Shown here one piece after another: positions 1 through 64,000 of a stretch of 64,000 nt of DNA. A program made the translations under genes and the position numbers. The stretch spans positions 795,501 through 859,500 of the forward strand of contig NZ_CP025513.1 of assembly GCF_003491345.1 (NCBI RefSeq). The letters run 5' to 3'. This DNA comes from Neorhizobium sp. SOG26 (GTDB taxonomy: Bacteria > Pseudomonadota > Alphaproteobacteria > Rhizobiales > Rhizobiaceae). The notes beneath the pieces were generated by a model. That model searched no databases. It saw only the letters and a list, made by a program, of their open reading frames with translations, and had not been told where the DNA came from. How positions within the stretch are numbered: position 1 is the stretch's first letter; each line of letters starts with the position of its first letter.

Positions 1-2532
1 GTGCTGGGACTTCGTTCAGATCAGGGAGAGTGCCGGGCGTCAGCAGAACCGACGGCAGTGACCAGCGCATTGAAGGCCCTGCCGATGCCTCTCGTGTTGG
101 TCAGCCCGTCGCTGGATATCGTCGCCGGCAACGATGCCTTTGGTCGGGCCTGGGCGCCAGCAGGCATGCCCGTCGACATGCTTGACCTCATTCACAAGGA
201 TGACCACGGAAAGCTGTCATTGGCCGTCAGGCGAGTGCTGGAGGAAAACAAGGATCAGGTCCTTGAGGCACGTTTCATGACCGGCGGCCTGCCGCGCTGG
301 TCTCGGATGAGTCTGACGCCTGCCCCGTTGACCTCCGAGGATACGGGTTGCGTTCTGTTGGCACCGACGGACGCGGAGCGTGAGAAAGCGGCCCAGCTTG
401 AACTGGAAGAGCGCGAAACGCGCTGGAACAACGCGCTCGTCTCGTCTGATCTCGGCGTGTGGGACCACAACAACGCACTGCGGCGCAAATACTATTCGAA
501 CACCTGGCGCAAGATCCGCGGGCTTGCGCCAGAGGATCCGCTAGCGGTCAGCAAGGAAGAGTGGCTGCAAAAGGTTCATCCCGATGATCGCGACAGGGTT
601 CTTGAGGCGATGGAGCGCCAGAGCGACGGCGATCCGGACTACGCGATCTTTGAGTATCGCGAGCAGCACAAGGACGGCCACTGGGTCTGGATCGAGTGTC
701 GCGGTGCTTGCGTGGAGCGCGACGCAAACGGCGCTGCCCTGCGTATCATCGGTACTGACACCGACATCACCGAGCGCAAGGCGGCAGAAGCGGAGTTCCT
801 GCGTCTCAGCCGCCGGTTGGAGATGGCGCTCGAGATTTCCGGCGTGGGCGTCTTCGAGGCGGATTTCGACAGCGGCATCACCGAATGGGACGAACGCATG
901 TTCGCCATCTATGGCCTGCAGGGAAGCGGCATCATCGAGATCGGCGGTTTGTGGGAGAGTCTCCTTCACCCAGATGACAAAGAACGCGTGATCGACAACG
1001 TCATTCGAAACTGGGAGCACGAGGCGCCGTTTGCGGACGAGTATCGCGTTATCCTGCGGGATGGCACGGAGCGCACGATCCGAAGCTACAGCAAATGTTT
1101 TGTCGACACCGACGGCCACCGCAAGATGGTCGGGGCGAACTGGGACATTACCCGGGACGTCGTTCTTCGACGTGAACTGGAACGTGCCAAGCTGCTCGCG
1201 GAAGCGCGAAGTGCCGAGCTTGAGGCCGCCCATGGGCGGGTGGAACATATCGCGCTCCACGACCACCTGACGAGCCTTCCCAACCGCCGCTATTTCGAAG
1301 ACGTACTGGAAGCCGCCTCTGCCATCGAGCACAGCAAGGTCGCGGTCCTGCATATCGATCTCGACCGCTTCAAGCAGATCAACGACACCCTGGGCCACCT
1401 AGCAGGCGACCATGTCCTGAGGGTCGTAGCCGAGAGGCTGAAAGGCTGCGTGAAGGCACATGACTTCGTCGCGCGCATTGGCGGCGACGAGTTCGTGTTG
1501 ATCTGCATGGATGCGGGTTCGGCGAGAATGTTGTCGGCACTCGCCCAGAGGATCATCAAGGAGATCGGTAAGCCGCTCACCTATGAGAGCAATACATGCC
1601 GGGTGGGCGCCAGCATTGGCATCGCGTCGGCCGATTCTGGGACATCCGCCCGCCAGCTTCTTTCGAATGCAGATATTGCACTCTACCGCGCCAAGAGCCG
1701 CGGACGAAACTGCCACGAGTTCTTCTCGCAAAGCGCGCTCCAGGAGATCACCAGCGCGAAACACCTTTCGGACGATATCCTGCGTGCCCTGGAGGCCAGG
1801 GAGTTCGTGCCATTCTACCAGCTTCAGTTCGACGCGAAGTCACTGGCGGTCGTGGGTGTCGAGACGCTTGTGCGCTGGGCGCATCAGGATGGGCGACTGC
1901 TGTCGCCCGACAGCTTCCTGCCCATGGCCGAGGAACTCGGGATCGTCGCCGATATCGATGCCGTGGTCCTGGAAACGGCTCTTGCCGATGCGCGGCGATG
2001 GCGCGGGATGGGGTTCTCGATCCCGAAGATCTCGGTGAACGTATCCTACCGGCGCCTGAGCGACCCGACGCTCCTGAAAAAGCTGGAGAAGCTTGCCATT
2101 CCGCCGGGCACGCTCGCCTTCGAGCTGCTGGAGTCGATCTTCCTCGACGAATGCGACGGTGAAACGCTTGAACGGCTTACGCAACTTCGGCAACTCGGCA
2201 TTGAGTTGGAAGTGGACGATTTCGGCAGTGGCCATGCCTCGATCATCAGCCTGCTCAAGGTATCGCCGCATGCGCTGAAGATTGATCGCGAGCTCATCAA
2301 GCGCATTCCGCAGTCCAGGAAGCAGCAGAAGCTGATCAGCTCGATCATCGATATCGGCAAGTCGCTCGGCATCAAGGTGATCGCTGAAGGGGTGGAAACG
2401 AACGAGCATGTTCGCCTCCTGCAACAGCTCGGATGCGACGTGCTACAGGGTTATGCGCTGGCGAAGCCTACGCCGTTCGACGGGATCGTCGACGTTCTAA
2501 CCATGCGGCGCCTTGCAGAGCTGCGAGAATGA
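1..2532 (+). CDS. PAS-PAS-GGDEF-EAL cyclic-di-GMP sensor/turnover protein (5' end may lie outside the window)
   Basis: Bifunctional c-di-GMP signalling protein of 843 visible residues, probably cytoplasmic because no membrane segment is seen. A weak PAS-like region (about 20-120) is followed by two PAS/PAC units (about 138-258 and 268-388), then GGDEF (about 405-565) and EAL (about 580-835). The diguanylate cyclase signature GGDEF is intact at 494-498. The upstream product-inhibition site reads KAHD instead of RxxD, so feedback inhibition may be lost. The EAL signature reads ETL (621-623), while the DDFGSG loop and the AEGVET segment remain, so phosphodiesterase activity is plausible. The frame is open from base 1 with a GTG there, so the true start may be upstream. 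Its 3' end overlaps the convergent EamA gene by 65 bases. Confidence 0.9.
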   Translation: MLGLRSDQGECRASAEPTAVTSALKALPMPLVLVSPSLDIVAGNDAFGRAWAPAGMPVDMLDLIHKDDHGKLSLAVRRVLEENKDQVLEARFMTGGLPRWSRMSLTPAPLTSEDTGCVLLAPTDAEREKAAQLELEERETRWNNALVSSDLGVWDHNNALRRKYYSNTWRKIRGLAPEDPLAVSKEEWLQKVHPDDRDRVLEAMERQSDGDPDYAIFEYREQHKDGHWVWIECRGACVERDANGAALRIIGTDTDITERKAAEAEFLRLSRRLEMALEISGVGVFEADFDSGITEWDERMFAIYGLQGSGIIEIGGLWESLLHPDDKERVIDNVIRNWEHEAPFADEYRVILRDGTERTIRSYSKCFVDTDGHRKMVGANWDITRDVVLRRELERAKLLAEARSAELEAAHGRVEHIALHDHLTSLPNRRYFEDVLEAASAIEHSKVAVLHIDLDRFKQINDTLGHLAGDHVLRVVAERLKGCVKAHDFVARIGGDEFVLICMDAGSARMLSALAQRIIKEIGKPLTYESNTCRVGASIGIASADSGTSARQLLSNADIALYRAKSRGRNCHEFFSQSALQEITSAKHLSDDILRALEAREFVPFYQLQFDAKSLAVVGVETLVRWAHQDGRLLSPDSFLPMAEELGIVADIDAVVLETALADARRWRGMGFSIPKISVNVSYRRLSDPTLLKKLEKLAIPPGTLAFELLESIFLDECDGETLERLTQLRQLGIELEVDDFGSGHASIISLLKVSPHALKIDRELIKRIPQSRKQQKLISSIIDIGKSLGIKVIAEGVETNEHVRLLQQLGCDVLQGYALAKPTPFDGIVDVLTMRRLAELRE

Positions 2533-3370
2533 TGACCACGCCCACGACCACGCGCGTTTCCGGCACCTCGTCGAAGAAGACATAGCCGGTGATGGTGACC
2601 ATGACGATCGACAGATAGCCGATCGGCGCCAGCACGCTCGCGTCCGCGATACGGTAGGCGCGCAGGAAGCAGTACTGGCCAACCTGCGCCAGGAAGCCGA
2701 TGCCGAGCAGCGGGATCCAGTCGAACGGCAGGACCGGCTGCCAGGTGAACGCTGCTGGGATGGCCGTGATGACCGCAAGCCCGACGGTATAAAAGACCAT
2801 CATCACCGTCGTGTTCTCGTCCTTCAGCGCACGCGTCTGGATGATTGCCAAGGCTCCGAACACGACTGACACCAACACGACCAGGACCTTGACGTCGAAA
2901 CGCGAAGTTCCGGGCGCCATGACCACCAGCACGCCGATAAAGGCGAGCCCTGCGCCGACCCAGCGGATGCGGCTCACGGTTTCGCCGAGAATGGCCACGG
3001 CAAGTCCCATTGTCACCATCGGGCGGGAGAAGCCCACCGCATTGACCATCGCGAGCGGAAGCATGGTGATGGCAAGGAAGTTGCTGGTCAGAGCAATGGC
3101 GTTGCAGCAAATGCGGAAGAGGTTGCGCCAGGGATGCTTTATCCGCGTCAGTTCCACCCGATGATGCCAGATCAATGGCAGGATGAAGAAGAGGCCGATC
3201 ATGGCCCGGATGAACACCAGCTGGAAGGCCGGATAGGTCGCCCCTTGCGCCTTCACGAGCGCCGTCATGCCGCCGGCGACCAGCGTCATGTCGAGAAGCA
3301 ACCAGCCGATGGCGACGCGGGTATTGTTCTCCCGCATCGGTTCATCGGGTTTTGTATCGGTGGCAGTCAC
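2468..3370 (-). CDS. EamA/DMT-family transporter
   Basis: Inner-membrane drug/metabolite transporter of 300 residues with about ten hydrophobic helices in two EamA repeats (roughly 18-150 and 165-290). Members export amino acids, purines or other metabolites; the substrate here cannot be read. The start is a GTG whose bases overlap the stop codon of the upstream PIG-L gene (GTGA), so the two are translationally coupled. This makes it the last gene of the ROK-PIG-L-EamA arm and suggests efflux of a product of that pathway. Its end runs 65 bases into the convergent GGDEF-EAL gene, with no room for a separate terminator. Confidence 0.88.
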   Translation of the reverse strand: MTATDTKPDEPMRENNTRVAIGWLLLDMTLVAGGMTALVKAQGATYPAFQLVFIRAMIGLFFILPLIWHHRVELTRIKHPWRNLFRICCNAIALTSNFLAITMLPLAMVNAVGFSRPMVTMGLAVAILGETVSRIRWVGAGLAFIGVLVVMAPGTSRFDVKVLVVLVSVVFGALAIIQTRALKDENTTVMMVFYTVGLAVITAIPAAFTWQPVLPFDWIPLLGIGFLAQVGQYCFLRAYRIADASVLAPIGYLSIVMVTITGYVFFDEVPETRVVVGVVIILAALQGAAWLERRRSRRTA

Positions 3371-5769
3371 GCCGGCTGCACGAGGTTTGCCATCAGGCGG
3401 AAGGCGCCCGGCACCAGCTTGTCGAGCTGGTGATGCAGCACGAGGCTGGTGTGTGTATGCCGGCCCTTGCCGATGGCGCCGGATATCAGCGCACCCTTCA
3501 GCGGCTGTTCGTTCTGGTCGTGCATTGCGAGCAGCGGCTCATAGACGTCATCCCAGCGCGACACAAAATAAAGGCCGCGCTCCTTGTCCCATCCCTGCCA
3601 GTCTTCCGGTCCGATGACATTCGGCCCCTTGAGGAGGACGTGATCGGGCGCAAGCACCGTAACTTCCGAGCGAGGATCCGTCACCCGCCAGCGCAGGGAC
3701 GGCGAACCGATTTCGATACGGCGCACCGGCGTCTCGTTAGGGTTCCAACCGTCACTCGGGCGATGGTAGAGGGTGACGAGATGGCCGCCGGCTTCCACGA
3801 AGCGGTGCAGGCGCTCGGTCGCGGCCGCGAGGTCCTTGCGGATGCCAAAGGCGAAGATGCCGACAACGATGGTCGTGTAGCGCGACAGATCCCCCGTCAG
3901 CGCCTGAGCATCAAGCTCGGTGACGTCGAGGCCCATGCGCGACAACCAGAGGCCGACCCGATCCGCGCCGCCGCCGACATAACCGATGCGCGCATCCTTC
4001 GGGAGCTTCAGGTCGAGCGACAGGATTTTCAGGGCCGACGGCGAGCGGAAGCTCGTGCGGCCGATATGGCGATAGGCAATTGGCGTTACCTGGTAGGCGG
4101 GACGACCGTCGACCTGCGGCTCAATCTCGATGAGGCCCGGCTTGGCGGCACTCGTTGCGGAAGCGATCCAGCCACCGTCTGCCTGTTTCATCGTCCAGCC
4201 TGCAGGGGCCTTGAAGGAGACAGGCGCGTTGACGCCGGTGATCTCTGCCTTGATCGGCCAGTCCTTTTGCTGCGCATCGAGTGGAACGATGAAGGCATCC
4301 GGGAACAGGGTAAGCGACTGAGCCGGCGTGACGGCGAAGGGTTCGGCGAGATCATAGGTGCCGGAAACGGTGCGTCCGCGGATTTCGGCGCTCACCTTCA
4401 CATGTGCATGCCCGTTGCCGCCAAGCGCAGACCAGGCCGGCAGGTAGAGGCTGGAAAGCGGTGCGTCGGATGCGGCGGTCAGCGAGAAGACGCGCTCTCG
4501 CGCCAGCGACTGGACGGAGGAGGAGACACCTTCAGGCAGGACCGGCTCAACGTCCACCTTGAGGTTAGATGCACCCTCGCCAAGCTCCACCGTCAAGGTG
4601 GCGGCACCACCGGGCGAGATGACGGCCGGTTCGGCATAGGCCGCCTCGAAGACTTCGGCCGCTTCCAGGATAGCGGCATCAACCTGGCTGCGCTTGCGGC
4701 CAATGCGATGGCCATGCAGTTCACAAAACTCTGCCGGTGCCTGCGATGAGGCGATGTCCAGCCAGCCCGCAGCTTCGGTAAGCGCGCTGATAATGGCTTC
4801 CCGATCCGGGAAGGCGGTAATGGCTACGGCGATCGCTGCGTCTGCCGAGCGCAGCGCTTCGGAGACATTGGCAGGCAGGCTGGGGAAGTCAGCAAGTGCA
4901 GCGAGGGAGGCGGCCAGCCCTTCAAGCACGGACTGCTCCGGTTTCGAGCCGTTGTCGGAAAGCTTGAGATGCAGCGGCCAGGCCTTCTTCGCCTGCTTCG
5001 GCCAGTGGCCCATGCCCTGGGAGGCGTGGTAATAACGCGACCACTCACCGATGCGATCGTATTCGGCACCCGTTGCCGAGTCACGGCCCTCGGACAGGAC
5101 ATTCAGGGTTGCATCCGGAGGCGGCACTTCGTCGTCATAGGTGTCGCCGCCGCCAGACCACGCCGGGAGGTAATATTTGGCGACCTTCCACGGCTTCAGC
5201 CCTTCAGTGAAATGTTCAGGATAGGCATTGGGATCGGCAGCCAGTCCAATTGCCGTTTCCGCTGCGCGTGTCATCGCGCGATGGTGGCCATGCTGCCCGG
5301 GCACATCGAGGAAGGTCGGGATGACAATGTCCGGCCGCTCCGTGCGATAGGCGCGCACCAGGCGCTCGACGACACGCGCTTCCCCCCAACGGGTGAAGGT
5401 GGCATCGCCATCCTTGGAGAAACCGAAGTCATGTACGGGATCCGTCGGACCATGCCCGAGCCAGGAGACATCGGAATCAATGGCGCGGGCTGCCTCTTCC
5501 AGTTCGCGTGACCGCACCACGCCCAGTGGCCCGAGCCGTTCCGGGCCAAGAGCATTCTGGCCGCCTTCGCCGCGCGTCGAACACGCGATGATGACACGCA
5601 TGCCAAGGCCAAGCCGGAACCAGGCGAGCAGACCGTTCTGCTCATCGTCGGGATGGGCGCCGGTGTTCATCATGGTCACGGTGGACTTCAGCCGGGAGAG
5701 CTTCCGATGAAGCCGAACAAGCGAGGGATCGGCCATCTGCCGTTCGATTCGTTCGCGGGCGGTCAGCAT
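3367..5769 (-). CDS. Large PIG-L family deacetylase with C-terminal GATase/ThuA-like domain
   Basis: Predicted zinc-dependent N-deacetylase of the PIG-L/LmbE family, 800 residues, far longer than the usual 230-300. The zinc motif HPDDE is at 39-43 and a second conserved HGHH at 160-163. After the deacetylase domain (about 30-300) comes a beta-sandwich-like region (about 400-570), then a region (about 590-795) resembling class-I glutamine-amidotransferase/ThuA folds. No signal peptide is seen, so it should act in the cytoplasm. The start at 5769 is preceded by a strong GAGGAG ribosome site; an ATG 60 bases further upstream lacks one. It lies 19 bases after the ROK regulator and overlaps EamA by 4 bases. 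The partner locus imports a sugar-like compound, so an N-acyl amino-sugar conjugate is a reasonable substrate class (inference). Confidence 0.82.
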   Translation of the reverse strand: MLTARERIERQMADPSLVRLHRKLSRLKSTVTMMNTGAHPDDEQNGLLAWFRLGLGMRVIIACSTRGEGGQNALGPERLGPLGVVRSRELEEAARAIDSDVSWLGHGPTDPVHDFGFSKDGDATFTRWGEARVVERLVRAYRTERPDIVIPTFLDVPGQHGHHRAMTRAAETAIGLAADPNAYPEHFTEGLKPWKVAKYYLPAWSGGGDTYDDEVPPPDATLNVLSEGRDSATGAEYDRIGEWSRYYHASQGMGHWPKQAKKAWPLHLKLSDNGSKPEQSVLEGLAASLAALADFPSLPANVSEALRSADAAIAVAITAFPDREAIISALTEAAGWLDIASSQAPAEFCELHGHRIGRKRSQVDAAILEAAEVFEAAYAEPAVISPGGAATLTVELGEGASNLKVDVEPVLPEGVSSSVQSLARERVFSLTAASDAPLSSLYLPAWSALGGNGHAHVKVSAEIRGRTVSGTYDLAEPFAVTPAQSLTLFPDAFIVPLDAQQKDWPIKAEITGVNAPVSFKAPAGWTMKQADGGWIASATSAAKPGLIEIEPQVDGRPAYQVTPIAYRHIGRTSFRSPSALKILSLDLKLPKDARIGYVGGGADRVGLWLSRMGLDVTELDAQALTGDLSRYTTIVVGIFAFGIRKDLAAATERLHRFVEAGGHLVTLYHRPSDGWNPNETPVRRIEIGSPSLRWRVTDPRSEVTVLAPDHVLLKGPNVIGPEDWQGWDKERGLYFVSRWDDVYEPLLAMHDQNEQPLKGALISGAIGKGRHTHTSLVLHHQLDKLVPGAFRLMANLVQPA

Positions 5770-5788
5770 GAAATATCTCCTCAGTCTG

Positions 5789-7015
5789 TCATGCGGGATT
5801 GTCGGTGAATGCGGGAAGCGAGGTTTCAAGCTTCGGCGTCACCATGTCGAAAAGCGGAAGGGAGGCGGCACCAAGTGCGGCGGTCAATCGTCCTGTCTTG
5901 CCGCGGACAACGCGGGGGAGGTCACGCTGGCGTCGGCTCGCCACCGATGTCGGCAGGTTGCCCATCTGCGCGATAACGCCGTCGATCAGCGCATCCGGCA
6001 GAGCACCGCCCAGAACCACCGTCTGTGGGTCGAGAATGTTTTCCAGCATCGCCACAATGGGCCCGAGATAGGCGGCCGCTTCGCTGATCCATTCCTCGAC
6101 GGCGGGATGCCCATCGGCATGAAGCTGTGCAAGGTTCGCCAGCGCATCGCCGTCCACGCCGTGGCAGGCGAGTTTTTCCTTCAGGACATAAACGGAAGCA
6201 TAACCTTCCAGGCAGCCGAGTTGGCCGCAGGAAGGGCAGGGGCGCCCTTTCGGCACAACAGTTACGTGGCCGATTTCGCCGGCATTGCCGAAGGCGCCGC
6301 GATAGGGGGCGCCGTCCTGAATGATGCCGAGGCCGATGCCGACGCCGAAATAGATCATGCAGAAGTTCGAGATTGCCAAGCCCGCGCCGAACAGGCGTTC
6401 GCCGACGGCAGCCGCCGTGGCATCGTTCTCGACCAGAACGGTATGTCCACAGGCATCGCTCAAGGCTTGCGCTGCATCCATGCCAGCCCAACCAGGCAAT
6501 GTCGTCGGGCCAACTGATGTCAAGCCTTCGATGCCGAACGGACCCGGCATCACAACGCCGGTGCCGAACAGTTTTGCGCCGACCGACGGCTTAATGGCGG
6601 ACAACTCCGACGCGAAACAGTCGAGAATCGATTCAGGCTGGGTATCCTGCAGCGGCAGGAAGCGCTGTGCCTTCAGGCGACCGGCTAGATCGAGAGAAAC
6701 GGTGACCATGTGGTCGGCGGCAATCTCGACACCGATCGTGCCGCCGGCTTCCGGATTGACCGCAAACTGGATCGGCGGCTGACCACGGCCGGATTTCAGC
6801 CGTCCCATCTCCATCAGGAGGTTCTCATCGACAAGCTCGTCAACGATGTTCGCGACGGCTTGGGCGGTCAGATGCGTGAGTTTTGCAATATGGGCGCGGC
6901 CCAGCGAGCCATTGCGCCGGACAACGTCGAGTACCACGCGGCGGTTGTGGTCGCGGCTCCGCTCGGGGTTTTTGCCGATCGCCACGGGATGTGTGCCCAC
7001 TGAGTGTACCGTCAT
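5789..7015 (-). CDS. ROK-family transcriptional regulator
   Basis: NagC/XylR-type regulator of 408 residues. A winged helix-turn-helix is at about 20-78, followed by a ROK sugar-kinase-like domain. The zinc-site signature is recognisable as CPSCGQLGCLE (about 258-268), one residue longer between the first cysteines than the common CxCG form. Start 7015 is chosen because an AAGGA site precedes it and the helix-turn-helix begins soon after; an upstream in-frame start at 7222 would read through the divergent promoter. It is transcribed divergently from the ABC importer operon and heads the PIG-L/EamA operon. The palindrome at 7064-7093 is its likely operator, controlling both directions, with the imported sugar or a derivative as inducer. 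Confidence 0.9.
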   Translation of the reverse strand: MTVHSVGTHPVAIGKNPERSRDHNRRVVLDVVRRNGSLGRAHIAKLTHLTAQAVANIVDELVDENLLMEMGRLKSGRGQPPIQFAVNPEAGGTIGVEIAADHMVTVSLDLAGRLKAQRFLPLQDTQPESILDCFASELSAIKPSVGAKLFGTGVVMPGPFGIEGLTSVGPTTLPGWAGMDAAQALSDACGHTVLVENDATAAAVGERLFGAGLAISNFCMIYFGVGIGLGIIQDGAPYRGAFGNAGEIGHVTVVPKGRPCPSCGQLGCLEGYASVYVLKEKLACHGVDGDALANLAQLHADGHPAVEEWISEAAAYLGPIVAMLENILDPQTVVLGGALPDALIDGVIAQMGNLPTSVASRRQRDLPRVVRGKTGRLTAALGAASLPLFDMVTPKLETSLPAFTDNPA

Positions 7016-7063
7016 ACGTTTCCTTCCCGACGTGATTGATAACGTCACTCCTCGGAGAACCGC

Positions 7064-7093
7064 AATAGGATAATTCAAGTAAATTATCTTATT
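7064..7093. promoter_or_regulatory. Candidate ROK operator (12-bp inverted repeat)
   Basis: The left arm AATAGGATAATT (7064-7075) and right arm AATTATCTTATT (7082-7093) are inverted repeats matching at 11 of 12 positions around a 6-bp spacer. The AT-rich palindrome resembles NagC/Mlc-type ROK sites. It lies in the 253-bp divergent region between the ROK gene and the importer operon. A TTGACA hexamer (7092-7097) overlaps its right edge and could be the -35 of the importer promoter, although no good -10 is seen. Binding here would block transcription of the importer arm and could autoregulate the repressor. Confidence 0.72.
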
Positions 7094-7268
7094 GACAAAA
7101 CGCGTGAGACACGGAAGCGTAAGGGGAGGGCTGAGGCAGCTCGGCACCGAAGGGAGAGAGGGAGAGCTCCTCCCGCGAAGAAGAAGCACGCATTCCGGTC
7201 GCTCGGATGCAGGGAACAACACGCTGCCGACCGCTCAGAGGGAGCTGGCGGAGCAAACGGAGGGTCAA

Positions 7269-8522
7269 ATGCGCAAGGCAACCTTGTTCGCCGGACTTAT
7301 CGCTGGGTTCAGCACATTCGCGTTCAACGCGGCTCAGGCTGTCGAAATCGAATACTGGCAGTATGTTTTCGACACCCGCGTCAAGGCGATGGACCAGCTC
7401 ATCGCTGAATTCCAGAAGGCAAATCCGGATATCACTGTCAAGCAGGTGACGTTCCCCTACGCGGACTACCAGACGCGCGTCATCGCCGCCAACATGTCCG
7501 GCAATGCGCCTGACGTCATGCAGCTGTTCTACGGCTGGCTCGACAAGTTTGCGGCCGGTGGCATCCTTCAGCCGCTGCCGAAGGACGCTTTCCCGGCAGA
7601 AAAGATCGAAAAGGACTTCTTCCCGATCGTTTCCGCGATGAAGCGCGATGGGGAATATTACGGTCTGCCGACCGCCGTGCGCTCGCTCGCACTGTTCTAC
7701 AACAAGAAGCTTTTCACCGAAGCCGGTCTTGACCCGAACAACCCGCCGAAGACGCTCGACGAATTCGTTGACGCAGCGCAGAAGATCGCCAAGCACGACA
7801 ACGCCGGCAACATCACCGTTGCAGGTTCGACGCTCGACATGGGCGGCCAGGATCACCAGTGGTGGCGTGAAGTGCTGATCCGCCAGTTTGGCGGCGAGCC
7901 CTACACCGACAACGACAGCAAGGTTGCCTACAACAACGAGGCCGGCCTTAAGGCGCTCGAGTTCTACACCAGCCTGCAGATGGAAAAGAAGATCGGTCAG
8001 GCCGGCTTCATGGATGAAGGCCAAGCTGCCTTCCGCGCCGGCAAGGCTGGCATGACGATCGACGGCACCTTCCGCCTCGGCTCGTTCCGCACCATCAAGG
8101 ACTTCGAATGGGGTGTGACCGAATTGCCGGCGAACGCAGAAGGCGTACGCTCGAACTATGCGAGCTACTTCGCCAACGGCATCAGCGCCAAGTCCTCGGG
8201 CGAAAAGCTCGAAGCTGCCAAGAAGTTCCTGACATACATCACCTCGCCTGAAGCCATGGACATCTGGCTGAAGACGGTTGGTGAACTGCCGGCCCTTCGC
8301 TCGGCCGCGTTGACCGACGAGAACCTGAAGGACCCGATCTACGGTCCGTTCCTCAAGGGCCTCGAATACGCGCAAACCACGCTGTTCAAGGACGAGCAGG
8401 CTCAGCGCCAGAACGCGATCGACATGGTCAACCGCGTGCTGCTCGAAGGCCAGTCGGTGAAGGAGTCGCTGGAACAGGCGGCCGAAGCCGAGCAGGAAAT
8501 CATCGACGCGGCCCAGCCGTAA
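7269..8522 (+). CDS. Carbohydrate ABC transporter substrate-binding protein
   Basis: Periplasmic solute-binding protein of the family-1 sugar type, 417 residues. A signal peptide ends at about residue 24 (AQA before VEIEYW). The start at 7269 has a GGAGGG ribosome site 5 bases upstream; the longer open frame reaching back to 7092 would put coding sequence over the operator. It is first in the plus-strand operon and is followed by two permeases, a lyase, the ATPase and a kinase. The family binds mono- and oligosaccharides or polyols; the ligand is unknown. The divergent ROK regulator and PIG-L deacetylase suggest an amino-sugar-containing compound. Confidence 0.92.
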   Translation: MRKATLFAGLIAGFSTFAFNAAQAVEIEYWQYVFDTRVKAMDQLIAEFQKANPDITVKQVTFPYADYQTRVIAANMSGNAPDVMQLFYGWLDKFAAGGILQPLPKDAFPAEKIEKDFFPIVSAMKRDGEYYGLPTAVRSLALFYNKKLFTEAGLDPNNPPKTLDEFVDAAQKIAKHDNAGNITVAGSTLDMGGQDHQWWREVLIRQFGGEPYTDNDSKVAYNNEAGLKALEFYTSLQMEKKIGQAGFMDEGQAAFRAGKAGMTIDGTFRLGSFRTIKDFEWGVTELPANAEGVRSNYASYFANGISAKSSGEKLEAAKKFLTYITSPEAMDIWLKTVGELPALRSAALTDENLKDPIYGPFLKGLEYAQTTLFKDEQAQRQNAIDMVNRVLLEGQSVKESLEQAAEAEQEIIDAAQP

Positions 8523-8549
8523 CCCTCAGCCAGAAATGCGGATTCATTC

Positions 8550-9500
8550 ATGGCAGTGATCGAGCAACAGGGGGCGGCAACTGGCCGCCCCGCCGGATCC
8601 CCCACGGGATCATCAGGCGGCCTTTCCATGCGGACCAAACGGCTTCTTTGGGTCTGGGGTTTCCTGGCGGTGCCGATCCTGTTCTACACGGTGATCCGGT
8701 TCTACCCGACCTTCCAGGCCTTCTACCTCTCGCTGACGAACTGGGATCTGGTTCGTCCGCCGAAGCTCATCTGGTTTGCGAACTACATCAAGCTCTTCAA
8801 GGACCCGCAGTTCTGGAAGGTGTTCAAGAACACGTTCCTTTACCTGATCGTCGGCACCCCGATCAGCCTCGTCCTTGCTTTCACGATCGCCTATTTCCTC
8901 GATCGTGTCCGTTTCATGCACAACTTCATTCGTGCACTCTACTTCCTGCCGTTCCTGACGACCGCGGCCGCCATGGCCTGGGTCTGGCGCTGGTTCTATC
9001 AGCCGCCACCGATCGGCATCATCAATGATGTGCTGGGCATGATCGGCATCCCGCAGCAGCCGTTCATCCGCTCGACGGACCAGGCGCTGTATTCGATCAT
9101 GGTCACCGCCATCTGGGCAGGCCTCGGCTTCCAGATCATCATCTTCATGGCTGGCCTACGCGCCATTCCGAACACCTTCTATGAAGCCGCGCGCATCGAC
9201 GGGCTCGGCGAATGGGCGATCCTGCGCAAGATCACCCTGCCGCTGCTCAAGCCAACGACAGTCTTCCTGGTTGTCTTCTCTTCGATCGGCTTCCTGCGCA
9301 TCTTCGACCAGGTCTACAACATGACCACGAATGATCCGGGCGGACCGCTCGGATCGACCAAGCCTCTCGTGCTCATGATCTACCAGACCGCCTTCAACTC
9401 TTATGCCATGGGTTATGCCGCGGCGCAGACCGTGGTGCTCTTCACCATCCTGCTCATCGTTTCGCTGCTGCAGCTTTGGATCCTGAGGGACAAGAAATGA
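8550..9500 (+). CDS. Carbohydrate ABC transporter permease, MalF type
   Basis: Inner-membrane permease of 316 residues with six predicted helices after a hydrophilic Gly/Ser-rich N-terminus of about 27 residues. The EAA loop that docks to the ATPase reads EAARIDGLGEW near residues 211-221. It lies 27 bases after the binding-protein gene, and its stop overlaps the next permease start (ATGA). With the neighbouring MalG-type permease it forms the translocation pore of the importer. Confidence 0.92.
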   Translation: MAVIEQQGAATGRPAGSPTGSSGGLSMRTKRLLWVWGFLAVPILFYTVIRFYPTFQAFYLSLTNWDLVRPPKLIWFANYIKLFKDPQFWKVFKNTFLYLIVGTPISLVLAFTIAYFLDRVRFMHNFIRALYFLPFLTTAAAMAWVWRWFYQPPPIGIINDVLGMIGIPQQPFIRSTDQALYSIMVTAIWAGLGFQIIIFMAGLRAIPNTFYEAARIDGLGEWAILRKITLPLLKPTTVFLVVFSSIGFLRIFDQVYNMTTNDPGGPLGSTKPLVLMIYQTAFNSYAMGYAAAQTVVLFTILLIVSLLQLWILRDKK

Positions 9501-10351
9501 GCGACGCCGCAACCATCGCCCCTCCGCTCCACAAGGCAAACATCAGGCCCGGCCGGATCATCGCATGGACCCTGCTGTTCATCGGCGGATTGATCATGAT
9601 CTCGCCGCTGCTCTTCATGTTCTCGACCTCGTTCAAGTCGGCCGACCAGGTCTATGACCTGCGGCTGATCCCGGCGGCACCGACGCTTGAGAACTACATC
9701 ACCGTCCTTGCAGATGGGCGCTTCCTGCGCTGGTTCTTCAATTCGATGCTCGTCGCTGTCGTCGTGACGATCTCGAACTGCTTCTTCGACAGCCTCGTGG
9801 GCTACACGCTTGCGAAGTTCGAGTTCCGCGGCCGGTACTTCATCTTCCTCGCAATCCTCTCGACGCTGATGATCCCAACGGAAATGCTGGTGATCCCGTG
9901 GTACCTGATGTCGAGCCAGCTCGGATGGCTGGACAGCTACTGGGGGATCATGTTCCCCGGAATGATGACCGCTTTCGGTACCTTCCTGATGAAGCAGTTC
10001 TTCGAAACCGTGCCGAACGACTTCATCGAAGCGGCCCGCGTTGACGGCCTCAACGAGTTCCAGATCTGGTGGAAGGTGGCGCTGCCGCTTGTAACCCCAG
10101 CTCTTTCGGCGCTCGCCATCTTCACCTTCCTCGGCAACTGGACGGCGTTCTTCTGGCCGCTCATCGTGACCACCAGCAAGGAGCTCTACACGCTGCCTGT
10201 CGGCCTTTCGAGCTTTGCCGTGGAACAGCAGATCCAGTGGGAAATGATCATGACCGGTGCGGCCATCGCCACCATTCCCACGCTCATCGTCTTCATCGTG
10301 CTGCAGCGCTACATCGTCCGCGGTGTCATGCTCGCAGGCCTGAAAGGATAA
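9497..10351 (+). CDS. Carbohydrate ABC transporter permease, MalG type
   Basis: Second inner-membrane permease, 284 residues, six predicted helices, with EAA loop EAARVDGLNEF. The start at 9497 overlaps the preceding stop by 4 bases; an in-frame start 21 bases earlier is less likely. It pairs with the MalF-type subunit. A lyase gene follows 4 bases later rather than the ATPase, so an enzyme sits inside the transporter operon. Confidence 0.92.
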   Translation: MSDAATIAPPLHKANIRPGRIIAWTLLFIGGLIMISPLLFMFSTSFKSADQVYDLRLIPAAPTLENYITVLADGRFLRWFFNSMLVAVVVTISNCFFDSLVGYTLAKFEFRGRYFIFLAILSTLMIPTEMLVIPWYLMSSQLGWLDSYWGIMFPGMMTAFGTFLMKQFFETVPNDFIEAARVDGLNEFQIWWKVALPLVTPALSALAIFTFLGNWTAFFWPLIVTTSKELYTLPVGLSSFAVEQQIQWEMIMTGAAIATIPTLIVFIVLQRYIVRGVMLAGLKG

Positions 10352-10355
10352 GAAC

Positions 10356-11870
10356 ATGGCGAACATGAACCCGCGCCTTTCCGACACCAGCAAGTTTCCC
10401 GATCCCGTCTACAAGGAAACAGTGCTTCGACCGCTGTTCGACGGCGCCAAGAACCACCATGTCGACGGTTTCCGCCGCATTGACCGGGCCCATCTCGTGA
10501 TGCTGGTCGAGACAGGCATCCTGGACAAGGATCTGGCGGCGAAGATCGCCGGCGCCCTGGAAGCAATCGACAAGGAAATCGATCCGTCCGCGCTTGTCTA
10601 CACGGGCGAAGTCGAGGACTTCTTCTTCCTGATCGAAAAGGAGCTGAAGGCACGCATCGGTGTCGATATCGCAGGCCGCCTTCATACCGCGCGCTCCCGC
10701 AATGACATCGACCACACGCTCTTCAAGCTCGGCCTTAAGGAGCGGATCGATGCGCTGATGGAGAAAGCGCGCAAGCTGCTTGGCGCCATGATCGACGCCG
10801 CCGATCGGCATAAGTCGACGCTGATCGTTGCCTACACGCATGGCCAGCCCGCGCAGCCGACAACATTCGGCCATTACCTGTCAGCCGCGATCGAGATCCT
10901 GATCCGGGACATGGAGCGTTTTGCGGAAGCCCGCCGCATTGTTGACCTGTCGCCGATGGGCGCTGCAGCGATCACCACGTCCGGCTTTCCGATCGACCGC
11001 GCCCGCGTCGCGCAGCTCCTCGGCTTCTCTGCGCCGCTGCGCAACTCCTATAGCTGCATCGCATCGGTCGACTACACGACCTCGACCTACTCGGCGATCG
11101 AGCTGATGTTCCTGCATCTCGGTCGCCTGATCCAGGACTTCCAGTTCTGGACGAGCTTCGAGGTCGGGCAAATCTATGTGCCGAACGCGCTGGTGCAAAT
11201 CTCTTCGATCATGCCGCAGAAGCGCAATCCGGTGCCGATTGAGCACATGCGCCACCTGGCGAGCCAGACCTTCGGCCGCGCCCGCACGGTGCTCGACGTG
11301 ATGCACAACACGCCGTTCACCGACATGAACGACAGCGAGGGCGAGACGCAGGGAATGGGCTATGAGGCCTTCGCCTCCGCCTCCCGCGTGCTTGACCTTC
11401 TGGCGGCACTGATCAGCCAGATCAGCATCGATCCGGAGCGGGTGGACCAGAATATCCGTCGCTCTTGCATCACCATCACCGAATTGGCGGACTCGCTGGT
11501 GCGCATCGAAGGCCTGTCCTTCCGCGAGGCGCACGAGATCGCCGCTGCGACGGCCAAGAGCGTGGTAGCCGCCAAGGGCAGCCTGACGGACGACGGTTTT
11601 GAGCCGTTCCTGAAAGCGTTCGAGGAGTTGACCGGCCGCAAGCCGACTGTCGATCTTGTAAAGTTCAAGGAGATCGTCTCGCCCGAACATTTCGTTGCCG
11701 TGCGTGCACGTTTTGGCGGACCGGCTCCCGAGCCGATGGCTGAAGCGCTGAAGAGCTACCGCGACCGCCTGGCTGCTTTCGAAGAGCAAGCCCGGAAGGC
11801 CGCTGAAAAGGAAGCGGCTGCTGCCGCCGAACTCCAGGAAAAGTTTACTGCCCTGATGGGAGCCCGCTGA
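10356..11870 (+). CDS. Argininosuccinate lyase-like enzyme in a sugar ABC operon
   Basis: Member of the fumarase/aspartase superfamily, argininosuccinate-lyase branch, 504 residues against about 460 for true ArgH. The signature loop SSIMPQKRNP is intact. Positions near the active site differ from textbook ArgH: SRND is followed by IDHT rather than QVAT, the catalytic-His segment reads YTHGQ instead of YTHLQ, and an alanine/glutamate-rich tail is added. It probably catalyses beta-elimination across a C-N bond of a succinyl- or related adduct rather than arginine synthesis. It lies between permease and ATPase genes, and its TGA overlaps the ATPase ATG. An AAAGGA site precedes the start. The substrate is unknown and function in the catabolic locus is inferred from position. 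Confidence 0.8.
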   Translation: MANMNPRLSDTSKFPDPVYKETVLRPLFDGAKNHHVDGFRRIDRAHLVMLVETGILDKDLAAKIAGALEAIDKEIDPSALVYTGEVEDFFFLIEKELKARIGVDIAGRLHTARSRNDIDHTLFKLGLKERIDALMEKARKLLGAMIDAADRHKSTLIVAYTHGQPAQPTTFGHYLSAAIEILIRDMERFAEARRIVDLSPMGAAAITTSGFPIDRARVAQLLGFSAPLRNSYSCIASVDYTTSTYSAIELMFLHLGRLIQDFQFWTSFEVGQIYVPNALVQISSIMPQKRNPVPIEHMRHLASQTFGRARTVLDVMHNTPFTDMNDSEGETQGMGYEAFASASRVLDLLAALISQISIDPERVDQNIRRSCITITELADSLVRIEGLSFREAHEIAAATAKSVVAAKGSLTDDGFEPFLKAFEELTGRKPTVDLVKFKEIVSPEHFVAVRARFGGPAPEPMAEALKSYRDRLAAFEEQARKAAEKEAAAAAELQEKFTALMGAR

Positions 11871-12898
11871 TGGCGACGATCGAACTTGAGAAAATTGTAA
11901 AGCGCTACGGCAAGGTCGAGGCCGTCAAGGGTATCGACCTGCAGATCTCTGACGGCGAATTCGTCGTCTTCGTGGGCCCTTCGGGCTGCGGCAAGTCGAC
12001 GACGCTGCGCATGATTGCAGGCCTTGAGGAGATCTCCGACGGCAAGCTGAAAATCGGATCGGAAGTCGTCAACGAGCGCGAACCGAAGCAGCGCAATATC
12101 GCGATGGTGTTCCAGAACTACGCGATCTACCCGCACATGACAGTCCGCCAGAACATCGGCTTCGGCCTTTACACCTCCAAGCTCAGCAAGGAAGAAAAGG
12201 ACAAGCGGATCGAAGAGGCTGGCAAGATCCTTGGCCTCAGCGCATACCTCGACCGCCGCCCAGCCGCCCTTTCCGGTGGCCAGCGGCAGCGTGTCGCGAT
12301 CGGGCGTGCCATGGTGCGTGATCCCTCGGCCTTCCTGTTCGACGAGCCGCTCTCCAACCTCGACGCCCAGCTTCGCTCGCAGATGCGCATCGAGATCAAG
12401 CGGCTCCATCAGCGCTTGAAGACCACAACGGTCTACGTAACGCACGACCAGATTGAAGCCATGACCATGGCCGACCGGATCGTGGTGATGAAGGACGGCC
12501 ATATCCTGCAGGTGGGCACGCCGTCCGAGCTGTATGAAAGCCCGGTCGACGTATTCACCGCGCGGTTCATCGGCAGCCCATCAATGAACCTCGTGAAGGG
12601 CCGACGCAATGGCGCGGGCGTTGAGGTCGGCGCCGGCGACCTGCTGATCGGCGTTCGTCCTCACGATCTTATTGCCGGTGCAACGGACGGCCACTTCAGC
12701 GTGACCGGAACGGTGACGGCGGTTGAGCCGCTGGGGCCGGAGACACTGGTTCACCTCGACCTGCCGGAAGGAACCGTTATCGCCACCGCGCGTAACAAGA
12801 CTGTGCCTGAAGTTGGCAGCCAGCTGACCTGCAGTGCGGCTGCGGGTACCCTCTACCTCTTCGACGCCAGCACAGAGAAGTTCCTGGGCCGTTCATGA
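11870..12898 (+). CDS. Carbohydrate ABC transporter ATP-binding protein (UgpC/MalK type)
   Basis: ATPase of 342 residues energising the sugar importer. Walker A reads GPSGCGKST (about 37-45). The LSGGQRQRVA signature and Walker B FDEPLSNLD follow, then a C-terminal TOBE/MalK-like regulatory region (about 235-340). It overlaps the lyase stop by one base and the kinase start by four, so it is tightly co-translated. MalK-type subunits are often recruited by several importers, but this one is in a complete operon. Confidence 0.93.
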   Translation: MATIELEKIVKRYGKVEAVKGIDLQISDGEFVVFVGPSGCGKSTTLRMIAGLEEISDGKLKIGSEVVNEREPKQRNIAMVFQNYAIYPHMTVRQNIGFGLYTSKLSKEEKDKRIEEAGKILGLSAYLDRRPAALSGGQRQRVAIGRAMVRDPSAFLFDEPLSNLDAQLRSQMRIEIKRLHQRLKTTTVYVTHDQIEAMTMADRIVVMKDGHILQVGTPSELYESPVDVFTARFIGSPSMNLVKGRRNGAGVEVGAGDLLIGVRPHDLIAGATDGHFSVTGTVTAVEPLGPETLVHLDLPEGTVIATARNKTVPEVGSQLTCSAAAGTLYLFDASTEKFLGRS

Positions 12899-13800
12899 TG
12901 ACGCAGACAGCGACGAGATCTGCGGTGCTCAGCATCGGGCGGGTCTATTGCGACCTGATTTTCACGGGCCTCGGCCACCTGCCGGTGCTCGGCCGCGAAA
13001 TCTACGCGGACAACATGGAGATTGCGGCCGGCGGTGGTGCCTTCATCGCGGCTGCGCATCTTGCCCATGTCGGCCGCAAGGTCGCTCTCGTCACGCGTCT
13101 CGGCATGGATACGCTTTCGACGGACATCGAGAAGCAGATTCTCGAAAGCGGCGTTGATCTGCGTTTCGTCGAGCGTGCCCCCGACGCCGGGCCCCAGGTG
13201 ACTGTGGCTGCCGTAGTGGGGCAGGATCGTGCCTTCCTTACCCGCCGCGCCGGTCCGGCTCTGCCCGCAACACTGGATGATGCATTCGGCTGGGAAGAGA
13301 CGCGGCACCTCCATATCGCGGAATACGCAACGCTGCACGAGATCCCGGATCTTGTTTCCCAGGCAAAGGCCAGGGGCCTGACCGTGTCGCTCGATCCGAG
13401 CTGGGACGCGACGTTGATCTACGACCGCGGCCTGTTGAAGGCCTGCGAAGGTGTTGATCTTTTTCTTCCGAACCTGGAAGAAGCGGAAGCCATCACCGGA
13501 TCGGCAGATCCGCAAGCCGCAATCGGGAAGCTGGCGCAAGCCTTCCCGATGGTTGCCCTGAAAGGTGGAGCGCAGGGTGCCTGGCTGATGTCACAAGACA
13601 AGCTCACGCATGCCCCGGCAGAGACGGTGCCGGTCATCGACACGACGGGTGCCGGAGACGCCTTCAACGCCGGCTTCATTCATGCCTGGCTTGATGGTGC
13701 CGATAACGATGCCTGCCTGAAGGCCGGCATTCGCGCCGGCAGCCTGGCGGTGCAGATGCGCGGTGGCGCGACCGTGCTGAAGTCGGACGCGGGCGTCTAA
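12895..13800 (+). CDS. PfkB-family carbohydrate kinase
   Basis: Ribokinase/PfkB-type kinase of 301 residues. The N-terminal substrate loop GGGAFIAAAHLA is at about 43-54 and the C-terminal ATP/anion-hole signature DTTGAGDAFNAGF at about 246-258. It presumably phosphorylates the sugar released from the imported compound. It is the last gene of the plus-strand operon, joined to the ATPase by an ATGA overlap. Only 19 bases separate its stop from that of the convergent GH13 gene; a weak 5-bp inverted repeat there may serve as a shared terminator. Confidence 0.9.
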   Translation: MMTQTATRSAVLSIGRVYCDLIFTGLGHLPVLGREIYADNMEIAAGGGAFIAAAHLAHVGRKVALVTRLGMDTLSTDIEKQILESGVDLRFVERAPDAGPQVTVAAVVGQDRAFLTRRAGPALPATLDDAFGWEETRHLHIAEYATLHEIPDLVSQAKARGLTVSLDPSWDATLIYDRGLLKACEGVDLFLPNLEEAEAITGSADPQAAIGKLAQAFPMVALKGGAQGAWLMSQDKLTHAPAETVPVIDTTGAGDAFNAGFIHAWLDGADNDACLKAGIRAGSLAVQMRGGATVLKSDAGV

Positions 13801-13819
13801 CCAACTTGGAACGACTAAG

Positions 13820-15517
13820 TTATGCGTTGATGGGCGACTTGATCGCGAAGGCTTCGTATGGCTTCAGCGCCACCGTCTCCCGCAGGCTCGGCACAACCTC
13901 GTAGTTGGTGATCAGGCATTCGCCTTCGCATGCGAGTTCATGCGGAAGGTCGAGCCTGACTTCGTTGGGCTTGAAGTTGGCGACGACCACCAGTCGCTCG
14001 CCATCCAGCGTTCGTGTGTAGACAAACACGTCCGGGTGCTGGTCGAGCCAGGACTGGTACTCACCGTAGACGATGATCGGGTGCCTTTTTCGGAGAGCGA
14101 TGAGCCTGCGGTAGTGGTTCCAGATCGAATCCTCGTCCATCATCTCCGCTTCCGCATTCACGGTCTCGAAGTTCGGATTGACCTCGATCCACGGCACGCT
14201 CGTTGAAAACCCGCCATTAGGGGCGTTGCTCCATTGCATGGGCGTCCGCGCATTGTCGCGGGCGTTCTCGTTCGCCCCCTTGATGAACTCGTCGGGGGAC
14301 AGCCCAGCCTCGAGGTGCAGGCGATGCATGTTGAGCGTCTCGATATCGCGGTATTGAGCGATGTCATTGAACGGCACGTTGGTCATTCCGATCTCCTCGC
14401 CCTGGTAGATGAAAGGCGTACCCTTCATCAGGTGCAGCACGGTCGCCAGCATCTTGGCGGATTCCCTGCGGTAGCCAGTGGCATCGCCATATCGTGAGAC
14501 GGCGCGCGGCAGATCGTGGTTTCCCCAGAACAGCGAGTTCCAGCCATCGTCAGCCAAGGCATATTGCCACTTGCTGAGCACGGACTTCAGCTTGACCAGG
14601 TCGAATGGCTTCGAGCGCCATTTCCCGTAGGTCTCATCCCACTGCTGCGTAACGTGCTCGAACTGGAAGACCATCGAAAGCTCATGCCGGTCGCGGCCGG
14701 AATAGAGCAGGGCGGAGCCTGGCGTCGCGCTCCAGGCTTCGCCCACCGTCAGGATGTCGCGCCGACCAAAGGTCTTCTCGTTCATCTCCTTCAGGTAGTC
14801 GTGCAGGTGCGGGCCGTCATGGACGATGCCCTGATCCACCTGCTTGCCGATGTAATCGATGACGTCCATGCGGAACCCGGCAATGCCTCTATCGAGCCAC
14901 CAGTTCATCATGTCATAGATGCGCTGCCGCACCTGCGGGTTTTCCCAGTTGAGGTCTGGCTGGCGGCGCGAGAAGAGGTGCAGGTAATATTCCCCGGTTT
15001 CCGCGTCGAGCGTCCAGGCAGGGCCTCCAAATGACGACTTGAGGTCGTTCGGCGGCCCTCCATCGGGAGCGGGCTTGCGCCAGATATAGAAGTCGCGGAG
15101 CGGATTGTCCTTGCTCTTGCGGCTTCCCAGAAACCATGGATGCTCGTCAGAGGTGTGGTTGACCACGAGGTCGAGCACGATGCCGATGCCCATGTCGCGC
15201 GCCTCCGTCACGAGGTCATCGAAATCACCCAGCGTCCCGAACTCAGGCGCGATGTCCTGATAGTCCGAAATATCGTAGCCGTTGTCGTCCATCGGCGACT
15301 TGTAGATCGGTGATAGCCAGAGCACGTCGACGCCGAGGTTCTTGAGATACGGAAGCTTAGCAGTGATGCCGGGGATGTCGCCGATGCCGTCTCCGTCGCT
15401 ATCGGCAAAGCTGCGTGGGTAGATTTGGTAGACAGTCGAGGTATGCCACCACTTGCGCTCGCTCGGCAGTTCGGCCTGGTGAAGCGCATCGGCTAGTTGG
15501 TCGAGTATATCCGCCAT
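13820..15517 (-). CDS. GH13 alpha-glucosidase (oligo-1,6-glucosidase / AglA type)
   Basis: Cytoplasmic glycoside hydrolase family 13 enzyme of 565 residues. Visible GH13 motifs are the start of the barrel (TVYQIYPRSF), nucleophile Asp in GFRMDVID, acid/base Glu in TVGEAW, and transition-state-stabilising NHD in GNHDLPR. Size and motifs fit oligo-1,6-glucosidase, alpha-glucosidase or trehalose-hydrolase relatives; which sugar is cleaved cannot be decided. The ATG at 15517 follows a GGAGG site; an upstream GTG at 15529 overlaps that site and is rejected. It stands alone, convergent with the kinase and divergent from a stress-type small-protein operon. Confidence 0.9.
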   Translation of the reverse strand: MADILDQLADALHQAELPSERKWWHTSTVYQIYPRSFADSDGDGIGDIPGITAKLPYLKNLGVDVLWLSPIYKSPMDDNGYDISDYQDIAPEFGTLGDFDDLVTEARDMGIGIVLDLVVNHTSDEHPWFLGSRKSKDNPLRDFYIWRKPAPDGGPPNDLKSSFGGPAWTLDAETGEYYLHLFSRRQPDLNWENPQVRQRIYDMMNWWLDRGIAGFRMDVIDYIGKQVDQGIVHDGPHLHDYLKEMNEKTFGRRDILTVGEAWSATPGSALLYSGRDRHELSMVFQFEHVTQQWDETYGKWRSKPFDLVKLKSVLSKWQYALADDGWNSLFWGNHDLPRAVSRYGDATGYRRESAKMLATVLHLMKGTPFIYQGEEIGMTNVPFNDIAQYRDIETLNMHRLHLEAGLSPDEFIKGANENARDNARTPMQWSNAPNGGFSTSVPWIEVNPNFETVNAEAEMMDEDSIWNHYRRLIALRKRHPIIVYGEYQSWLDQHPDVFVYTRTLDGERLVVVANFKPNEVRLDLPHELACEGECLITNYEVVPSLRETVALKPYEAFAIKSPINA

Positions 15518-15588
15518 GAGGTCCTCCACTGAACTTGAGGGCGGAACGTTGCACGCGCGCAGCCAGTTCCCGGCTGCCTGTCAAGATT

Positions 15589-15613
15589 GGAACCTGTTTT
15601 AGCGCAAGCTGTT
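15589..15613 (+). promoter_or_regulatory. Candidate EcfG (general stress sigma) promoter
   Basis: GGAAC (15589-15593), 16 bases, then TGTT (15610-15613). This nearly matches the alphaproteobacterial general-stress consensus GGAAC-N16/17-CGTT. A transcript starting near 15620 would give a 27-base leader to the small gene at 15647. This also argues against the in-frame ATG at 15587, which lies before the promoter. Confidence 0.6.
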
Positions 15614-15646
15614 AGACAAACAGGAAGCCAGCCAATGGAGGCCCTC

Positions 15647-15826
15647 ATGAGTAGCAAACTTCCCCCGACACCTTCGGAGAACCTGAGCCACAAAGGCACA
15701 GGCGAACAGACGCATTCGGATGTCAAGCGCGCCCATAGTGATGCGGCGAGCGACCCGGACAAGCGCGGCCAGCAGGGCAACAGCAAGGTGAACACGACCC
15801 ACCAGGGCTACCAACAGGACCGTTGA
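15647..15826 (+). CDS. Small hydrophilic protein, probable stress protein
   Basis: Protein of 59 residues, rich in Ser, Lys, Gln, Asp and His, with no hydrophobic segment. It ends in NTTHQGYQQDR, a tail I associate with small uncharacterised rhizobial proteins. The ATG at 15647 is chosen because a GGAGG site precedes it and the EcfG-like promoter lies just upstream. It is followed after 11 bases by a second small hydrophilic gene. Low complexity and high charge suggest an intrinsically disordered protein. No biochemical role can be assigned. Confidence 0.68.
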   Translation: MSSKLPPTPSENLSHKGTGEQTHSDVKRAHSDAASDPDKRGQQGNSKVNTTHQGYQQDR

Positions 15827-15837
15827 GGAGCGAAGTT

Positions 15838-16053
15838 ATGTCGACATCACAGAAAACACCGGCGAGCATCCGCCAGGGTGGGCCCGGGTCCAGCCACGAG
15901 AATGCGAAGGCTCCACTCGATCTCAAGAAGCCTGCGTCCGATGACTCGGATAACCGTTCGAGAAGCCGCGTCTCCGGTGGTGGCGGCGAGAAGGACAGCC
16001 ACCACACGCATGAATCGGAAAGAAAAGGCGGCGGCAGCCGGCCTGCCCATTGA
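15838..16053 (+). CDS. Small disordered hydrophilic protein
   Basis: Protein of 71 residues made mostly of Ser, Gly, Lys, Asp, His and Pro, with no predicted fold or membrane segment. The start at 15838 follows a GAGGAG site. It is second in a two-gene unit under the candidate general-stress promoter at 15589, and a strong terminator follows at 16079. The composition recalls desiccation- or osmostress-type proteins, but this is only a resemblance. Confidence 0.62.
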   Translation: MSTSQKTPASIRQGGPGSSHENAKAPLDLKKPASDDSDNRSRSRVSGGGGEKDSHHTHESERKGGGSRPAH

Positions 16054-16078
16054 TCAGCTTAGGTGCTGATCCACCTCA

Positions 16079-16117
16079 AGGGCATCTTCCGGTAGATCCG
16101 GAAGGTGCCTTTCTTTT
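16079..16117 (+). terminator. Rho-independent terminator of the small-protein operon
   Basis: A 14-bp stem (16079-16092 with 16098-16111), containing one G-U-type pair and one mismatch, closes a 5-base loop. It is followed by TCTTTT. It lies 25 bases after the second small gene and ends at the stop codon of the convergent amidotransferase gene. Confidence 0.8.
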
Positions 16118-16890
16118 CAAGCCTGTTGCGTCTTACGCGCTCTGACAGCTTCCCCGAAAGCCTGGAACAGCGCCCGGTTGATAGGGTTCGTCTGCGGGTC
16201 ATACTCGGCATGCCACTGGACACCCAGCGCAAAACCCGGTGCTTCCTTGAAGCGGATCGCCTCAATCGTCCCGTCTTCAGCAACACCTTCGGCAATGATG
16301 CGTTCGCCAAGCTGCAGGATGCCCTGGCCATGCAGGGAATTGACGCGAATGGTGTCCTTGCCGAGCAATTTCGCGAAGACTCCATCGGGAAGAAGCTGCA
16401 CCTCGTGCCGGTCCGCGAAAACAACGGCGGGATCCGGATGGATTTCGCCCGTCTCCAGACGCGGCATGCGATGGTTCATCCGGCCGGGAAGGGTGCGGAT
16501 TTCTGGATGCAGCGAGCCTCCCGCTGCAACGTTCATCTCCTGGAAGCCACGGCAGATGCCGAAAACCGGAATGCCGCGTTCGACGCAGGCATCGATCAGC
16601 GGCAAGGCAAGCGAGTCACGGTTCTCGTCATAGGGCTCGTGGCTGACATCCGGCTCCATCTTGAAGTAGCGCGGATGCACATTCGCGCGTGCGCCAGTGA
16701 GCAGGATCCCGTCGACAACTGAAAGCAGGCTGTCGATATCGGTGATCTTCGGATTGCCCGCGAACATCATCGGCAGCGCGTCCGTCACCTCAGCAATGGC
16801 CTGCAGGTTCCGCTCACCTACCAATTGGGCGGCAAACCGATCCTCGACGATGAACGAGTTGCCGATAACGCCGATGACAGGCTTGGTCAT
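16117..16890 (-). CDS. Gamma-glutamyl-gamma-aminobutyrate hydrolase-like class I glutamine amidotransferase
   Basis: Cytoplasmic peptidase-C26/PuuD-like enzyme of 257 residues. The nucleophile is Cys113 in FGICRGFQEMN, with His227 and Glu229 in VQWHAEY completing the triad. Family members hydrolyse gamma-glutamyl amides, as in the putrescine route that releases GABA. A polyamine-type operon lies about 5 kb away, but there is no direct linkage, so that role is inference. It is transcribed alone, 37 bases before the DUF6665-like gene's end. Confidence 0.85.
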   Translation of the reverse strand: MTKPVIGVIGNSFIVEDRFAAQLVGERNLQAIAEVTDALPMMFAGNPKITDIDSLLSVVDGILLTGARANVHPRYFKMEPDVSHEPYDENRDSLALPLIDACVERGIPVFGICRGFQEMNVAAGGSLHPEIRTLPGRMNHRMPRLETGEIHPDPAVVFADRHEVQLLPDGVFAKLLGKDTIRVNSLHGQGILQLGERIIAEGVAEDGTIEAIRFKEAPGFALGVQWHAEYDPQTNPINRALFQAFGEAVRARKTQQA

Positions 16891-16937
16891 TTCGCATCCT
16901 GAATGTTGTCGATTTTCTGCAGGCGGGTCAGGAGATG

Positions 16938-17255
16938 TTATTTGCGCACCATGCCGACGCGCGCAAGAACTTCTTTCGGGATATCATAGCGCTTGATGAT
17001 GTCCCGGTTGTTCCGCATGCCGCACATCTCCCGCTGGATGAAAAGCGCCCAAACCGCATCGGCCGCGTGATATAGGAGATCGTCATCGGGTGCCCTCGCA
17101 TCGTTTGCCCGCAAGGCAGCAAGCGCCTCCTCGACCTTGATGCCCTGTCGCGCGAGAGCCGCAGCCCGTTCGACCTGCATCTCGTATTCAAGGACATTGA
17201 AGCCGGTATTGGCAAAGCCTGGCTGCGACAGCGACTGTGGCGGGCGGAAGCTCAT
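16938..17255 (-). CDS. Conserved hypothetical protein (DUF6665-like)
   Basis: Soluble protein of 105 residues, alpha-helical in appearance, without signal peptide or membrane segment. From memory it resembles the rhizobial DUF6665 family; no function is known to me. The ATG at 17255 follows a GGAGGT site. A longer frame to 17339 would be encoded across a terminator-like hairpin and is rejected. The hairpin with a U-tract at 17272-17309 ends 16 bases before the start, so expression may be controlled by attenuation. Confidence 0.72.
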   Translation of the reverse strand: MSFRPPQSLSQPGFANTGFNVLEYEMQVERAAALARQGIKVEEALAALRANDARAPDDDLLYHAADAVWALFIQREMCGMRNNRDIIKRYDIPKEVLARVGMVRK

Positions 17256-17271
17256 CGGCGACCTCCGGAAG

Positions 17272-17309
17272 AAAAAAGTGTCTCGGGCTCGGGAAGGAGC
17301 ATGAGACAC
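17272..17309 (-). terminator. Intrinsic terminator/attenuator before the DUF6665-like gene
   Basis: On the minus strand GTGTCTC (17309-17303) pairs with GAGACAC (17284-17278). Inside it GCTC pairs with GAGC around a 6-base loop. Six T residues follow (17277-17272). It terminates the secreted-protein gene upstream, but it sits directly before the ribosome site of the next gene. Just upstream are TTGAAG and GATATA spaced 17 bases apart, a possible promoter that would start transcription at the hairpin, and a GCGCA-N4-TGCGC palindrome (17319-17332) lies in that spacer. Confidence 0.7.
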
Positions 17310-17354
17310 ATATATCTTGCGCAAAGATGCGCTCTTCAACCGTAGGCGATGGGA

Positions 17355-17696
17355 TTAGCGGCAGACGCGCACGCTTTCCAGGTGCCAGCCGCCGTTATAG
17401 GCATTCCGCACGCGCCTGTCCTCATACCAGCAACGCGGCGGTGGCGGTTCATCCACGTAGTAGCGCGGCTCGGCACTGTTGGCGAGCGCACCGCCGATCA
17501 AGCCGCCGATGACACCGGCTGCTAGCCCACCGGCAATGGCGGCACCATTGTCATGGCGATGACGGCGCGGCGGTGGTGGTGGCGGTCCGTGGCGGTGCCA
17601 GTGCCGGTATTCTGCAAAGGCAGAGCTTGTCGGCGCAACCACGGCGGTGGCGCAGGTGACTGCAAGGATGATGGCGGATGCTACAAGTTTCTTCAT
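17355..17696 (-). CDS. Small secreted protein with glycine zipper
   Basis: Protein of 113 residues with a signal peptide (about 1-28, ending SAFA). It then has a His/Pro-rich stretch, a glycine-zipper segment (AIAGGLAAGVIGGLIGGAL, about 52-70) and a Cys-containing C-terminus ending VRVCR. Such proteins are probably periplasmic or envelope-associated; no specific function is known to me. The ATG at 17696 begins the signal peptide, whereas an ATG further upstream at 17753 would put an unlikely arginine-rich extension before it. It resembles the small secreted gene at 19177 in its C-terminal VCR ending. Confidence 0.7.
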   Translation of the reverse strand: MKKLVASAIILAVTCATAVVAPTSSAFAEYRHWHRHGPPPPPPRRHRHDNGAAIAGGLAAGVIGGLIGGALANSAEPRYYVDEPPPPRCWYEDRRVRNAYNGGWHLESVRVCR

Positions 17697-17879
17697 TTGG
17701 AAACGCCCCGGATGGCGCGGCCTGTCATTGGCCGGACGTAGGTAAACATGCACCTGCGACGCTTAATGGAAGCTGAAGATGAAGCGGCGACCGGAGTGAA
17801 CTCCCGCAGGTTTGGCATTCACCTCCCGCCGTTCGACCGCTACAACGGAGCCGTATCTTCAACGAACGAGTCCTTTGCC

Positions 17880-19115
17880 ATGACCGACAGCGTTACCGAC
17901 CGTTTTCTCCGCTATGTTGTGATCGATACTCAATCCGATGCCAAATCGCTGACCCAGCCTTCAACGATGAAGCAGCGCAAGCTGGGCGAACTGCTTGTCG
18001 ATGAGCTTAAGGAAATCGGCATCACCGACGCTCATCTCGATGAGCACGGTTATGTCTACGCGACCATCCCGGCCACGACGACGAAGAACAACGTCCCGGT
18101 CATCTGCTTTTCCGCGCATATGGACACCGCGCCTGATTTCTCCGGCACCAATGTAAAGCCGCAGATCGTCAGGAATTACCGCGGCGGCGACATCCCGCTC
18201 GTGGGTGACAAGAGCAGGGTCATTCGCACGGCTGAACACCCGATCCTCAACACGATGATCGGCCATGACATCATCACCACCGATGGCACCACGCTGCTGG
18301 GCGCAGACGACAAGGCCGGCATCGCCGAGATCATCACGGCCGCCGAATACCTGATCAACAACCCGGACATAAAGCACGGCGCGATCCGCATCCTGTTCAC
18401 CACCGACGAGGAGATCGCTCGCGGGGTCGACAAGGTCGACCTGAAGAAGCTCGGCGCCGATTTCGCGTATACGCTCGACGGCGAAACGGCGGGCACGATC
18501 GAAGATGAAACCTTCTCGGCGGACAGCGCAGAGATCAGCATCCAGGGCGTCGCGATCCACCCAGGCTTTGCTTACGGCAAGATGGAGAACGCGATCCGCA
18601 TCGTCGGCGCCATCATCGATCGCCTTCCGAAAGACCAGGCGCCGGAAACGACGCGGGGACGGGACGGCTTCATCCACCCGACGGATGTTTCAGGCACGAT
18701 GGAAGGCGCCAAGCTTTCGCTCATCATTCGCGACTTTACCGAGGCGGGGTTGAAGACGAAGGCAGCGTTGCTGGAGGAAATCGTCAAGGAGGTGCTCAGC
18801 GGCTACCCGGGCTCCACCTACACGCTGCGCGTCAAGGAGCAGTACCGCAACATGAAGGTCGTGCTCGACCAGCATCCGGAGATTGTTGAATATGCCGAAG
18901 AAGCAATCCGGCGCGCGGGCATGACGCCGGTGCGGGGCAGCATTCGCGGCGGGACGGACGGATCGCGGCTGTCATTCATGGGACTGCCGTGCCCGAACCT
19001 CTTTGCCGGCGGTCATGCCTTCCATTCGCCGCTCGAATTCGTCAGCAGCCAGGACATGGAAAAAGCCGTTCACACCATCGTTGAGCTTGCGAAGCTCTGG
19101 GAGGAGCGGGCCTAA
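17880..19115 (+). CDS. pepT: Peptidase T (tripeptide aminopeptidase)
   Basis: Cytoplasmic M20-family metallopeptidase of 411 residues that removes the N-terminal residue from tripeptides. Zinc ligands are visible: His80 and Asp82 in FSAHMDTAPD, Asp in GADDKAGIAE, and Glu-Glu in TTDEEIARG. The C-terminal RGGTDGSRLSFMGLP segment is characteristic of the family. The ATG at 17880 matches the usual PepT start; an ATG at 17748 would overlap the divergent secreted-protein gene and add 44 unrelated residues. It stands alone. Confidence 0.93.
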   Translation: MTDSVTDRFLRYVVIDTQSDAKSLTQPSTMKQRKLGELLVDELKEIGITDAHLDEHGYVYATIPATTTKNNVPVICFSAHMDTAPDFSGTNVKPQIVRNYRGGDIPLVGDKSRVIRTAEHPILNTMIGHDIITTDGTTLLGADDKAGIAEIITAAEYLINNPDIKHGAIRILFTTDEEIARGVDKVDLKKLGADFAYTLDGETAGTIEDETFSADSAEISIQGVAIHPGFAYGKMENAIRIVGAIIDRLPKDQAPETTRGRDGFIHPTDVSGTMEGAKLSLIIRDFTEAGLKTKAALLEEIVKEVLSGYPGSTYTLRVKEQYRNMKVVLDQHPEIVEYAEEAIRRAGMTPVRGSIRGGTDGSRLSFMGLPCPNLFAGGHAFHSPLEFVSSQDMEKAVHTIVELAKLWEERA

Positions 19116-19176
19116 ACGGATTTCGCCGCCGGGTGCCGGTCAGGCATCCAGCGGCGACATGGTGTCGATAGCCTGA

Positions 19177-19446
19177 TTAGCGGCAGACACGCGTCGTGCG
19201 CACAACCATCTCGCCGTGGCGGTAGGTGCGGACCTTCTTGGTGAAGCAGTCACGTTCGCGCTGGCGTACAACGTGGCGGACGCGGTCACGCCCACGATGG
19301 TGGAAGCGGGGACGTTCACGCTCGCGGTGGTAACGGGGGCCGTCATCGCTGCGGATCGTGATGCTGGCGCTCTGCGCCATCGACGGGCCTGCTGCAGCAA
19401 AAACGGACGAAAGCGCAATCGCCGACGCGAGAATGATGTTCTTCAT
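19177..19446 (-). CDS. Small secreted basic protein under general-stress-type promoter
   Basis: Protein of 89 residues with a signal peptide cut near residue 25 (SMA before QSAS). The mature part is rich in Arg and His and ends RTTRVCR with two cysteines, so a disulfide is possible after export. No named family is recognised. A perfect EcfG-type promoter lies 32-57 bases upstream (19478-19503), so it probably belongs to the general stress regulon. It resembles the 17355 gene in plan: signal peptide, basic body, VCR end. Confidence 0.7.
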   Translation of the reverse strand: MKNIILASAIALSSVFAAAGPSMAQSASITIRSDDGPRYHRERERPRFHHRGRDRVRHVVRQRERDCFTKKVRTYRHGEMVVRTTRVCR

Positions 19447-19477
19447 GGGATCCTCTCCTGTTCATACACCCGCAGGC

Positions 19478-19503
19478 AACGCGGTGCCCCCGGCCCATGT
19501 TCC
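19478..19503 (-). promoter_or_regulatory. EcfG general-stress promoter
   Basis: On the minus strand GGAAC (19503-19499), 17 bases, then CGTT (19481-19478). This is an exact match to the alphaproteobacterial EcfG/RpoE2 consensus GGAAC-N16/17-CGTT. Transcription would start near 19470, about 24 bases before the ATG of the small secreted protein. Confidence 0.72.
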
Positions 19504-19674
19504 TTTGAAGAGCGCCCGTCGACTTAAGTCCACCGTTGCTGCAGCTTCAGCCGAAGCGCATCAGAAGCGGTCCCGCTACAGGAAATATTCTTTAGACATG
19601 ACTTCCGGAGCCTGGACATACTTCGTCTCACCACCGCTGATCTGCTGCATCTGCAAGAGATTTCGCAAAGCCGG

Positions 19675-20049
19675 CTACGGCCGGTCTTCCTCATATTGCG
19701 GAAGATCGAGAGGTGCCAGCCAGTTTTCCCGCCGCTTCGCCCAGACCTCATAGGATGGTTCGAGGTCTGTCGGAGCCATGTCGAGGGAGCCGACGCGGAT
19801 CTCGATCTCGTCGCCTTCGCTCTCGTTGAAGACGCGCGAGCCGCATTCCGGGCAGAACCCGCGCCCCTGATAATACTTCACCTCGCCCTTGCTTTCGAAG
19901 GCATGGCGCGGCCAGACGCCGAAAGTGACGAAGCTGGAGCCACTTTCCTTGCGGCAATCGGCGCAATGGCAAAGACCGATCCGCAGCGGCACGTCTTTCA
20001 CTGCGTATTGGATCTGCCCACACAGGCAACTGCCGGATCTGATTATCAT
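19675..20049 (-). CDS. GFA-family zinc protein (glutathione-dependent formaldehyde-activating enzyme-like)
   Basis: Protein of 124 residues with the zinc-binding pattern of the GFA/CENP-V family: SCLCG near the N-terminus, CHCADCRK, and CPECGS. Family members bind glutathione adducts, but most, including probably this one, have no proven activity on formaldehyde. The ATG at 20049 is chosen because GGAGG lies 6 bases before it; the ATG at 20055 overlaps that site. About 225 bases without any gene separate it from the small secreted gene, and I see no convincing feature there apart from the EcfG promoter. Confidence 0.87.
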   Translation of the reverse strand: MIIRSGSCLCGQIQYAVKDVPLRIGLCHCADCRKESGSSFVTFGVWPRHAFESKGEVKYYQGRGFCPECGSRVFNESEGDEIEIRVGSLDMAPTDLEPSYEVWAKRRENWLAPLDLPQYEEDRP

Positions 20050-20190
20050 CGCCATCCTCCAGATTTCCAAATGAGGTAGGGCGTTCGTCGGGCAAGAAAA
20101 GTCGATTGATGCTGATCATGGCAGCTGACGGCCGAGGGGGACATAAAGCCGCAAGCCGCGCGTCGTGCTTTTACGGCCGGGTTGGATGCA

Positions 20191-20206
20191 TTACCTTCAT
20201 TGGTAA
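20191..20206. promoter_or_regulatory. Palindrome upstream of the hemoglobin gene
   Basis: TTACC (20191-20195) and GGTAA (20202-20206) form a perfect 5-bp inverted repeat with a 6-base spacer. It lies 24 bases before the preferred start of the truncated hemoglobin gene. It may be a regulator site, for example for a nitrosative- or redox-responsive factor, but the regulator is unknown. Confidence 0.35.
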
Positions 20207-20229
20207 ATCTAGGAGTTGTCGGGATTAGG

Positions 20230-20697
20230 GTGAACAGCGATCTACAAGGACGAGCCGCGCATGTTGCCGGGATACGCGAGCGCGCCGAAGCAGAGATGGC
20301 TAAGATCGGCGTCGACCAGGCCTTCATCGATCGGCTGGTGGAGACCTTCTACGCGCGCATCCTGGAACACCCGGAACTTGGGCCGGTCTTCGATGCCAAG
20401 CTCGCCGGTCGCTGGCCAGCTCATATGGAGAAGATGAAAAGCTTCTGGTCGGCGGTCGCCTTCCACAACGGGGCTTATGGCGGCAAGCCGGTGCAAGCGC
20501 ATGTCGGGGTGGCTGGCATGTCGCCCGAGCTTTTCCCGAAATGGCTGGCGCTGTTCTCCGATACCTTGTCCGACATTGCGCCGACCGAGGAAGCCAAGGC
20601 TTGGTTCATGGCAACGGCAGAGCGCATCGCCCGCAGCCTCACCCTTTCGCCGTTCTACAACCCGGCGCTCGACGATCCGGCGCGCAAGCAGGGGTGA
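20230..20697 (+). CDS. Group III truncated hemoglobin
   Basis: Heme protein of 155 residues of the group III truncated globin family, probably binding oxygen or nitric oxide in the cytoplasm. Family features visible are LVETFYARILEHPELGPVF, the aromatic/His region around WPAHMEKMKSFW, and the FHNGAYGGKPVQAH segment with the likely proximal His. The start is uncertain: GTG 20230 gives a length typical of rhizobial members, whereas TTG 20182 would place a palindrome inside the coding sequence. Its stop is 6 bases from that of the convergent recX. Confidence 0.83.
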   Translation: MNSDLQGRAAHVAGIRERAEAEMAKIGVDQAFIDRLVETFYARILEHPELGPVFDAKLAGRWPAHMEKMKSFWSAVAFHNGAYGGKPVQAHVGVAGMSPELFPKWLALFSDTLSDIAPTEEAKAWFMATAERIARSLTLSPFYNPALDDPARKQG

Positions 20698-20703
20698 CGG
20701 TGG

Positions 20704-21264
20704 CTAGCGGCCGGTCGCAGGACCTTCAGCCAGCCTTTCCTGTGCTTCATCGAGCGACATCTGGAGCACCCGTTTGCCAATCTCGAAGCTGAAGCCGCCA
20801 CGCGCGAAGGCGGACATCTCCTTGGCCTTGATCTTGTCGTCGAGTTCGCGCCTGCGGAACGGACCAAAGGCGCGTTTGCGTGCGAGCACAACGGCGGCAT
20901 AAAGGTCGTCCGCATCCGCGACCGCCTCGGCCACGGTGTCTCGCGCAATCCCCTTCTGGGTGAGCTTCTGTGCGATCGCCCGTTTTGACCGCCCACCGCG
21001 CATGCCGGACCGCGTGCCCATCTCGGCAAAGGCTACATCATCAAGCGCGCCGTTGTCGTAGGCGAACTTGACGGCGGATTCTGCAAGCGCCTTGACCTGT
21101 GCGTCCGTGATGCCTTCGAACTTCTGCCGCGCCTTGCGCGAGATCGCGTCGAAGAGCTGCTTCTCCGTGTGCATCCTTCGCTCGATGCGGTAGATCGTGG
21201 AGTTGCGCGCCCAACTGAACATCCGCGGCGTCGGAGTGTCCGATGTGGTTATGTCCTCTTCCAA
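20704..21264 (-). CDS. recX: Regulatory protein RecX
   Basis: RecX modulates RecA filament growth during recombination and DNA repair. The protein is 186 residues and consists of three-helix RecX repeats, with the family segments RRMHTEKQLFDAISRKA, GALDDVAFAEM and GGRSKRAIAQKLTQKG visible. The start is probably TTG 21264, because the preceding residues SDTPTPRM match the N-terminal pattern I expect in rhizobial RecX; ATG 21222 is the alternative. It is convergent with the hemoglobin gene and not adjacent to recA. Confidence 0.9.
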   Translation of the reverse strand: MEEDITTSDTPTPRMFSWARNSTIYRIERRMHTEKQLFDAISRKARQKFEGITDAQVKALAESAVKFAYDNGALDDVAFAEMGTRSGMRGGRSKRAIAQKLTQKGIARDTVAEAVADADDLYAAVVLARKRAFGPFRRRELDDKIKAKEMSAFARGGFSFEIGKRVLQMSLDEAQERLAEGPATGR

Positions 21265-21313
21265 ACGGACATGCCTTCCGTCTTTCCCAATCCGGTGCTC
21301 GTTATATCTCGTT

Positions 21314-22084
21314 CTAAACGAGATCGGCCAAATAAGTGTTTTCGGCCCTGGACTGAGCGTAAGCGGACGGATCGATATCTGCGAAGATCAGCGTTTCGCC
21401 TTCGGCGGGTGCCCTGGCAACCAGCTTCCCATCCGGCGCCGCGATCCGCGAGAGACCAGCATAGGCGAACAGCTCGTCTGATCCGCAGTGGTTGATATAG
21501 GCGACAAAGACCTGGTTCTCGAAGGCGCGCACCTGGATCATGTGCTCGGCGATGAATTGTCCCGACCAACCCGTCGGCAAAGCGGTGGGCACGACCACGA
21601 GATCGGCACCACCCTTTGCAAGATGCCGGACGTTTTCAGGAAACTCCACGTCGTAGCAGATCAGGAAACCGATTTTGACGTCATCGAGAGTGACCAGAAC
21701 CTGTCGCCGGTCTTCTTGGCGGAACCACGCACGCTCATAGGGACCATAGAGGTTACATTTGCGGTAGACCGCCGTTTGGCCCTTCCCGTCGGTGAAGAAG
21801 GCGCTGTTAAAGGTCGCGTCATGCGTTTCTTCCGCAAATCCGGCAACGATCGCAATGCCGTGTCTCGCAGCAACCTCCGAAAGCTGATCGGTGACGGGCC
21901 CGTGCGCGGGTGTGGCAAGATCCGGAAACTGGTCGGCCGCGCCATAACCCGTGAGCGCCAGTTCCGGTGCAATCAGCAGTCGCGCACCCTCTGCGGCCGC
22001 CCTCTCAGCCGCCGCTTCAATCTTTGCCAAATTGGCGTCAACATCACCAACGATCGGCTGCATCTGGTAGCCGGCGATCTTCAT
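21314..22084 (-). CDS. Carbon-nitrogen hydrolase (nitrilase superfamily)
   Basis: Amidase-type hydrolase of 256 residues with the Glu-Lys-Cys triad visible: Glu41 in APELALTGYG, Lys109 in YRKCNLYGPYE and Cys143 in FLICYDVEFPE. It is the last gene of the polyamine-type operon, 10 bases after a permease gene. With the ureohydrolase at the head of the operon it may act on an amide or carbamoyl derivative of the imported amine, for example N-carbamoylputrescine-like compounds (inference). The ATG at 22084 has AGAGG 7 bases upstream. Confidence 0.87.
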   Translation of the reverse strand: MKIAGYQMQPIVGDVDANLAKIEAAAERAAAEGARLLIAPELALTGYGAADQFPDLATPAHGPVTDQLSEVAARHGIAIVAGFAEETHDATFNSAFFTDGKGQTAVYRKCNLYGPYERAWFRQEDRRQVLVTLDDVKIGFLICYDVEFPENVRHLAKGGADLVVVPTALPTGWSGQFIAEHMIQVRAFENQVFVAYINHCGSDELFAYAGLSRIAAPDGKLVARAPAEGETLIFADIDPSAYAQSRAENTYLADLV

Positions 22085-22094
22085 GAGCATGCCT

Positions 22095-22889
22095 CTACTT
22101 CTCTTCCGACATCGCGCCCAACAATTTCGGCAGGTCACCGAACCTCGCGACCAGGCCAAAGACGACGGCTGCGACAAGCAGGAACAGCACCGTAACCGAT
22201 GCCATGGTCGGCGTGTAACCATAGCGCAGGGCATTGAAGATCTTGATGGGCAGCGTTTCCATGGTGAAGCCCACCGTCATGTAGGCGACGATATATTCGT
22301 TCAGCGACAGAACGAAGGCAAAGGCATAGCCGGAAACCAGATAGGGCAGGATCAGCGGCAGCACGACAGTGCGGAACACAGTCCGGTCATCGGCGCCCAT
22401 GGTCGCGGCCGCTTCTACCAGCGAACGGTCGATCGCCGAGAACCCAAGAGACAGCGTTACCAGCGGCAGGGTCACGAAGAAGATGCCGTGGCTCACGACC
22501 GCCGTCCAGGACTGGCCGTAGAAGCCGGTGGTCGCCCAGAAGGTGAGGAGACCGAGTGCGGTGATGACGGGCGGGAGCGTGAAGGGGGCGACGCCCAGAA
22601 GCTGGAAGATGTTAGCCCAAGGCGCAACGCGGCGCCAAAGGAACCAGGCAAGCGGCAACGCGATCAGCAGCGCCAGTAGCGCGGATGAGGCCGCGAGCGT
22701 CAGCGACGCGATGAGGGCATTGCGCCATTCCGGATTGGTAAAGATCTGGCCGTACCAGGACAGCGAAAAACCCTGCGGCGGGAAGGTGAGCGACTGGCGC
22801 TGGTTGACCGAGACGCCAGCAACGACGATCAGCGGGAGCGCCAGGAAAAGCCCGACAGCGAGGAAGAACAGACGGCGCAGAGCGTTCAT
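22095..22889 (-). CDS. Spermidine/putrescine-type ABC permease (PotC-like)
   Basis: Inner-membrane permease of 264 residues with six predicted helices. The EAA-type loop reads VEAAATMGADDRTVFRTVVLP. PotC-like subunits import polyamines or related cations. Its start overlaps the stop of the PotB-like gene by four bases, and it is followed by the amidase gene after 10 bases. Confidence 0.9.
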   Translation of the reverse strand: MNALRRLFFLAVGLFLALPLIVVAGVSVNQRQSLTFPPQGFSLSWYGQIFTNPEWRNALIASLTLAASSALLALLIALPLAWFLWRRVAPWANIFQLLGVAPFTLPPVITALGLLTFWATTGFYGQSWTAVVSHGIFFVTLPLVTLSLGFSAIDRSLVEAAATMGADDRTVFRTVVLPLILPYLVSGYAFAFVLSLNEYIVAYMTVGFTMETLPIKIFNALRYGYTPTMASVTVLFLLVAAVVFGLVARFGDLPKLLGAMSEEK

Positions 22890-23740
22890 TTCGCCTCCTT
22901 CTGCCGGCCGGCGTAGAGGGCGAGACCCACCAGCGCGAGCGACACGAGCACGAGGAACACGGCCATGGCCGCGGCGAACGGCATGTTGGATTGGTAGACC
23001 GCCTGGTCAGTAATGAGCACCGAGAGCGTCCAGTGCTGCGGTCGCCCGAGAAGTTGCGGCAGCAGGTAGGATCCCAGCGCGAAGATGAAGACCATGATCA
23101 GCGTTGCGAGGATCGTGTTGCGCAGCGCCGGCACGACCACGGTGAAAAAAGCCTTGATCGGCGAGGCGCCAAGCGTGCGTGCCGCTTCCGTCAGCGTCGG
23201 ATCGAGCCGGACAAGGGCGGGATAAATCACCAGCACCGTATAGGGGAACGCCTGGTAGGTCATGGCTGTCATCACCGCGCCGAAGCTCGGGGTCAACGCC
23301 TGCGGCTGGCTCACCAGCCCAAGCCAGACCAAGAGGTTGGTGAGGCCGGCCGTGCGCGAGAAGAGCGTCGACCACGCAAAACCGATCATCACCTCGGAGA
23401 GTGAGAGAATGCAGAGCAGCGCCACCAGCCAGATCACTTGTATTCGGCGTTTCGAGCGGGCCAGCAGGTATGTGAAGGGAATACCGAGCACGACGCAGGC
23501 AATCGCGACTGCAATAGCCAGGAACAGCGAGAAGCCGAGAACCTTTCCGAAGAACAGGCTCAGGAAGCGGGCGTAGTTGTCGAACACGAAGTCCGGCGTG
23601 TAGAAGCCGCCCTGCTGGCGTTGGAAGAAAGAGACGGCGATCATCGTCGCAAAGGGCACGACGAAGAACAGCGTCAGCATGCCCGCCGGGAAGAAAAGCG
23701 GCCCGTAGTCAGCCAATCGCTGCGGCGGCTCGCGTCTCAT
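22886..23740 (-). CDS. Spermidine/putrescine-type ABC permease (PotB-like)
   Basis: Inner-membrane permease of 284 residues, six predicted helices, EAA loop TEAARTLGASPIKAFFTVVVP. It pairs with the PotC-like subunit. Both ends overlap neighbouring genes by four bases, which indicates a single polycistronic message with the ATPase upstream. Confidence 0.9.
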   Translation of the reverse strand: MRREPPQRLADYGPLFFPAGMLTLFFVVPFATMIAVSFFQRQQGGFYTPDFVFDNYARFLSLFFGKVLGFSLFLAIAVAIACVVLGIPFTYLLARSKRRIQVIWLVALLCILSLSEVMIGFAWSTLFSRTAGLTNLLVWLGLVSQPQALTPSFGAVMTAMTYQAFPYTVLVIYPALVRLDPTLTEAARTLGASPIKAFFTVVVPALRNTILATLIMVFIFALGSYLLPQLLGRPQHWTLSVLITDQAVYQSNMPFAAAMAVFLVLVSLALVGLALYAGRQKEAK

Positions 23741-24774
23741 CTCGCCAGCACCACACTGGTGGCCGGGTCAAGGCGGATGCCGACCTGCTGGCCAACCGAG
23801 ACTTCAGGCCGGCTCCGCGGTGAGGAGACCGCGATGACTTGGGTGCCGCCTGCCTCCACAAAGGTTTCGATCGCGCCGCCAAGATCGCGGATGAAGGTAA
23901 CAGTTGCGGGAATCGCACCATTGCCGGGCGCGGTAATCTGGACGTCTTCCGGCCGCACCGAAAGAACGCCCTTGGTGGTTCCCGCCGGCATCGAGAATGC
24001 TTCGATCGTCTGTCCGAGTATCACGGCGCGACCGGCACTGTCGGCTTCGACGGGAATAAGGTTCGTCTGGCCGATGAAGTCAGCAACGAAACTGTCGGCG
24101 GGGCGGCGGTAGATCTCGACCGGCGGTGCGGCCTGGCGAATCTCGCCCTTGTTCATCACCACGACCGTATCGGCCATGGTCATCGCCTCGCGCTGATCAT
24201 GCGTAACCACGATGGTGGTGATACCAAGCCGCTGCTGGAGCTGGCGCAGTTCCACCTGCATTGCCTCGCGAAGCTTCGCATCGAGTGCGGAAAGCGGTTC
24301 ATCGAGCAGGAAAAGTTTTGGCGAGATGGCGAGTGCACGGGCAATCGCCACGCGCTGACGCTGGCCGCCGGAAAGCTTGTTGACGGAACGGTCGGCAAAA
24401 CCCGGCAGATGGATCATGCCGAGGAGTTCTTCGACGCGCTTCTTCTGCACGTCCTTTGCGACGCCGCGGATCCGCAGGGAGTAGGCAATGTTCTCGCCAA
24501 CGGTGAGGTGCGGAAAGAGCGCCAGAGACTGAAACACCATGCCGAGTTCGCGCTTATGGGTCGGCACACCGGTAATGTCGGAACCTGCAAGCTCGATCGA
24601 GCCCTGGGTCGGGAGGTCGAGGCCGGCGATCATCCGCATCAGTGTGGTCTTGCCGCAGCCGGATGGGCCGAGCAGGCAGACGAACGTGCCTTCCGGCACG
24701 GAAAGGCTGACGTCGTTGACGGCGGTAAACGTGCCGAACTGCTTCGTCACGTGATTGATGTTCAGTCCGGACAT
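23737..24774 (-). CDS. Polyamine-type ABC transporter ATP-binding protein (PotA-like)
   Basis: ATPase of 345 residues. Walker A is GPSGCGKTT (about 36-44), the signature LSGGQRQRVA and Walker B LLDEPLSALDA follow, and a TOBE domain is in the last 80 residues. The ATG at 24774 is chosen because the conserved N-terminus starts there; the longer frame to 24888 would translate the palindromic repeat upstream. It energises the PotB/PotC-like pore. Confidence 0.92.
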   Translation of the reverse strand: MSGLNINHVTKQFGTFTAVNDVSLSVPEGTFVCLLGPSGCGKTTLMRMIAGLDLPTQGSIELAGSDITGVPTHKRELGMVFQSLALFPHLTVGENIAYSLRIRGVAKDVQKKRVEELLGMIHLPGFADRSVNKLSGGQRQRVAIARALAISPKLFLLDEPLSALDAKLREAMQVELRQLQQRLGITTIVVTHDQREAMTMADTVVVMNKGEIRQAAPPVEIYRRPADSFVADFIGQTNLIPVEADSAGRAVILGQTIEAFSMPAGTTKGVLSVRPEDVQITAPGNGAIPATVTFIRDLGGAIETFVEAGGTQVIAVSSPRSRPEVSVGQQVGIRLDPATSVVLAR

Positions 24775-24821
24775 TCGGTCTCCGCGGTTAAAGCCGCTTT
24801 TCGTAAATGCAGAGCAAGCAG

Positions 24822-24961
24822 CCCCCTCATCCGGTGCTGCGGACCACCCTCTCCACAAGGGAGAAGTGAGCTGCTGCGCCGTCGCCACTCCGCCTCCCTC
24901 TCAGAAAGAAGGTGGCCAAGCGTTAGCGGAGGTCGGGACGAGGGGGTTCCTCACCCCGACC
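24822..24961. repeat. RIME-like intergenic palindromic repeat
   Basis: The element has inverted ends CCCCCTCATCC (24822-24832) and GGACGAGGGGG (24936-24946) with one mismatch, and inner inverted segments around CCACC-CTCTCC and AAGAAGGTGG. This is the pattern of Rhizobium-specific intergenic mosaic elements. A further stem GGTCGGG (24931-24937) with CCCGACC (24955-24961) overlaps its right end. It occupies the gap between binding-protein and ATPase genes inside the polyamine-type operon, where the folded RNA could reduce downstream expression. Confidence 0.72.
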
Positions 24962-24976
24962 TTAGCTGATTTCGGA

Positions 24977-26065
24977 TCAGCCGGCGATCATCTCCGTCCA
25001 CTTCTGGTTCAGGAAGTCGGACTTGGTCTGGTAGAGGTCGTAGCGCGGAATGATCGGCTCAATTTCGGAAGAAACGGCTGCAAACTCCTCATCGGTGAGG
25101 TCGAGCAGGCTGCGCTGAACAGTCGGCGAGGTGCCCACCTTGCGAGACAGGACTGCCTGCACTTCAGGCTGGCACATGTAGTTGATGAAGGTATGCGCTT
25201 CTTCGGTCTTCTTGGAGGCGCGGGAGATCGCCCAGCAACCGCTGTCCTGGATGCCGCCTTCCTTCGGGAAGGTCGAGCGGACCGGGTTGCCGTCGGCGGC
25301 GGCAAGGCCGGTGACGTCGTGGTAATACTGACCCATCGGGATTTCGCCCGACTTCAGTGCCTGTTCGAACTGCGCTTCGTCGCGGTACCAAAGGCGAACA
25401 TTCGGCTTCAGTTCGGCGAGCTTTTCCAGTGCCTTGACGATGCCTTCGTCGGTGTCGAGCGCGTTGGTGCCACCCATGAAGGTCTTTGCTGTCACCTCAA
25501 GCAGGAAGGAGTTGGAAACGAGTGCCAGCAGACCAAGCTTGTCGGCCTTGTCTTCGGCCCACATGTCTGCCCAGGAGGTCGGCGCTTCCTTGAAGACGTC
25601 GGTGTTGGACACCAGCGTGATGTACCAGGAAACCGCGCCGATGCCCGCAACGCGGCCATCCGGATACTTGTTGACGAAGCGCTCGATAAGGTTCTTCGAG
25701 TTCGGGATCTTCGCCATGTCGAGCGGCGCCCAGAGATCTGTCGACTGGCCCTTCAGCATGGCGACCTGCGACATCATCGAGACATCGGCCGGGGCAGCGC
25801 CGGCGCGTGCGGCCTGCTCAAGCTGTACGAGCCACGCTTCGCCGGTCGGCTCGGCAACCGATTCAACGGCGATGCCCGTCGCCTTGGTAAATTCCGCAAA
25901 GATGTTTTTTTCGAAGGAGTCCTTGAAGTAGCCGCCGTAGACGCCAACCTTCAGGCTCTTGTCCTGGGCGCGCAGTACCGCCGGCATGGCCAGCATGGAA
26001 GCGCCGGCCAGGCCTGCCCCGAGCACTGTTCTGCGGCTGATTTTCCCGTTGAAAAGATCGGACAT
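24977..26065 (-). CDS. Polyamine-type ABC substrate-binding protein
   Basis: Periplasmic binding protein of 362 residues of the PotD/PotF type. The N-terminus has a twin-arginine-like signal (SRRTVLGAGLAG, ending at about residue 33 before QDKSLKVG), so Tat export is likely. The family binds putrescine, spermidine or similar amines and guanidines. It lies between the ureohydrolase and the ATPase, followed by a RIME-like repeat, an arrangement that often keeps binding-protein levels above those of the pore. Confidence 0.9.
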   Translation of the reverse strand: MSDLFNGKISRRTVLGAGLAGASMLAMPAVLRAQDKSLKVGVYGGYFKDSFEKNIFAEFTKATGIAVESVAEPTGEAWLVQLEQAARAGAAPADVSMMSQVAMLKGQSTDLWAPLDMAKIPNSKNLIERFVNKYPDGRVAGIGAVSWYITLVSNTDVFKEAPTSWADMWAEDKADKLGLLALVSNSFLLEVTAKTFMGGTNALDTDEGIVKALEKLAELKPNVRLWYRDEAQFEQALKSGEIPMGQYYHDVTGLAAADGNPVRSTFPKEGGIQDSGCWAISRASKKTEEAHTFINYMCQPEVQAVLSRKVGTSPTVQRSLLDLTDEEFAAVSSEIEPIIPRYDLYQTKSDFLNQKWTEMIAG

Positions 26066-26141
26066 GTTTTTTCTCCTTTTGTTTGCCCGGGGGATGGTTC
26101 CGGCGGGCGAGTTCCCACTCTTGTTCGCAGTCTTACTTCGG

Positions 26142-26168
26142 CTTCAGCCCTTCACGGAAGGGCTGAAG
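26142..26168 (-). repeat. 12-bp perfect stem-loop at the end of the ureohydrolase gene
   Basis: CTTCAGCCCTTC (26142-26153) and GAAGGGCTGAAG (26157-26168) pair perfectly around a 3-base loop and include the ureohydrolase stop codon. On the minus strand no U-tract follows, so it looks like an RNA-processing or 3'-protecting hairpin between the ureohydrolase and binding-protein genes rather than a full terminator. Confidence 0.6.
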
Positions 26169-27196
26169 ACCATCAGGCTCAAGATTTCAAACAGCATTTG
26201 CGCGCCGGCATGCGCCGTATTGGTTGTTGCGTCGTATTGCGGTGCGACTTCCACCACGTCACCGCCGACGATGTTGATGCCCTTGAGGCCGCGGATTAGT
26301 TCCAGGACCTCCCGTGTGGTGAGCCCGCCGACTTCCGGTGTGCCGGTGCCTGGCGCAAAGCTCGGGTCGAGGCTGTCGATGTCGAAGGAGAGATAGGTCG
26401 GGCCGTCACCGACGATCTGCTTTGCTTTCTCGATGATCGTCGGGATGCCCATGCCGGTCACTTCTTCCGCATGGATCACCGTCATGCCGGACTCGTAGGA
26501 GAACTCCCACAGATATTCGGCCGGGCCACGGATGCCGATCTGGATGGTCCGGGTCGGGTCCAGCACGCCGTCGAGCACGGCGTTGCGCATCGGCCCGCCG
26601 TGATGGAACTTGGTCTCGTCGAAGAAGCCACCGGTGTCGCAATGGGCATCGATATGGATGAGACCGACTGGCGCCTTCTTGCCGACCGCCTTCAGGATCG
26701 GATGAGTAATGGAATGGTCGCCACCAACCGACAGCGGCAGCACACCGCCCTCAACGATCTGGCTGATGCGCTTTTCGATATCCTCGTGGCTCATCTCGAG
26801 CCGATAACGGCTGCGGAACGGCACGTCACCGATATCGGCCACACGCAGTTCGTGCGTCGGTGCACATTCGAGCACATGGTTGTACGGCCCGACGCGCTCG
26901 ATTGCGCGCAGCGCGCGAGGTCCGAAGCGCGAACCGGGGCGGTTGGTGACGCCGAGATCCATGGGCATACCGATCATCGCAACCTGCAGGTCGCGGAAGT
27001 CCGGGTTTTCTGCATCGACCGCGAGATAAGGCGCGTCCAGAAGCGTCGGGAGCCCGGCGTAAGGTGCCACCCGCGTACCCGCGCTGTTGAAGATCTTCTC
27101 GCCGACCTTCTTGAACTTTTCGTCGAAGATCTCGCCGCCGGGGCTGTTCAGATACTTCGCTCGCAGTTCCTTGAGCCTCTTGCCGTCGAAAGCCAT
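26144..27196 (-). CDS. Agmatinase/guanidinobutyrase-like ureohydrolase
   Basis: Manganese-dependent ureohydrolase of 350 residues that releases urea from a guanidino compound. The metal-binding motifs GGDHSITHP, HIDAHCDTG and FDIDSLDPSFAPGTGTPE are intact. The family includes agmatinase, guanidinobutyrase and guanidinopropionase, and the exact substrate cannot be told apart here. It heads a minus-strand operon with a polyamine-type importer and an amidase, and a LysR regulator is divergent, so uptake and degradation of a guanidinium compound such as agmatine is likely. Confidence 0.9.
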   Translation of the reverse strand: MAFDGKRLKELRAKYLNSPGGEIFDEKFKKVGEKIFNSAGTRVAPYAGLPTLLDAPYLAVDAENPDFRDLQVAMIGMPMDLGVTNRPGSRFGPRALRAIERVGPYNHVLECAPTHELRVADIGDVPFRSRYRLEMSHEDIEKRISQIVEGGVLPLSVGGDHSITHPILKAVGKKAPVGLIHIDAHCDTGGFFDETKFHHGGPMRNAVLDGVLDPTRTIQIGIRGPAEYLWEFSYESGMTVIHAEEVTGMGIPTIIEKAKQIVGDGPTYLSFDIDSLDPSFAPGTGTPEVGGLTTREVLELIRGLKGINIVGGDVVEVAPQYDATTNTAHAGAQMLFEILSLMVFSPSVKG

Positions 27197-27354
27197 GATT
27201 GCCTCACCTGTATCCCGGCTGCCCGAGGCAGCCTAATTTTTGTTCCGCAGGGCTTACCGCCCTTGTTTTCATCATTATCCGACGAGACGGGGTGGAAAAG
27301 CAATTGAGATTGTTCTAGCGGATCGCGTGAGAAAAACTAACAGATGAGTGAGAT

Positions 27355-28296
27355 GTGACGAGCCGACTGCCGCCCCTCAACCCGCTGCGTGCTTTTGAGG
27401 CAACCGCCCGCCGCGGGTCTGTTTCTGCGGCGGCACGAGAGCTCAGCGTGACGCATGGCGCGATCAGCCACCAGATCAGGGCGCTGGAGGTGGCTCTGGA
27501 TGTCACGCTCTTTGAGCGCGGCGCAAAGCGCTTGAAGCTCACCTCCGAAGGCGCGCTACTTCTGCCGGCTGTCACACAGGCGTTCGGCGAGATCGCTGCG
27601 GCCACGGCACAGATGAAGCGCCCTGCTACGTCGGGCGAACTGTCCATCACCTGCGTACCGGCGCTCTTCTCGTTCTGGATCGTGCCGCGCCTGAACTCCT
27701 TCACAGATCAGTTTCCCGGTGTGCGGCTGAAGCTCAAGGCGTCCAACGATCCAGCGCATCTCCATTCGTCGGATGTGGATGTCTGCATCCTGTATGGTGA
27801 CGGCAACTGGCCGGACGCCTGGACGCGGCTCTGGAGCAATCTAGAGCTCTTTCCGGTTGCGAGCCCAACACTCCTCAACAGCCGCCCGCTGCGCTCGATC
27901 CGGGATCTCGAAGACCATGTGCTGCTGCATGGAGACGACGACGGCCGCGAGTGGAACACCTGGCTTTCGGCCGCCAATGCAATCGACTTGCCGCGCCGCC
28001 AGCAGCACTTCATGGGCGATGCCCGCTTCTCGACGGAGGCCGCCGTCCACGGCCAAGGGATCGCGCTCGGCGACACGATCACCGCCAGCAACCTCATCGC
28101 GCGAGGCGAACTGGTCGTGCCCTTCGACCTGAGCGTTACCGCCAATGATTCCTTCTACGTTGCCTGCCGCCCGGCGATGCGCACAACCCCCATTGTGCGC
28201 GTCTTCATCGAGTGGATGTTCGCAACCCTAGAGGCTGACCAACTTGCAAAACCGCAGACGTCCGCCAGAACGCTCATCCGGAGCCGGCGTGCCTAG
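27355..28296 (+). CDS. LysR-family regulator (GcvA-like)
   Basis: DNA-binding regulator of 313 residues. The N-terminal helix-turn-helix LNPLRAFEATARRGSVSAAA fits the GcvA/AmpR subgroup, and the effector domain covers about 92-295. The GTG at 27355 is used because an in-frame TGA lies just before it at 27349. It is divergent from the ureohydrolase operon with 158 bases between, the usual LysR arrangement, and presumably activates that operon in response to the imported amine. Confidence 0.9.
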   Translation: MTSRLPPLNPLRAFEATARRGSVSAAARELSVTHGAISHQIRALEVALDVTLFERGAKRLKLTSEGALLLPAVTQAFGEIAAATAQMKRPATSGELSITCVPALFSFWIVPRLNSFTDQFPGVRLKLKASNDPAHLHSSDVDVCILYGDGNWPDAWTRLWSNLELFPVASPTLLNSRPLRSIRDLEDHVLLHGDDDGREWNTWLSAANAIDLPRRQQHFMGDARFSTEAAVHGQGIALGDTITASNLIARGELVVPFDLSVTANDSFYVACRPAMRTTPIVRVFIEWMFATLEADQLAKPQTSARTLIRSRRA

Positions 28297-28342
28297 CGCC
28301 GCGCTTGTTGCCCTGACGCCCTTGTCGGATCGGTTCAGTTGA

Positions 28343-28999
28343 ATGGAAACGTCACTTTATCAACCAGTGAAAACATTCCTGGAGACCTTCGGTTACGAGG
28401 TGAAGGGAGAGATCGGCGGCTGTGATGTCGTTGGCGCCAAACACGGTGACCCGACTGTTGTCGTGGTCTGCGAATTGAAGATGACCTTCAATCTCGAGCT
28501 CATCCTGCAGGCGGTCGACCGGGCGGCGGTCTCCGACGAGGTGTGGATCGCAGCTCGTATTTCGGCGAAGGGAAAGGGGCGAGAGGCAGACAAGCGCTAT
28601 CGCGATCTTTGCCGGCGGCTCGGCTTCGGGATGCTGGGCGTGTCGGATCAGGGCGAGGTTAGCGTTCTCGTCAGCGCCGTTTCACCGATGCCGCGAACAA
28701 ACCCGAAGCGCCGTACCAGGATCATCCGAGAGCATCGCAAGCGCATCGGCGACCCCGCGCTTGGCGGCAGCACCAAGGTGACAGTGATGACGGCATATCG
28801 GCAGCAGGCGCTGGCATTGGCGGCAGCTCTCGCCGCAGGACCGCTGAGACCACGCGATCTCAAGCAGGTGGCGGAGAATGCCGGCGGCATCCTGCGGGAC
28901 AACTATTATGGCTGGTTCGAAAAGGTGGAGAGGGGCGTCTATCAACTGGCCCCTGCCGGGCATGACGCTCTGAGGGCGCGGCATGCCGCGACGACTTGA
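28343..28999 (+). CDS. DUF2161 family protein with PD-(D/E)XK nuclease-like motif
   Basis: Protein of 218 residues. The N-terminal half has the PD-(D/E)XK arrangement: Asp28 in GCDVVGAK and Glu44-Leu-Lys46 in VCELK. The C-terminal half (about 140-215) looks like a winged-helix-type domain. From memory it matches DUF2161, predicted nucleases of unknown substrate common in alphaproteobacteria. It stands alone between the LysR gene and a convergent TRAP operon, and a hairpin at 29030-29063 lies after it. Confidence 0.8.
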   Translation: METSLYQPVKTFLETFGYEVKGEIGGCDVVGAKHGDPTVVVVCELKMTFNLELILQAVDRAAVSDEVWIAARISAKGKGREADKRYRDLCRRLGFGMLGVSDQGEVSVLVSAVSPMPRTNPKRRTRIIREHRKRIGDPALGGSTKVTVMTAYRQQALALAAALAAGPLRPRDLKQVAENAGGILRDNYYGWFEKVERGVYQLAPAGHDALRARHAATT

Positions 29000-29029
29000 G
29001 CCAATCATGGCTTCAGGTTGCTGGCGAAC

Positions 29030-29063
29030 GAAACAGGCAGGCCGCGACAGACCCGCCTGTTTC
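29030..29063. terminator. Bidirectional terminator-like hairpin
   Basis: GAAACAGGC (29030-29038) and GCCTGTTTC (29055-29063) form a perfect 9-bp stem between the convergent DUF2161 gene and TRAP binding-protein gene. The arms end in TTTC on both strands, so it may terminate in both directions. Confidence 0.6.
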
Positions 29064-29073
29064 TCTTGTCACC

Positions 29074-30045
29074 TTACTTAGTGAACAGCTTCTGCAGGGC
29101 AGCGCCGTCCTGCGGGCTGACCTTCAGAACCTGCGCCCAACCGGCTTCCTGTGCCGTCTGCAGGAACTTGGCGGCAGAAGCCTCAGGCAGGTTGTAGGTT
29201 TCGATGCCGGCTTCACCCTGGCGCTTGCGCTCGGCGTCGGCATCCTGTTCGAAGCGGCTCGAGCCGTCTTCCATCGCCAGGATCGCCTTCTCGAAGACAG
29301 CCTTCTGCTCGGCGTTCAGCTTGTTCCAGGCCGCGAGGCTGAAGTAGACACCGGTCTCAACCTGGTAGAAGCCAGGGTCGACACGCGTCTTGGTCTGTTC
29401 CTGCCAGCCGAGGTCGAACACGCCGATTGAAGGCCAGCCGTACCCATCAATGGTGCCCCGCTCGAGTGCGGTGAAGACCTCACCTGGCGCGATCTGCATC
29501 GGGTTGGCGCCGAGCGCCGAGAAGAATGCCTGGTAGATCGGAACCGAACGGAGCTTCAGGCCATCGAAGCTGTCGCTCTTGGCGGGCTTGGACAGGTAGA
29601 CGTGGTACTTGATCTTTTCAGCGAGGCGGCCGAGCCAGTGGATGCGAGCACGCTTCTCGTGGATCTGGTTCATCAGGTCATAACCGCCGTTCTGGCGAAG
29701 CTCGGCCATGCTCAGGTCGGTCATGGTCAGCGCGACACCTTCCGGGACGAGGTTGGCGTGGAAGACGGCCGTGGTGTTGGCGAGGTCGATGACGTTGCCG
29801 CGCAGCGCATTGCCCACTTCGAAGGGCGGCATGGCTTCCGGGCCGCCGAGCACCTGGATCTTGACGAGGCCCTTGCCCGCTTCGTTGACTTTCTGGACGA
29901 ATTCATCGAACGGCTTGGCAAAGGCCGTGCCAGTCTGGAACGCGGAGATCGCGCGCAGGGTGACTTCATCAGCCTTCGCCGGTGCCGCGAGCGCAATGAG
30001 GCTGACGGCGAGCACCGAAAGCGTGGAGGTGAATTTGATTTTCAT
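29074..30045 (-). CDS. TRAP transporter substrate-binding protein (DctP type)
   Basis: Periplasmic binding protein of 323 residues with a signal peptide ending AKA before DEVTLRA (about residue 25). The DctP signature segment LKLRSVPIYQAFFSALGANP contains the conserved Arg that salt-bridges a carboxylate ligand, so an organic acid is expected. It is the last gene of a three-gene TRAP operon (small permease, large permease, binding protein) and is followed by a terminator-like hairpin. Confidence 0.92.
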   Translation of the reverse strand: MKIKFTSTLSVLAVSLIALAAPAKADEVTLRAISAFQTGTAFAKPFDEFVQKVNEAGKGLVKIQVLGGPEAMPPFEVGNALRGNVIDLANTTAVFHANLVPEGVALTMTDLSMAELRQNGGYDLMNQIHEKRARIHWLGRLAEKIKYHVYLSKPAKSDSFDGLKLRSVPIYQAFFSALGANPMQIAPGEVFTALERGTIDGYGWPSIGVFDLGWQEQTKTRVDPGFYQVETGVYFSLAAWNKLNAEQKAVFEKAILAMEDGSSRFEQDADAERKRQGEAGIETYNLPEASAAKFLQTAQEAGWAQVLKVSPQDGAALQKLFTK

Positions 30046-30068
30046 TGGAATCCCCTATTGTTGTTGTG

Positions 30069-31382
30069 TCAACGCACGAGTGATGGAAGGAAAAGAGTAA
30101 GCTGCGGCCACAGAACCATCAGTGCGAGAATAAGCAGCTCGATGATGATGAATGGCAAGGCGGCGCGATAGATCTGCAGTAGTGGTGTCGACCGGCTGAC
30201 GCCCTGCATGACCATCAGCAGGATGCCGAACGGCGGCGTCAGTAGGCCGAGTTCAATTGCGACCAGCATCATCAGGCCGAGCCAGACGAGGTCGATGCCA
30301 GCGGCTTGCGCCAGGGGCATGAAGAACGGCAGCGTGATCATCATCATGGAAATCTGGTCGATAAAACAGCCCATGACCAGCAGGATCAGCAGCATGGCCA
30401 CGACCAGCGCGATCGGTGACAGCTCCACAGTCTGGATCAGAGTCAGGAAGCCGTTGGTGGCGCCCGAGAACGACAGGATCTGCGAGAAAGTCACAGAGGC
30501 GACGATGATGAAGAGGATCGAGACCGAGACCTTGGCGGTCTCCAGCATCGACTTGACGAAAGAAGACCAAGTGAGCTGGCGGTAAAACAGCGTTGCAAGC
30601 AGTGCCGTGGTGGCGCCAAGCGCTGCCGCTTCGGTCGGTGTCGCAATGCCCGCCAACATGCCGCCGATGACGGCAATGAAGATGAAGAAAAGCGGAACGA
30701 CGTCACGGAAGAACGGAACAACGCGTTCGCGGAACGGCAGTTGTTTGGTGTCGACATCGTTCGGTGCGCATGACGGATCAAAGCGGGCAGCCAGGATGAC
30801 ATAGGCGAGAAATGCAACACCCATCAGCATGCCTGGCAGGATGCCCCCGATCAGCAACTGCGAGATGGAGATGCCGGAGAGCGACCCGAGCATGACTGCG
30901 AGAGCCGAAGGGGGAATCAGTACGGCGATGCCGCCGACGGCCATGGCGGGCCCGAGTGCCAGCGTGGTTGAGTAACCGCGCTTCAGCATTTCCTGCGACA
31001 GCGTCCCGCCGAGGAGAGCGGTATTGGCGATCGAGGATCCGGAAAGGGCCGCGAACGTCGTCCCACCGACAACCGTAACGCAGGCGAGCCTTGCCGGCAG
31101 GCGGAACAACAAGCGCTCGATCGCGTCGATGGCGCGGTAGGCAAGGCCGCTGTGGAACAGCAGTTCACCCATCAGGATGAACAGGGGGATTGGCGCGAGC
31201 GAGAAGGAGTTCACCGATCCCGCGGCATTGCGCACGAGCTGTTCCAGCCCGACTTCGCCCCCAAGGAAGATCCACGCGCCGAGCAGGTTGACGCCGAGGA
31301 AGGCGAAGGCGACCGGAAGACCGATCGCGAAGAGAACGGCGAGCGTCCCGCCGAGCAGAAGAAGCGTTGCCCACCAGGTCAT
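30069..31382 (-). CDS. TRAP transporter large permease (DctM type)
   Basis: Inner-membrane ion-coupled permease of 437 residues with about twelve hydrophobic helices. It contains family features such as FAALSGSSIANTALLG and GIATPTEAAALG. It overlaps the small subunit gene by four bases and lies 23 bases before the binding-protein gene. It carries out sodium-coupled import of the ligand delivered by the DctP-type protein. Confidence 0.93.
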   Translation of the reverse strand: MTWWATLLLLGGTLAVLFAIGLPVAFAFLGVNLLGAWIFLGGEVGLEQLVRNAAGSVNSFSLAPIPLFILMGELLFHSGLAYRAIDAIERLLFRLPARLACVTVVGGTTFAALSGSSIANTALLGGTLSQEMLKRGYSTTLALGPAMAVGGIAVLIPPSALAVMLGSLSGISISQLLIGGILPGMLMGVAFLAYVILAARFDPSCAPNDVDTKQLPFRERVVPFFRDVVPLFFIFIAVIGGMLAGIATPTEAAALGATTALLATLFYRQLTWSSFVKSMLETAKVSVSILFIIVASVTFSQILSFSGATNGFLTLIQTVELSPIALVVAMLLILLVMGCFIDQISMMMITLPFFMPLAQAAGIDLVWLGLMMLVAIELGLLTPPFGILLMVMQGVSRSTPLLQIYRAALPFIIIELLILALMVLWPQLTLFLPSLVR

Positions 31383-31864
31383 CGGGTTTCTCCTTCACCC
31401 GCAGCACGGAAGAGAAATTCGATGGCACAAAGTCCGAAACAGGCAACAACCGGTATCATCAGATACCATTCTGCAAAAACCAGGTTCTTGAAGACGAGCG
31501 ATCCGACTTCGTAGGTATCGAGCGTGACGCGAATGCTTTGGTAGAGAAGCAGCAGGCAGATGACGAAGCCGGCGATGTAGGAGATCTTCATCAGCCATTG
31601 CGCCGCCGTCGCGCCCACAAGGCGCAGGAGGATATCGACATTGACGTGGCCGGCCTTGTGGAGGACCCATGGGGCGCCGAAGAAGGTTGAAATCGTGATG
31701 AGATATTCGGTGATCTCATTCAGCCACGGCCAGCGGGCCAGCGCGAGATTGCGCACGAAGACGTCGAGCGTCACGAGAACAGCCAGAAGGCCGAAGCCGA
31801 CTGCTGAGATGAGCCCGCAGCATGAGGCGATGCGACCCCAGACAGTGTAAAGACGTTGAATCAT
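31379..31864 (-). CDS. TRAP transporter small permease (DctQ type)
   Basis: Inner-membrane protein of 161 residues with four predicted helices, the small membrane subunit of the TRAP complex. It is first in the operon. Its ribosome site AGGGCGG lies in the right arm of a short palindrome (31872-31884), which may influence translation. No dedicated regulator gene is adjacent. Confidence 0.9.
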   Translation of the reverse strand: MIQRLYTVWGRIASCCGLISAVGFGLLAVLVTLDVFVRNLALARWPWLNEITEYLITISTFFGAPWVLHKAGHVNVDILLRLVGATAAQWLMKISYIAGFVICLLLLYQSIRVTLDTYEVGSLVFKNLVFAEWYLMIPVVACFGLCAIEFLFRAAGEGETR

Positions 31865-31871
31865 AGAACCG

Positions 31872-31884
31872 CCCTAAATTAGGG
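31872..31884. promoter_or_regulatory. Palindrome over the DctQ ribosome site
   Basis: CCCTAA-A-TTAGGG is a perfect inverted repeat 7 bases before the DctQ ATG. As RNA a 5-bp stem with a 3-base loop would hide the AGGG part of the ribosome site. As DNA it could be a regulator site. Confidence 0.35.
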
Positions 31885-32017
31885 GGTCAGGTTAGTTCAA
31901 ACTTAAAATATCTGCAATCCCCGTCCCAGCCGGTCCACAATATGGCTCTCGCTCGCGCAAGGGGGAGGGATGTTGAACCAGCGATCCGGTCGAAGATGCA
32001 GGAACGTCCCACAACGA

Positions 32018-32047
32018 AAAAAGCCACTCGCTCGTGAGCGAGTGGCC
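32018..32047 (-). terminator. Rho-independent terminator
   Basis: GCCACTCGCTC (32024-32034) and GAGCGAGTGGC (32037-32047) make an 11-bp perfect stem. On the minus strand it is followed by six T residues (complement of 32023-32018). It ends the small membrane-protein gene 20 bases upstream. Confidence 0.85.
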
Positions 32048-32067
32048 TTTCATGAACGTTAAGAAGC

Positions 32068-32400
32068 TTACGGCTGGGTGCCCGTGCCACCTGCGCCACC
32101 TGCCGGCGGAGTAGCCGGGGCTGCGTCACCTGCAGGCGGAGCAGCAGGCGTCGTCGGAGCCGGTGCAGGCGCCGAGCTATCAGTGGTCGAGGAGCTGGTG
32201 GACGAAGTGGTCTGCGGGTCTGTCGAAGAGCCGCCCATCTGCGACCATACGAAGGCGCCGACCAAGAGAACGGCAATAACTGCTACCCACGGAACCCAGG
32301 ACGAGCTGCCTGTGCGGACGTGAGTCGAGCTGCGAACCTCAGGGGTGCGAGGATCGAGATTACGGTCTTCCAGTTTTCTGTCGTTGGGATCAAAAGCCAT
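32068..32400 (-). CDS. Single-pass membrane protein with Pro/Ala/Thr-rich tail
   Basis: Protein of 110 residues. The N-terminus is charged (about 1-34), followed by one membrane helix (VPWVAVIAVLLVGAFVWSQM, about 35-54) and a low-complexity Ser/Thr then Pro/Ala/Gly tail, probably disordered in the periplasm. No family function is known to me. The ATG at 32400 has GGAGGAAG upstream; a longer frame to 32568 lacks support. A GGAAC-N17-CATT element upstream resembles a general-stress promoter, and a strong terminator follows, so it is a one-gene unit. Confidence 0.75.
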   Translation of the reverse strand: MAFDPNDRKLEDRNLDPRTPEVRSSTHVRTGSSSWVPWVAVIAVLLVGAFVWSQMGGSSTDPQTTSSTSSSTTDSSAPAPAPTTPAAPPAGDAAPATPPAGGAGGTGTQP

Positions 32401-32426
32401 GTTACTTCCTCCTTGTGCTGCCCTGA

Positions 32427-32453
32427 CAATGCCGTCGCTACTGATTTGGTTCC
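32427..32453 (-). promoter_or_regulatory. EcfG-like promoter candidate
   Basis: On the minus strand GGAAC (32453-32449), 17 bases, then CATTG (32431-32427). It deviates at one base from the CGTT -10 element. It lies 27 bases before the ATG of the small membrane protein. Confidence 0.42.
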
Positions 32454-32628
32454 CGAAAACGTGATCGTCTTGATCTCGGAGGGTGCCAAACGTGCGGGAT
32501 TGGGTGCTTCTAGGGGGCATTCTGGAGGTTGAGACGCCGGGCCTTGGGAGGAGGGACGCGCCCGGCATCTCGCTTTGGCGGAGGAGACAGAAATGCTCAT
32601 CTCCGCCGAAGTTCGTGTCGTCAGAGAC

Positions 32629-33345
32629 TTACTCTTCGCGCTGGCCCGTGAAGTTCAGCAGCAGCTGGAAGATGTTGACGAAGTTGAGGTAGAGCGACAG
32701 CGCACCGAAGACCGCCAGCTTCTGCTGGGATTCCTGGTCGTAGTTTTCGGCGTACTGCTCCTTGATGCTCTGTGTGTCGTAAGCCGTGAGCCCAACGAAG
32801 ACCACGATACCGATCACCGACACCGCGAACTGAAGCGCGCTGGAGGCGAGGAAGATATTGACGATCGAGGCGATGACCACGCCAATCAGACCCATGATGA
32901 GGAACGAGCCCATCTTGGAAAGGTCGCGCTTCGTCGTGTAGCCGAACAGGCTCATCGCGCCGAACATGGTCGCGGCAATGAAGAAGGTCCGGGCAATGCT
33001 GGCGCCGGTGAAGACGAGGAATACGGACGCCATCGACAGGCCCATGACCGCGCAGAATGCCCAGAAGGTCATCTGTGCTGCGGAGGCCGACATCGTCTGC
33101 ATCTTGAAGGAGAAAAAGAACACAAATGCCAGCGGCGCAAGCATCACCGCCCATTTCAACGGGGACGAGAAGATCGGCACATATAGCGCCGGCGTCGTGC
33201 CGACGATGAAGGCAACGATGCCGGTAACAACCAAGCCAAGGCCCATATAGTTGTAGACGCGCAGCATATGCTGGCGCAGGCCCTCATCGAAGGCCGCAGC
33301 TGATACTTGCGAGAAGCCGCCGAAGCGGTTCTGGTTTGGATACAT
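32629..33345 (-). CDS. Bax inhibitor-1/YccA family membrane protein
   Basis: Inner-membrane protein of 238 residues with seven hydrophobic helices, typical of the BI-1 family (YbhL/YccA type), which includes calcium-leak channels and FtsH modulators. The C-terminal YDTQSIKEQY segment holds the conserved Asp of the family. It starts 17 bases after the anti-sigma stop with an AGGAG site, so it is probably third in the sigma/anti-sigma operon. A 10-bp imperfect hairpin (32573-32611) without U-tract lies beyond its stop. Confidence 0.88.
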   Translation of the reverse strand: MYPNQNRFGGFSQVSAAAFDEGLRQHMLRVYNYMGLGLVVTGIVAFIVGTTPALYVPIFSSPLKWAVMLAPLAFVFFFSFKMQTMSASAAQMTFWAFCAVMGLSMASVFLVFTGASIARTFFIAATMFGAMSLFGYTTKRDLSKMGSFLIMGLIGVVIASIVNIFLASSALQFAVSVIGIVVFVGLTAYDTQSIKEQYAENYDQESQQKLAVFGALSLYLNFVNIFQLLLNFTGQREE

Positions 33346-33362
33346 TCTTGTCTCCTGCTGGG

Positions 33363-34124
33363 TTAGTACAAAGAGTGCTTCAAGGTCTCGGCCTCGTCTG
33401 CGAGACCGATATTGGGTGTGCTTGAGACGAGGGCGTAGGCAACTTCACCCACCTGCCACCACGCCGCCCCGGCATTCGAAAGGTTCAGATCCTTGACGGG
33501 CTCCACGGCAAAATAGCCCGGCCTGCCGGCGAAGACCGAGATGTTGCTCCCGTCTGGGGTCCGGACGCTTGCCTCAACGCTCGGTCCGAAATCCGACGGA
33601 AAGATCTGGACATCGACGACCTTCCAGTCCGTCGGCAGCTCCGGCATGGTGATTGCCGTTGCGGCGCGGATCTCGTCGCGATCATAGGTCTTCACCTCCG
33701 GCTGCGACTGCATGGCTGCGCGGACGCGGGATGTGTGATGAGCGCGGACCGCCTCCTCGACAAAAGCCGGCGGCTGCACGGAAGCGTTGACCTCCTTGAA
33801 CCCCATCGAGGAATGCGCAAACCAGCCGACGGAGAACAACAGTGCGACCGCCGCAATCTTCCGCAGGACATGCAGTGTCCGCGCCGTGGCAAGACCGGCG
33901 GAAAGGCGTCGCGCCGCTTCACGGGTCTCCGGGCGGCCTGATGCGTCCGTCGCGCTCATGGCGAGCTTCAAAGTCGATCGAACGCTGAGATCCGCCATGA
34001 CCTGCGCTGCGACATCCGGATTCTTTGCCAGCCAGTTTTCCACCCTCAGGCGACCGGCTGGATCGAGCTGGTTGTCGATATAGGAGTCGAGATCGGTCGT
34101 CTGGACAGGTTCGAGATCAGTCAT
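33363..34124 (-). CDS. Anti-sigma factor, single-pass membrane protein
   Basis: Protein of 253 residues. The N-terminal cytoplasmic part begins with the anti-sigma pattern TDLDSYIDNQLDPAGRLRVE (about 9-29), and a membrane helix follows at about 86-107. The periplasmic domain (about 110-253) may sense envelope conditions. No HxxxCxxC zinc motif is seen, so it is not a ZAS-type factor. Its start overlaps the sigma gene by 8 bases, which couples their synthesis. It should hold the ECF sigma at the membrane until a signal arrives. Confidence 0.87.
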   Translation of the reverse strand: MTDLEPVQTTDLDSYIDNQLDPAGRLRVENWLAKNPDVAAQVMADLSVRSTLKLAMSATDASGRPETREAARRLSAGLATARTLHVLRKIAAVALLFSVGWFAHSSMGFKEVNASVQPPAFVEEAVRAHHTSRVRAAMQSQPEVKTYDRDEIRAATAITMPELPTDWKVVDVQIFPSDFGPSVEASVRTPDGSNISVFAGRPGYFAVEPVKDLNLSNAGAAWWQVGEVAYALVSSTPNIGLADEAETLKHSLY

Positions 34125-34650
34125 TGCCGCCTCCTTCGATCAGTCGCAGATGGCTGGGTTTGGCCGCCCCGTTCTCGTATTCGCGCAGCGCAGCCCGCGC
34201 TCTCGATACGCGGGACATCAACGTTCCGACGGGGATGCCGAGAATGTCGGCGGCTTCCTGGTAGCTCAGGTCCTCGACCGCAACGAGATGCAGCGCCTCA
34301 CGCTGTTCTTCGGGAAGCGTCAGGAAGGCCCGCCGCACCTGCGCGAGGCGCACGTTGAGCTCCTGTTGGGCCGGATAGGCCTCGTCTACCTCAAGCGCGA
34401 TGGTCTCATCGCGGCGCCCGCGCGCCATCGCGGAGCGGACACGATCGATGTGGGTGTTGTGGACTATGGCCAGCAGCCAGCGCCGCAGGCCCATGCCGGA
34501 CTTATAGGTCGAGCGTCGCTCGTAGGCCCTGACCAACGCGTCATGCACCAGGTCCTCGGCATCAACGGCATTGCGCACGAGGGAACGCGCGTAGCGTCTC
34601 AAGCTCGCGAGTTGGCCGATGACATCGAAGGCGCGTCCGTCTTGTTTCAT
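34117..34650 (-). CDS. ECF-family RNA polymerase sigma factor
   Basis: Sigma factor of 177 residues. Region 2 (about 12-80) contains DAEDLVHDALVRAYE and region 4 (about 108-160) contains LPEEQREALHLVAVEDLSYQ. It directs RNA polymerase to its own regulon and is controlled by the anti-sigma factor encoded in the overlapping gene. A GGAAT-N17-CGTATA promoter directly before the ATG suggests autoregulation from a nearly leaderless transcript. Confidence 0.92.
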   Translation of the reverse strand: MKQDGRAFDVIGQLASLRRYARSLVRNAVDAEDLVHDALVRAYERRSTYKSGMGLRRWLLAIVHNTHIDRVRSAMARGRRDETIALEVDEAYPAQQELNVRLAQVRRAFLTLPEEQREALHLVAVEDLSYQEAADILGIPVGTLMSRVSRARAALREYENGAAKPSHLRLIEGGGND

Positions 34651-34657
34651 ACCGTCG

Positions 34658-34685
34658 TATACGAAAGAGACAGCGCGCTTATTCC
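34658..34685 (-). promoter_or_regulatory. ECF-type autoregulatory promoter
   Basis: On the minus strand GGAAT (34685-34681), 17 bases, then CGTATA (34663-34658). Only 7 bases separate the -10 element from the sigma gene's ATG at 34650, so the transcript would begin at or next to the start codon. Confidence 0.62.
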
Positions 34686-34732
34686 CGCCGGAGAAGAAAA
34701 TTTTCCGACGGGTGTTTGATGACGGGTGACCG

Positions 34733-35581
34733 TCAGCCGCGCCAGCTCAGGAAGCGGGCTTCGATCTGTCCGATGACGAAGTTGACGATCAACCCGAGCA
34801 CGGAAAGGATCGTCACGCCAGCAAACAGCTTCTCGAGGTCGTAAAGCGAACCAGCTTCGAGAATATAGGAGCCTACGCCATATTGAGCGCCGAGCATTTC
34901 AGCGGCGACCAGCAGGATGATGGCGATCGAGACCGAGACGCGGAGACCGGAGAGGATAGCCGGAAAGGCGCCGGGCAGCACGATCTTGCGAACGATCGAC
35001 CACCAGCTCAGCCCGAAGCTCTGGCCCATCCGGATCAGTGACCGGTCGACATTGTCGACGGCGCCGTAGGTGGCGACGACCGTTGGCGTAAAGGTGCCGA
35101 AGGCGATCAAGGCGTATTTCGACATCTCGTCGATCCCGAACCAGATGACGAACAGCGGAAGCAGCGCGATCTTCGGAATTGGGAAGAGTGCGGCCACCAG
35201 CGGCACGAGCCCGGCGCGCACGTAACTGAAGAGGCCGATCAGCACACCAAGCGAAATGCCGGCCACGATACCGAAGGCACCGCCGACCAGAAGGCGCTGC
35301 AGTGACGGCAGCAGGTGGCGCCAAAGCCCACCGGTCTGCCAGAGCTGGACCAGTGTTTCGAGAACCGCCGATGGCCGTGGCAGCGTGAGGTTGGAAATAA
35401 ATCCGACGCGTGTTCCGACCTCGGCAAGGAGGAGGAGTGCGACGAAAACCACCAGCGCCATGCCGCGCACCGGGATCGGCGAAAAGCCGCCGCCGCGAAA
35501 CGGCACCTGCTTGACGCCGGCTGCTGCGGTCGTGCTCGTGCTAACGCCGGATGGCGTGGAGATTGTGCTGATATCAGACAT
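34733..35581 (-). CDS. ABC permease of the nitrate/sulfonate/taurine (SsuC/TauC) type
   Basis: Inner-membrane permease of 282 residues: a hydrophilic Ser/Thr-rich N-terminus of about 35 residues, then six predicted helices. Family features include LPRPSAVLETLVQLW near the N-terminus and the SFGLSWWSIVRKIVLPGAFP docking loop. It overlaps the ATPase gene by 8 bases and is last in the operon. Members import small anions such as sulfonates, nitrate or hydroxymethylpyrimidine; the substrate is unknown. Confidence 0.9.
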   Translation of the reverse strand: MSDISTISTPSGVSTSTTAAAGVKQVPFRGGGFSPIPVRGMALVVFVALLLLAEVGTRVGFISNLTLPRPSAVLETLVQLWQTGGLWRHLLPSLQRLLVGGAFGIVAGISLGVLIGLFSYVRAGLVPLVAALFPIPKIALLPLFVIWFGIDEMSKYALIAFGTFTPTVVATYGAVDNVDRSLIRMGQSFGLSWWSIVRKIVLPGAFPAILSGLRVSVSIAIILLVAAEMLGAQYGVGSYILEAGSLYDLEKLFAGVTILSVLGLIVNFVIGQIEARFLSWRG

Positions 35582-36341
35582 TGGCCAACTCCTTGTCGGC
35601 AGCCATGGCTTCTTCGCGCATCAGCTCCCAGAGTTGCTTCTGCTTTTCTTCTAGAAGAGCGTGCCCGAGATGCCGCTCCGCAAGCGGGATGTCGATATCG
35701 ACGATCTCCCGAACGCGGCCCGGCCGGCGCGACAGCACGATGACGCGATGCCCGAGGCGAACGGCTTCGCTGAGGTTGTGGGTGACGTAGACAGACGTGA
35801 ACGGCTGGCGCGTCCAGAGCGAGACGAGGTCGTCCATCAGCAGTTCACGCGTCTGGCTGTCGAGCGCCGAAAGCGGCTCGTCCATCAGCATAACCGCGGG
35901 ACGAACGGCCAACGCCCGGCTGATGGCAACACGTTGCCGCATGCCGCCGGAGAGTTGCTTGGGCAGGGCGTCGCGAAAATCCGAAAGGCGAGTGCGCTCC
36001 AGCACGTCTGCCACGATCGCTTCCATCTCGTCGCGTTTCAGGTTGTGGTCTTCAAGCACGAGCTTGATATTGCCTTCCACCGTGCGCCAGGGCAGCAGCG
36101 CGAAATGCTGGAAGACGTAAGTCAGCGGGTTGAGGCAGTCCTTGGGAGGCTGACCGATCTGGAGAACTTCACCGCTGTCGGGCCTTTCCAGCCCGCCCAG
36201 GAAGCGCAAGAGTGTCGACTTTCCGCAGCCGGATGGTCCGACGAGGCAGACGATCTGGCCTTGGGGGATTTCGAGCGAGATATCGCGCAGAACCTCGACG
36301 GTGCCATAGCGATGGGTGATGTTCTTGAGCTTCAGGTCCAT
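35574..36341 (-). CDS. ABC ATP-binding protein (SsuB/TauB type)
   Basis: ATPase of 255 residues with Walker A GPSGCGKST (about 36-44), signature LSGGMRQRVA and Walker B MLMDEPLSALD. The ATG at 36341 is the conserved start; a longer frame back to 36542 would overlap the binding-protein gene. It powers the neighbouring permease. Confidence 0.92.
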   Translation of the reverse strand: MDLKLKNITHRYGTVEVLRDISLEIPQGQIVCLVGPSGCGKSTLLRFLGGLERPDSGEVLQIGQPPKDCLNPLTYVFQHFALLPWRTVEGNIKLVLEDHNLKRDEMEAIVADVLERTRLSDFRDALPKQLSGGMRQRVAISRALAVRPAVMLMDEPLSALDSQTRELLMDDLVSLWTRQPFTSVYVTHNLSEAVRLGHRVIVLSRRPGRVREIVDIDIPLAERHLGHALLEEKQKQLWELMREEAMAADKELANV

Positions 36342-36393
36342 GTGGTCTCCCGACGGAGGCCCGCTCGGGCCTCCCGTCGTCTTCGTAGCGTGT

Positions 36394-37419
36394 TCAGATC
36401 GTCTTGACGTAGGATGTGTCGAAGAGCTGTTCGCTGCTGATGGCGTCCTTGACCATGCCTTCGGACTTGAACCATTCCAACTGTTCGGTGCAGCTGTTGA
36501 GCGACAGTGCCAGCCCCTTGTTGATGCGCATCGCACCTTCAATCAGGTTCTGCTTGGCCACTTCGTAAGGGCTGTCCTTCTCGACATACTTGTAGACGAG
36601 CTTTGCCAGAGCATCCTGCTCCTCGGCGCTGGCCGTTTTGTCGACGAAGGCAGCGTTGTAGTCGTCGATCGCCTTTGTGTAGGCGTTGATGAAGGACTGC
36701 GTCAGCTCGCGGTTCTCGGCAGCGTTCTTCGACGAGGTGAAGGCGGTCGTGACCTGGTAGTCCGGCGCGTAGTCCGAAACGAGGCCGATCTTCTTGGCCG
36801 CACCTTCACGGATCATCTTGTTGGCGACGTTCGCCTGGATTGCCCATGCGTCGATCTGGCCGGTGGAAAGCGCACCGACGACGGCGCCGAGCTTCTGCAG
36901 CGGCCGCAGCTGGATGTCGGCAAGGTTGATGTTGTTTGCCGACGCGATCTTGTGCGCCATGAAATGGAAGGAGGAGCCTGCGGTGGTGATGCCGAAGCTC
37001 TTGCCGGCGAGCTTGGACGGATCAGTGAGGCCGGCCTCGTAAGCCTTGTTCGATGCCAGGATGACTGCGCCGACGATGCCCTTCTCTTCCGTGAGTGCAC
37101 CGCCAACGACCTTCACCGCCCCCTTTTGAGCCAGGCTGATCAGGCCACCACTCATCGCGGTTACGCCAAACTCGGCGTCGCCGGAGGCGATGGCAACAGC
37201 CATCGGCTGGGCCGCTTCAAAGAACTTGAGCTCGATGTCGAGACCTTCTTCCTTGAAGTAGCCGCGCTCGAAAGCAATGAAGCTCGGCGCATGGCTGGCA
37301 AGGCTAAGAACCGCCAGGTTACGCTTTTCGGCGGCGCGCGCAGGCAGGCCAAAGGCTGCGGCGGCACTTGCAGCGCCCATGGCAAATAGCGTCTGGCGAC
37401 GATTCAGGGTCACACTCAT
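36394..37419 (-). CDS. ABC substrate-binding protein (SsuA/TauA/NMT1 type)
   Basis: Periplasmic binding protein of 341 residues. The N-terminus carries a twin-arginine-like signal (NRRQTLFAMG) with cleavage after PARA near residue 29. The rest matches the NMT1/OpuAC-like fold of sulfonate, nitrate and pyrimidine-precursor importers. It heads the binding protein-ATPase-permease operon. It is divergent from a shikimate-dehydrogenase-like gene with 238 bases between; apart from probable promoters I see no clear operator there. Confidence 0.88.
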   Translation of the reverse strand: MSVTLNRRQTLFAMGAASAAAAFGLPARAAEKRNLAVLSLASHAPSFIAFERGYFKEEGLDIELKFFEAAQPMAVAIASGDAEFGVTAMSGGLISLAQKGAVKVVGGALTEEKGIVGAVILASNKAYEAGLTDPSKLAGKSFGITTAGSSFHFMAHKIASANNINLADIQLRPLQKLGAVVGALSTGQIDAWAIQANVANKMIREGAAKKIGLVSDYAPDYQVTTAFTSSKNAAENRELTQSFINAYTKAIDDYNAAFVDKTASAEEQDALAKLVYKYVEKDSPYEVAKQNLIEGAMRINKGLALSLNSCTEQLEWFKSEGMVKDAISSEQLFDTSYVKTI

Positions 37420-37657
37420 CTCTTAATCCTCCGTGATGACATAAGCGGCGTCATACCCTCAGTGCCACTCATTTCGGGCAAGCACAACAACCATGGTGAT
37501 ACGTGGCCTTGTTCGAGCGCATCTGATCAAACCTGCCTTGCGTTAGAACTTGGCGGGCGCGAGTTCAAGGTTTGGCCGCAGCTATATGATCACATCTTTT
37601 CAGGTTGGCGCGGATGCGCATGCCGGTTAGACACGAGCAAAAACAGAGTGAATCGCC

Positions 37658-38473
37658 ATGATAGGAAGCAGTACTCGTCTGGTCGCGATGATCGGCACGC
37701 CGATCATCCAGGCGAGATCCCCCCAGAATTTCAACAGATATTTCGATGCCAGGAATGAAGACCGGGCGATGATCCCTGTCGACCTGCGGCCCGAACAGGT
37801 CGCGGATTTCGTCGCCGCCGCTCGCGGCTGGGATAATCTCGACGGCTTCGTTGTGACAATTCCTCACAAGACGGCCGTTGCTGGACTTGTAGATGATATG
37901 ACGCCGCGCGCCAAATTCCTTAATGCGGTGAACGTGGTTCGGCGTCACCCGGACGGACGTCTCTCGGGAGACATGACGGATGGTGAGGGTTTCCTCCTCG
38001 CTGCCCGCGCCAACGGCTTCGACGCGGCGGACAAGACGGCGCTTGTTGTCGGAGCAGGCGGTGCCGGCCGGGCGATTGGCCGTGCATTGGCGGAAGCCGG
38101 TTTGTCGGAGCTCTTCATCCATGACGTGGATGAGGCTGCCGCGAACAGCCTTTGCTCCCGGCTCAAGGAGGCGTTCCCAAGCCTTGCCGTCGCTGCCGGA
38201 TCGATCCCGCAGAGGAGCTTTGATCTTGTCGTCAACGCCTCCCCGTGCGGCATGGGCGGCAATGATCCCCTGCCTGTGCCCGAAGAGGTCATCAAAGCCA
38301 TCAATCCGGGCGGCCTCGCTGCAGACGTCGTCACAAGTCCGGAGCGGACGCGGTTTCTGGAGCTTGCGGCCCATCACGGCGTGAAGATCCAGTTCGGGCA
38401 TCAGATGGCCGGAGCACAAATGGAGGCGCTTGGGCGCGCCATGGGTGTGATGGGAGCCGATGCGAATGTCTGA
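37658..38473 (+). CDS. Shikimate/quinate dehydrogenase-like enzyme
   Basis: NAD(P)-dependent oxidoreductase of 271 residues of the AroE fold. The catalytic Lys is present in TIPHKTAV and the dinucleotide loop GAGGAGRAIG is intact. The substrate-side motif that in AroE reads NTD is here MTD, so the substrate may differ from shikimate. Its position with an FAD enzyme and away from biosynthesis genes points to a catabolic role, for example on a quinate-type cyclitol acid. It overlaps the next gene by 8 bases at the preferred start. Confidence 0.82.
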   Translation: MIGSSTRLVAMIGTPIIQARSPQNFNRYFDARNEDRAMIPVDLRPEQVADFVAAARGWDNLDGFVVTIPHKTAVAGLVDDMTPRAKFLNAVNVVRRHPDGRLSGDMTDGEGFLLAARANGFDAADKTALVVGAGGAGRAIGRALAEAGLSELFIHDVDEAAANSLCSRLKEAFPSLAVAAGSIPQRSFDLVVNASPCGMGGNDPLPVPEEVIKAINPGGLAADVVTSPERTRFLELAAHHGVKIQFGHQMAGAQMEALGRAMGVMGADANV

Positions 38474-39731
38474 CAGGCGAGCGGAACGTTACGACGTCGT
38501 AGTCGTGGGTGGCGGCGCGGCGGGCATGAGTGCTGCCGTTGCGGCGGCAAGGACGGGTGCCAAGACCGCCCTGATCGAGCGGTACGGCTTTCTCGGCGGC
38601 GCGGCATCAAACTCGCTGGTGCTGGCCTATTGCGGTTTCTTCCAGAAGGGGGAACGGCAGGTCACCGCGGTCCGCGGCATCGGCGAGCATTTCTTGAACA
38701 TCCTTGGCGACATCGGTCAGGACGTGTCGCCACTTCTCTCGCCAAGCGGCAACAGGATCATCCTGCTTGATCCCGAGGCGGTGAAATTCGCGGGCGACCG
38801 CCTTCTGGAGCAAGCGAATGTCTCGGTTTTCCTGCACAGCCGCGTCACCGGCGCGACGATGGAGGGTGACCGGATTAGCTCGGTCACCGTCACCGACCAT
38901 GGCGGCAGCTTCGAGCTTTCCGCCGACGCATTCGTTGACGCAAGCGGCGAAGCCACTCTGTCTGCCTTGGCGGGGGTCGAGATGACCGCCGACAGCCTTA
39001 TGGGTCAGCATGTCCAGCCGGCGTCGATGCCGGTGCGGATTGGCGGGGTGGCGCCGGGTATCGGGTTCGATCGTGAGCGCGTCGCCGCCATCATTGCAGA
39101 ACACAACAAGACGGCGGATAAGCCGATCCAGCGTGCGGATGGCGGGATCATGTTCCGGCTGCCGATATCGAACGATTACTGGTGGATGGCGATTGACCTC
39201 GCCACAGACGGGTTGACGGGTGCCGATCTCGGCGCTGCCGAACGGCAGGCGAGGTGGGAGGCTTGGCGCAATCTCGGCCTGTTGCGCCAGCTACCGGGCT
39301 TCGAAACTGCCTACATCATTTCCACCGGCCCGCAGATCGGCATTCGTGAGACCCGCCGGCCACGGTCGCGAGAAGACTTGACAGGCGAAGCGCTGCAACA
39401 GGGACTGCAGCGGGAGGACGGGATTGGACGCGCCGCCTGGCCGATGGAGGTTCATGAGGCGCCGGGAAAGGTCCGCTTCATCGACATCGGCGGCGAGGGG
39501 TTCGCCGATATTCCACCGGGAGCCCTGCAGGCTGCGGGACGCGATAATCTGTTTCTCGCGGGACGCGTCGCCGGCGCGGATGCTGTCGCTTATGGCTCAT
39601 CCCGTGTCATGGGAACCGCTTTTTGCACCGGACAGGCAGCAGGGGTCTTGGCGGCGCTCAATATAGCAGGCAAAGCTAATATCGCAGCTGTGCGCCGGGA
39701 GCTCGTCAGCCAGGGGGCCCTGATCTGTTGA
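38466..39731 (+). CDS. FAD-dependent oxidoreductase (FAD_oxidored family)
   Basis: Flavoprotein of 421 residues. The N-terminal Rossmann motif VVVGGGAAGMSAAVAAARTG binds FAD, and the C-terminal GRVAGADAVAYGSSRVMGT segment closes the flavin site, as in the FAD_oxidored family. The ATG at 38466 has GGGAG at proper spacing; the ATG at 38460 is too close to it. Translationally coupled to the shikimate-dehydrogenase-like gene, so the two probably act in sequence on one compound. No signal peptide is seen. Confidence 0.83.
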   Translation: MSDRRAERYDVVVVGGGAAGMSAAVAAARTGAKTALIERYGFLGGAASNSLVLAYCGFFQKGERQVTAVRGIGEHFLNILGDIGQDVSPLLSPSGNRIILLDPEAVKFAGDRLLEQANVSVFLHSRVTGATMEGDRISSVTVTDHGGSFELSADAFVDASGEATLSALAGVEMTADSLMGQHVQPASMPVRIGGVAPGIGFDRERVAAIIAEHNKTADKPIQRADGGIMFRLPISNDYWWMAIDLATDGLTGADLGAAERQARWEAWRNLGLLRQLPGFETAYIISTGPQIGIRETRRPRSREDLTGEALQQGLQREDGIGRAAWPMEVHEAPGKVRFIDIGGEGFADIPPGALQAAGRDNLFLAGRVAGADAVAYGSSRVMGTAFCTGQAAGVLAALNIAGKANIAAVRRELVSQGALIC

Positions 39732-39824
39732 GAGCAGGACGGATAGGAGCCGATGGTGGCTTGCAATAGGAAGCGATGGCTGTAGGAGGAACCTGGGACA
39801 ACGCGATTTTTGGGGGAGAAATCA

Positions 39825-40961
39825 ATGTATCGCGCATTGCTACTATCACTGTCGACTGCATTGCTGATGACCGCCGGTGCCGCCTCGGCGCAGGAAACGG
39901 TGAAGCTGGGTATGGTTGCTGAGCTTTCCGGTGCTGGAGCGCCGGCGGGCACCAATTGGCGGGACGGCATCAAGATCGCCGTGGAGGAAATCAACGCTGA
40001 AGGTGGCATCCTCCAGAAGAAGATCGAACTGACCGAATACGACACGCAGACGGACCCGCAGGTCTCGCGCGCGCTCGTGCAGAAAGCGATCGATGGCGGC
40101 GCCTATGTGATCCTCGGAACGATCTATTCCGGCTCGACCCTGGTCAACATGCTTGTGGCGCAGCAGAACAGCGTTCCGCAATTCGTTGGTTCAGAAGCTC
40201 CCAACATCGTGGAAAAGGGCAACCCCTTCGTGTTCCGCACCTCGTCAGGTGCCCAGAAGGGCGTTCCGGCGCTGACGCCTTACTTCAAGGATACGCTGAA
40301 GGCGAAGAAGGTGGCCGTAGCCTGGGTCAATAACGAGTTCGGCAAGGGCGGCCGCAACGTCTTCATCGAGGAGATGAAGAATGCCGGCATCGAGGTGATT
40401 GCCGACGTTCCTTCCGAGCAGGCGCAGACCGACTATGCGGCTGACGTTGCCAAGCTGAAGCAGGCCAATCCGGATGCCGTTTTTGTTTACATGAACCAGG
40501 AAGAGTCGGCCCGATTCCTCATCGAGGGCAAGAAGCAGTCGCTCGCCATGCCGCTCGTTGGTGAAGTGACGCTGACCGAGGCGAAGGTGATCGAACTGGC
40601 CGGTGGCGCTGCAGAAGGTGCGATCGCGCATGTTGGCGTCACGGCGACGGCAACCGACGTTCCGGGCATCGGCGCGTTCTCCAAGAAGTTTGAGGAGACC
40701 TTCAAGCGCAAGCCGACCCATGACGCGATCAAGGGTTATGTCGGCGCCTGGACCACGAAATACGTAACCGAACTGGTCGGCGAATTCGATGGCGAAGCGT
40801 TCTCCGAGAAGATGCACGGGCTTTGCCTGAAGGTCGCCGACCATCCGAAGATCCTGCTCGACACCTGCTGGGATGATCGTGGCGAAATGTCTCGTCCGAG
40901 CTTCATGGTCCAGGTCAAGAACGGTGCTCCGGTCGTTATCGGTACCGTGCCGGCCAACTAA
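39825..40961 (+). CDS. Branched-chain-amino-acid-type ABC substrate-binding protein
   Basis: Periplasmic type-I binding protein of 378 residues with a signal peptide cut after ASA near residue 22. LivJ-type proteins bind amino acids, amides, or aromatic acids. The ATG at 39825 has a GGGGGAG site. It is followed by permeases LivH and LivM and ATPases LivG and LivF, a complete importer. A strong hairpin lies between it and livH and may hold the downstream genes at lower level. The neighbouring genes suggest an aromatic or cyclic acid ligand, but this is inference. Confidence 0.9.
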   Translation: MYRALLLSLSTALLMTAGAASAQETVKLGMVAELSGAGAPAGTNWRDGIKIAVEEINAEGGILQKKIELTEYDTQTDPQVSRALVQKAIDGGAYVILGTIYSGSTLVNMLVAQQNSVPQFVGSEAPNIVEKGNPFVFRTSSGAQKGVPALTPYFKDTLKAKKVAVAWVNNEFGKGGRNVFIEEMKNAGIEVIADVPSEQAQTDYAADVAKLKQANPDAVFVYMNQEESARFLIEGKKQSLAMPLVGEVTLTEAKVIELAGGAAEGAIAHVGVTATATDVPGIGAFSKKFEETFKRKPTHDAIKGYVGAWTTKYVTELVGEFDGEAFSEKMHGLCLKVADHPKILLDTCWDDRGEMSRPSFMVQVKNGAPVVIGTVPAN

Positions 40962-40974
40962 GCGGCTCGATATT

Positions 40975-40998
40975 GCCGCGGCGGATCGCCGCCGCGGC
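40975..40998 (+). repeat. GC-rich intercistronic stem-loop
   Basis: GCCGCGGCGG (40975-40984) and CCGCCGCGGC (40989-40998) form a 10-bp perfect stem with a 4-base loop, followed by TTCTTTC. It lies between the binding-protein gene and livH. It may act as a partial terminator or a 3'-stabilising hairpin. Confidence 0.65.
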
Positions 40999-41018
40999 TT
41001 CTTTCAAGAGAGACCTCC

Positions 41019-41897
41019 GTGTCACAGTTCATGCAAGTGTTGTTGTCCGGTCTTGCGACCGGCTCGATCTACGCGCTGGTTGCTATCGGCTTCACGCTGG
41101 TATGGCAGGCGGCGCAAACGGTGAATTTCGCCCAGGGCGAATTCGTCATGCTCCCGGCCTTCTTCGTGCTGGCTGGCGTGAGCTTCTTCGGCCTGCCGCT
41201 CTGGGCCGCCTTGCTGCTCGGTCTTGTCGCGTCCATCGTGGTTCTGGGCATCCTGTTCAAGAAGCTGATCGTCGAGCCGATCCTGCCGCATGGCGGCATC
41301 ACCTTGATCATCGCGACCATGGCGCTCGGCATCCTGCTGAAGGAAAGCGTCAAGGAGTTCTATTCCGCCGAAGCACAGCCGTTCGCGTCACTGGTGCAGA
41401 GCGCGCACGTTGACGTGCTTGGCGCCGTTCTTTCGCTGCAGGATCTTGTCAATCTCGCCATCTCGCTGACGATTGTTGTCCTGCTGACCCTGTTTCTCAA
41501 TCGGACGCGTACCGGGCGCTGCATGCAGGCGACCGCCCAAAACCCCGCGGTTGCGGAAATCCTTGGCGTCAACGTCAAGCGGATGATCCTTTACACCTTC
41601 ATCATCAATGCCGCGCTTGCCGCGCTTGCATCCTTCCTCATCACTCCGATCTATCTTGCCAAGTTCTCCAACGGCGAGACGCTCGGCCTGATCGCCTTCA
41701 TCGCGGCGATCGTCGGCGGCTTCAACCAGATCCGCGGTGCGTTGGTTGGTGGGCTTTTGATCGGGGTTCTGGACAATCTGACCGCTGCCTATGTTACGGC
41801 TGAGTATCGTGCGGCCCTTCCTCTCGTGCTCCTGATCGCGATCATTCTCCTGCGCCCGCAAGGCATCATGGGGACCTCCGAGGGGAGGACGGTATGA
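41019..41897 (+). CDS. Branched-chain-type ABC permease LivH
   Basis: Inner-membrane permease of 292 residues with about eight hydrophobic helices and the LivH-family N-terminus LATGSIYALVAIGFTLVWQA. The start is GTG 41019. It overlaps the LivM gene start by four bases. It forms the import pore with LivM. Confidence 0.91.
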   Translation: MSQFMQVLLSGLATGSIYALVAIGFTLVWQAAQTVNFAQGEFVMLPAFFVLAGVSFFGLPLWAALLLGLVASIVVLGILFKKLIVEPILPHGGITLIIATMALGILLKESVKEFYSAEAQPFASLVQSAHVDVLGAVLSLQDLVNLAISLTIVVLLTLFLNRTRTGRCMQATAQNPAVAEILGVNVKRMILYTFIINAALAALASFLITPIYLAKFSNGETLGLIAFIAAIVGGFNQIRGALVGGLLIGVLDNLTAAYVTAEYRAALPLVLLIAIILLRPQGIMGTSEGRTV

Positions 41898-42883
41898 CGC
41901 TCAACCGGTCGCTGCTGACCAAAATAGCCATCGCGGTCCTGCTGCTCGCGGCGATCGTCGCGCCGATTGGGCAGGGCAATTACATCACCTATGTCCTGAC
42001 CTCCTGGCTGGTGTTTTCCATCGCCGCGATGGGGCTTAACCTGACGCTCGGTTACGCAGGCCAGATCTCGCTTGCGCAGGCGTCCTTCATGGCGATCGGC
42101 GCCTATACAACGGCGCTGCTCACGCTGGCGGGCTGGCACTGGGTTCTAGCCATGCCGCTTGGGCTTATCTTGTGCTTCGGCGTCGGGCTTCTGCTTGGTT
42201 ATCCAGCGCTTCGGGTGAAGGGGCACCTTCTCGCCTTCGTGACGCTGGCCTTCAACACGCTGGTTTTCCTTGTGCTGCGCAATGAGGAATGGCTGACGGG
42301 CGGCACCTTCGGGCTCGTTGGTATGCCGCGTCCCGACTTCTTCATCTTCAAGACGATGAAGCAATTGCACTTCTATTACTTCACCCTCGGCATCACGGTG
42401 TTCGCGTCACTAGCCATGTGGGGCATCGTCCGGTCGCCCTGGGGTCGGGCATTCAAGGCTCTGCGCGAGAACCCCGTTCGTGCCGAAAGCCTCGGCGTCG
42501 ACACGCGACGCATCACGTTGCTCGCTTTCGCAATTGGTTCCGCTTACGGCGGACTTGCCGGCGCGCTGATCACGCCGCTCGTGCAGTTCATCGAGCCAGG
42601 CTCGTTCGGCCTGGCGCATTCGCTGCGCATCCTGCTGATGGTTGTTGTCGGCGGTAGCGGCTTCTTCTTCGGCCCGTTCCTGGGTGCCGGCGTCGTGATC
42701 CTGCTCCCCGAGGTCCTTCGATTTACCGAGGGCTACTACCTGATCATCTACTCGGCACTGGTGATCGTGATGCTGGTCTTCGTGCCCTCCGGGCTGATTG
42801 GTCTTGGTGGCCGGTTGCGGGAAAAGCTGTGGCCGCGCCAGCAGGTGCGAGGTGATCTAGTTGAAGGGGCGGCGCAGAAATGA
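41894..42883 (+). CDS. Branched-chain-type ABC permease LivM
   Basis: Inner-membrane permease of 329 residues with the LivM-family segment LNLTLGYAGQISLAQASFMA. It has about ten hydrophobic helices. Both ends overlap neighbouring genes by four bases (LivH and LivG), so it is part of a single translationally coupled importer operon. Confidence 0.92.
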   Translation: MTLNRSLLTKIAIAVLLLAAIVAPIGQGNYITYVLTSWLVFSIAAMGLNLTLGYAGQISLAQASFMAIGAYTTALLTLAGWHWVLAMPLGLILCFGVGLLLGYPALRVKGHLLAFVTLAFNTLVFLVLRNEEWLTGGTFGLVGMPRPDFFIFKTMKQLHFYYFTLGITVFASLAMWGIVRSPWGRAFKALRENPVRAESLGVDTRRITLLAFAIGSAYGGLAGALITPLVQFIEPGSFGLAHSLRILLMVVVGGSGFFFGPFLGAGVVILLPEVLRFTEGYYLIIYSALVIVMLVFVPSGLIGLGGRLREKLWPRQQVRGDLVEGAAQK

Positions 42884-43632
42884 ACATGCCGATCCTTTCC
42901 GTCCGCAATATCGAAAAGAGCTTTGGCGGCATCCGCGCCGTTCGCGATGTCTCTTTTGACGTGCAGAAGGGCGAGATCCTCGGCCTCATCGGGCCGAACG
43001 GCTCTGGCAAATCCACGCTGTTCAATTGCATTCTGGGCCAGCTGAAGCCGGAAAAGGGTGAGGTGGAAGTGCAGGGGCGCAAGGTATCTGGCCTGCGCGC
43101 CTCGCAACTGAACAAGCTCGGTGTCGGCCGCACCTTTCAGCAGCTTTCCGTCTTTCCGAAGATGAGCGTCCTCGACAACATCATTCTTGCGGGACAGGAG
43201 CATCATGGCAGCATGCTGTCGCGCCTGTTTGGGCCGAGCGACGCAGGATTGACGGAGGCTGCCGAACGGCTGATCTCGTTCTTCCGGCTGGATCACCTGC
43301 GCGACACGCTGGCAGGCTCATTGTCCTACGGCCAGCAGAAGCTGGTGGATGCGGCGATGGCATTCATGGCGGGACCAAGCCTGGTGCTCCTCGACGAGCC
43401 GGCCGGTGGCGTCAACCTCACGATGCTCGCGCATCTCAAGGAGCGGCTGGTCGCTTACAATGCCGAGCATGGCACGACCTTCGTGGTGATCGAGCACAAT
43501 ATGGAATTTGTCATGAGTCTGTGCACCCGCGTCATCGTGCTGGCCGAGGGGGAGGTCATCGCCGAAGGAACGCCGGCTGAGATCCGTGCCAACCCGAAGG
43601 TTATCGACGCATATCTTGGAGGCGGGGCGTGA
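42880..43632 (+). CDS. Branched-chain-type ABC ATPase LivG
   Basis: ATPase of 250 residues with Walker A GPNGSGKST, a LivG-type signature SYGQQKLVDAAMA (LSYGQ instead of LSGGQ) and Walker B LVLLDEPAGGVN. The C-terminus carries the LivG tail VIAEGTPAEIRANPKVIDAYLG. It overlaps LivM and LivF by four bases each. Confidence 0.92.
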   Translation: MNMPILSVRNIEKSFGGIRAVRDVSFDVQKGEILGLIGPNGSGKSTLFNCILGQLKPEKGEVEVQGRKVSGLRASQLNKLGVGRTFQQLSVFPKMSVLDNIILAGQEHHGSMLSRLFGPSDAGLTEAAERLISFFRLDHLRDTLAGSLSYGQQKLVDAAMAFMAGPSLVLLDEPAGGVNLTMLAHLKERLVAYNAEHGTTFVVIEHNMEFVMSLCTRVIVLAEGEVIAEGTPAEIRANPKVIDAYLGGGA

Positions 43633-44348
43633 TCGAGCTCAAGGACGTCTACGGCGGCTATGGCCAGATCACCATCCTGAATGGCGTGTCCTTCTCGATC
43701 CCGAAGGGCTCGATCACCACGATCATCGGGCCGAACGGGGCAGGCAAGTCCACCGTCTTCAAGGCGATCTTCGGCCTGTTGAACATCCACTCCGGCCAGG
43801 TCATCCTCGACGGGAAGGACGTGACGCGCCAGACGCCGCGGCAGATGATCTCGCATGGCGTGACCTATGTGCCGCAGGGCCGCAACATCGTGCCGCAGCT
43901 CTCCGTCTACCATAATCTTGAACTGGGCGGCATCACCGCGCCGGATCAGGCGCTCGTGCGCCGGCGCATTGAGGTCGTCATGGACCAGTTCCCGATGCTG
44001 CGTCAGTTCCGCGACCGCAAGGCGATCGAGCTTTCCGGTGGGCAGCAGAAGCAGCTCGAGGTTGCGCGGGCGCTCCTTCTTGACCCCAAGCTCATCCTGA
44101 TCGACGAGCCCTCGATCGGGCTTTCTCCAAACCTGGTCCAGGAGGTGTTTCGCACGCTGATCCGGCTTCGCGACCAGGGTGTGACGATCCTGATGGTGGA
44201 GCAGAACGCAAAGGCTGCACTCGCCATGTCCGACTACGGGCTTGTGCTGGAACTGGGCCAGACCCGCATGCATGACGAAGCAGCCAAGCTGCTGCGTGAC
44301 CCCCGCGTCGGCCAGTTGTTTCTCGGCGGGCACGTCGCGGAAGCCTGA
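43629..44348 (+). CDS. Branched-chain-type ABC ATPase LivF
   Basis: ATPase of 239 residues with Walker [10 protein letters not shown], signature LSGGQQKQLEVARA and Walker B LILIDEPSIGLS. The start is a GTG overlapping the LivG stop (GTGA). It is the last gene of the operon, convergent with the IclR gene 14 bases away. Confidence 0.92.
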   Translation: MIELKDVYGGYGQITILNGVSFSIPKGSITTIIGPNGAGKSTVFKAIFGLLNIHSGQVILDGKDVTRQTPRQMISHGVTYVPQGRNIVPQLSVYHNLELGGITAPDQALVRRRIEVVMDQFPMLRQFRDRKAIELSGGQQKQLEVARALLLDPKLILIDEPSIGLSPNLVQEVFRTLIRLRDQGVTILMVEQNAKAALAMSDYGLVLELGQTRMHDEAAKLLRDPRVGQLFLGGHVAEA

Positions 44349-44362
44349 CCGCGGCCGGTCTT

Positions 44363-45112
44363 CTAAAGAACCTCGCGGATCCGGGTCGCGGTATCACGGA
44401 GCAACTGAAGGTACTGGTTTTCCTTCTCCTCGGTGAACCGGGCGCTTGGTCCGAAGACGGACATACCCACCAGCATTGTTCCCTCCGCCGTAGTCACGGG
44501 AACGGCAACGGCGGACAAACCTGTCTCGCGTTCGCCGCGGTTGAGGGAGAACTTCCGGCTGCGAGTGAGCTCCAGGTCGGCTCGCAGGGACGCCGGATCG
44601 ACTAGCGTGTTGTCGGAAATGGCGTCAAGCGTGGTGGTGCGGAAGTAGCTGTTGAGCGCCGTCTCGTCCAACGTGGAAAGCCAGAGCTTTCCGTTGGCCG
44701 TCGCATAAGCTTCCATTCGTGCGCCGACGCGGGCGTTAAAGCTGAACGTGTGCTCGGAATGGGCCGCCGCGATACACGTGATCAGCGAGCCGTCGAAGGT
44801 GGTCGCCATCGCACCCTCCTGGGTCGCGGCCGCCAATTCGTTAAGGAAGGGCTGCAACTGTGCAGCCAGCCGGCTGAAGCTCTTGGCGCGTTCCCCATAA
44901 TCGACCAGCTTGCTTCCGAGCGAAAAGACGCCCTTTCGAGGTGAGCGCAGAACGCCGATCTGCAGCAAGGTCTTGAGGAAACGATGGGCGGTGACACCGT
45001 TCAGCCCCGTCAACTCCGCGACCTGGCCGGCCGTGACCTCCTGCCGCCGGTCGTCAAACAGGTCAAGGATCGCGAATGCCTTGATGATCGAGCCGTTAGA
45101 CGGAGTAGGCAT
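44363..45112 (-). CDS. IclR-family transcriptional regulator
   Basis: Regulator of 249 residues: winged helix-turn-helix (about 5-65, with LTGLNGVTAHRFLKTLLQIG) and an IclR effector domain (about 80-248). Start 45112 (ATG) is preferred over a GTG at 45118. It is divergent from the ThDP-enzyme gene, and a TGAAAT-N4-ATTTCA palindrome overlaps that gene's promoter, so it probably represses the ThDP/TRAP unit and perhaps the adjacent Liv importer. IclR proteins often respond to aromatic or organic acids. Confidence 0.89.
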   Translation of the reverse strand: MPTPSNGSIIKAFAILDLFDDRRQEVTAGQVAELTGLNGVTAHRFLKTLLQIGVLRSPRKGVFSLGSKLVDYGERAKSFSRLAAQLQPFLNELAAATQEGAMATTFDGSLITCIAAAHSEHTFSFNARVGARMEAYATANGKLWLSTLDETALNSYFRTTTLDAISDNTLVDPASLRADLELTRSRKFSLNRGERETGLSAVAVPVTTAEGTMLVGMSVFGPSARFTEEKENQYLQLLRDTATRIREVL

Positions 45113-45151
45113 TGCCACCTATAGATGTTTAACAAGAAAACTATCGGGCGC

Positions 45152-45195
45152 TTGACCCATAGAATTATAGCTGCGATACTGAAATTACTATTTCA
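45152..45195 (+). promoter_or_regulatory. Sigma-70-type promoter with overlapping IclR-type operator
   Basis: TTGACC (45152-45157), a 17-base spacer, then GATACT (45175-45180). The perfect palindrome TGAAAT-TACT-ATTTCA (45180-45195) covers the expected transcription start, a repressor position. TGAAA appears again at 45200-45204, giving a second overlapping inverted pair. The motif is like the TGGAAAT-N-ATTTCCA type of sites bound by IclR proteins. Confidence 0.6.
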
Positions 45196-45229
45196 AATAA
45201 TGAAATTCAAGCAGTCTCGGGAGGAGCGC

Positions 45230-46945
45230 TTGGACTCGTTGAGCGGGCGCGAACGCAAGGTCAGTGCCGGTAGCGTAATCTTCAGTCGCTTGAAGACGCT
45301 GGGCGTTGATTACGTCTTCGCGAACTCCGGGACAGATTTTCCTCCGATCATCGAAGGTTTGGCCGAGGCCGCTGCCTCTGGCACGGAACTCCCGCAGGCG
45401 CTGACAATCCCGCATGAGCATGCCGCCATGGGAATGGCGCATGGCTATTACTTCATGTCGGGAAAGGCGCAGGCCGTCATTCTTCATACCAATGTTGGAC
45501 TCGCGAATGGCGCCATCGGCGCCATCAATGCAGCAACGGACCACGTTCCGATGCTGCTTATGTCCGGGCGGACACCGACGGTCGAAAAGGGCCGGTTTGG
45601 TGCTCGTACGGTTCCGATCGGCTGGGGTCAGGAGATGCGCGATCAGGCGGCCCTCGTCCGTGAGGCCGTGAAGTGGGACTATGAGTTACGCTTTCCGGAA
45701 CAGATCAAGGAAGTGCTCGACCGGGGGCTGGCAATCGCCAATACCACACCGAAAGGGCCGGTTTACCTCAGCCTTCCGCGTGAAGTCCTGACGGAAACCA
45801 TCGATGTGTCCGACATGCCGGCAACGCCGCTGATGGCGGCGGCCACTGCGCGCGGTGCCCAGGCGGATTATCAAACGGCTGCCGAATGGCTGGTCGCGGC
45901 GAAGAACCCGGTCGTCTTCGTGCAGCGTGGTGCAGGTGACGAGCAGGGTTTCCAAGCACTGTCGCAAATGGCAGACCGGTATTCGATCCCGGTTGTGCAT
46001 TATTGGGCGACCCAGATCGGCATCCCGACGGACCATTCCATGTGGGCGGGTGGCGACCCGGCGCCTTGGCTTGCGGAGGCCGATGTCATTCTGGCGGTGG
46101 ATGCGCTCGCGCCATGGATGCCGGATGCTCACGGCCCGCGTGCTGGCGCCAGGGTCATCCAACTGGGGCCGGACCCGCTCTTCAGCCGGTTCCCGGTGCG
46201 CAATTTCCGTTCTGACCTGTCGATCACATGCGAAACCTCGATAGGGCTTGTCGCTCTTGCCGCGGAAATGGACGCAGCCGCAGCCCGTCTTGGTCGCGAC
46301 GGTCGCGACGAATGTGCTTGCCTGCGGGAGCGCCTCGCAGCTCAGAGAGACAGGGAAATCACTGCCGCGCGAGACGAGTCGGGGCCGCTGATGACGAAGG
46401 CGCATGTCGCCTGGTGCCTGTCGGAAGCGCTGAAGGGCTATGATGCCACAGTCCTGTCTGAGCTCGGTTGCCCGCTTGCGCCGATGACGCTGAGGACGCA
46501 TCGGGGCTGGTATCAGGAGCCGCATTCCGGTGGGCTTGGCTGGTCCTTGCCCTGCGCCATGGGCATGAAGCTCGCAAAGCCTGACCACCTGGTCGTGGCG
46601 ACGATGGGCGATGGCTCCTACATGTTCGCCAATCCGGTCGCCTGCCACCAGATCATGGAGGCTTGCGGGATCCCTGTGCTGATCCTGATCGTCAACAATG
46701 CGGAATGGGGTGCGGTGCGGCAGTCTGTATCAATGCTATATCCCGATGGTTACGCAGCAAAGGCCAACCGCATGCCGCTCACCGGCTTGTCACCGAGCCC
46801 GGATTTCACCAAGGTTGCCGCAGCCAGCAATGCCTGGGCGGCAAGGGTTGCAGAGCGCGAGGATTTACCTGGAAAGCTGCGCGAGGCGATAACGGAAGTC
46901 ATGGTCAACAAGCGTACGGCGCTGCTCGATGTAAAGATCGCGTGA
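45230..46945 (+). CDS. Thiamine-diphosphate-dependent enzyme (acetolactate synthase/benzoylformate decarboxylase-like)
   Basis: ThDP enzyme of 571 residues with the three-domain POX layout. The catalytic Glu is in IPHEHAAMGMAHGYY, and the Mg/ThDP motif runs from GDGSYMF to the NN of LILIVNN. The family decarboxylates 2-keto acids or ligates the product. TTG 45230 is preferred because GGGAGGAG lies 5 bases before it; ATG 45200 has no ribosome site and lies beside the palindrome, but cannot be excluded. It is divergent from IclR and followed after 58 bases by a TRAP operon. The substrate is unknown; a phenylglyoxylate-like acid is a possibility given the aromatic locus nearby. Confidence 0.83.
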   Translation: MDSLSGRERKVSAGSVIFSRLKTLGVDYVFANSGTDFPPIIEGLAEAAASGTELPQALTIPHEHAAMGMAHGYYFMSGKAQAVILHTNVGLANGAIGAINAATDHVPMLLMSGRTPTVEKGRFGARTVPIGWGQEMRDQAALVREAVKWDYELRFPEQIKEVLDRGLAIANTTPKGPVYLSLPREVLTETIDVSDMPATPLMAAATARGAQADYQTAAEWLVAAKNPVVFVQRGAGDEQGFQALSQMADRYSIPVVHYWATQIGIPTDHSMWAGGDPAPWLAEADVILAVDALAPWMPDAHGPRAGARVIQLGPDPLFSRFPVRNFRSDLSITCETSIGLVALAAEMDAAAARLGRDGRDECACLRERLAAQRDREITAARDESGPLMTKAHVAWCLSEALKGYDATVLSELGCPLAPMTLRTHRGWYQEPHSGGLGWSLPCAMGMKLAKPDHLVVATMGDGSYMFANPVACHQIMEACGIPVLILIVNNAEWGAVRQSVSMLYPDGYAAKANRMPLTGLSPSPDFTKVAAASNAWAARVAEREDLPGKLREAITEVMVNKRTALLDVKIA

Positions 46946-46950
46946 AATGG

Positions 46951-46969
46951 TCTCCGCCGCCGGCGGAGA
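46951..46969 (+). repeat. Stem-loop between ThDP enzyme and TRAP genes
   Basis: TCTCCGCC (46951-46958) and GGCGGAGA (46962-46969) form a perfect 8-bp stem with a 3-base loop 5 bases after the ThDP-enzyme stop. No U-tract follows, so it is more likely an RNA-processing or stabilising hairpin than a terminator. Confidence 0.55.
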
Positions 46970-47003
46970 TTGGTCAACTGTCTGTTACGGGAGGAATGGA
47001 CAC

Positions 47004-48038
47004 ATGAGACTTACCAAGACCCTGATGCTTGCGGGTATCGCGGCTATCGCCATGTCGACGGCGGCCGCCGCGCAGGAATTCAAACTCAAGCTGCACCATT
47101 TCCTCGGTCCGAAGTCACCGGCACAGACGCAGATGCTGGAGCCCTGGGCCAAGACGGTCGAGGAAAAGAGCGGCGGCAAGGTCAAGATCGACATCTATCC
47201 GTCGATGTCGCTCGGGGGCGGTCCGCCGGAACTGATCAGCCAGGTGCGCGATGGGGTTGTGGACCTTGTCTGGACCGTCAATGGCTACACGCCAGGCCTC
47301 TTCCCGCGCACCGAAGTTTTCGAACTCCCCTTCATTCACACCAACGACATCAAGGCGACGAACCTCGCCATGCGCGCCATGTTCGACGAGTATCTCGCCG
47401 ACGAATACAAGGGCGTGAAGGTGATGTTCCTGCATGTCCATGGAGGGCAGGCGATCCATATGGCCAAGAGCGAGGTGCGCAAGCCCGGCGATCTGGCCGG
47501 CAAGAAGATGCGCATTCCGACGCGCACCGGCGCATGGGTGATCGAGGCTCTTGGCGCGGCGCCCGCCGCCATGCCGGTTCCGGATACGCCGCAGGCGCTG
47601 TCCAAGGGTGTCGTCGATGGTGCGCTCATTCCCTGGGAAATCATCCCGGCCCTCAACCTGCAGGAGCAGACCGATTACCAGATCGAAGGTGTCGACATGA
47701 CGCGCTTCGGCAATACGACCTTCCAGGTTTCGATGAATGCCGATGTCTGGGAATCCCTGCCGGATGACGTGAAGAAGGCCTTCGAAGACGCGTCCAACGA
47801 GGAATGGGTCAAGAAGGTCGGCGACATCTGGCGCAATATCGATGACAACGGCATCAAGGTGGCAACCGATGCCGGTAACAAGCACATCCAGCTGACGCAG
47901 GAAGAGACGGATGCCTTCCGGGCAAAGCTCGAGCCGGTTGTCGATCGCTGGGTGAAGGAGGTTGCGGCCAAGAACATCGATGGTCAGGCCCTGGTTGCCA
48001 AGGCGCGTGAATTGATCAGCGCCAACGCTTCTAAGTAG
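47004..48038 (+). CDS. TRAP transporter substrate-binding protein
   Basis: Periplasmic DctP/TAXI-type binding protein of 344 residues with a signal peptide ending AAA before QEFKLKLHH (about residue 22). The segment KKMRIPTRTGAWVIEALGAAP carries the conserved Arg for carboxylate binding. The start at 47004 has GGGAGG upstream. It is followed by small and large TRAP permeases. Located behind the ThDP enzyme, it may import the enzyme's keto-acid substrate or a precursor (inference). Confidence 0.91.
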   Translation: MRLTKTLMLAGIAAIAMSTAAAAQEFKLKLHHFLGPKSPAQTQMLEPWAKTVEEKSGGKVKIDIYPSMSLGGGPPELISQVRDGVVDLVWTVNGYTPGLFPRTEVFELPFIHTNDIKATNLAMRAMFDEYLADEYKGVKVMFLHVHGGQAIHMAKSEVRKPGDLAGKKMRIPTRTGAWVIEALGAAPAAMPVPDTPQALSKGVVDGALIPWEIIPALNLQEQTDYQIEGVDMTRFGNTTFQVSMNADVWESLPDDVKKAFEDASNEEWVKKVGDIWRNIDDNGIKVATDAGNKHIQLTQEETDAFRAKLEPVVDRWVKEVAAKNIDGQALVAKARELISANASK

Positions 48039-48045
48039 GCAAACA

Positions 48046-48582
48046 ATGGCAGACGCGGAGACGAGAAGGGAGGCGAGGCTGTTCAGCCTCGCCAGATCCG
48101 TCATCACCGGATGGGCGCTGCTGGGTGGCGTGGTTACACTCGCCGTCGTGGTCGTCCAAACTGCGAGCGTCGTGACCGGGATCTTCGGAGCGCCTGTTCC
48201 GGGCGACTTTGAATTGACCGAACTCGGCATCGCCGTCGCCGTCTTCGCGTTCTTGCCCTATTGCCAACTGACCGATGCCAATGTCACGGCCGACATCTTC
48301 ACCTCCGGCCTTGGCAAAAGAACTCAGTCTGCCTTGGTGCTTCTGTCTTCGGTGATCGCGCTGGTCTTCGCCATTCTCATGGCCTGGCGCACCTGGCTCG
48401 GTGCGGAGAACCAGTTCGACTACGACTATCAGACCGCGATCCTGCAGATCCCGATCGGCTATGCCTTCATCGCGATCGTGATTTCCCTCATCCTCGTTGC
48501 GGTGGCGGCGATCATCACGATCGTCGAAAGCTACCAGGGCGTCGTAACCCGTAGCCAGAACGTGATCACAGATGGACCATAG
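48046..48582 (+). CDS. TRAP transporter small permease
   Basis: Inner-membrane protein of 178 residues with four predicted helices, the DctQ-like small subunit. It starts 7 bases after the binding-protein stop and overlaps the large permease by 11 bases. It forms the membrane complex with the large subunit. Confidence 0.88.
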   Translation: MADAETRREARLFSLARSVITGWALLGGVVTLAVVVVQTASVVTGIFGAPVPGDFELTELGIAVAVFAFLPYCQLTDANVTADIFTSGLGKRTQSALVLLSSVIALVFAILMAWRTWLGAENQFDYDYQTAILQIPIGYAFIAIVISLILVAVAAIITIVESYQGVVTRSQNVITDGP

Positions 48583-49897
48583 CCTCTTCCTTGGCGTCGT
48601 TGGTCTGGTTGCGCTCGTCGTCCTCATCGGCATCCGCGTCCCCATCGCCTATGCGATGATCGTCGTCGGCGCGGTCGGAACGGTGGCGCTCAATGGGCCG
48701 AACGTCTTCCTCAACCAGTTGAAGACTTTAGGCTTCAGCCAGTTTTCAAAATACGACCTGTCGGTCATCCCGATGTTCGTGCTGATGGGATATATCGCCA
48801 CCCGCGCCGGGCTGTCTCAGGATCTCTTCCGCGCCGCGAATGCCTGGTTCGGACGTTTGCGCGGCGGCGTTGCCATGGCGGCGATCGCCGCCTGCGCAGG
48901 GTTCGGTGCGGTCTGCGGCTCGTCGCTCGCTACGGCCACGACCATGGGGCAGGTGGCGTTGCCGGAACTGCGGCGCTACAGATACAAGGGTTCGCTGGCA
49001 ACCGGTACGCTCGCGGCCGGCGGATTGCTCGGCATCCTCATCCCGCCTTCGGTTGTCCTTGTTGTTTACGCCATCATCGTTGAAGCCAACATCGTTTCGA
49101 TGTTTGCGGCGGCCCTTATTCCCGGCTTCATCGCAGTCGCCATCTTCATCGTCGTCATTGCCGTTTTTGTCCGGATCTACCCGGATTCGGCACCGTTGAG
49201 CGGGTCGGTCGAGCGGGGCGAGTGGCTGGCGGCGACCCTTGGTGTCGTGCCGGTGCTCGGCATCTTCGTCATCGTGATCGGTGGCATCTATGCCGGCTTC
49301 TATAATCCCACACCGGCTTCGGCAGTGGGCGTCGCGTTGGTTGCAATCTACGGCTCGCTGCGTCGCGGCGTACGGCTTGCGGATTACAAATGGGCGCTGC
49401 TGGAAACCGCCAAGACAACAGGCATGATCTACCTGATCCTGCTCGGCGCCGAGCTGCTGAAGATCTTCATGTCGCGCGGCGGCGTGCCGCAAGCGGCGGC
49501 CGAGATGATGGTGACGTCCGGCCTTTCGCCGATGTTCATCCTGATCCTCATGCTGGTCGCGCTGATCTTCCTCGGTTGCCTGATGGACTCCATGTCCATG
49601 ATCCTGCTGGTGATGCCGTTCTTCTGGCCGGTTATCAGCGAGCTCGATTTCGGCATGGACCCCAACGACGTGAAGATCTGGTTTGGTGTGCTGGCGCTGG
49701 TGGTGGTGGAGCTTGGACTGATCACGCCCCCTGTCGGCATGAATGTCTTTGTTATCAACTCCCTGGCGAAGGACGTGCCCATGTGGGACACGTTCAAGGG
49801 CGTATTCCCCTTCTTCATCGGCGAGCTCGTTCGCCTCGCGTTGCTGATCGGCTTCCCCGCGCTGACACTCTGGTTGCCGCACATGGTCAGTGGCTGA
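48572..49897 (+). CDS. TRAP transporter large permease
   Basis: Inner-membrane permease of 441 residues, DctM type, about twelve helices. Family segments include FGAVCGSSLATATTMGQVALPEL and TPPVGMNVFVINSL. It completes the second TRAP system of the window. About 120 bases separate it from the MarR gene; a TTGACA at 49953-49958 is present there but no good -10 partner was found. Confidence 0.92.
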   Translation: MDHSLFLGVVGLVALVVLIGIRVPIAYAMIVVGAVGTVALNGPNVFLNQLKTLGFSQFSKYDLSVIPMFVLMGYIATRAGLSQDLFRAANAWFGRLRGGVAMAAIAACAGFGAVCGSSLATATTMGQVALPELRRYRYKGSLATGTLAAGGLLGILIPPSVVLVVYAIIVEANIVSMFAAALIPGFIAVAIFIVVIAVFVRIYPDSAPLSGSVERGEWLAATLGVVPVLGIFVIVIGGIYAGFYNPTPASAVGVALVAIYGSLRRGVRLADYKWALLETAKTTGMIYLILLGAELLKIFMSRGGVPQAAAEMMVTSGLSPMFILILMLVALIFLGCLMDSMSMILLVMPFFWPVISELDFGMDPNDVKIWFGVLALVVVELGLITPPVGMNVFVINSLAKDVPMWDTFKGVFPFFIGELVRLALLIGFPALTLWLPHMVSG

Positions 49898-50016
49898 CGC
49901 GACGACCGCGCAGCCGCTGCGTGATCCGCAAGGTGGTACGTCACGGCCACTGCTTGACATGCGGTTGTGCTGCCCACAGAAGTATCGGCTCCTAAAGCAG
50001 GTGAAGCAGGTTCCTG

Positions 50017-50469
50017 ATGCATGACGAACAGGACACAGTTGGTCCGTTTTCGCGCAAGACCGACTGGCCCTACTACTGGGTGACGCGGGTCAGCGCCCGC
50101 TACATCAACGAGATGGAAAAACTGCTGAAGCCTGCCGGTCTGGATGTTCCGCGCTGGCGGGTGCTGTCGTCGCTTCGCGAGCACAGCCCCCTGGGTGTTT
50201 CCGAGATCTCCGACTACTGCATCCTGAAGCTGAACACGACGACGAAGATCGTGCAGCGTATGGTGGCGGATGGCCTGGTGACGACACGCAGCAGCCCACA
50301 GGACGCCCGGGTCACGGAAGTCAGCCTCACGAAGAAGGGAGAGGAGGCGGCCATTCGCGCCTCCCATTTCGCGGAAATGGTCTTCGACCGCACCTTCGCT
50401 GATTTCAAGCCGGACGAAATCGCCCAGATGAACCAGTTGCTGAAGCGGCTTTTCGAGAAGCTTGGCTGA
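50017..50469 (+). CDS. MarR-family transcriptional regulator
   Basis: Regulator of 150 residues with the MarR winged helix: recognition region LGVSEISDYCILKLNTTTKI (about 60-79) and wing TRSSPQDARVTEVSLT. It lies beside the IacB-like gene (stops abutting at 50469/50470) and near the divergent iacB/iacA-like promoters, where two copies of a 20-bp palindromic site occur. MarR proteins control indole-3-acetate degradation loci in other bacteria, and this is the probable local repressor, relieved by an aromatic acid. Confidence 0.9.
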   Translation: MHDEQDTVGPFSRKTDWPYYWVTRVSARYINEMEKLLKPAGLDVPRWRVLSSLREHSPLGVSEISDYCILKLNTTTKIVQRMVADGLVTTRSSPQDARVTEVSLTKKGEEAAIRASHFAEMVFDRTFADFKPDEIAQMNQLLKRLFEKLG

Positions 50470-50838
50470 TCAGTCCTGCGCGATCGCCGGGATCTCCAGC
50501 GCCCGGCCCATGCGCGCTTCGATGCGCATATAACGCCAAAGCCGGTATTCCCCGACCTCGATCGTCCGGAACAGGTTGCAGGCAGCCTGCACCGTTTCCC
50601 GATCCGGGCAGTCGGCCATCACGTAACACGTCCACGGGAAACCGGTGGGCGAGGTGCCGACCATCGTCTCGTCGTCATCCAGCGTCCCGAGAACCGTTAC
50701 GCCCGGAAGGTCCGCGACGCCGCGCAGGAAGGCGGAGAAACCTTTCCAAACCGGACCAATATCCTTGAATGGCAGGTCGAAGAAGTTCTGTTGGACGGCA
50801 ATGCAAAACAGCGTTCGGATCGGCTTCTTTTCTGCCAT
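50470..50838 (-). CDS. IacB-like protein (indole-acetate catabolism accessory)
   Basis: Soluble protein of 122 residues. The pattern (PIRTLFCIAVQQNFFDLP near the start, GTLDDDETMVG in the middle, PWTCYVMADCPD and ACNLFRTIEVGEYRLWRYMR later) matches what I remember of IacB, the small protein beside iacA in indole-3-acetate degradation clusters; its role is unproven. Start 50838 is preferred over 50859. It is divergent from the hydroxylase gene across 241 bases that hold two operator-like repeats. An alternative reading is a dimeric alpha/beta-barrel (muconolactone-isomerase-like) protein. Confidence 0.68.
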   Translation of the reverse strand: MAEKKPIRTLFCIAVQQNFFDLPFKDIGPVWKGFSAFLRGVADLPGVTVLGTLDDDETMVGTSPTGFPWTCYVMADCPDRETVQAACNLFRTIEVGEYRLWRYMRIEARMGRALEIPAIAQD

Positions 50839-50907
50839 GTCATCGTTCCCTTTGTTCATTTGACAGTGCTTGACCAAGCGTGTGGTCTGCGGTGAAGCTA
50901 GGGGAGA

Positions 50908-50927
50908 TTACGTGAAAAGTACAGTAA
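50908..50927. promoter_or_regulatory. Operator-like repeat, copy 1
   Basis: TTACGTGAAAAGTACAGTAA, a 20-bp imperfect palindrome between the IacB-like and hydroxylase genes. It matches copy 2 (50960-50979) at 15 of 20 positions in the same orientation. The centres are 52 bp apart, about five helical turns. Confidence 0.55.
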
Positions 50928-50959
50928 GCTCCAGGCGCCACGTTGACCGCTTGAAAGGA

Positions 50960-50979
50960 ATACGGTAAAACTACCGTAA
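50960..50979. promoter_or_regulatory. Operator-like repeat, copy 2 (perfect 7-bp arms)
   Basis: ATACGGTAAAACTACCGTAA contains the perfect inverted repeat TACGGTA-AAAC-TACCGTA (50961-50978). This is a typical size for a MarR dimer site. It lies about 100 bases before the hydroxylase ATG. Confidence 0.65.
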
Positions 50980-51079
50980 TAAGGGAACTACATCGGCGCA
51001 TCAAAAGCCTCGCCATCTGCATCTGACGGATGCCCCGTCCGGTGCCACGCTGGACCTGGCCGCGTCTTGGGAGCGAGAC

Positions 51080-52231
51080 ATGGCAGAACCCCTTGCAGTA
51101 CTACGCGACTCTTCGACCGAGCTTGCGGATCTTCTTGCAGAGATTCGCATGCGCAGAGGCGAGTTTGAAAAGCTGACCTATGTCCCGGTGGACATGGTCG
51201 CCAAGCTCCAGAAAATCGGCGTCTATCGCGCTTTCGTCCCCAAGGGGCTGGGCGGAGATGAAGTTTCCCCTGCTGAGTTCCTTCGTCTCATCGAAGCGCT
51301 GTCCACGGCCGATGCATCCACCGGCTGGGTGGCGAGCTTCGGAGTATCCTCGACCTATCTCGCATCACTGCCGAAGGAAACCTTCGAGCACATCTACGGC
51401 ACCAACCCGGATACGGTTTTTGCGGGAGCTATCTTCCCGCCCCAGACCGCGAAAAGGACTGCGAACGGCTTCAAGGTGACCGGGCGCTGGCCTTATTGCT
51501 CGGGCAGCATGGGCGCTTCGCTCATCGGCGCCGGCATCAAGGTAGACGACGGAGAGGCGGGCGGTGGACTACCGCGCATGGCAGTCATGCCGCGCAACAA
51601 GGTATCGATCAAGCACACCTGGGATTCCGCAGGCCTGACGGCAACCGGCAGCCATGACATCGTCGCGGACGGCGTCGAGGTGCCGGAGGACTGGACCTTT
51701 GTCCGCGGCTCTCCCGCCAATCGCTCCGAACCTATCTTCCGTTATCCGGCGATGGCGCTGGCGGCCCAGGTGCTCGCCGTCGTGGGTCTCGGATCGGCAC
51801 GCGAAGCCTTGGATTGGATCAGAGGCGAGGCTGCAGGCAAACCCTCCATTACCGGAGCCCCCTCGCTTGGGGCACGGCCGCATATCCAGTCAGAGCTCGG
51901 AAAGGCGGAGGCGCGACTGGGCGCTGCGCGCTCCTACTTCTACGATACGGTAGAAGGCGCATGGGAAACCGTGCTGGCCGGCGGCGGCCTCTCACAGGAA
52001 CAGCGCGTGACGCTGCGGCTTGCCGCGACGAACGCGGCGAGCGAAGCTGCCTCTGTTGCTCAATCGGCTTTCTATATGGGTGGTACGTCTGCGATTGCGC
52101 GCGGGCACGTCCTTGTCCGTTGCATGCTGGATACGGCGTCGGTTGCACAGCACGCGTTCCTCGGTATTGGAACATGGACGTCGGCCGGTGCCGGGCTACT
52201 CGGTGAAAAGACACCTCCCGGTTATCCCTGA
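51080..52231 (+). CDS. Acyl-CoA-dehydrogenase-like flavin-dependent hydroxylase (IacA-like)
   Basis: Protein of 383 residues with the acyl-CoA dehydrogenase fold of the HpaH/DszC-type monooxygenases, which use reduced flavin from a partner reductase. Visible segments are LSTADASTGWVASFG, GRWPYCSGSMGA, TWDSAGLTATGSHDI and a C-terminal SAFYMGGTSAIARGHVLVRC. Size and motifs agree with IacA, which starts indole-3-acetate oxidation. The genes after it encode an SDR (32-base gap) and a flavin reductase, fitting partners. The promoter region upstream carries two operator-like repeats. Confidence 0.8.
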   Translation: MAEPLAVLRDSSTELADLLAEIRMRRGEFEKLTYVPVDMVAKLQKIGVYRAFVPKGLGGDEVSPAEFLRLIEALSTADASTGWVASFGVSSTYLASLPKETFEHIYGTNPDTVFAGAIFPPQTAKRTANGFKVTGRWPYCSGSMGASLIGAGIKVDDGEAGGGLPRMAVMPRNKVSIKHTWDSAGLTATGSHDIVADGVEVPEDWTFVRGSPANRSEPIFRYPAMALAAQVLAVVGLGSAREALDWIRGEAAGKPSITGAPSLGARPHIQSELGKAEARLGAARSYFYDTVEGAWETVLAGGGLSQEQRVTLRLAATNAASEAASVAQSAFYMGGTSAIARGHVLVRCMLDTASVAQHAFLGIGTWTSAGAGLLGEKTPPGYP

Positions 52232-52263
52232 TCAAGACCTATCGAGTTGAGGAGGAGCAAGCT

Positions 52264-53025
52264 ATGACGGCACCCGACGGGATCGGACCGCAAACTGCCA
52301 TTGTCACCGGAGCCGCGGCTGGTGTCGGCGCCGAGATTGCCCGCGCCCTGCACGCCGCCGGGCTGCGCGTTGTTGCAACCGATGTGGATGAAGCCGGTGC
52401 CGCTGCCTTGGCACATGCGTTGGATCAAAGCGGCGAGACGGCGCTTTCGCAGAAGCTGGATATCGCCAAGCCGGAAGATTTCCAGCATGTGCTTGATTGG
52501 ACGGTTGAGCGTTGGGGTTCCGTTCAGGTTCTCGTCAACAACGCCGCGATGACCAAGGCGCGCCCGGTTCTCGAGATCGAGACGGACGAGTTCAACGAGA
52601 TCATGGCGGTGAATGCCGGTGGCACGTTTTCCGGCTGCCGCATCCTGGGCCGGTATTTCAAGCAGCAGGGCTACGGGCGCATCATCAACATGGCCTCGCT
52701 GGCGGGGCAGAACGGCGGCACCGCCACCGGCGCGCATTATGCCGCATCCAAGGGCGCGATCCTCACGCTCACCAAGGTGTTCGCGCGCGATCTCGGACCA
52801 TTCGGCGTGACGACGAATGCCATTTCGCCGGGCCCGATGGACACGCCTCAGGTGCGGTCGATCGTTCCGGAAGCCGCACTGCCAGGCTTGATCGCCGGCA
52901 TCCCCGTCGGTCGTCTGGGCGATACCGGTATTGTCGCCGAACTGGTCGCCTTCCTTGCCTCTACCAAATCGGGCTTCGTGAATGGCGCATGCTGGGACGT
53001 CAACGGCGGCCTGTTCATGCGCTGA
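52264..53025 (+). CDS. SDR-family oxidoreductase (IacE-like)
   Basis: Short-chain dehydrogenase of 253 residues with an intact NAD(P) motif TGAAAGVGAEIA, NNAA segment, and catalytic Ser-Tyr-Lys (SLAGQNGGTATGAHYAASKGA). The ATG at 52264 follows GAGGAGGAG. In iac-type clusters an SDR cooperates with the IacA hydroxylase in making dioxindole-3-acetate; this gene's position directly after the hydroxylase supports that role. By sequence alone it could be any 3-oxoacyl-type reductase. Confidence 0.83.
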   Translation: MTAPDGIGPQTAIVTGAAAGVGAEIARALHAAGLRVVATDVDEAGAAALAHALDQSGETALSQKLDIAKPEDFQHVLDWTVERWGSVQVLVNNAAMTKARPVLEIETDEFNEIMAVNAGGTFSGCRILGRYFKQQGYGRIINMASLAGQNGGTATGAHYAASKGAILTLTKVFARDLGPFGVTTNAISPGPMDTPQVRSIVPEAALPGLIAGIPVGRLGDTGIVAELVAFLASTKSGFVNGACWDVNGGLFMR

Positions 53026-53045
53026 CAAAAGAGGAGCCGGCGGCG

Positions 53046-53534
53046 ATGCATCCGAAGGCACTGGATTTCCGCGAGGGCATGAGCCGGCTCGGCGCTGCCG
53101 TCACGCTCATCACCACAGATGGCCCGGAAGGCCGGCATGGCATGACGGCGTCGGCCGTCTGCTCCATCACCGATGACCCGCCGACTCTGCTTGTCTGCGT
53201 CAATCGCACCAATCGCTCGCATGACCTGTTCAACGGCAACGGAAACCTCTGCGTCAACATCCTTGCAGGGCGACATCAGGAACTGGCGAATGCCTTCGCT
53301 GGTCGCGGCGGAACCGAACGGTTTACCGGCGGCGAATGGAACACGTTGACAACGGGCGCACCGGTGCTGGTGGACGCCGTAGCCGCCTTCGATTGTCGCA
53401 TCGTTGAACGCGTTGCCATTGGCACGCATTCAGTGTTCTACGGCCGGGTAGAGGCAGTGCATCTCAACGACGCGCCGCCCGAAGCGCTGATCTGGTTCGG
53501 CCGCGGTTTTCACACACTCGTCGCTCAATCGTAG
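53046..53534 (+). CDS. Flavin reductase (HpaC/IacG type)
   Basis: Flavin:NAD(P)H reductase of 162 residues of the FMN-binding split-barrel family. Family segments are GMTASAVCSITDDPPTLLVCVN and LCVNILAGRHQELANAFAG, and the C-terminal FGRGFHTL. It supplies reduced flavin to the hydroxylase. The ATG at 53046 has GAGGAG upstream. It is last in the three-gene plus-strand operon and convergent with the ligase gene 29 bases away. Confidence 0.87.
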   Translation: MHPKALDFREGMSRLGAAVTLITTDGPEGRHGMTASAVCSITDDPPTLLVCVNRTNRSHDLFNGNGNLCVNILAGRHQELANAFAGRGGTERFTGGEWNTLTTGAPVLVDAVAAFDCRIVERVAIGTHSVFYGRVEAVHLNDAPPEALIWFGRGFHTLVAQS

Positions 53535-53562
53535 ACATCGGCGCGTTGGTTGCGCCGACGTG

Positions 53563-55191
53563 TCAGCGCGTGAGCTTGTAGCCTGCCTTCTCGCGATCCC
53601 AGGTGTTCTCGGTAACGCCCTTGGCCGTCAGCTTGTACTTCTGCACCTTGCCGTTTTCCGTGAGCGGGAGCTCGGTCACAAAGTCGATGAAGCGCGGAAC
53701 CGAGAAATAGGACATCCGTGGTTGGCAGAAATCCAGAAGTTCTGCCGGTGTCACGCTCGTCCCCTGCTTCAGCACGATCGCCGCCATCACCTCGTCTTCC
53801 GCGAGTTCGGACTGGACGGGGAACACGGCGACGTTCTCGACAGCCGGATGCGCCACGATCACCTGCTCGACCTCGTAAGACGAGATATTCTCGCCCCGCC
53901 TGCGGATCGCGTCCTTCATCCGGTCGAGGAACTGGATATAGCCATCGCTGTCCATCACCACGCGGTCGCCCGTGTGGAACCAGAGATTGCGCCAGGCCTC
54001 AATGGTTTTTTCCGGCATACCGAAATAACCCGTGGCGGTCGAAAAAGGCTCGTGCGGGCGCACGACCAGTTCTCCTGGCGTGCCGGCCGGAAGGCTGTTG
54101 TCGCTTTCGTCAAAGACAGCCAAGTCAAACCCGGGACGCGCTTTGCCCACACGCCCCGGCTTCTGCTCATGATAAAGGCTGCCGATCACGAAATTGGTTT
54201 CGGTGGAGCCGTAGCCTTCCAGCATCTCGACGCCGAAGCGTTCAGTAAACGGTCCGTGGAACTGCGGCGGCACGCCGGGTGCAAGAGCAATACGCGTCTT
54301 GTGCGCGCGATCTGCCGGCGAAGCTTCCTTCGACAGGAGCATGGGGACCATGGCGCCGAGCAGATAGGTGACCGTTGCCCCGGATTCTGCCAGTGACGTC
54401 CAGAAGCGCGAGACGGAAAACTTCGGTTCAAATGTCACCGGCGCGCCCGTGAGCAGCGCCTGGTAGAAGGTGTTCAGCGCGTTGGTGTGGAACAGCGGCA
54501 GGCAGGTCAGCAGCACATCATCGTCATCGATGCCGAGAAGGGCTGCCGTATGAACGCCCCACCAGAAATATTGCGCATGAGGACAGCAGACGCCTTTGGA
54601 AAGGCCGGTCGTGCCCGAGGTATAGAGGATGGCGACGGTGTCCGAAGGCTTGCATGGATGCGCGTCGATATGGGCTGTCGGCTCGGGAAGCGGTGCGTGT
54701 TTCACCTTCAGATCGATATTGGCCGGCACCTTGCCGATCGTCCAGATCTGCTGAAGCGGCAGGTCTGTCGGAAGGTTTGCAAACACGTTGAGGAAGCTAG
54801 CCTCAACGATTGCGAGGCGAGCCCCGCAGTTCTTCAGGATGTGCTCCAGCTGCGCGCCACGCGAGGCGTTGTTGATCGGCACTGCAATTGCGCCAGACCA
54901 TGCACAGCCCAGGAAAGCGGTTAGGAATTCGATGCGGTTGCTGCACATGATCGCGACCGTGTCGCCAGGCTTGATCCCGGCTTCGCGCAGCATGTGGCCC
55001 GCGCTTCCTGCCAATGCCTTCGTCTCGGCAAAGCTGAGGGAGCGATCACCAAAGGTGACGAGCCGTCGATCGCCGTAGCGCTCCGCCTGGCGGGTCATGA
55101 TCTGCGGGAAGGTCCGCTCCTCGGGGGCGAACACGTCTTTCAGGCCAAAGACCTTTGCTTCGCGGTTCCGTTCGATCTCAACTCGGTTCAT
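53563..55191 (-). CDS. AMP-dependent acyl-CoA ligase (CaiC-like)
   Basis: ANL-family ligase of 542 residues. The P-loop AILYTSGTTGLSKGV, the GYGSTETN segment, the hinge-region LDRMKDAIRRRGENISSYEVE and the C-terminal catalytic Lys in TENGKVQKYK are all present. It forms an acyl-adenylate and then a CoA thioester. Start 55191 has GGGGAG 4 bases upstream. It is the last gene of the long minus-strand operon running from LivH. In the proposed pathway it would activate dioxindole-3-acetate for cleavage; other carboxylic acids are possible. Confidence 0.87.
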   Translation of the reverse strand: MNRVEIERNREAKVFGLKDVFAPEERTFPQIMTRQAERYGDRRLVTFGDRSLSFAETKALAGSAGHMLREAGIKPGDTVAIMCSNRIEFLTAFLGCAWSGAIAVPINNASRGAQLEHILKNCGARLAIVEASFLNVFANLPTDLPLQQIWTIGKVPANIDLKVKHAPLPEPTAHIDAHPCKPSDTVAILYTSGTTGLSKGVCCPHAQYFWWGVHTAALLGIDDDDVLLTCLPLFHTNALNTFYQALLTGAPVTFEPKFSVSRFWTSLAESGATVTYLLGAMVPMLLSKEASPADRAHKTRIALAPGVPPQFHGPFTERFGVEMLEGYGSTETNFVIGSLYHEQKPGRVGKARPGFDLAVFDESDNSLPAGTPGELVVRPHEPFSTATGYFGMPEKTIEAWRNLWFHTGDRVVMDSDGYIQFLDRMKDAIRRRGENISSYEVEQVIVAHPAVENVAVFPVQSELAEDEVMAAIVLKQGTSVTPAELLDFCQPRMSYFSVPRFIDFVTELPLTENGKVQKYKLTAKGVTENTWDREKAGYKLTR

Positions 55192-55223
55192 CGTCTCCCC
55201 CACTCCTTTTTCTCCGGCCTCGA

Positions 55224-56003
55224 TCAGTCCTGAACCAGCGCCAGCACCCGCAACGGGCTCCCGGAACCGTTCTGGATCTTGAGCGGCGCAGCGAAGATCA
55301 GGCTGCCGGTCGGTGGAAGCTGGTCGAGATTGGTGAGGCACTGCAAGCCGTAGCGTCCGGCGCCATGCAGGTAGTGATGGGCGGGGTAAGGCGGCGAGAA
55401 ATGCCCCGCCTGGCCCGCATCTGTTCCGATCGTTTCCGTTCCGAGCCCGATAATGCCACGCTCCTCGACGAGAAACCGCATGACCTCCGCGTCTGGCCCC
55501 GGCGTATGCGCGCCATCAGCCTGGAGGTTCGCGTAAGCGGCGCCGGACTTCTTCGACCAATCCGTGCGCAACAGCACCCAGGAGCGTTCGGGAATTCGGC
55601 CGTGCTGGTCCTCCCAGTGGGCGACATCCGACACGGTGAAGAGGAAGTCCGGATCTTTGGCGGATTGTTCGGAGCGATCGATGACGCAGGCCGGCGCGAT
55701 CATGTCGGCGGGCGGAAGCGTGTCGACCGAGTTCAGTGGCAGGTCGCGGCCGGTGTACCAATGGATCGGCGCGTCGAAATGCGTGCCCGTGTGCTCGCCG
55801 AAGGAGAGGTTATTCCAGTACCAGGCAGGCCCGCCGCCGTCATAACGCGAGATGCGCTCCATGCGGAAGGGAGCCGACTGGCCCAGTTCCGGTGGCATAA
55901 CGATCACCGGAAAATCGGGCGACAGCGTGTGGGTGAGATCGACGATCCTGACCTCCCCGCCGCCGAGGGCACTCGCCAGCGATGCAAGAAGATTGCTGCT
56001 CAT
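55224..56003 (-). CDS. Cyclase-family amidohydrolase (isatin hydrolase/kynurenine formamidase-like)
   Basis: Metal-dependent hydrolase of 259 residues. The signature HTGTHFDAPIH gives likely Mn ligands His71, His75 and Asp77, with His81 following. This spacing matches isatin hydrolase (reported ligands His73, His77, Asp79, from memory) as well as bacterial kynurenine formamidase. It would open the lactam of isatin to give isatinate. It overlaps the DUF35-SDR gene by four bases and precedes the ligase gene by 32. The specific isatin assignment is inferred from context. Confidence 0.82.
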   Translation of the reverse strand: MSSNLLASLASALGGGEVRIVDLTHTLSPDFPVIVMPPELGQSAPFRMERISRYDGGGPAWYWNNLSFGEHTGTHFDAPIHWYTGRDLPLNSVDTLPPADMIAPACVIDRSEQSAKDPDFLFTVSDVAHWEDQHGRIPERSWVLLRTDWSKKSGAAYANLQADGAHTPGPDAEVMRFLVEERGIIGLGTETIGTDAGQAGHFSPPYPAHHYLHGAGRYGLQCLTNLDQLPPTGSLIFAAPLKIQNGSGSPLRVLALVQD

Positions 56004-57244
56004 TGCCCCGCCTCCCGTTCAACAGCCTTGGGATTGTCGAGGAGCCTGGCTTCCAGGTCCTTTGCGACATCGCCCACGTAAAGGTCTTCCAGTCCTCGCT
56101 TGAGGCCGTCTACGATGGCATCAGCAAGTGTCTTCGGCGCAAGTTTCGGCGGCGGTACCGTCTGGAACCACTCGGCATCGAGCGGTCCGGCAAACGCGTT
56201 CATCAGCCGTACCCCACCTTGGCGAAGTTCATGGCGCAACCACTGGGACAGTGAAAGGCACGCCGCCTGGCTGGCGGAATGGATTCCAAACTGGGGAACG
56301 CTGCTCAAGGCGTGTACGGAAAGCACGTTCACCCAGGCCGCCGCGCTGTTGACGCCATCGGCGCCGCGCGATCGCACGACCGGGCCAAAGGCCTGCGCCA
56401 GTCGCATCAACCCCATGAGGGTGTGGTCGAGCGTGTCGCGGGCGCTTGCGGCAGCACCAGCGTCGAACAGATGCACCTGCCGCACATGGTCAGCGGTATT
56501 GATTAGGATGTCGACCTTGGCCCCGATATCCTTGGCGAGATCCTGCACCGATCGCTCGCTCGTAAGATCCAGGTCGACAAGTTCGACGCCCTCGATGATC
56601 TCGAGTGCCGCCCTTCCATCGAAGGGTTTCCAACGATCAGCTATGCCGACGAAGATCTTCGCCGCGCCCGCCTTCTTGAGGGCCTGCACCAGGGGGGGCG
56701 CAAGCGAGCTGCGGCCATCGGTCAGCAGGATGCGGCGGTGCTTGGGATCGGCTGTCAGCTCTCGCAGCTGGCGGTCATCTTCCATATGAGGGGTCTCCGA
56801 AAGAGGCTTGCCGAAGAACACGGCTTGGCCGGCTCGGTCCAGTTGCAGGCTAAGCGTGAGCAGACTGCCCGGCCCGCCGCAGTCCCCGTGCAGATGCGCG
56901 ACCACAGTTGGTCCGCAATCGAGCTTCACGAGACCCGCGCGCCACGGCATCCTTTCACGATAATAAGGATCGCTCGTGACGCCGATCTGAGTTTCGGACA
57001 ACAGGGTACCGCTTGCCGGCGCATCGCGGAACGGCAGATTGGACGACAGGCAGTTCGGGCAGGCATCACGGGTGGGATAGGTGTATTGCCCGCACTCATC
57101 GCAGCGCTGCAGCATGAAACGACCGTGCGCAGCCGCGCGGGTGAAGCCATGCGCCTTTCGGCTGCGCGACGAGGGTGGCAGAAGCGGTTGGTTGGTGCGC
57201 GCGAGCGGGTTCTTTCGCTTGGGCTTGGGAAGTGGCTCGGTCAT
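56000..57244 (-). CDS. DUF35 zinc-ribbon/OB protein fused to a degenerate SDR domain
   Basis: Protein of 414 residues. The N-terminal zinc ribbon has Cys48, Cys51, Cys62 and Cys65, followed by an OB-fold (about 70-150), the DUF35 type that partners thiolase-fold proteins. The C-terminal part (about 170-400) is SDR-like but has lost function: the nucleotide loop reads TDGRSSLAP instead of TGxxxGxG, and the active-site Tyr and Lys are His322 and Gln326 (HSASQAA). It is therefore probably a structural or regulatory subunit. The gene overlaps the thiolase-like gene by one base (TAATG), which suggests a stoichiometric complex. Confidence 0.8.
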   Translation of the reverse strand: MTEPLPKPKRKNPLARTNQPLLPPSSRSRKAHGFTRAAAHGRFMLQRCDECGQYTYPTRDACPNCLSSNLPFRDAPASGTLLSETQIGVTSDPYYRERMPWRAGLVKLDCGPTVVAHLHGDCGGPGSLLTLSLQLDRAGQAVFFGKPLSETPHMEDDRQLRELTADPKHRRILLTDGRSSLAPPLVQALKKAGAAKIFVGIADRWKPFDGRAALEIIEGVELVDLDLTSERSVQDLAKDIGAKVDILINTADHVRQVHLFDAGAAASARDTLDHTLMGLMRLAQAFGPVVRSRGADGVNSAAAWVNVLSVHALSSVPQFGIHSASQAACLSLSQWLRHELRQGGVRLMNAFAGPLDAEWFQTVPPPKLAPKTLADAIVDGLKRGLEDLYVGDVAKDLEARLLDNPKAVEREAGQ

Positions 57245-58452
57245 TAGGGCCTCGCAAGGATGGCGGCGGCGGAGGCAAGGCCGCGGTCGTAGTTGATCAT
57301 GCCGAAGCCGGAAACGATGCCCAGTTCGGCGTCCTTGACCTGGGTGCCGCCGGCGGTGCCGAGCAACTGGCGCATCGCCTCGGTGATCCCGAGGTGACCG
57401 CCGGCCGCCCCCGCCTGACCGACAGATAGCTGACCACCCGAGGTATTGTGCGGGATCGTCCCGTCGATCGTGAAGGTGTTGGAGCGGACGAAGTTCGCGC
57501 CTTCGCCCTTGCCGCAGAAGCCAAGGTCTTCGAACTGCATCATCGAGATGACTGGGTAATCGTCATAGGTCTGGACGAAGTCCAAGTCCGATGGCTCGAC
57601 TCCGGCCATGCCGTATAGCTCGTCGCGATCGACCACCCAGCCGCCACGTACCTGCACGGGATCCTCGGAAAAGGCATTGTGTCGTTCGATCGCCGAAAGC
57701 AGCCGTACGAATGGCAGGCCAAGCTCCTGCGCAGTTTCCTCGCGCATCACCAGAAACGCTTCTGCACCCGCGCAAGGCATGACGCAGTCGAAGAGATGCA
57801 GCGGCTCGGCGATCGGTCGCGCCGACATGTATTGGTCGAGCGTCAGCGGCTTCTTCATCAGCGCGTTCGGGTTCTTCAGCGCATTATCGCGCTGCGCCAC
57901 GCACAGCTTGCCGAAATCTTCACGCCGGGCGCCGTAGGTGTCCATGTAATGGCGCGCGATCAGCGCGAAGCTGCCGTTCGCGCCGCCAGCGCCATAAGGA
58001 TAAACGGCATCCTGCGAGAACCGTGAAAAGCCTGCGAGAAGATGGCGGAAGCTGTCGACGCGGTTGGTGTCAGCCGCCACGCAGGCGACGATATCCGCGT
58101 CACCGGCCTGGACAGCGCGCGCGGCACGCCGAATAGAGACGATGCCGGCAGCACCACCCATCGGCACGTGGTCGATATGGCGCGGCGACAGCCCGAAATG
58201 CTGCGTCAGCCCGATGGCAACATCCGGGCCCATGGTGAAGCTCGCGACAGAGAACCCATCGAACTCCCGGTGGCTGATTCCTGCGCCCTCGGAAAGCGCG
58301 CGCAGCGCCTTGCCCATCCACCAGGGCGCCGCCTCGATCGAGTAGCGCTGATACGGCACGGTCACGGGGACAGCGAGGACGACGCCGTCATAACCGCGCC
58401 GTGCACGTGCAAACCGCCCGCGGCCATATGCTTCCGATGCAGCAACCGTCAT
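57244..58452 (-). CDS. Thiolase-fold protein lacking thiolase catalytic residues (Ltp2-like aldolase candidate)
   Basis: SCP-x/Ltp2-type thiolase-fold protein of 402 residues. The position of the nucleophilic Cys reads GGAAG (99-103), the GHP His is replaced (NTSGG, then VGQAGAAGG, Gln346), and the last Cys is missing ([11 protein letters not shown]). Thiolytic chemistry is therefore unlikely. Ltp2 of steroid degradation has similar losses, needs a DUF35 partner and performs retro-aldol cleavage using Tyr residues; Tyr296, Tyr299 and Tyr388 are candidates here. With its DUF35 neighbour it could cleave a 3-hydroxyacyl-CoA such as dioxindole-3-acetyl-CoA. It overlaps LivF by four bases. Confidence 0.82.
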
Positions 58453-59168
58453 GCGGCGCCGCCGAGATACGCCGTCATCAAGCGTGGATCCTGGAGCAGT
58501 TCCTGGGCGGGGCCGTGGTGGGCGATCTCCCCCGTTTCCAGCACATAGCCATAATCTGCTGTTTCCAGCGCGGCACGTGCGTTCTGCTCCACCAGCAGGA
58601 TGGAGACGCCGGCCTTTCGGAGCGATGCGATGATCTGGAAGATCTCGCGAACGATGAGCGGCGCAAGGCCAAGGCTCGGCTCGTCCAGCAACAAAAGGCG
58701 CGGCTGCGACATCAATGCTCGCCCAAGGGCCAGCATCTGCCTTTCGCCGCCTGAAAGCGTGTTGGCCTGCTGACGGCGACGCTCAGCAAGGCGCGGGAAC
58801 TGCTCGTAGACTGCCGCCAGGCGCTCCTGAAAATCGCTGCTCTTGTAGCGGCGCGAATAGGCGCCAAGCAGAAGGTTATCGGCGACCGACATTTCACCAA
58901 ACAGCTCCCGCTTTTCCGGAACAAGGCAAAGCTTGCGCTGAACGCGTTCTTCGACATCCAGCCGTTGCAGGTCCTGGCCCTCGTAGCGGATGGTTCCGCG
59001 GCTCGGGAGCAAACCCATCAGCGCACTCAGCATGGTTGTCTTGCCGGCGCCGTTAGGCCCAATCACGGTGACGATCTGGCCTGGCTGGATGGACATCGAT
59101 ACGCCGCGGACAGCCTCCACCTTGCCGTAACCGACATGGAGGTCGTTTACCTCAAGAAGAGCTGTCAT
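58449..59168 (-). CDS. Branched-chain-type ABC ATPase LivF
   Basis: ATPase of 239 residues with Walker [10 protein letters not shown], signature [14 protein letters not shown] and Walker [13 protein letters not shown]. It overlaps the LivM-LivG fusion gene and the thiolase-like gene by four bases each, tying uptake to catabolism in one transcript. It serves the second Liv-type importer of the window. Confidence 0.92.
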
Positions 59169-60937
59169 GCGGTACCTCCGAGATAGGCATCCTGCACGCG
59201 CTTGTCGGCGCGCACATCTGCGGGAAGGCCTTCGGTCAACTTGGATCCGAATTCCATCACCACGATTCGGTCGACGAGATCCATCACGAACTCCATGTCG
59301 TGTTCGACAAGGAGAATGGTGACGCCTTCGCCACGCAGGGAACGAAGCAGATCTGCAAGTGCCTTTTTCTCCAGCCGGCGGAGACCTGCTGCCGGCTCGT
59401 CCAGAAGGAGTAGGGCAGGGTCGGCGGCAAGGGCTCTGGCGATTTCCAGAATGCGCTGCTGGCCAAGCGCGAGGTTGCCCGCCAGCTCATGCGGATTGTC
59501 GCCAAGCCCGCATCGACGCAACTGCCGCATTGCCTCGTGCCGGGCGCGGCGCTCCTCAGCCTGGTTCAGCCGCAACGCGCCGGCAAGGAAACCAGACGAG
59601 GTTCTGCGGTATGCGCCAAGCATGACGTTGTCGATGAGAGACATCGTCGGGCGAAGCTTGACGTGCTGGAAGGTGCGGGAAAGACCAAGCGACGCGATCC
59701 TGCGCGGACCATAGGAAGTGATGTCCTGCCCAAGGAAGCGGACGCGACCTTCGGTGGGGCCCAAGACGCCGGAAATCAGGTTGAACATGGTGCTCTTGCC
59801 TGCACCATTGGGGCCGATCAGCGCGACGATCTCACCCGTCCTGACGGTGAAATCCACTTCATTGACCGCAACGAGGCCTCCGAAGCGCTTCACCACCTTG
59901 TCAACTTCCAGCATCAGCGAACCCGGCTCGGGCATTACGCGGCGTGGCATTTCCTCGGCCTCGGCCGGCATCGGGAGCGCCCGGCGCGGAAGCCAGCGCT
60001 GGACGGAAGCCACGATGCCCGTGCGTGCATATTGCAGCAGCAGGATGAAGATGACGCTGAAGATCACGGTCTCAAACGGCCCGGCATTCGAGGTAATGCT
60101 GGGCAGCACGTCCTGCAGGAAGTTCTTGGCCACGCTGGTGAAGGCGGAACCGACGATGGCGCCTGCAAGATATCCTGAACCGCCCGAGATCGCCATGAAC
60201 AGGTAGTCGATGCTGGCGCGAACATCGAACGGGGCGGGGCTGACGAAACGGCTCATATGCGCGTAGAGCCAGCCGGACAGACCGGCGAGTAGAGCCGCGA
60301 TGACAAAGGTGTAGAGCCTGATGCGGAATGTATTGATCCCGAAGCTCTCGCTCATGATCCGGCCGCCGCGCAGACTGCGGATCGCGCGGCCTTCCCGCGA
60401 CCTCAGGAGGTTCCAGCACAGGAGGGCTGAGATGCACACCGTGATCCAGATCAGCACGTACATCGCGCCGTTGGTGGCAAAGGAGATCGGCCCCAGCGTG
60501 ATCGGCGGCACGCCGGACAAGCCGCCGAAGCGGCCGAGGCTGTCCATGTTTCCGAACAGGAAATAGATCGAGATGCCCCATGCAATCGTGCTGAGCGGCA
60601 GGAAATGCCCACCGAGTCGCAAGGTCACGGTGCCGATGACCAAAGCAGCGACACCGGTCAGCACCAGAGCAAGCACGAGACCAGCCCAAGGGGAAAGGCC
60701 GTAGGCAGTCGTGAGCCAGGCGGTCGAATAGGCGCCAACACCGACGAAGGACGCCTGGCCGAAAGAGGTCAGCCCGCCGATGCCGGTCAGCAGCACCAGG
60801 CCGAGTGCGACCAGCGCATAGATGCCGATGTAGTTCATCAGCGTCACGGCAAAGGTCCCGGCAAACGACGGCAGCAGGACGAGCACGAGGAGGCCTGCGA
60901 TCAATGGCAGCCGGGCGATCAAGCTGGAATTGCTCAC
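59165..60937 (-). CDS. LivM-LivG fusion: ABC permease fused to ATPase
   Basis: Single protein of 590 residues. Residues about 1-320 are a LivM-type permease with about ten helices ([21 protein letters not shown]); after a linker (about 325-345) follows a LivG-type ATPase with Walker [25 protein letters not shown] as signature and Walker [12 protein letters not shown]. The GTG start overlaps the LivH stop and uses a purine-rich GAGGAAGAGGAG ribosome site lying in the LivH coding end. Fusion fixes a 1:1 ratio of pore and ATPase. Confidence 0.9.
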
Positions 60938-61980
60938 TCCTCTTCCTCCTCTTCCTCATGGGATGCAGCGCTGATCGATCGCCAGAGCAGAACCGGGATC
61001 AGGAAACTGAAGATGACGACTTCCTTGAAAGCGCTGTTCCAGAAGGAGGCGTAGCTTTCCAGCAGGCCGACGAAGAGCGCGCCGAGTGCGGTGATCGGAT
61101 AGCTGACGAGGCCGCCGATGATCGCGCCGACAAAGGCCTTCAATCCGAACAGGAAGCCGGAGTCATAGTAGATGGACGTGATCGGGCCGATAAGGACGCC
61201 GGCGACACCTGCAAGCAAGGAGGCCAGGAGAAACGCGACATCGCCCGTCACCGTCGGCCGGATACCCATAAGGCGAGCGCCGACGCGGTTGACCGCCGTC
61301 GCCCGCAGCGCCTTACCCGTATGAGTGAACTCGAAGAACAGGTAAAGCAGGCCCATGAAAACAACAGACGCCAGCACCACCAGCATGGCCTGGGCGGAAA
61401 CCACCGTGCCACCGATCTCGTAGATCGCATCGCTCAAGGGTTCGGTGCGGAAGCCTTCCGGCCCGAAGAAGATCAGGCCGAGACCTGCCAGTGCAAAGTG
61501 AAGCGCGACCGCCACGATGAGCAGCACCAGGACGGGCGCATCCGCGATCGGTCGAAACGCGAGGCGATTGAGGAGCGGTCCAAGAGGAAGCACGAGCAGG
61601 ACGGCAAGGATGACTTCGATCGCCATCGGCATGTCGGTCTGTGCCAGCGCAATGCACAGAAGCACGGGGATCATCGGCAGGACGAAATAGACCGCGGCGA
61701 AGGAGGGGATCTTTCGCGCGCGCCCGGAGCGTACAAGCCTCGCAGCCTCTGCAAGAAGGGTCAGGCCCGCCACCACTGCCACCAGCCAGACCGTTCCGGG
61801 CAGTTGACCGGACTGCAGTGCTGCAAGCGTCAGCGCTGTAAAGGCTGCGAGGTCTCCGAACGGCACGAAGACAACACGGGTGACGGAGAAGATCAGGACG
61901 ATACCGAGTGCGACGAGCACATAGATCGCGCCGGTTGCAATGCCGTCCACTCCCAGGATCAATGCGATTTCTGCCGTCAA
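60934..61980 (-). CDS. Branched-chain-type ABC permease LivH
   Basis: Inner-membrane permease of 348 residues with the LivH N-terminus GIATGAIYVLVALGIVLIFS; longer than the usual 290 because of an extra segment around 80-120. The start is TTG 61980 with GGGGAG 6 bases upstream, since no in-frame ATG fits. The protein ends in seven glutamates encoded by the purine repeat that serves as ribosome site for the next gene. It is first in the eight-kilobase minus-strand operon reaching to the CoA ligase, divergent from the second MarR gene. Confidence 0.88.
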   Translation of the reverse strand: MTAEIALILGVDGIATGAIYVLVALGIVLIFSVTRVVFVPFGDLAAFTALTLAALQSGQLPGTVWLVAVVAGLTLLAEAARLVRSGRARKIPSFAAVYFVLPMIPVLLCIALAQTDMPMAIEVILAVLLVLPLGPLLNRLAFRPIADAPVLVLLIVAVALHFALAGLGLIFFGPEGFRTEPLSDAIYEIGGTVVSAQAMLVVLASVVFMGLLYLFFEFTHTGKALRATAVNRVGARLMGIRPTVTGDVAFLLASLLAGVAGVLIGPITSIYYDSGFLFGLKAFVGAIIGGLVSYPITALGALFVGLLESYASFWNSAFKEVVIFSFLIPVLLWRSISAASHEEEEEEE

Positions 61981-62006
61981 CTAGTGCTCCCCACCATCAG
62001 CCTAGA

Positions 62007-62031
62007 TTTGAAACAAAAATTTGCATACAAA
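62007..62031. promoter_or_regulatory. Tandem TTTG-N-CAAA operator candidates
   Basis: TTTG-AAA-CAAA (62007-62017) and TTTG-CATA-CAAA (62020-62031) lie in tandem in the 75-base divergent gap between LivH and the second MarR gene. A related, more perfect palindrome occurs before the binding-protein gene at 62658. Placement suggests autoregulation and control of the whole minus-strand operon. Confidence 0.5.
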
Positions 62032-62055
62032 GATACCAACTTCAAGGAGAAAATC

Positions 62056-62628
62056 ATGAGCCAAACATCGGCATCTGCTACTAAAGAGACTGGCGCCACT
62101 GCTGACGCTGCCGTCGATGAAGGCGTGCGGCATGAGCAGGCCGTGAACGCGTTCGAATATGCGATCTGGCACCTTGGCTCCTCGTTTGCCCGCTGGCGCC
62201 GCGACTGTCTGGCATGCCTCCCCGAAACGTCATTGACCGGCGCCGAGGCCTCGATCCTGCATGTCATCCACCTGAATGGTACGGACAAGGGCATCACCGA
62301 AATCAGCCGATTGCTTCACCGCGACGACATGGCGAACCTGCAGTACGGGATCAAAAAGCTTCTTGCGCAAGGGTATATCGAGAAGGCCAATGCCTCCGCA
62401 CCGAAGAAGAACGTCGCCTACCGCACGTCAAGCAAGGGTGCGAAACTTGTCGAGGACTACCTGACGGTTCGACGCGAAACGCTGATGAAACTTACGGACC
62501 GCATGCCGGGCATGACCGATGCGATCAACGAGGTGACGATGATGATGCACATCATGATCGGGATCTACGACCAGGCGAGCAACATCGTGGCCGGGCATGG
62601 CGGCCCACTTGGGCGTCTGCAGCCTTGA
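62056..62628 (+). CDS. MarR-like winged-helix regulator
   Basis: Regulator of 190 residues with a MarR-type winged helix (about 60-140: LTGAEASILHVIHLNG, ITEISRLLHRDDMANLQYGIKKLLAQ) and an extended N-terminus. The ATG at 62056 has AAGGAGA upstream; the open frame extending back over the LivH gene is antisense noise. It is divergent from the LivH operon and 87 bases before the binding-protein gene, with TTTG/CAAA palindromes on both sides, so it likely controls both units. Two MarR-type regulators are also known at iad-type loci (from memory). Confidence 0.84.
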   Translation: MSQTSASATKETGATADAAVDEGVRHEQAVNAFEYAIWHLGSSFARWRRDCLACLPETSLTGAEASILHVIHLNGTDKGITEISRLLHRDDMANLQYGIKKLLAQGYIEKANASAPKKNVAYRTSSKGAKLVEDYLTVRRETLMKLTDRMPGMTDAINEVTMMMHIMIGIYDQASNIVAGHGGPLGRLQP

Positions 62629-62657
62629 CCAATAAATTGTGCTGACAACCCGGGGGC

Positions 62658-62670
62658 TTTGTGCAACAAA
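62658..62670. promoter_or_regulatory. TTTGT-GCA-ACAAA palindrome before the binding-protein gene
   Basis: A perfect 5-bp-arm palindrome, the best copy of the TTTG/CAAA motif also seen at 62007-62031. CTGACA (62642-62647) could be a -35 element placing the palindrome over the -10, a repressor position. Confidence 0.52.
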
Positions 62671-62715
62671 TTTCCCATGACAGCCATGTCTGCGGCTGTT
62701 AACTGGGAGAAGATC

Positions 62716-63870
62716 ATGAAAAAAATGAACATATGGCTTTTGGGTAGCGCCTTGGCGGCAGTTCTGTCTGCTGGAAGCGCGGTCGCAGCTGAAATCAAGG
62801 TTGGCTTTGTGACATCGATGTCGGGCCCGGCTTCCTCGCTGGGTATTCCGTATTCGAAGGGCTTGGCCGCTGGCCGCCAGTCGATTTCCGAGATCGAAGG
62901 GAACACGATCAAGGTCATCGAGCTGGACGACGCGTCCGATCCGACGGCTGCGGCGAGAAACGCGCGCAAGCTGGTCGAGGAAGAAAAGGTCGACCTGCTG
63001 ATCGGCAGCGCCGGTTCGCCGGCCGCGCTTGCCATGGCGGCCGTCGCATCCGAACTGAAGGTTCCGCTGATCTCGATCGCCAATGCCAATCCGACCGGGG
63101 AGGCTGGTGCCTGGACGATCACGGTTCCGCAGCCCGCACCGCTGATGGTGAGCGCGCTGGTCGAACACATGAAGAAGAACAATGCCAAGAGCATTGGCTA
63201 TATCGGCTTCAGCGATCCTTGGGGTGACCTCGTCTACGACGCGTTGAACGAAACGACCAAGGGCTCCGACATCAAGATCGCGACCAATGAACGCTTCGCA
63301 CGCTCTGACTCGTCGGTCACCGCGCAAGCTCTCAAGATCGTCGCCGCTCGCCCTGACGTGGTGGTGACGGGTGGATCCGGCACGCCAGGCGCGCTGCCCC
63401 ACATCGCTCTTGCCGAACGTGGCTTCAAGGGCACCGCCTACGGCACGCACGCGATCATCAACCCCGACTTCGTTCGCGTCGGCGGCAAGGCGGTCGAAGG
63501 CGTCATCGCTCCGAGCGGCCCTGTGGTTGTCGCCGAGCAGCTTCCGGATTCCAACCCCATCAAGAAGGTCGCGATGGATTTCCGCAAGGACTACGAGGCC
63601 GCCAACAAGGAAAGCAACTACAACGCTTTCGCGGCCTACAGCTATGACGCCTGGCTGCTGTTTGCGGATGCTGCAAAGCGCGCCCTGCCAAAGGCTACCC
63701 CCGGCACGCCCGAATATCGTGCGGCGCTGAAGGAAATGCTGACAAGCACCAAGGAAGTTGTCGGCACGCATGCCGTCTACAACTTCACGCCGGATAGCCG
63801 GTACGGAACCGACGAACGCTCTCGCGTCCTCGTCCAGCTCAAAGACGGCAAATGGTCGCTGGTCGAATAA
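62716..63870 (+). CDS. Branched-chain-type ABC substrate-binding protein (aromatic-acid type candidate)
   Basis: Periplasmic type-I binding protein of 384 residues with a signal peptide ending VAA before EIKVGFVTS (about residue 24). The ATG at 62716 has GGGAGA upstream; an earlier ATG at 62686 or 62659 would place coding sequence over the palindrome. It is the missing periplasmic part of the LivH/LivMG/LivF importer encoded on the other strand. Members of this subfamily bind aromatic acids in other bacteria; indole-3-acetate is the ligand I would predict from context. A strong terminator follows. Confidence 0.88.
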   Translation: MKKMNIWLLGSALAAVLSAGSAVAAEIKVGFVTSMSGPASSLGIPYSKGLAAGRQSISEIEGNTIKVIELDDASDPTAAARNARKLVEEEKVDLLIGSAGSPAALAMAAVASELKVPLISIANANPTGEAGAWTITVPQPAPLMVSALVEHMKKNNAKSIGYIGFSDPWGDLVYDALNETTKGSDIKIATNERFARSDSSVTAQALKIVAARPDVVVTGGSGTPGALPHIALAERGFKGTAYGTHAIINPDFVRVGGKAVEGVIAPSGPVVVAEQLPDSNPIKKVAMDFRKDYEAANKESNYNAFAAYSYDAWLLFADAAKRALPKATPGTPEYRAALKEMLTSTKEVVGTHAVYNFTPDSRYGTDERSRVLVQLKDGKWSLVE

Positions 63871-63879
63871 TGAACCATG

Positions 63880-63910
63880 GAAGCTCCCCAAGCTTGGGGA
63901 GCTTCTCTCT
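63880..63910 (+). terminator. Rho-independent terminator
   Basis: GAAGCTCCCC (63880-63889) pairs with GGGGAGCTTC (63896-63905) around the loop AAGCTT, followed by TCTCT. The whole 26-bp element is palindromic. It lies 9 bases after the binding-protein stop. The remaining bases to 64000 hold no gene that I can recognise. Confidence 0.8.
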
Positions 63911-64000
63911 ACGCCTGTCGTTCGTGACTCTTCAGCATTTGTAGAGATTTGCCGCTCAATCTGACCTGGCTGCGAATCAACAGCAGCTATGGAGAGAGAA

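Follow-up and report, generated by a model that had tools for sequence, protein, structure and literature searches.

A candidate chimera of two aerobic auxin degradation pathways in Neorhizobium sp. SOG26

Fourteen genes at positions 50017–63870 of the window (the whole 64,000-nucleotide stretch of DNA that was analysed) likely form a catabolic cluster for indole-3-acetate (IAA) that combines, as a chimera, both known aerobic IAA pathways, iac and iad. The upper part and the first regulator are of the iac type (iacR, iacB, iacA, iacE, and iacG), and the CoA ligase, iadG, iadH, iadI, LivHMGF, and an IadK2-type binding protein are of the iad type. The iac front and the iad back meet at dioxindole-3-acetate (DOAA), an intermediate of both published pathways. 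IAA would be imported by the IadK2-type binding protein and LivHMGF, oxidized to 2-oxindole-3-acetate by IacA with the flavin reductase IacG, and converted to DOAA by IacE, two steps demonstrated for the C. glathei homologues (accessible text of PMC7225977). The CoA ligase would then form DOAA-CoA, a tertiary beta-hydroxyacyl-CoA, which IadG and the DUF35 domain of IadH are predicted from sequence and fold to split into isatin and acetyl-CoA by a retro-aldol reaction, and IadI, a close homologue of a characterized enzyme, would turn isatin into isatinate. We consider this explanation as a whole, including import, route, and control by IacR, to be probable. A previous sequence-only reading had proposed IAA import and degradation to isatinate and acetyl-CoA, which the sequence comparisons support; it had not seen that parts of two known pathways are combined, nor had it noted the SDR domain on the DUF35 protein, the retro-aldolase signature, or a second chimera in genome G641. 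Its attribution to a rhizobium holds at the family level, and the genome falls into the same genus group as G947.

Each of the 14 genes is an intact, uninterrupted long open reading frame, and profile searches returned Pfam matches for 13 of them (MarR, Acyl-CoA_dh, SDR, flavin reductase, AMP-binding, Cyclase, zf-ChsH2/OB_ChsH2 (DUF35), Thiolase_C_1, ABC_tran, BPD_transp_2, winged helix, and Peripla_BP_6). The IacB-like protein (50470–50838, minus strand) had no match in Pfam or NCBIfam profile searches and is backed by homology to iac clusters: it shares 58% identity with the protein at the iacB position in a Gemmobacter iac cluster (L027) and 84–88% with its counterparts in three relatives (L125, L127, and L128). 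The genes listed in the earlier reading are thus real, with corrected starts for the flavin reductase (now 53046), the CoA ligase (now 55191), and the second winged-helix regulator (now 62056). The IacA-like flavin monooxygenase (51080–52231, plus strand), of the acyl-CoA dehydrogenase fold, shares 55–60% identity with IacA of six alphaproteobacterial iac clusters, 57% with that of the Gemmobacter cluster, 49% with the Acinetobacter protein, and 81, 74, 73, and 70% with its counterparts in genomes G891, G846, G926, and G641, respectively; it scores far under the equivalog cut-offs of HpaH (93/650 bits) and HsaA (126/450 bits). This hydroxylase and the IacB-like protein group with iac-cluster proteins; a grouping with distant clades, named beforehand as speaking against the proposal, did not occur. 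The IacE-like SDR dehydrogenase (52264–53025, plus strand) retains YxxxK and GxxxGxG; its identity is 65–69% with the IacE proteins of six alphaproteobacterial iac clusters and just 27% with IadJ. The IacG-like flavin reductase (53046–53534, plus strand; PF01613, E 7e-44) is 57–64% identical to IacG of six such clusters. IacA and IacE suffice for DOAA production according to the accessible text of PMC7225977.

Regulation appears to follow the iac type as well. The best PDB match of the MarR regulator at 50017–50469 (plus strand) is 7kua (E 6e-34), which is P. putida IacR (PMC9613470), whereas 7kfo, the structure of V. paradoxus MarR_73 (IadR), reached just 5e-10. Identity of this regulator is 46–69% with the MarR proteins that adjoin eight alphaproteobacterial iac clusters, 31% with that of the Acinetobacter iac cluster, and 81% with that of G891. 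Between iacB and iacA lies a candidate IacR operator, TACGGTA-N4-TACCGTA (50961–50978), which is the single exact match in the whole 4.56-Mb genome. Exact copies occur between iacB and iacA in G891 (L125, 4800–4817) and between iacH and iacR in G846 (L126, 15902–15919; the iacH reading frame starts at 15875), and G641 has no exact copy. IacR would repress from this element and be released by IAA. The second winged-helix (MarR-like) regulator (62056–62628, plus strand; PF13463, E 1.8e-9) is 69% identical to the same gene in G641.

Searches of the 64-kb window at E ≤ 1e-5 gave no match to IacC, IacD, IacF, IacH, IacI, IadC, IadD, IadE, IorA, or IorB. The Rieske genes iacC and iacD, reported missing earlier, are therefore absent at this threshold; the window likewise holds neither the iadCDE oxygenase nor a match to the iac marker iacI or the iad markers iadA/iadB (IorAB-like). 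A single Ring_hydroxyl_A protein is encoded genome-wide, the genome's sole and distant offering for IadD; at 35% identity to IacC and 31% to IadD over about half of each, it was rejected as a displaced IacC or IadD. The window thus shares iacR, iacB, iacA, iacE, and iacG homologues and the conversion of IAA to DOAA with the iac locus (iacABCDEFGHI-R; P. putida 1290, A. baumannii, C. glathei), but is without iacC, iacD, iacF, iacH, and iacI, and its DOAA would yield isatin, not catechol. With the iad locus (Variovorax paradoxus CL14, Achromobacter, Bradyrhizobium) it shares iadG, iadH, iadI, the Liv importer, the IadK2-type binding protein, and the isatin route, but iadCDE, iadJ, and iadA/B are missing, iacA, iacG, and iacE stand instead, the regulator is of the IacR group, and the ligase comes from another subfamily. 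The earlier expectation of a lower route unlike that of Pseudomonas was correct as to the absent Rieske genes but overlooked that this route is the lower half of iad. Among the features that define iac-like loci in PMC9613470, the iacA and iacB markers and an iacR-group regulator are present and adjacent iacC-iacD is absent. Because the survey of auxin degraders published there was anchored on iacC-iacD pairs, loci of the chimeric kind would be invisible to it, and counts of the trait may be too low. For the conversion of isatinate to anthranilate, no gene was recognized in the window. A TPP enzyme (45125–46945; PRK08327, 643/456 bits) was attractive as an isatinate decarboxylase because C7H7NO is reported in PMC12633357; it was rejected, as no close relative accompanies IadGHI elsewhere, the loci searched yielding one 22% match.

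The lower half begins with an acyl-CoA ligase (53563–55191, minus strand) that exceeds the NCBIfam PRK06155 equivalog cut-off (817/722 bits) and is proposed to activate DOAA in the role of IadF. It is not an orthologue of Variovorax IadF (about 33% identity), which counts against our explanation, and is about 30–37% identical to the IadF-position ligase of most iad operons. It shares 48–61% with another ligase of iad loci, which adjoins the Liv importer in L059, L060, L074, and L079 and takes the IadF position in L093; identity with the G891 ligase is 67%. IadI (55224–56003, minus strand) is of the Mn cyclase family and matches isatin hydrolase A of Labrenzia aggregata (PDB 5nnb) with an E value of 1.2e-114. 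The isatin-hydrolase metal motif seen earlier, HxGTHxDxPxH, is present, and so are the five residues of the pocket that the accessible text of PMC6117287 names: LaIHA Trp59, Trp61, Trp80, Tyr204, and Gln219 correspond to IadI Trp61, Trp63, Trp82, Tyr206, and Gln221, with chain numbering used as protein numbering. Comparison with 5NNB revealed no function-relevant difference in IadI.

The step that would produce isatin is assigned to IadG and IadH. Both members of the thiolase-fold/DUF35 pair noted earlier were found, but the DUF35 part, a ChsH2-type zinc ribbon with an OB fold, is fused to a degenerate SDR in one 414-aa protein, IadH (56000–57244, minus strand). In IadH the Pfam families zf-ChsH2 and OB_ChsH2_C exceed their cut-offs, the four Cys are kept in 92/92 alignment rows, and PDB matches are 6ok1_B (E 1e-4) and 9myr_B (E 8e-4). 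The predicted model (pLDDT 87) has an SDR fold, and the Tyr and Lys of SDR enzymes are both present in just 3/92 rows; the SDR domain thus appears mostly degenerate. IadG (57244–58452, minus strand) has as its top Foldseek match, among 350,542 PDB chains, 9myr_A of the Sal-Shy(DUF35) aldolase; because the true thiolase 7yvy ranks second, fold alone does not decide its class. In all 92 rows Gly99-Gly100 replaces the thiolase Cys, Gln aligns with the thiolase His, and Y296-D-D-Y299, Q341, and Q346 are kept. The Tyr and both Gln of CtSal recur at identical spacing and its catalytic Cys is replaced by Asp (92/92), and the oxyanion-hole Gln161 of CtSal aligns with Ala158. Taken together, sequence and fold indicate that IadG is likely a retro-aldolase of the Sal/Ltp2 type and not a thiolase, with Tyr296 as the presumed base and Asp298 as the presumed acid.

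Features shared with the steroid aldolases Sal-Shy(DUF35) and Ltp2-ChsH2(DUF35) (9MYR, 6OK1) are a thiolase-fold subunit with a DUF35 partner, the catalytic Tyr base, loss of the thiolase Cys and, for Sal (9MYR), the Gln pair at identical spacing. The differences are a YDDY motif in place of YDCY/YDHF, loss of the oxyanion Gln161 of Sal, a predicted oxindole substrate, and fusion of DUF35 to an SDR-like domain rather than to MaoC. Neither known general acid is present, Sal Cys304 and Ltp2 Tyr344 being represented by Asp298 and Gln346, so IadG is kept out of both classes although it may work like Sal. Replacement of CtSal Cys304 by Ala, Ser, or His abolishes activity, and an Asp acting as acid at this place is accordingly unproven.

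For Variovorax, the preprint PMC12633357 places iadF, G, H, and I downstream of C10H9NO4, identified as DOAA, and describes C8H7NO2 (the formula of dioxindole) and not isatin after IadFGH, which was read as a reductive step. The lower module published there, with IadG as ketothiolase, IadH as dehydrogenase, reductive removal to dioxindole, and IadI as a broad amidase, draws on the finding of C8H7NO2 in an iadI deletion, and the roles were assigned from annotation. We regard it as unlikely, given that the thiolase Cys and His are Gly and Gln in 92/92 IadG rows, IadH seldom has the SDR pair of Tyr and Lys, the DUF35 partner of G891 has no SDR domain, and IadI has the isatin-hydrolase pocket; C8H7NO2 could also arise through reduction of isatin by other enzymes. 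The retro-aldol reaction is redox-neutral and offers testable chemistry for side-chain removal that names the residues to alter, and an IadG/IadH retro-aldolase, if true, would fill the missing step assignment of the isatin pathway. With somewhat less assurance than for the cluster itself, we favour a wider reading, taken jointly, that aerobic IAA catabolism has a third architecture, represented by this locus and carrying a different lower module in each of two genomes, and that IadG/IadH may be a non-steroid DUF35-dependent retro-aldolase with an Asp acid that cleaves DOAA-CoA to isatin and acetyl-CoA, a role extending to iad loci generally.

The substrate might instead be another indole acid (indole-3-propionate, -butyrate, or -lactate, or an oxidized plant auxin). 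IacA and IacE also take other indoles, the C. glathei pair accepting indole-3-propionic and -butyric acid (accessible text of PMC7225977), and the nearest lower modules adjoin a different oxygenase or none: the IadGHI of the window is closest to loci with a luciferase-type monooxygenase (N. galegae, R. oryzicola), which counts against our explanation. Absence of an oxygenase from the 'none' loci proves little, because they include short contigs (14/80 loci of one set are <15 kb). The importer points to IAA. It comprises a LivF-type ABC ATPase (58449–59168, minus strand; PF00005, E 1e-32; 75% to L128 and L167), a 590-aa permease-ATPase (59165–60937, minus strand; 72% to L128) in which LivM and LivG are fused (PF02653 at residues 31–300, PF00005 at 359–516, and PF12399 at 566–588), and a LivH-type permease (60934–61980, minus strand; PF02653, E 1e-21; 73% to L128). 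The IadK2-type periplasmic binding protein (62659–63870, plus strand, alternative start 62716) is 63–67% identical to the K2-position protein of Variovorax and kin, and its best PDB match is 7ylt (E 1.6e-158). It retains S104, N126, F168, W172, R199, F308, and Y311 of IadK2, i.e., 7/8 of the pocket residues that PMC10374108 names; at position 125 that paper gives Thr, and Ala stands both here and in the aligned K2-position Variovorax proteins. Joint change of S104 and W172 abolished IAA binding by IadK2. The pocket is IadK2-like, unlike those of K3-position or Bradyrhizobium-type proteins, release of acetyl-CoA by retro-aldol cleavage fits a two-carbon side chain, and an isatin hydrolase fits the product, which leaves a different substrate improbable.

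The iadG-iadH-iadI block recurs across 108 further fetched loci (including at least two duplicates), and the complete chimera occurs in two genomes, that of the window and G641, whose gene set is the same in nearly the same order with IadGHI from another branch. A single origin of IadGHI in both chimeras was rejected (AU p 8e-58), in addition to a quick IadGHI tree with SH-aLRT support alone. For IacA, the window, G891, and G641 as one group, chosen after the first comparisons, were weakly rejected (p 0.032), and the short trees of IacB, IacG, IacE, and MarR1 had mostly weak support; two recruitments of the upper module are conceivable, though not firmly established. The importer, the second regulator, and gene order are alike in the window and G641 (69–75%), so a shared ancestral locus in which one line later exchanged its IadGHI is an alternative to two separate joins. 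That a decayed iac remnant merely adjoins an intact module for another substrate, as the missing iacC, D, F, H, and I and the differing histories of both modules might suggest, is highly improbable, given that every gene is intact, that the arrangement in G641 is unlikely without a functional link, and that G891 keeps iacRBAEG (80–87% identity) without iacC on a 7.4-kb contig, with iadF/iadG-like genes elsewhere. In a chimeric cluster, DOAA would be an exchange point for swapping oxygenases, useful in reading and building auxin-degrading root bacteria. Since the accessible text of PMC9613470 describes suppression of community-induced root growth inhibition by iad-type strains only, which of the two types the chimera resembles in plants becomes an answerable question. 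A class-wide IacA search (385 genomes, E ≤ 1e-90) matched three genomes, including the window's own and G027, and yielded no further chimera; in G361, neither iacC nor iadG lies within 20 kb. In G665, a possible third lead with no IacA among the matches listed, an IacB-like gene (49%) adjoins IadI-IadH-IadG on a 5-kb contig.

Computation of gene content, affiliations and residue patterns, together with a second such locus, identifies the 14 genes between 50017 and 63870 (window G000:C3:795501-859500; C3 measures 1.17 Mb in a 4.56-Mb genome of three contigs) as a chimera of the iac and iad pathways of indole-3-acetate (IAA) degradation. On the plus strand, a forward iacR-like gene (MarR1) precedes a reverse iacB-like gene and forward iacA-, iacE- and iacG-like genes; a reverse block of CoA ligase, iadI (isatin hydrolase), iadH (DUF35-SDR), iadG (thiolase-fold), LivF, LivM-LivG and LivH follows, and a second winged-helix regulator (MarR2) and a periplasmic binding protein, both forward, come last. 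The sequence-only reading had the Rieske genes absent from the window, and the computed content agrees: neither Rieske pair is present.

The relation proposed there of the hydroxylase and IacB-like protein to IacA and IacB also holds. Compared with its positional counterpart in a Gemmobacter iac cluster, IacA is 57% identical, IacB 58%, IacE 68% and the flavin reductase 59%; names such as iacB and iacG in the compared clusters are our assignment, based on gene order and the literature rather than on their annotation. By annotation, iacH, iacC, iacD and iacF types adjoin these genes in Gemmobacter, Thioclava, Martelella and Sagittula. An Acinetobacter cluster also comprises these gene types, at lower identity to the window (IacA 49%, IacE 50%, flavin reductase 27%) and contains no match to the window IacB. 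The closest relative of MarR1 is P. putida IacR, and the window IacE keeps YxxxK, in contrast to IadH. A tree of 27 IacA-like rows unites the window with genome G891 (support 100/97); this pair next joins G846 and G926, in both of which iacC, D, F and H are present, and then G641.

IacA and IacE convert IAA to dioxindole-3-acetate (DOAA) in E. coli without need of IacB (PMC7225977), and deletion of Variovorax iadF, G, H or I causes build-up of C10H9NO4, identified as DOAA (PMC12633357). DOAA is therefore common to both pathways and is the point at which the chimera is joined. Formation of isatin and isatinate by Pseudomonas LY1, which has an iac-type cluster and for which other genes were suggested for that branch (PMC8383072), fits an exchange at DOAA. 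As a tertiary beta-hydroxyacyl-CoA, DOAA-CoA would yield isatin, a ketone, and acetyl-CoA by retro-aldol cleavage. The aldolase CtSal, in complex with a DUF35 domain, cleaves a steroid in the same manner and sets acetyl-CoA free, using Tyr302 and Cys304 with Gln347 and Gln352 in support (PMC12329534). IadG has Tyr296, Gln341 and Gln346 spaced identically to their CtSal counterparts (45 and 50 residues), but has Asp298 in place of Cys304 and Ala158 in place of Gln161 and, unlike thiolases, Gly at the thiolase Cys position. Tyr296, Gln341, Gln346, Asp298 and this Gly occur in 92/92 rows, and YDDY and GGQLS both occur in 114/114 IadG loci checked, overlapping fetches of the same places included. 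The predicted IadG fold (pLDDT 78, five stretches under 50) matches 9myr_A (Sal-Shy aldolase) best, with 6ok1_A (Ltp2-ChsH2) fifth; because thiolase 7yvy ranks second, the fold alone is insufficient and the residues decide the class. IadH has four zinc Cys in 92/92, whereas the SDR Tyr and Lys occur together in 3/92; the 50 listed rows of its fold search are SDRs matching the larger domain. IadI keeps the pocket residues of isatin hydrolase A (LaIHA) named in PMC6117287. For the window organism, each reaction of this route is a prediction. The open-licence PMC papers listed yielded no report of a retro-aldolase role for IadG/IadH, and PMC12633357 contains no word beginning with "aldol".

The window binding protein keeps S104, N126, F168, W172, R199, F308 and Y311 of the IadK2 pocket (PMC10374108). 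At position 125, where that source gives Thr, the window protein and the aligned Variovorax K2-position proteins have Ala; the residue numbering around this loop may be off in our alignment. In 3/4 clusters compared (L092, L095, L108), the binding protein encoded next downstream carries V104 and L172, as PMC10374108 states for IadK3; its counterpart in the fourth (L111) carries V104 and W172. The three former, Variovorax loci, show the published order C-D-E-F-G-H-I-J, then binding protein. The best PDB match of the window protein is 7ylt (E 1.6e-158), an entry with a generic name that may be IadK2. IAA is the probable substrate of the cluster. Binding proteins of L035, from the Bradyrhizobium group, have a different pocket (A104/S125/P126).

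The second chimera lies in G641, a genome that belongs to the window's family, is the sole member of its genus group and has an estimated contamination of 6%. A single stretch encodes binding protein, MarR2, LivH, LivM-LivG, LivF, IadG, IadH, IadI, ligase, SDR, IacB, flavin reductase, IacA and a MarR, which is the window order reversed; the IacE-like gene, IacB and MarR1 deviate from it in position or orientation. The importer genes and MarR2 are 69-75% identical to those of the window, and IacA, IacB and the flavin reductase 70-84%. The ligase reaches 55%, the SDR 49%, MarR1 47%, IadG 63%, IadH 49% and IadI 65%. An IadGHI tree was built from 92 of 109 loci, after removal of 2 duplicates and of 15 loci from the Bradyrhizobium group. 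In it the window falls among the luciferase-type loci of N. galegae, G624 and R. oryzicola (support 100), and G641 elsewhere, with L167 and L188; L167 (G452) is part of an ordinary iad locus, where IadC, D, E, a ligase and IadJ lie further along. Holding the two chimeras together in this tree was rejected (p 8e-58). The separate positions indicate the same kind of upper cassette on two different lower modules, by either two joins or one join followed by IadGHI replacement. In two other loci of the family (L130, L131), a complete iac cluster adjoins a Liv importer and a binding protein that has the IadK2 pocket and is 59-60% identical to the window protein; exchange of importers between pathway types therefore seems to occur.

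Chimeras are rare among the genomes searched. IacA matches (E<=1e-80) occur in 5/57 genomes of the genus, the window's own included, the other four being 40-57% identical with iacC present at each locus, and in 14/394 of the family. Among the 13 other family genomes, 11 have iacC adjoining, one is the G641 chimera and one, G891, has iacR-B-A-E-G (80-87% identity) on a 7.4-kb contig where iacC is absent; another G891 contig encodes a ligase (67%), IadG (67%) and a DUF35 protein of at most 201 aa without the SDR part. The G891 cassette adjoins an M20-type peptidase gene (L125 520-2040), of a family that includes auxin-conjugate hydrolases. Samples of the order and class gave IacA matches in 3/199 (E<=1e-50) and 3/385 genomes (E<=1e-90), own included. 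On a 5-kb contig, G665 has an IacB-like gene (49%; L162 2088-2465) directly after IadI, with IadH and part of IadG, and no IacA among the matches listed.

From the lower half, IadH relatives were scanned across contigs of 84,980 genomes. Among the best 80 of 186 confirmed loci, 0/80 had an IacA or IacB match (E<=1e-5) and 5/80 a flavin-reductase match. With other fetched loci, IadG, IadH and IadI occur together in 109 including the window: 52/109 with a Rieske IadD-like gene, 7/109 with a luciferase-like monooxygenase, 2/109 (window and G641) with IacA, and 48/109 with none of these three within the DNA examined (thresholds 44%, 45% and 48% identity; at least two of the loci are duplicates). 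In L032, L033, L065, L069 and L159, from which IacA and IadCDE are missing, IadGHI lies beside luciferase-like monooxygenase (PF00296), flavin reductase, racemase-like, HpcH-like and Ohr-like genes; this monooxygenase is possibly a further oxygenase feeding the module. Bradyrhizobium-group loci L035-L056 combine IadGHI with ligase, Liv importer, racemase-like and mostly Ohr-like genes, with no recognised oxygenase within 10 kb, and are perhaps a module for plant-oxidised auxin.

The palindrome TACGGTA-N4-TACCGTA at 50961-50978, the sole exact copy in the genome, is a predicted IacR operator through which MarR1 would repress the cluster. With up to two mismatches the pattern has two other genome places (backward-read control, 20 matches per strand), and a second copy with three mismatches lies at 50909-50926 (0.26 matches at that level in window shuffles). 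G891 has an exact copy in its iacB-iacA interval, and G846, whose iac cluster is of the Rieske type, has one between iacH and iacR, so the site is predicted to track the iac-type MarR rather than the lower module.

Published surveys define iac-like and iad-like types by a scan for adjacent iacC and iacD, with hybrids inside that set (PMC9613470), or report iac-like, iad-like and fragmentary iad-like clusters (PMC11630574); no description of an iac/iad chimera free of iacCD was found in the open-licence PMC papers listed.

Directly upstream of the cluster (44363-49897) lie genes for a TPP-requiring enzyme (PRK08327), a TRAP transporter and an IclR/PcaR-type regulator, a group without linkage to IadGHI elsewhere among the loci searched. 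The preceding stretch (37658-44348) encodes shikimate-dehydrogenase-like and FAD-dependent proteins, then a second, unrelated Liv-type importer.
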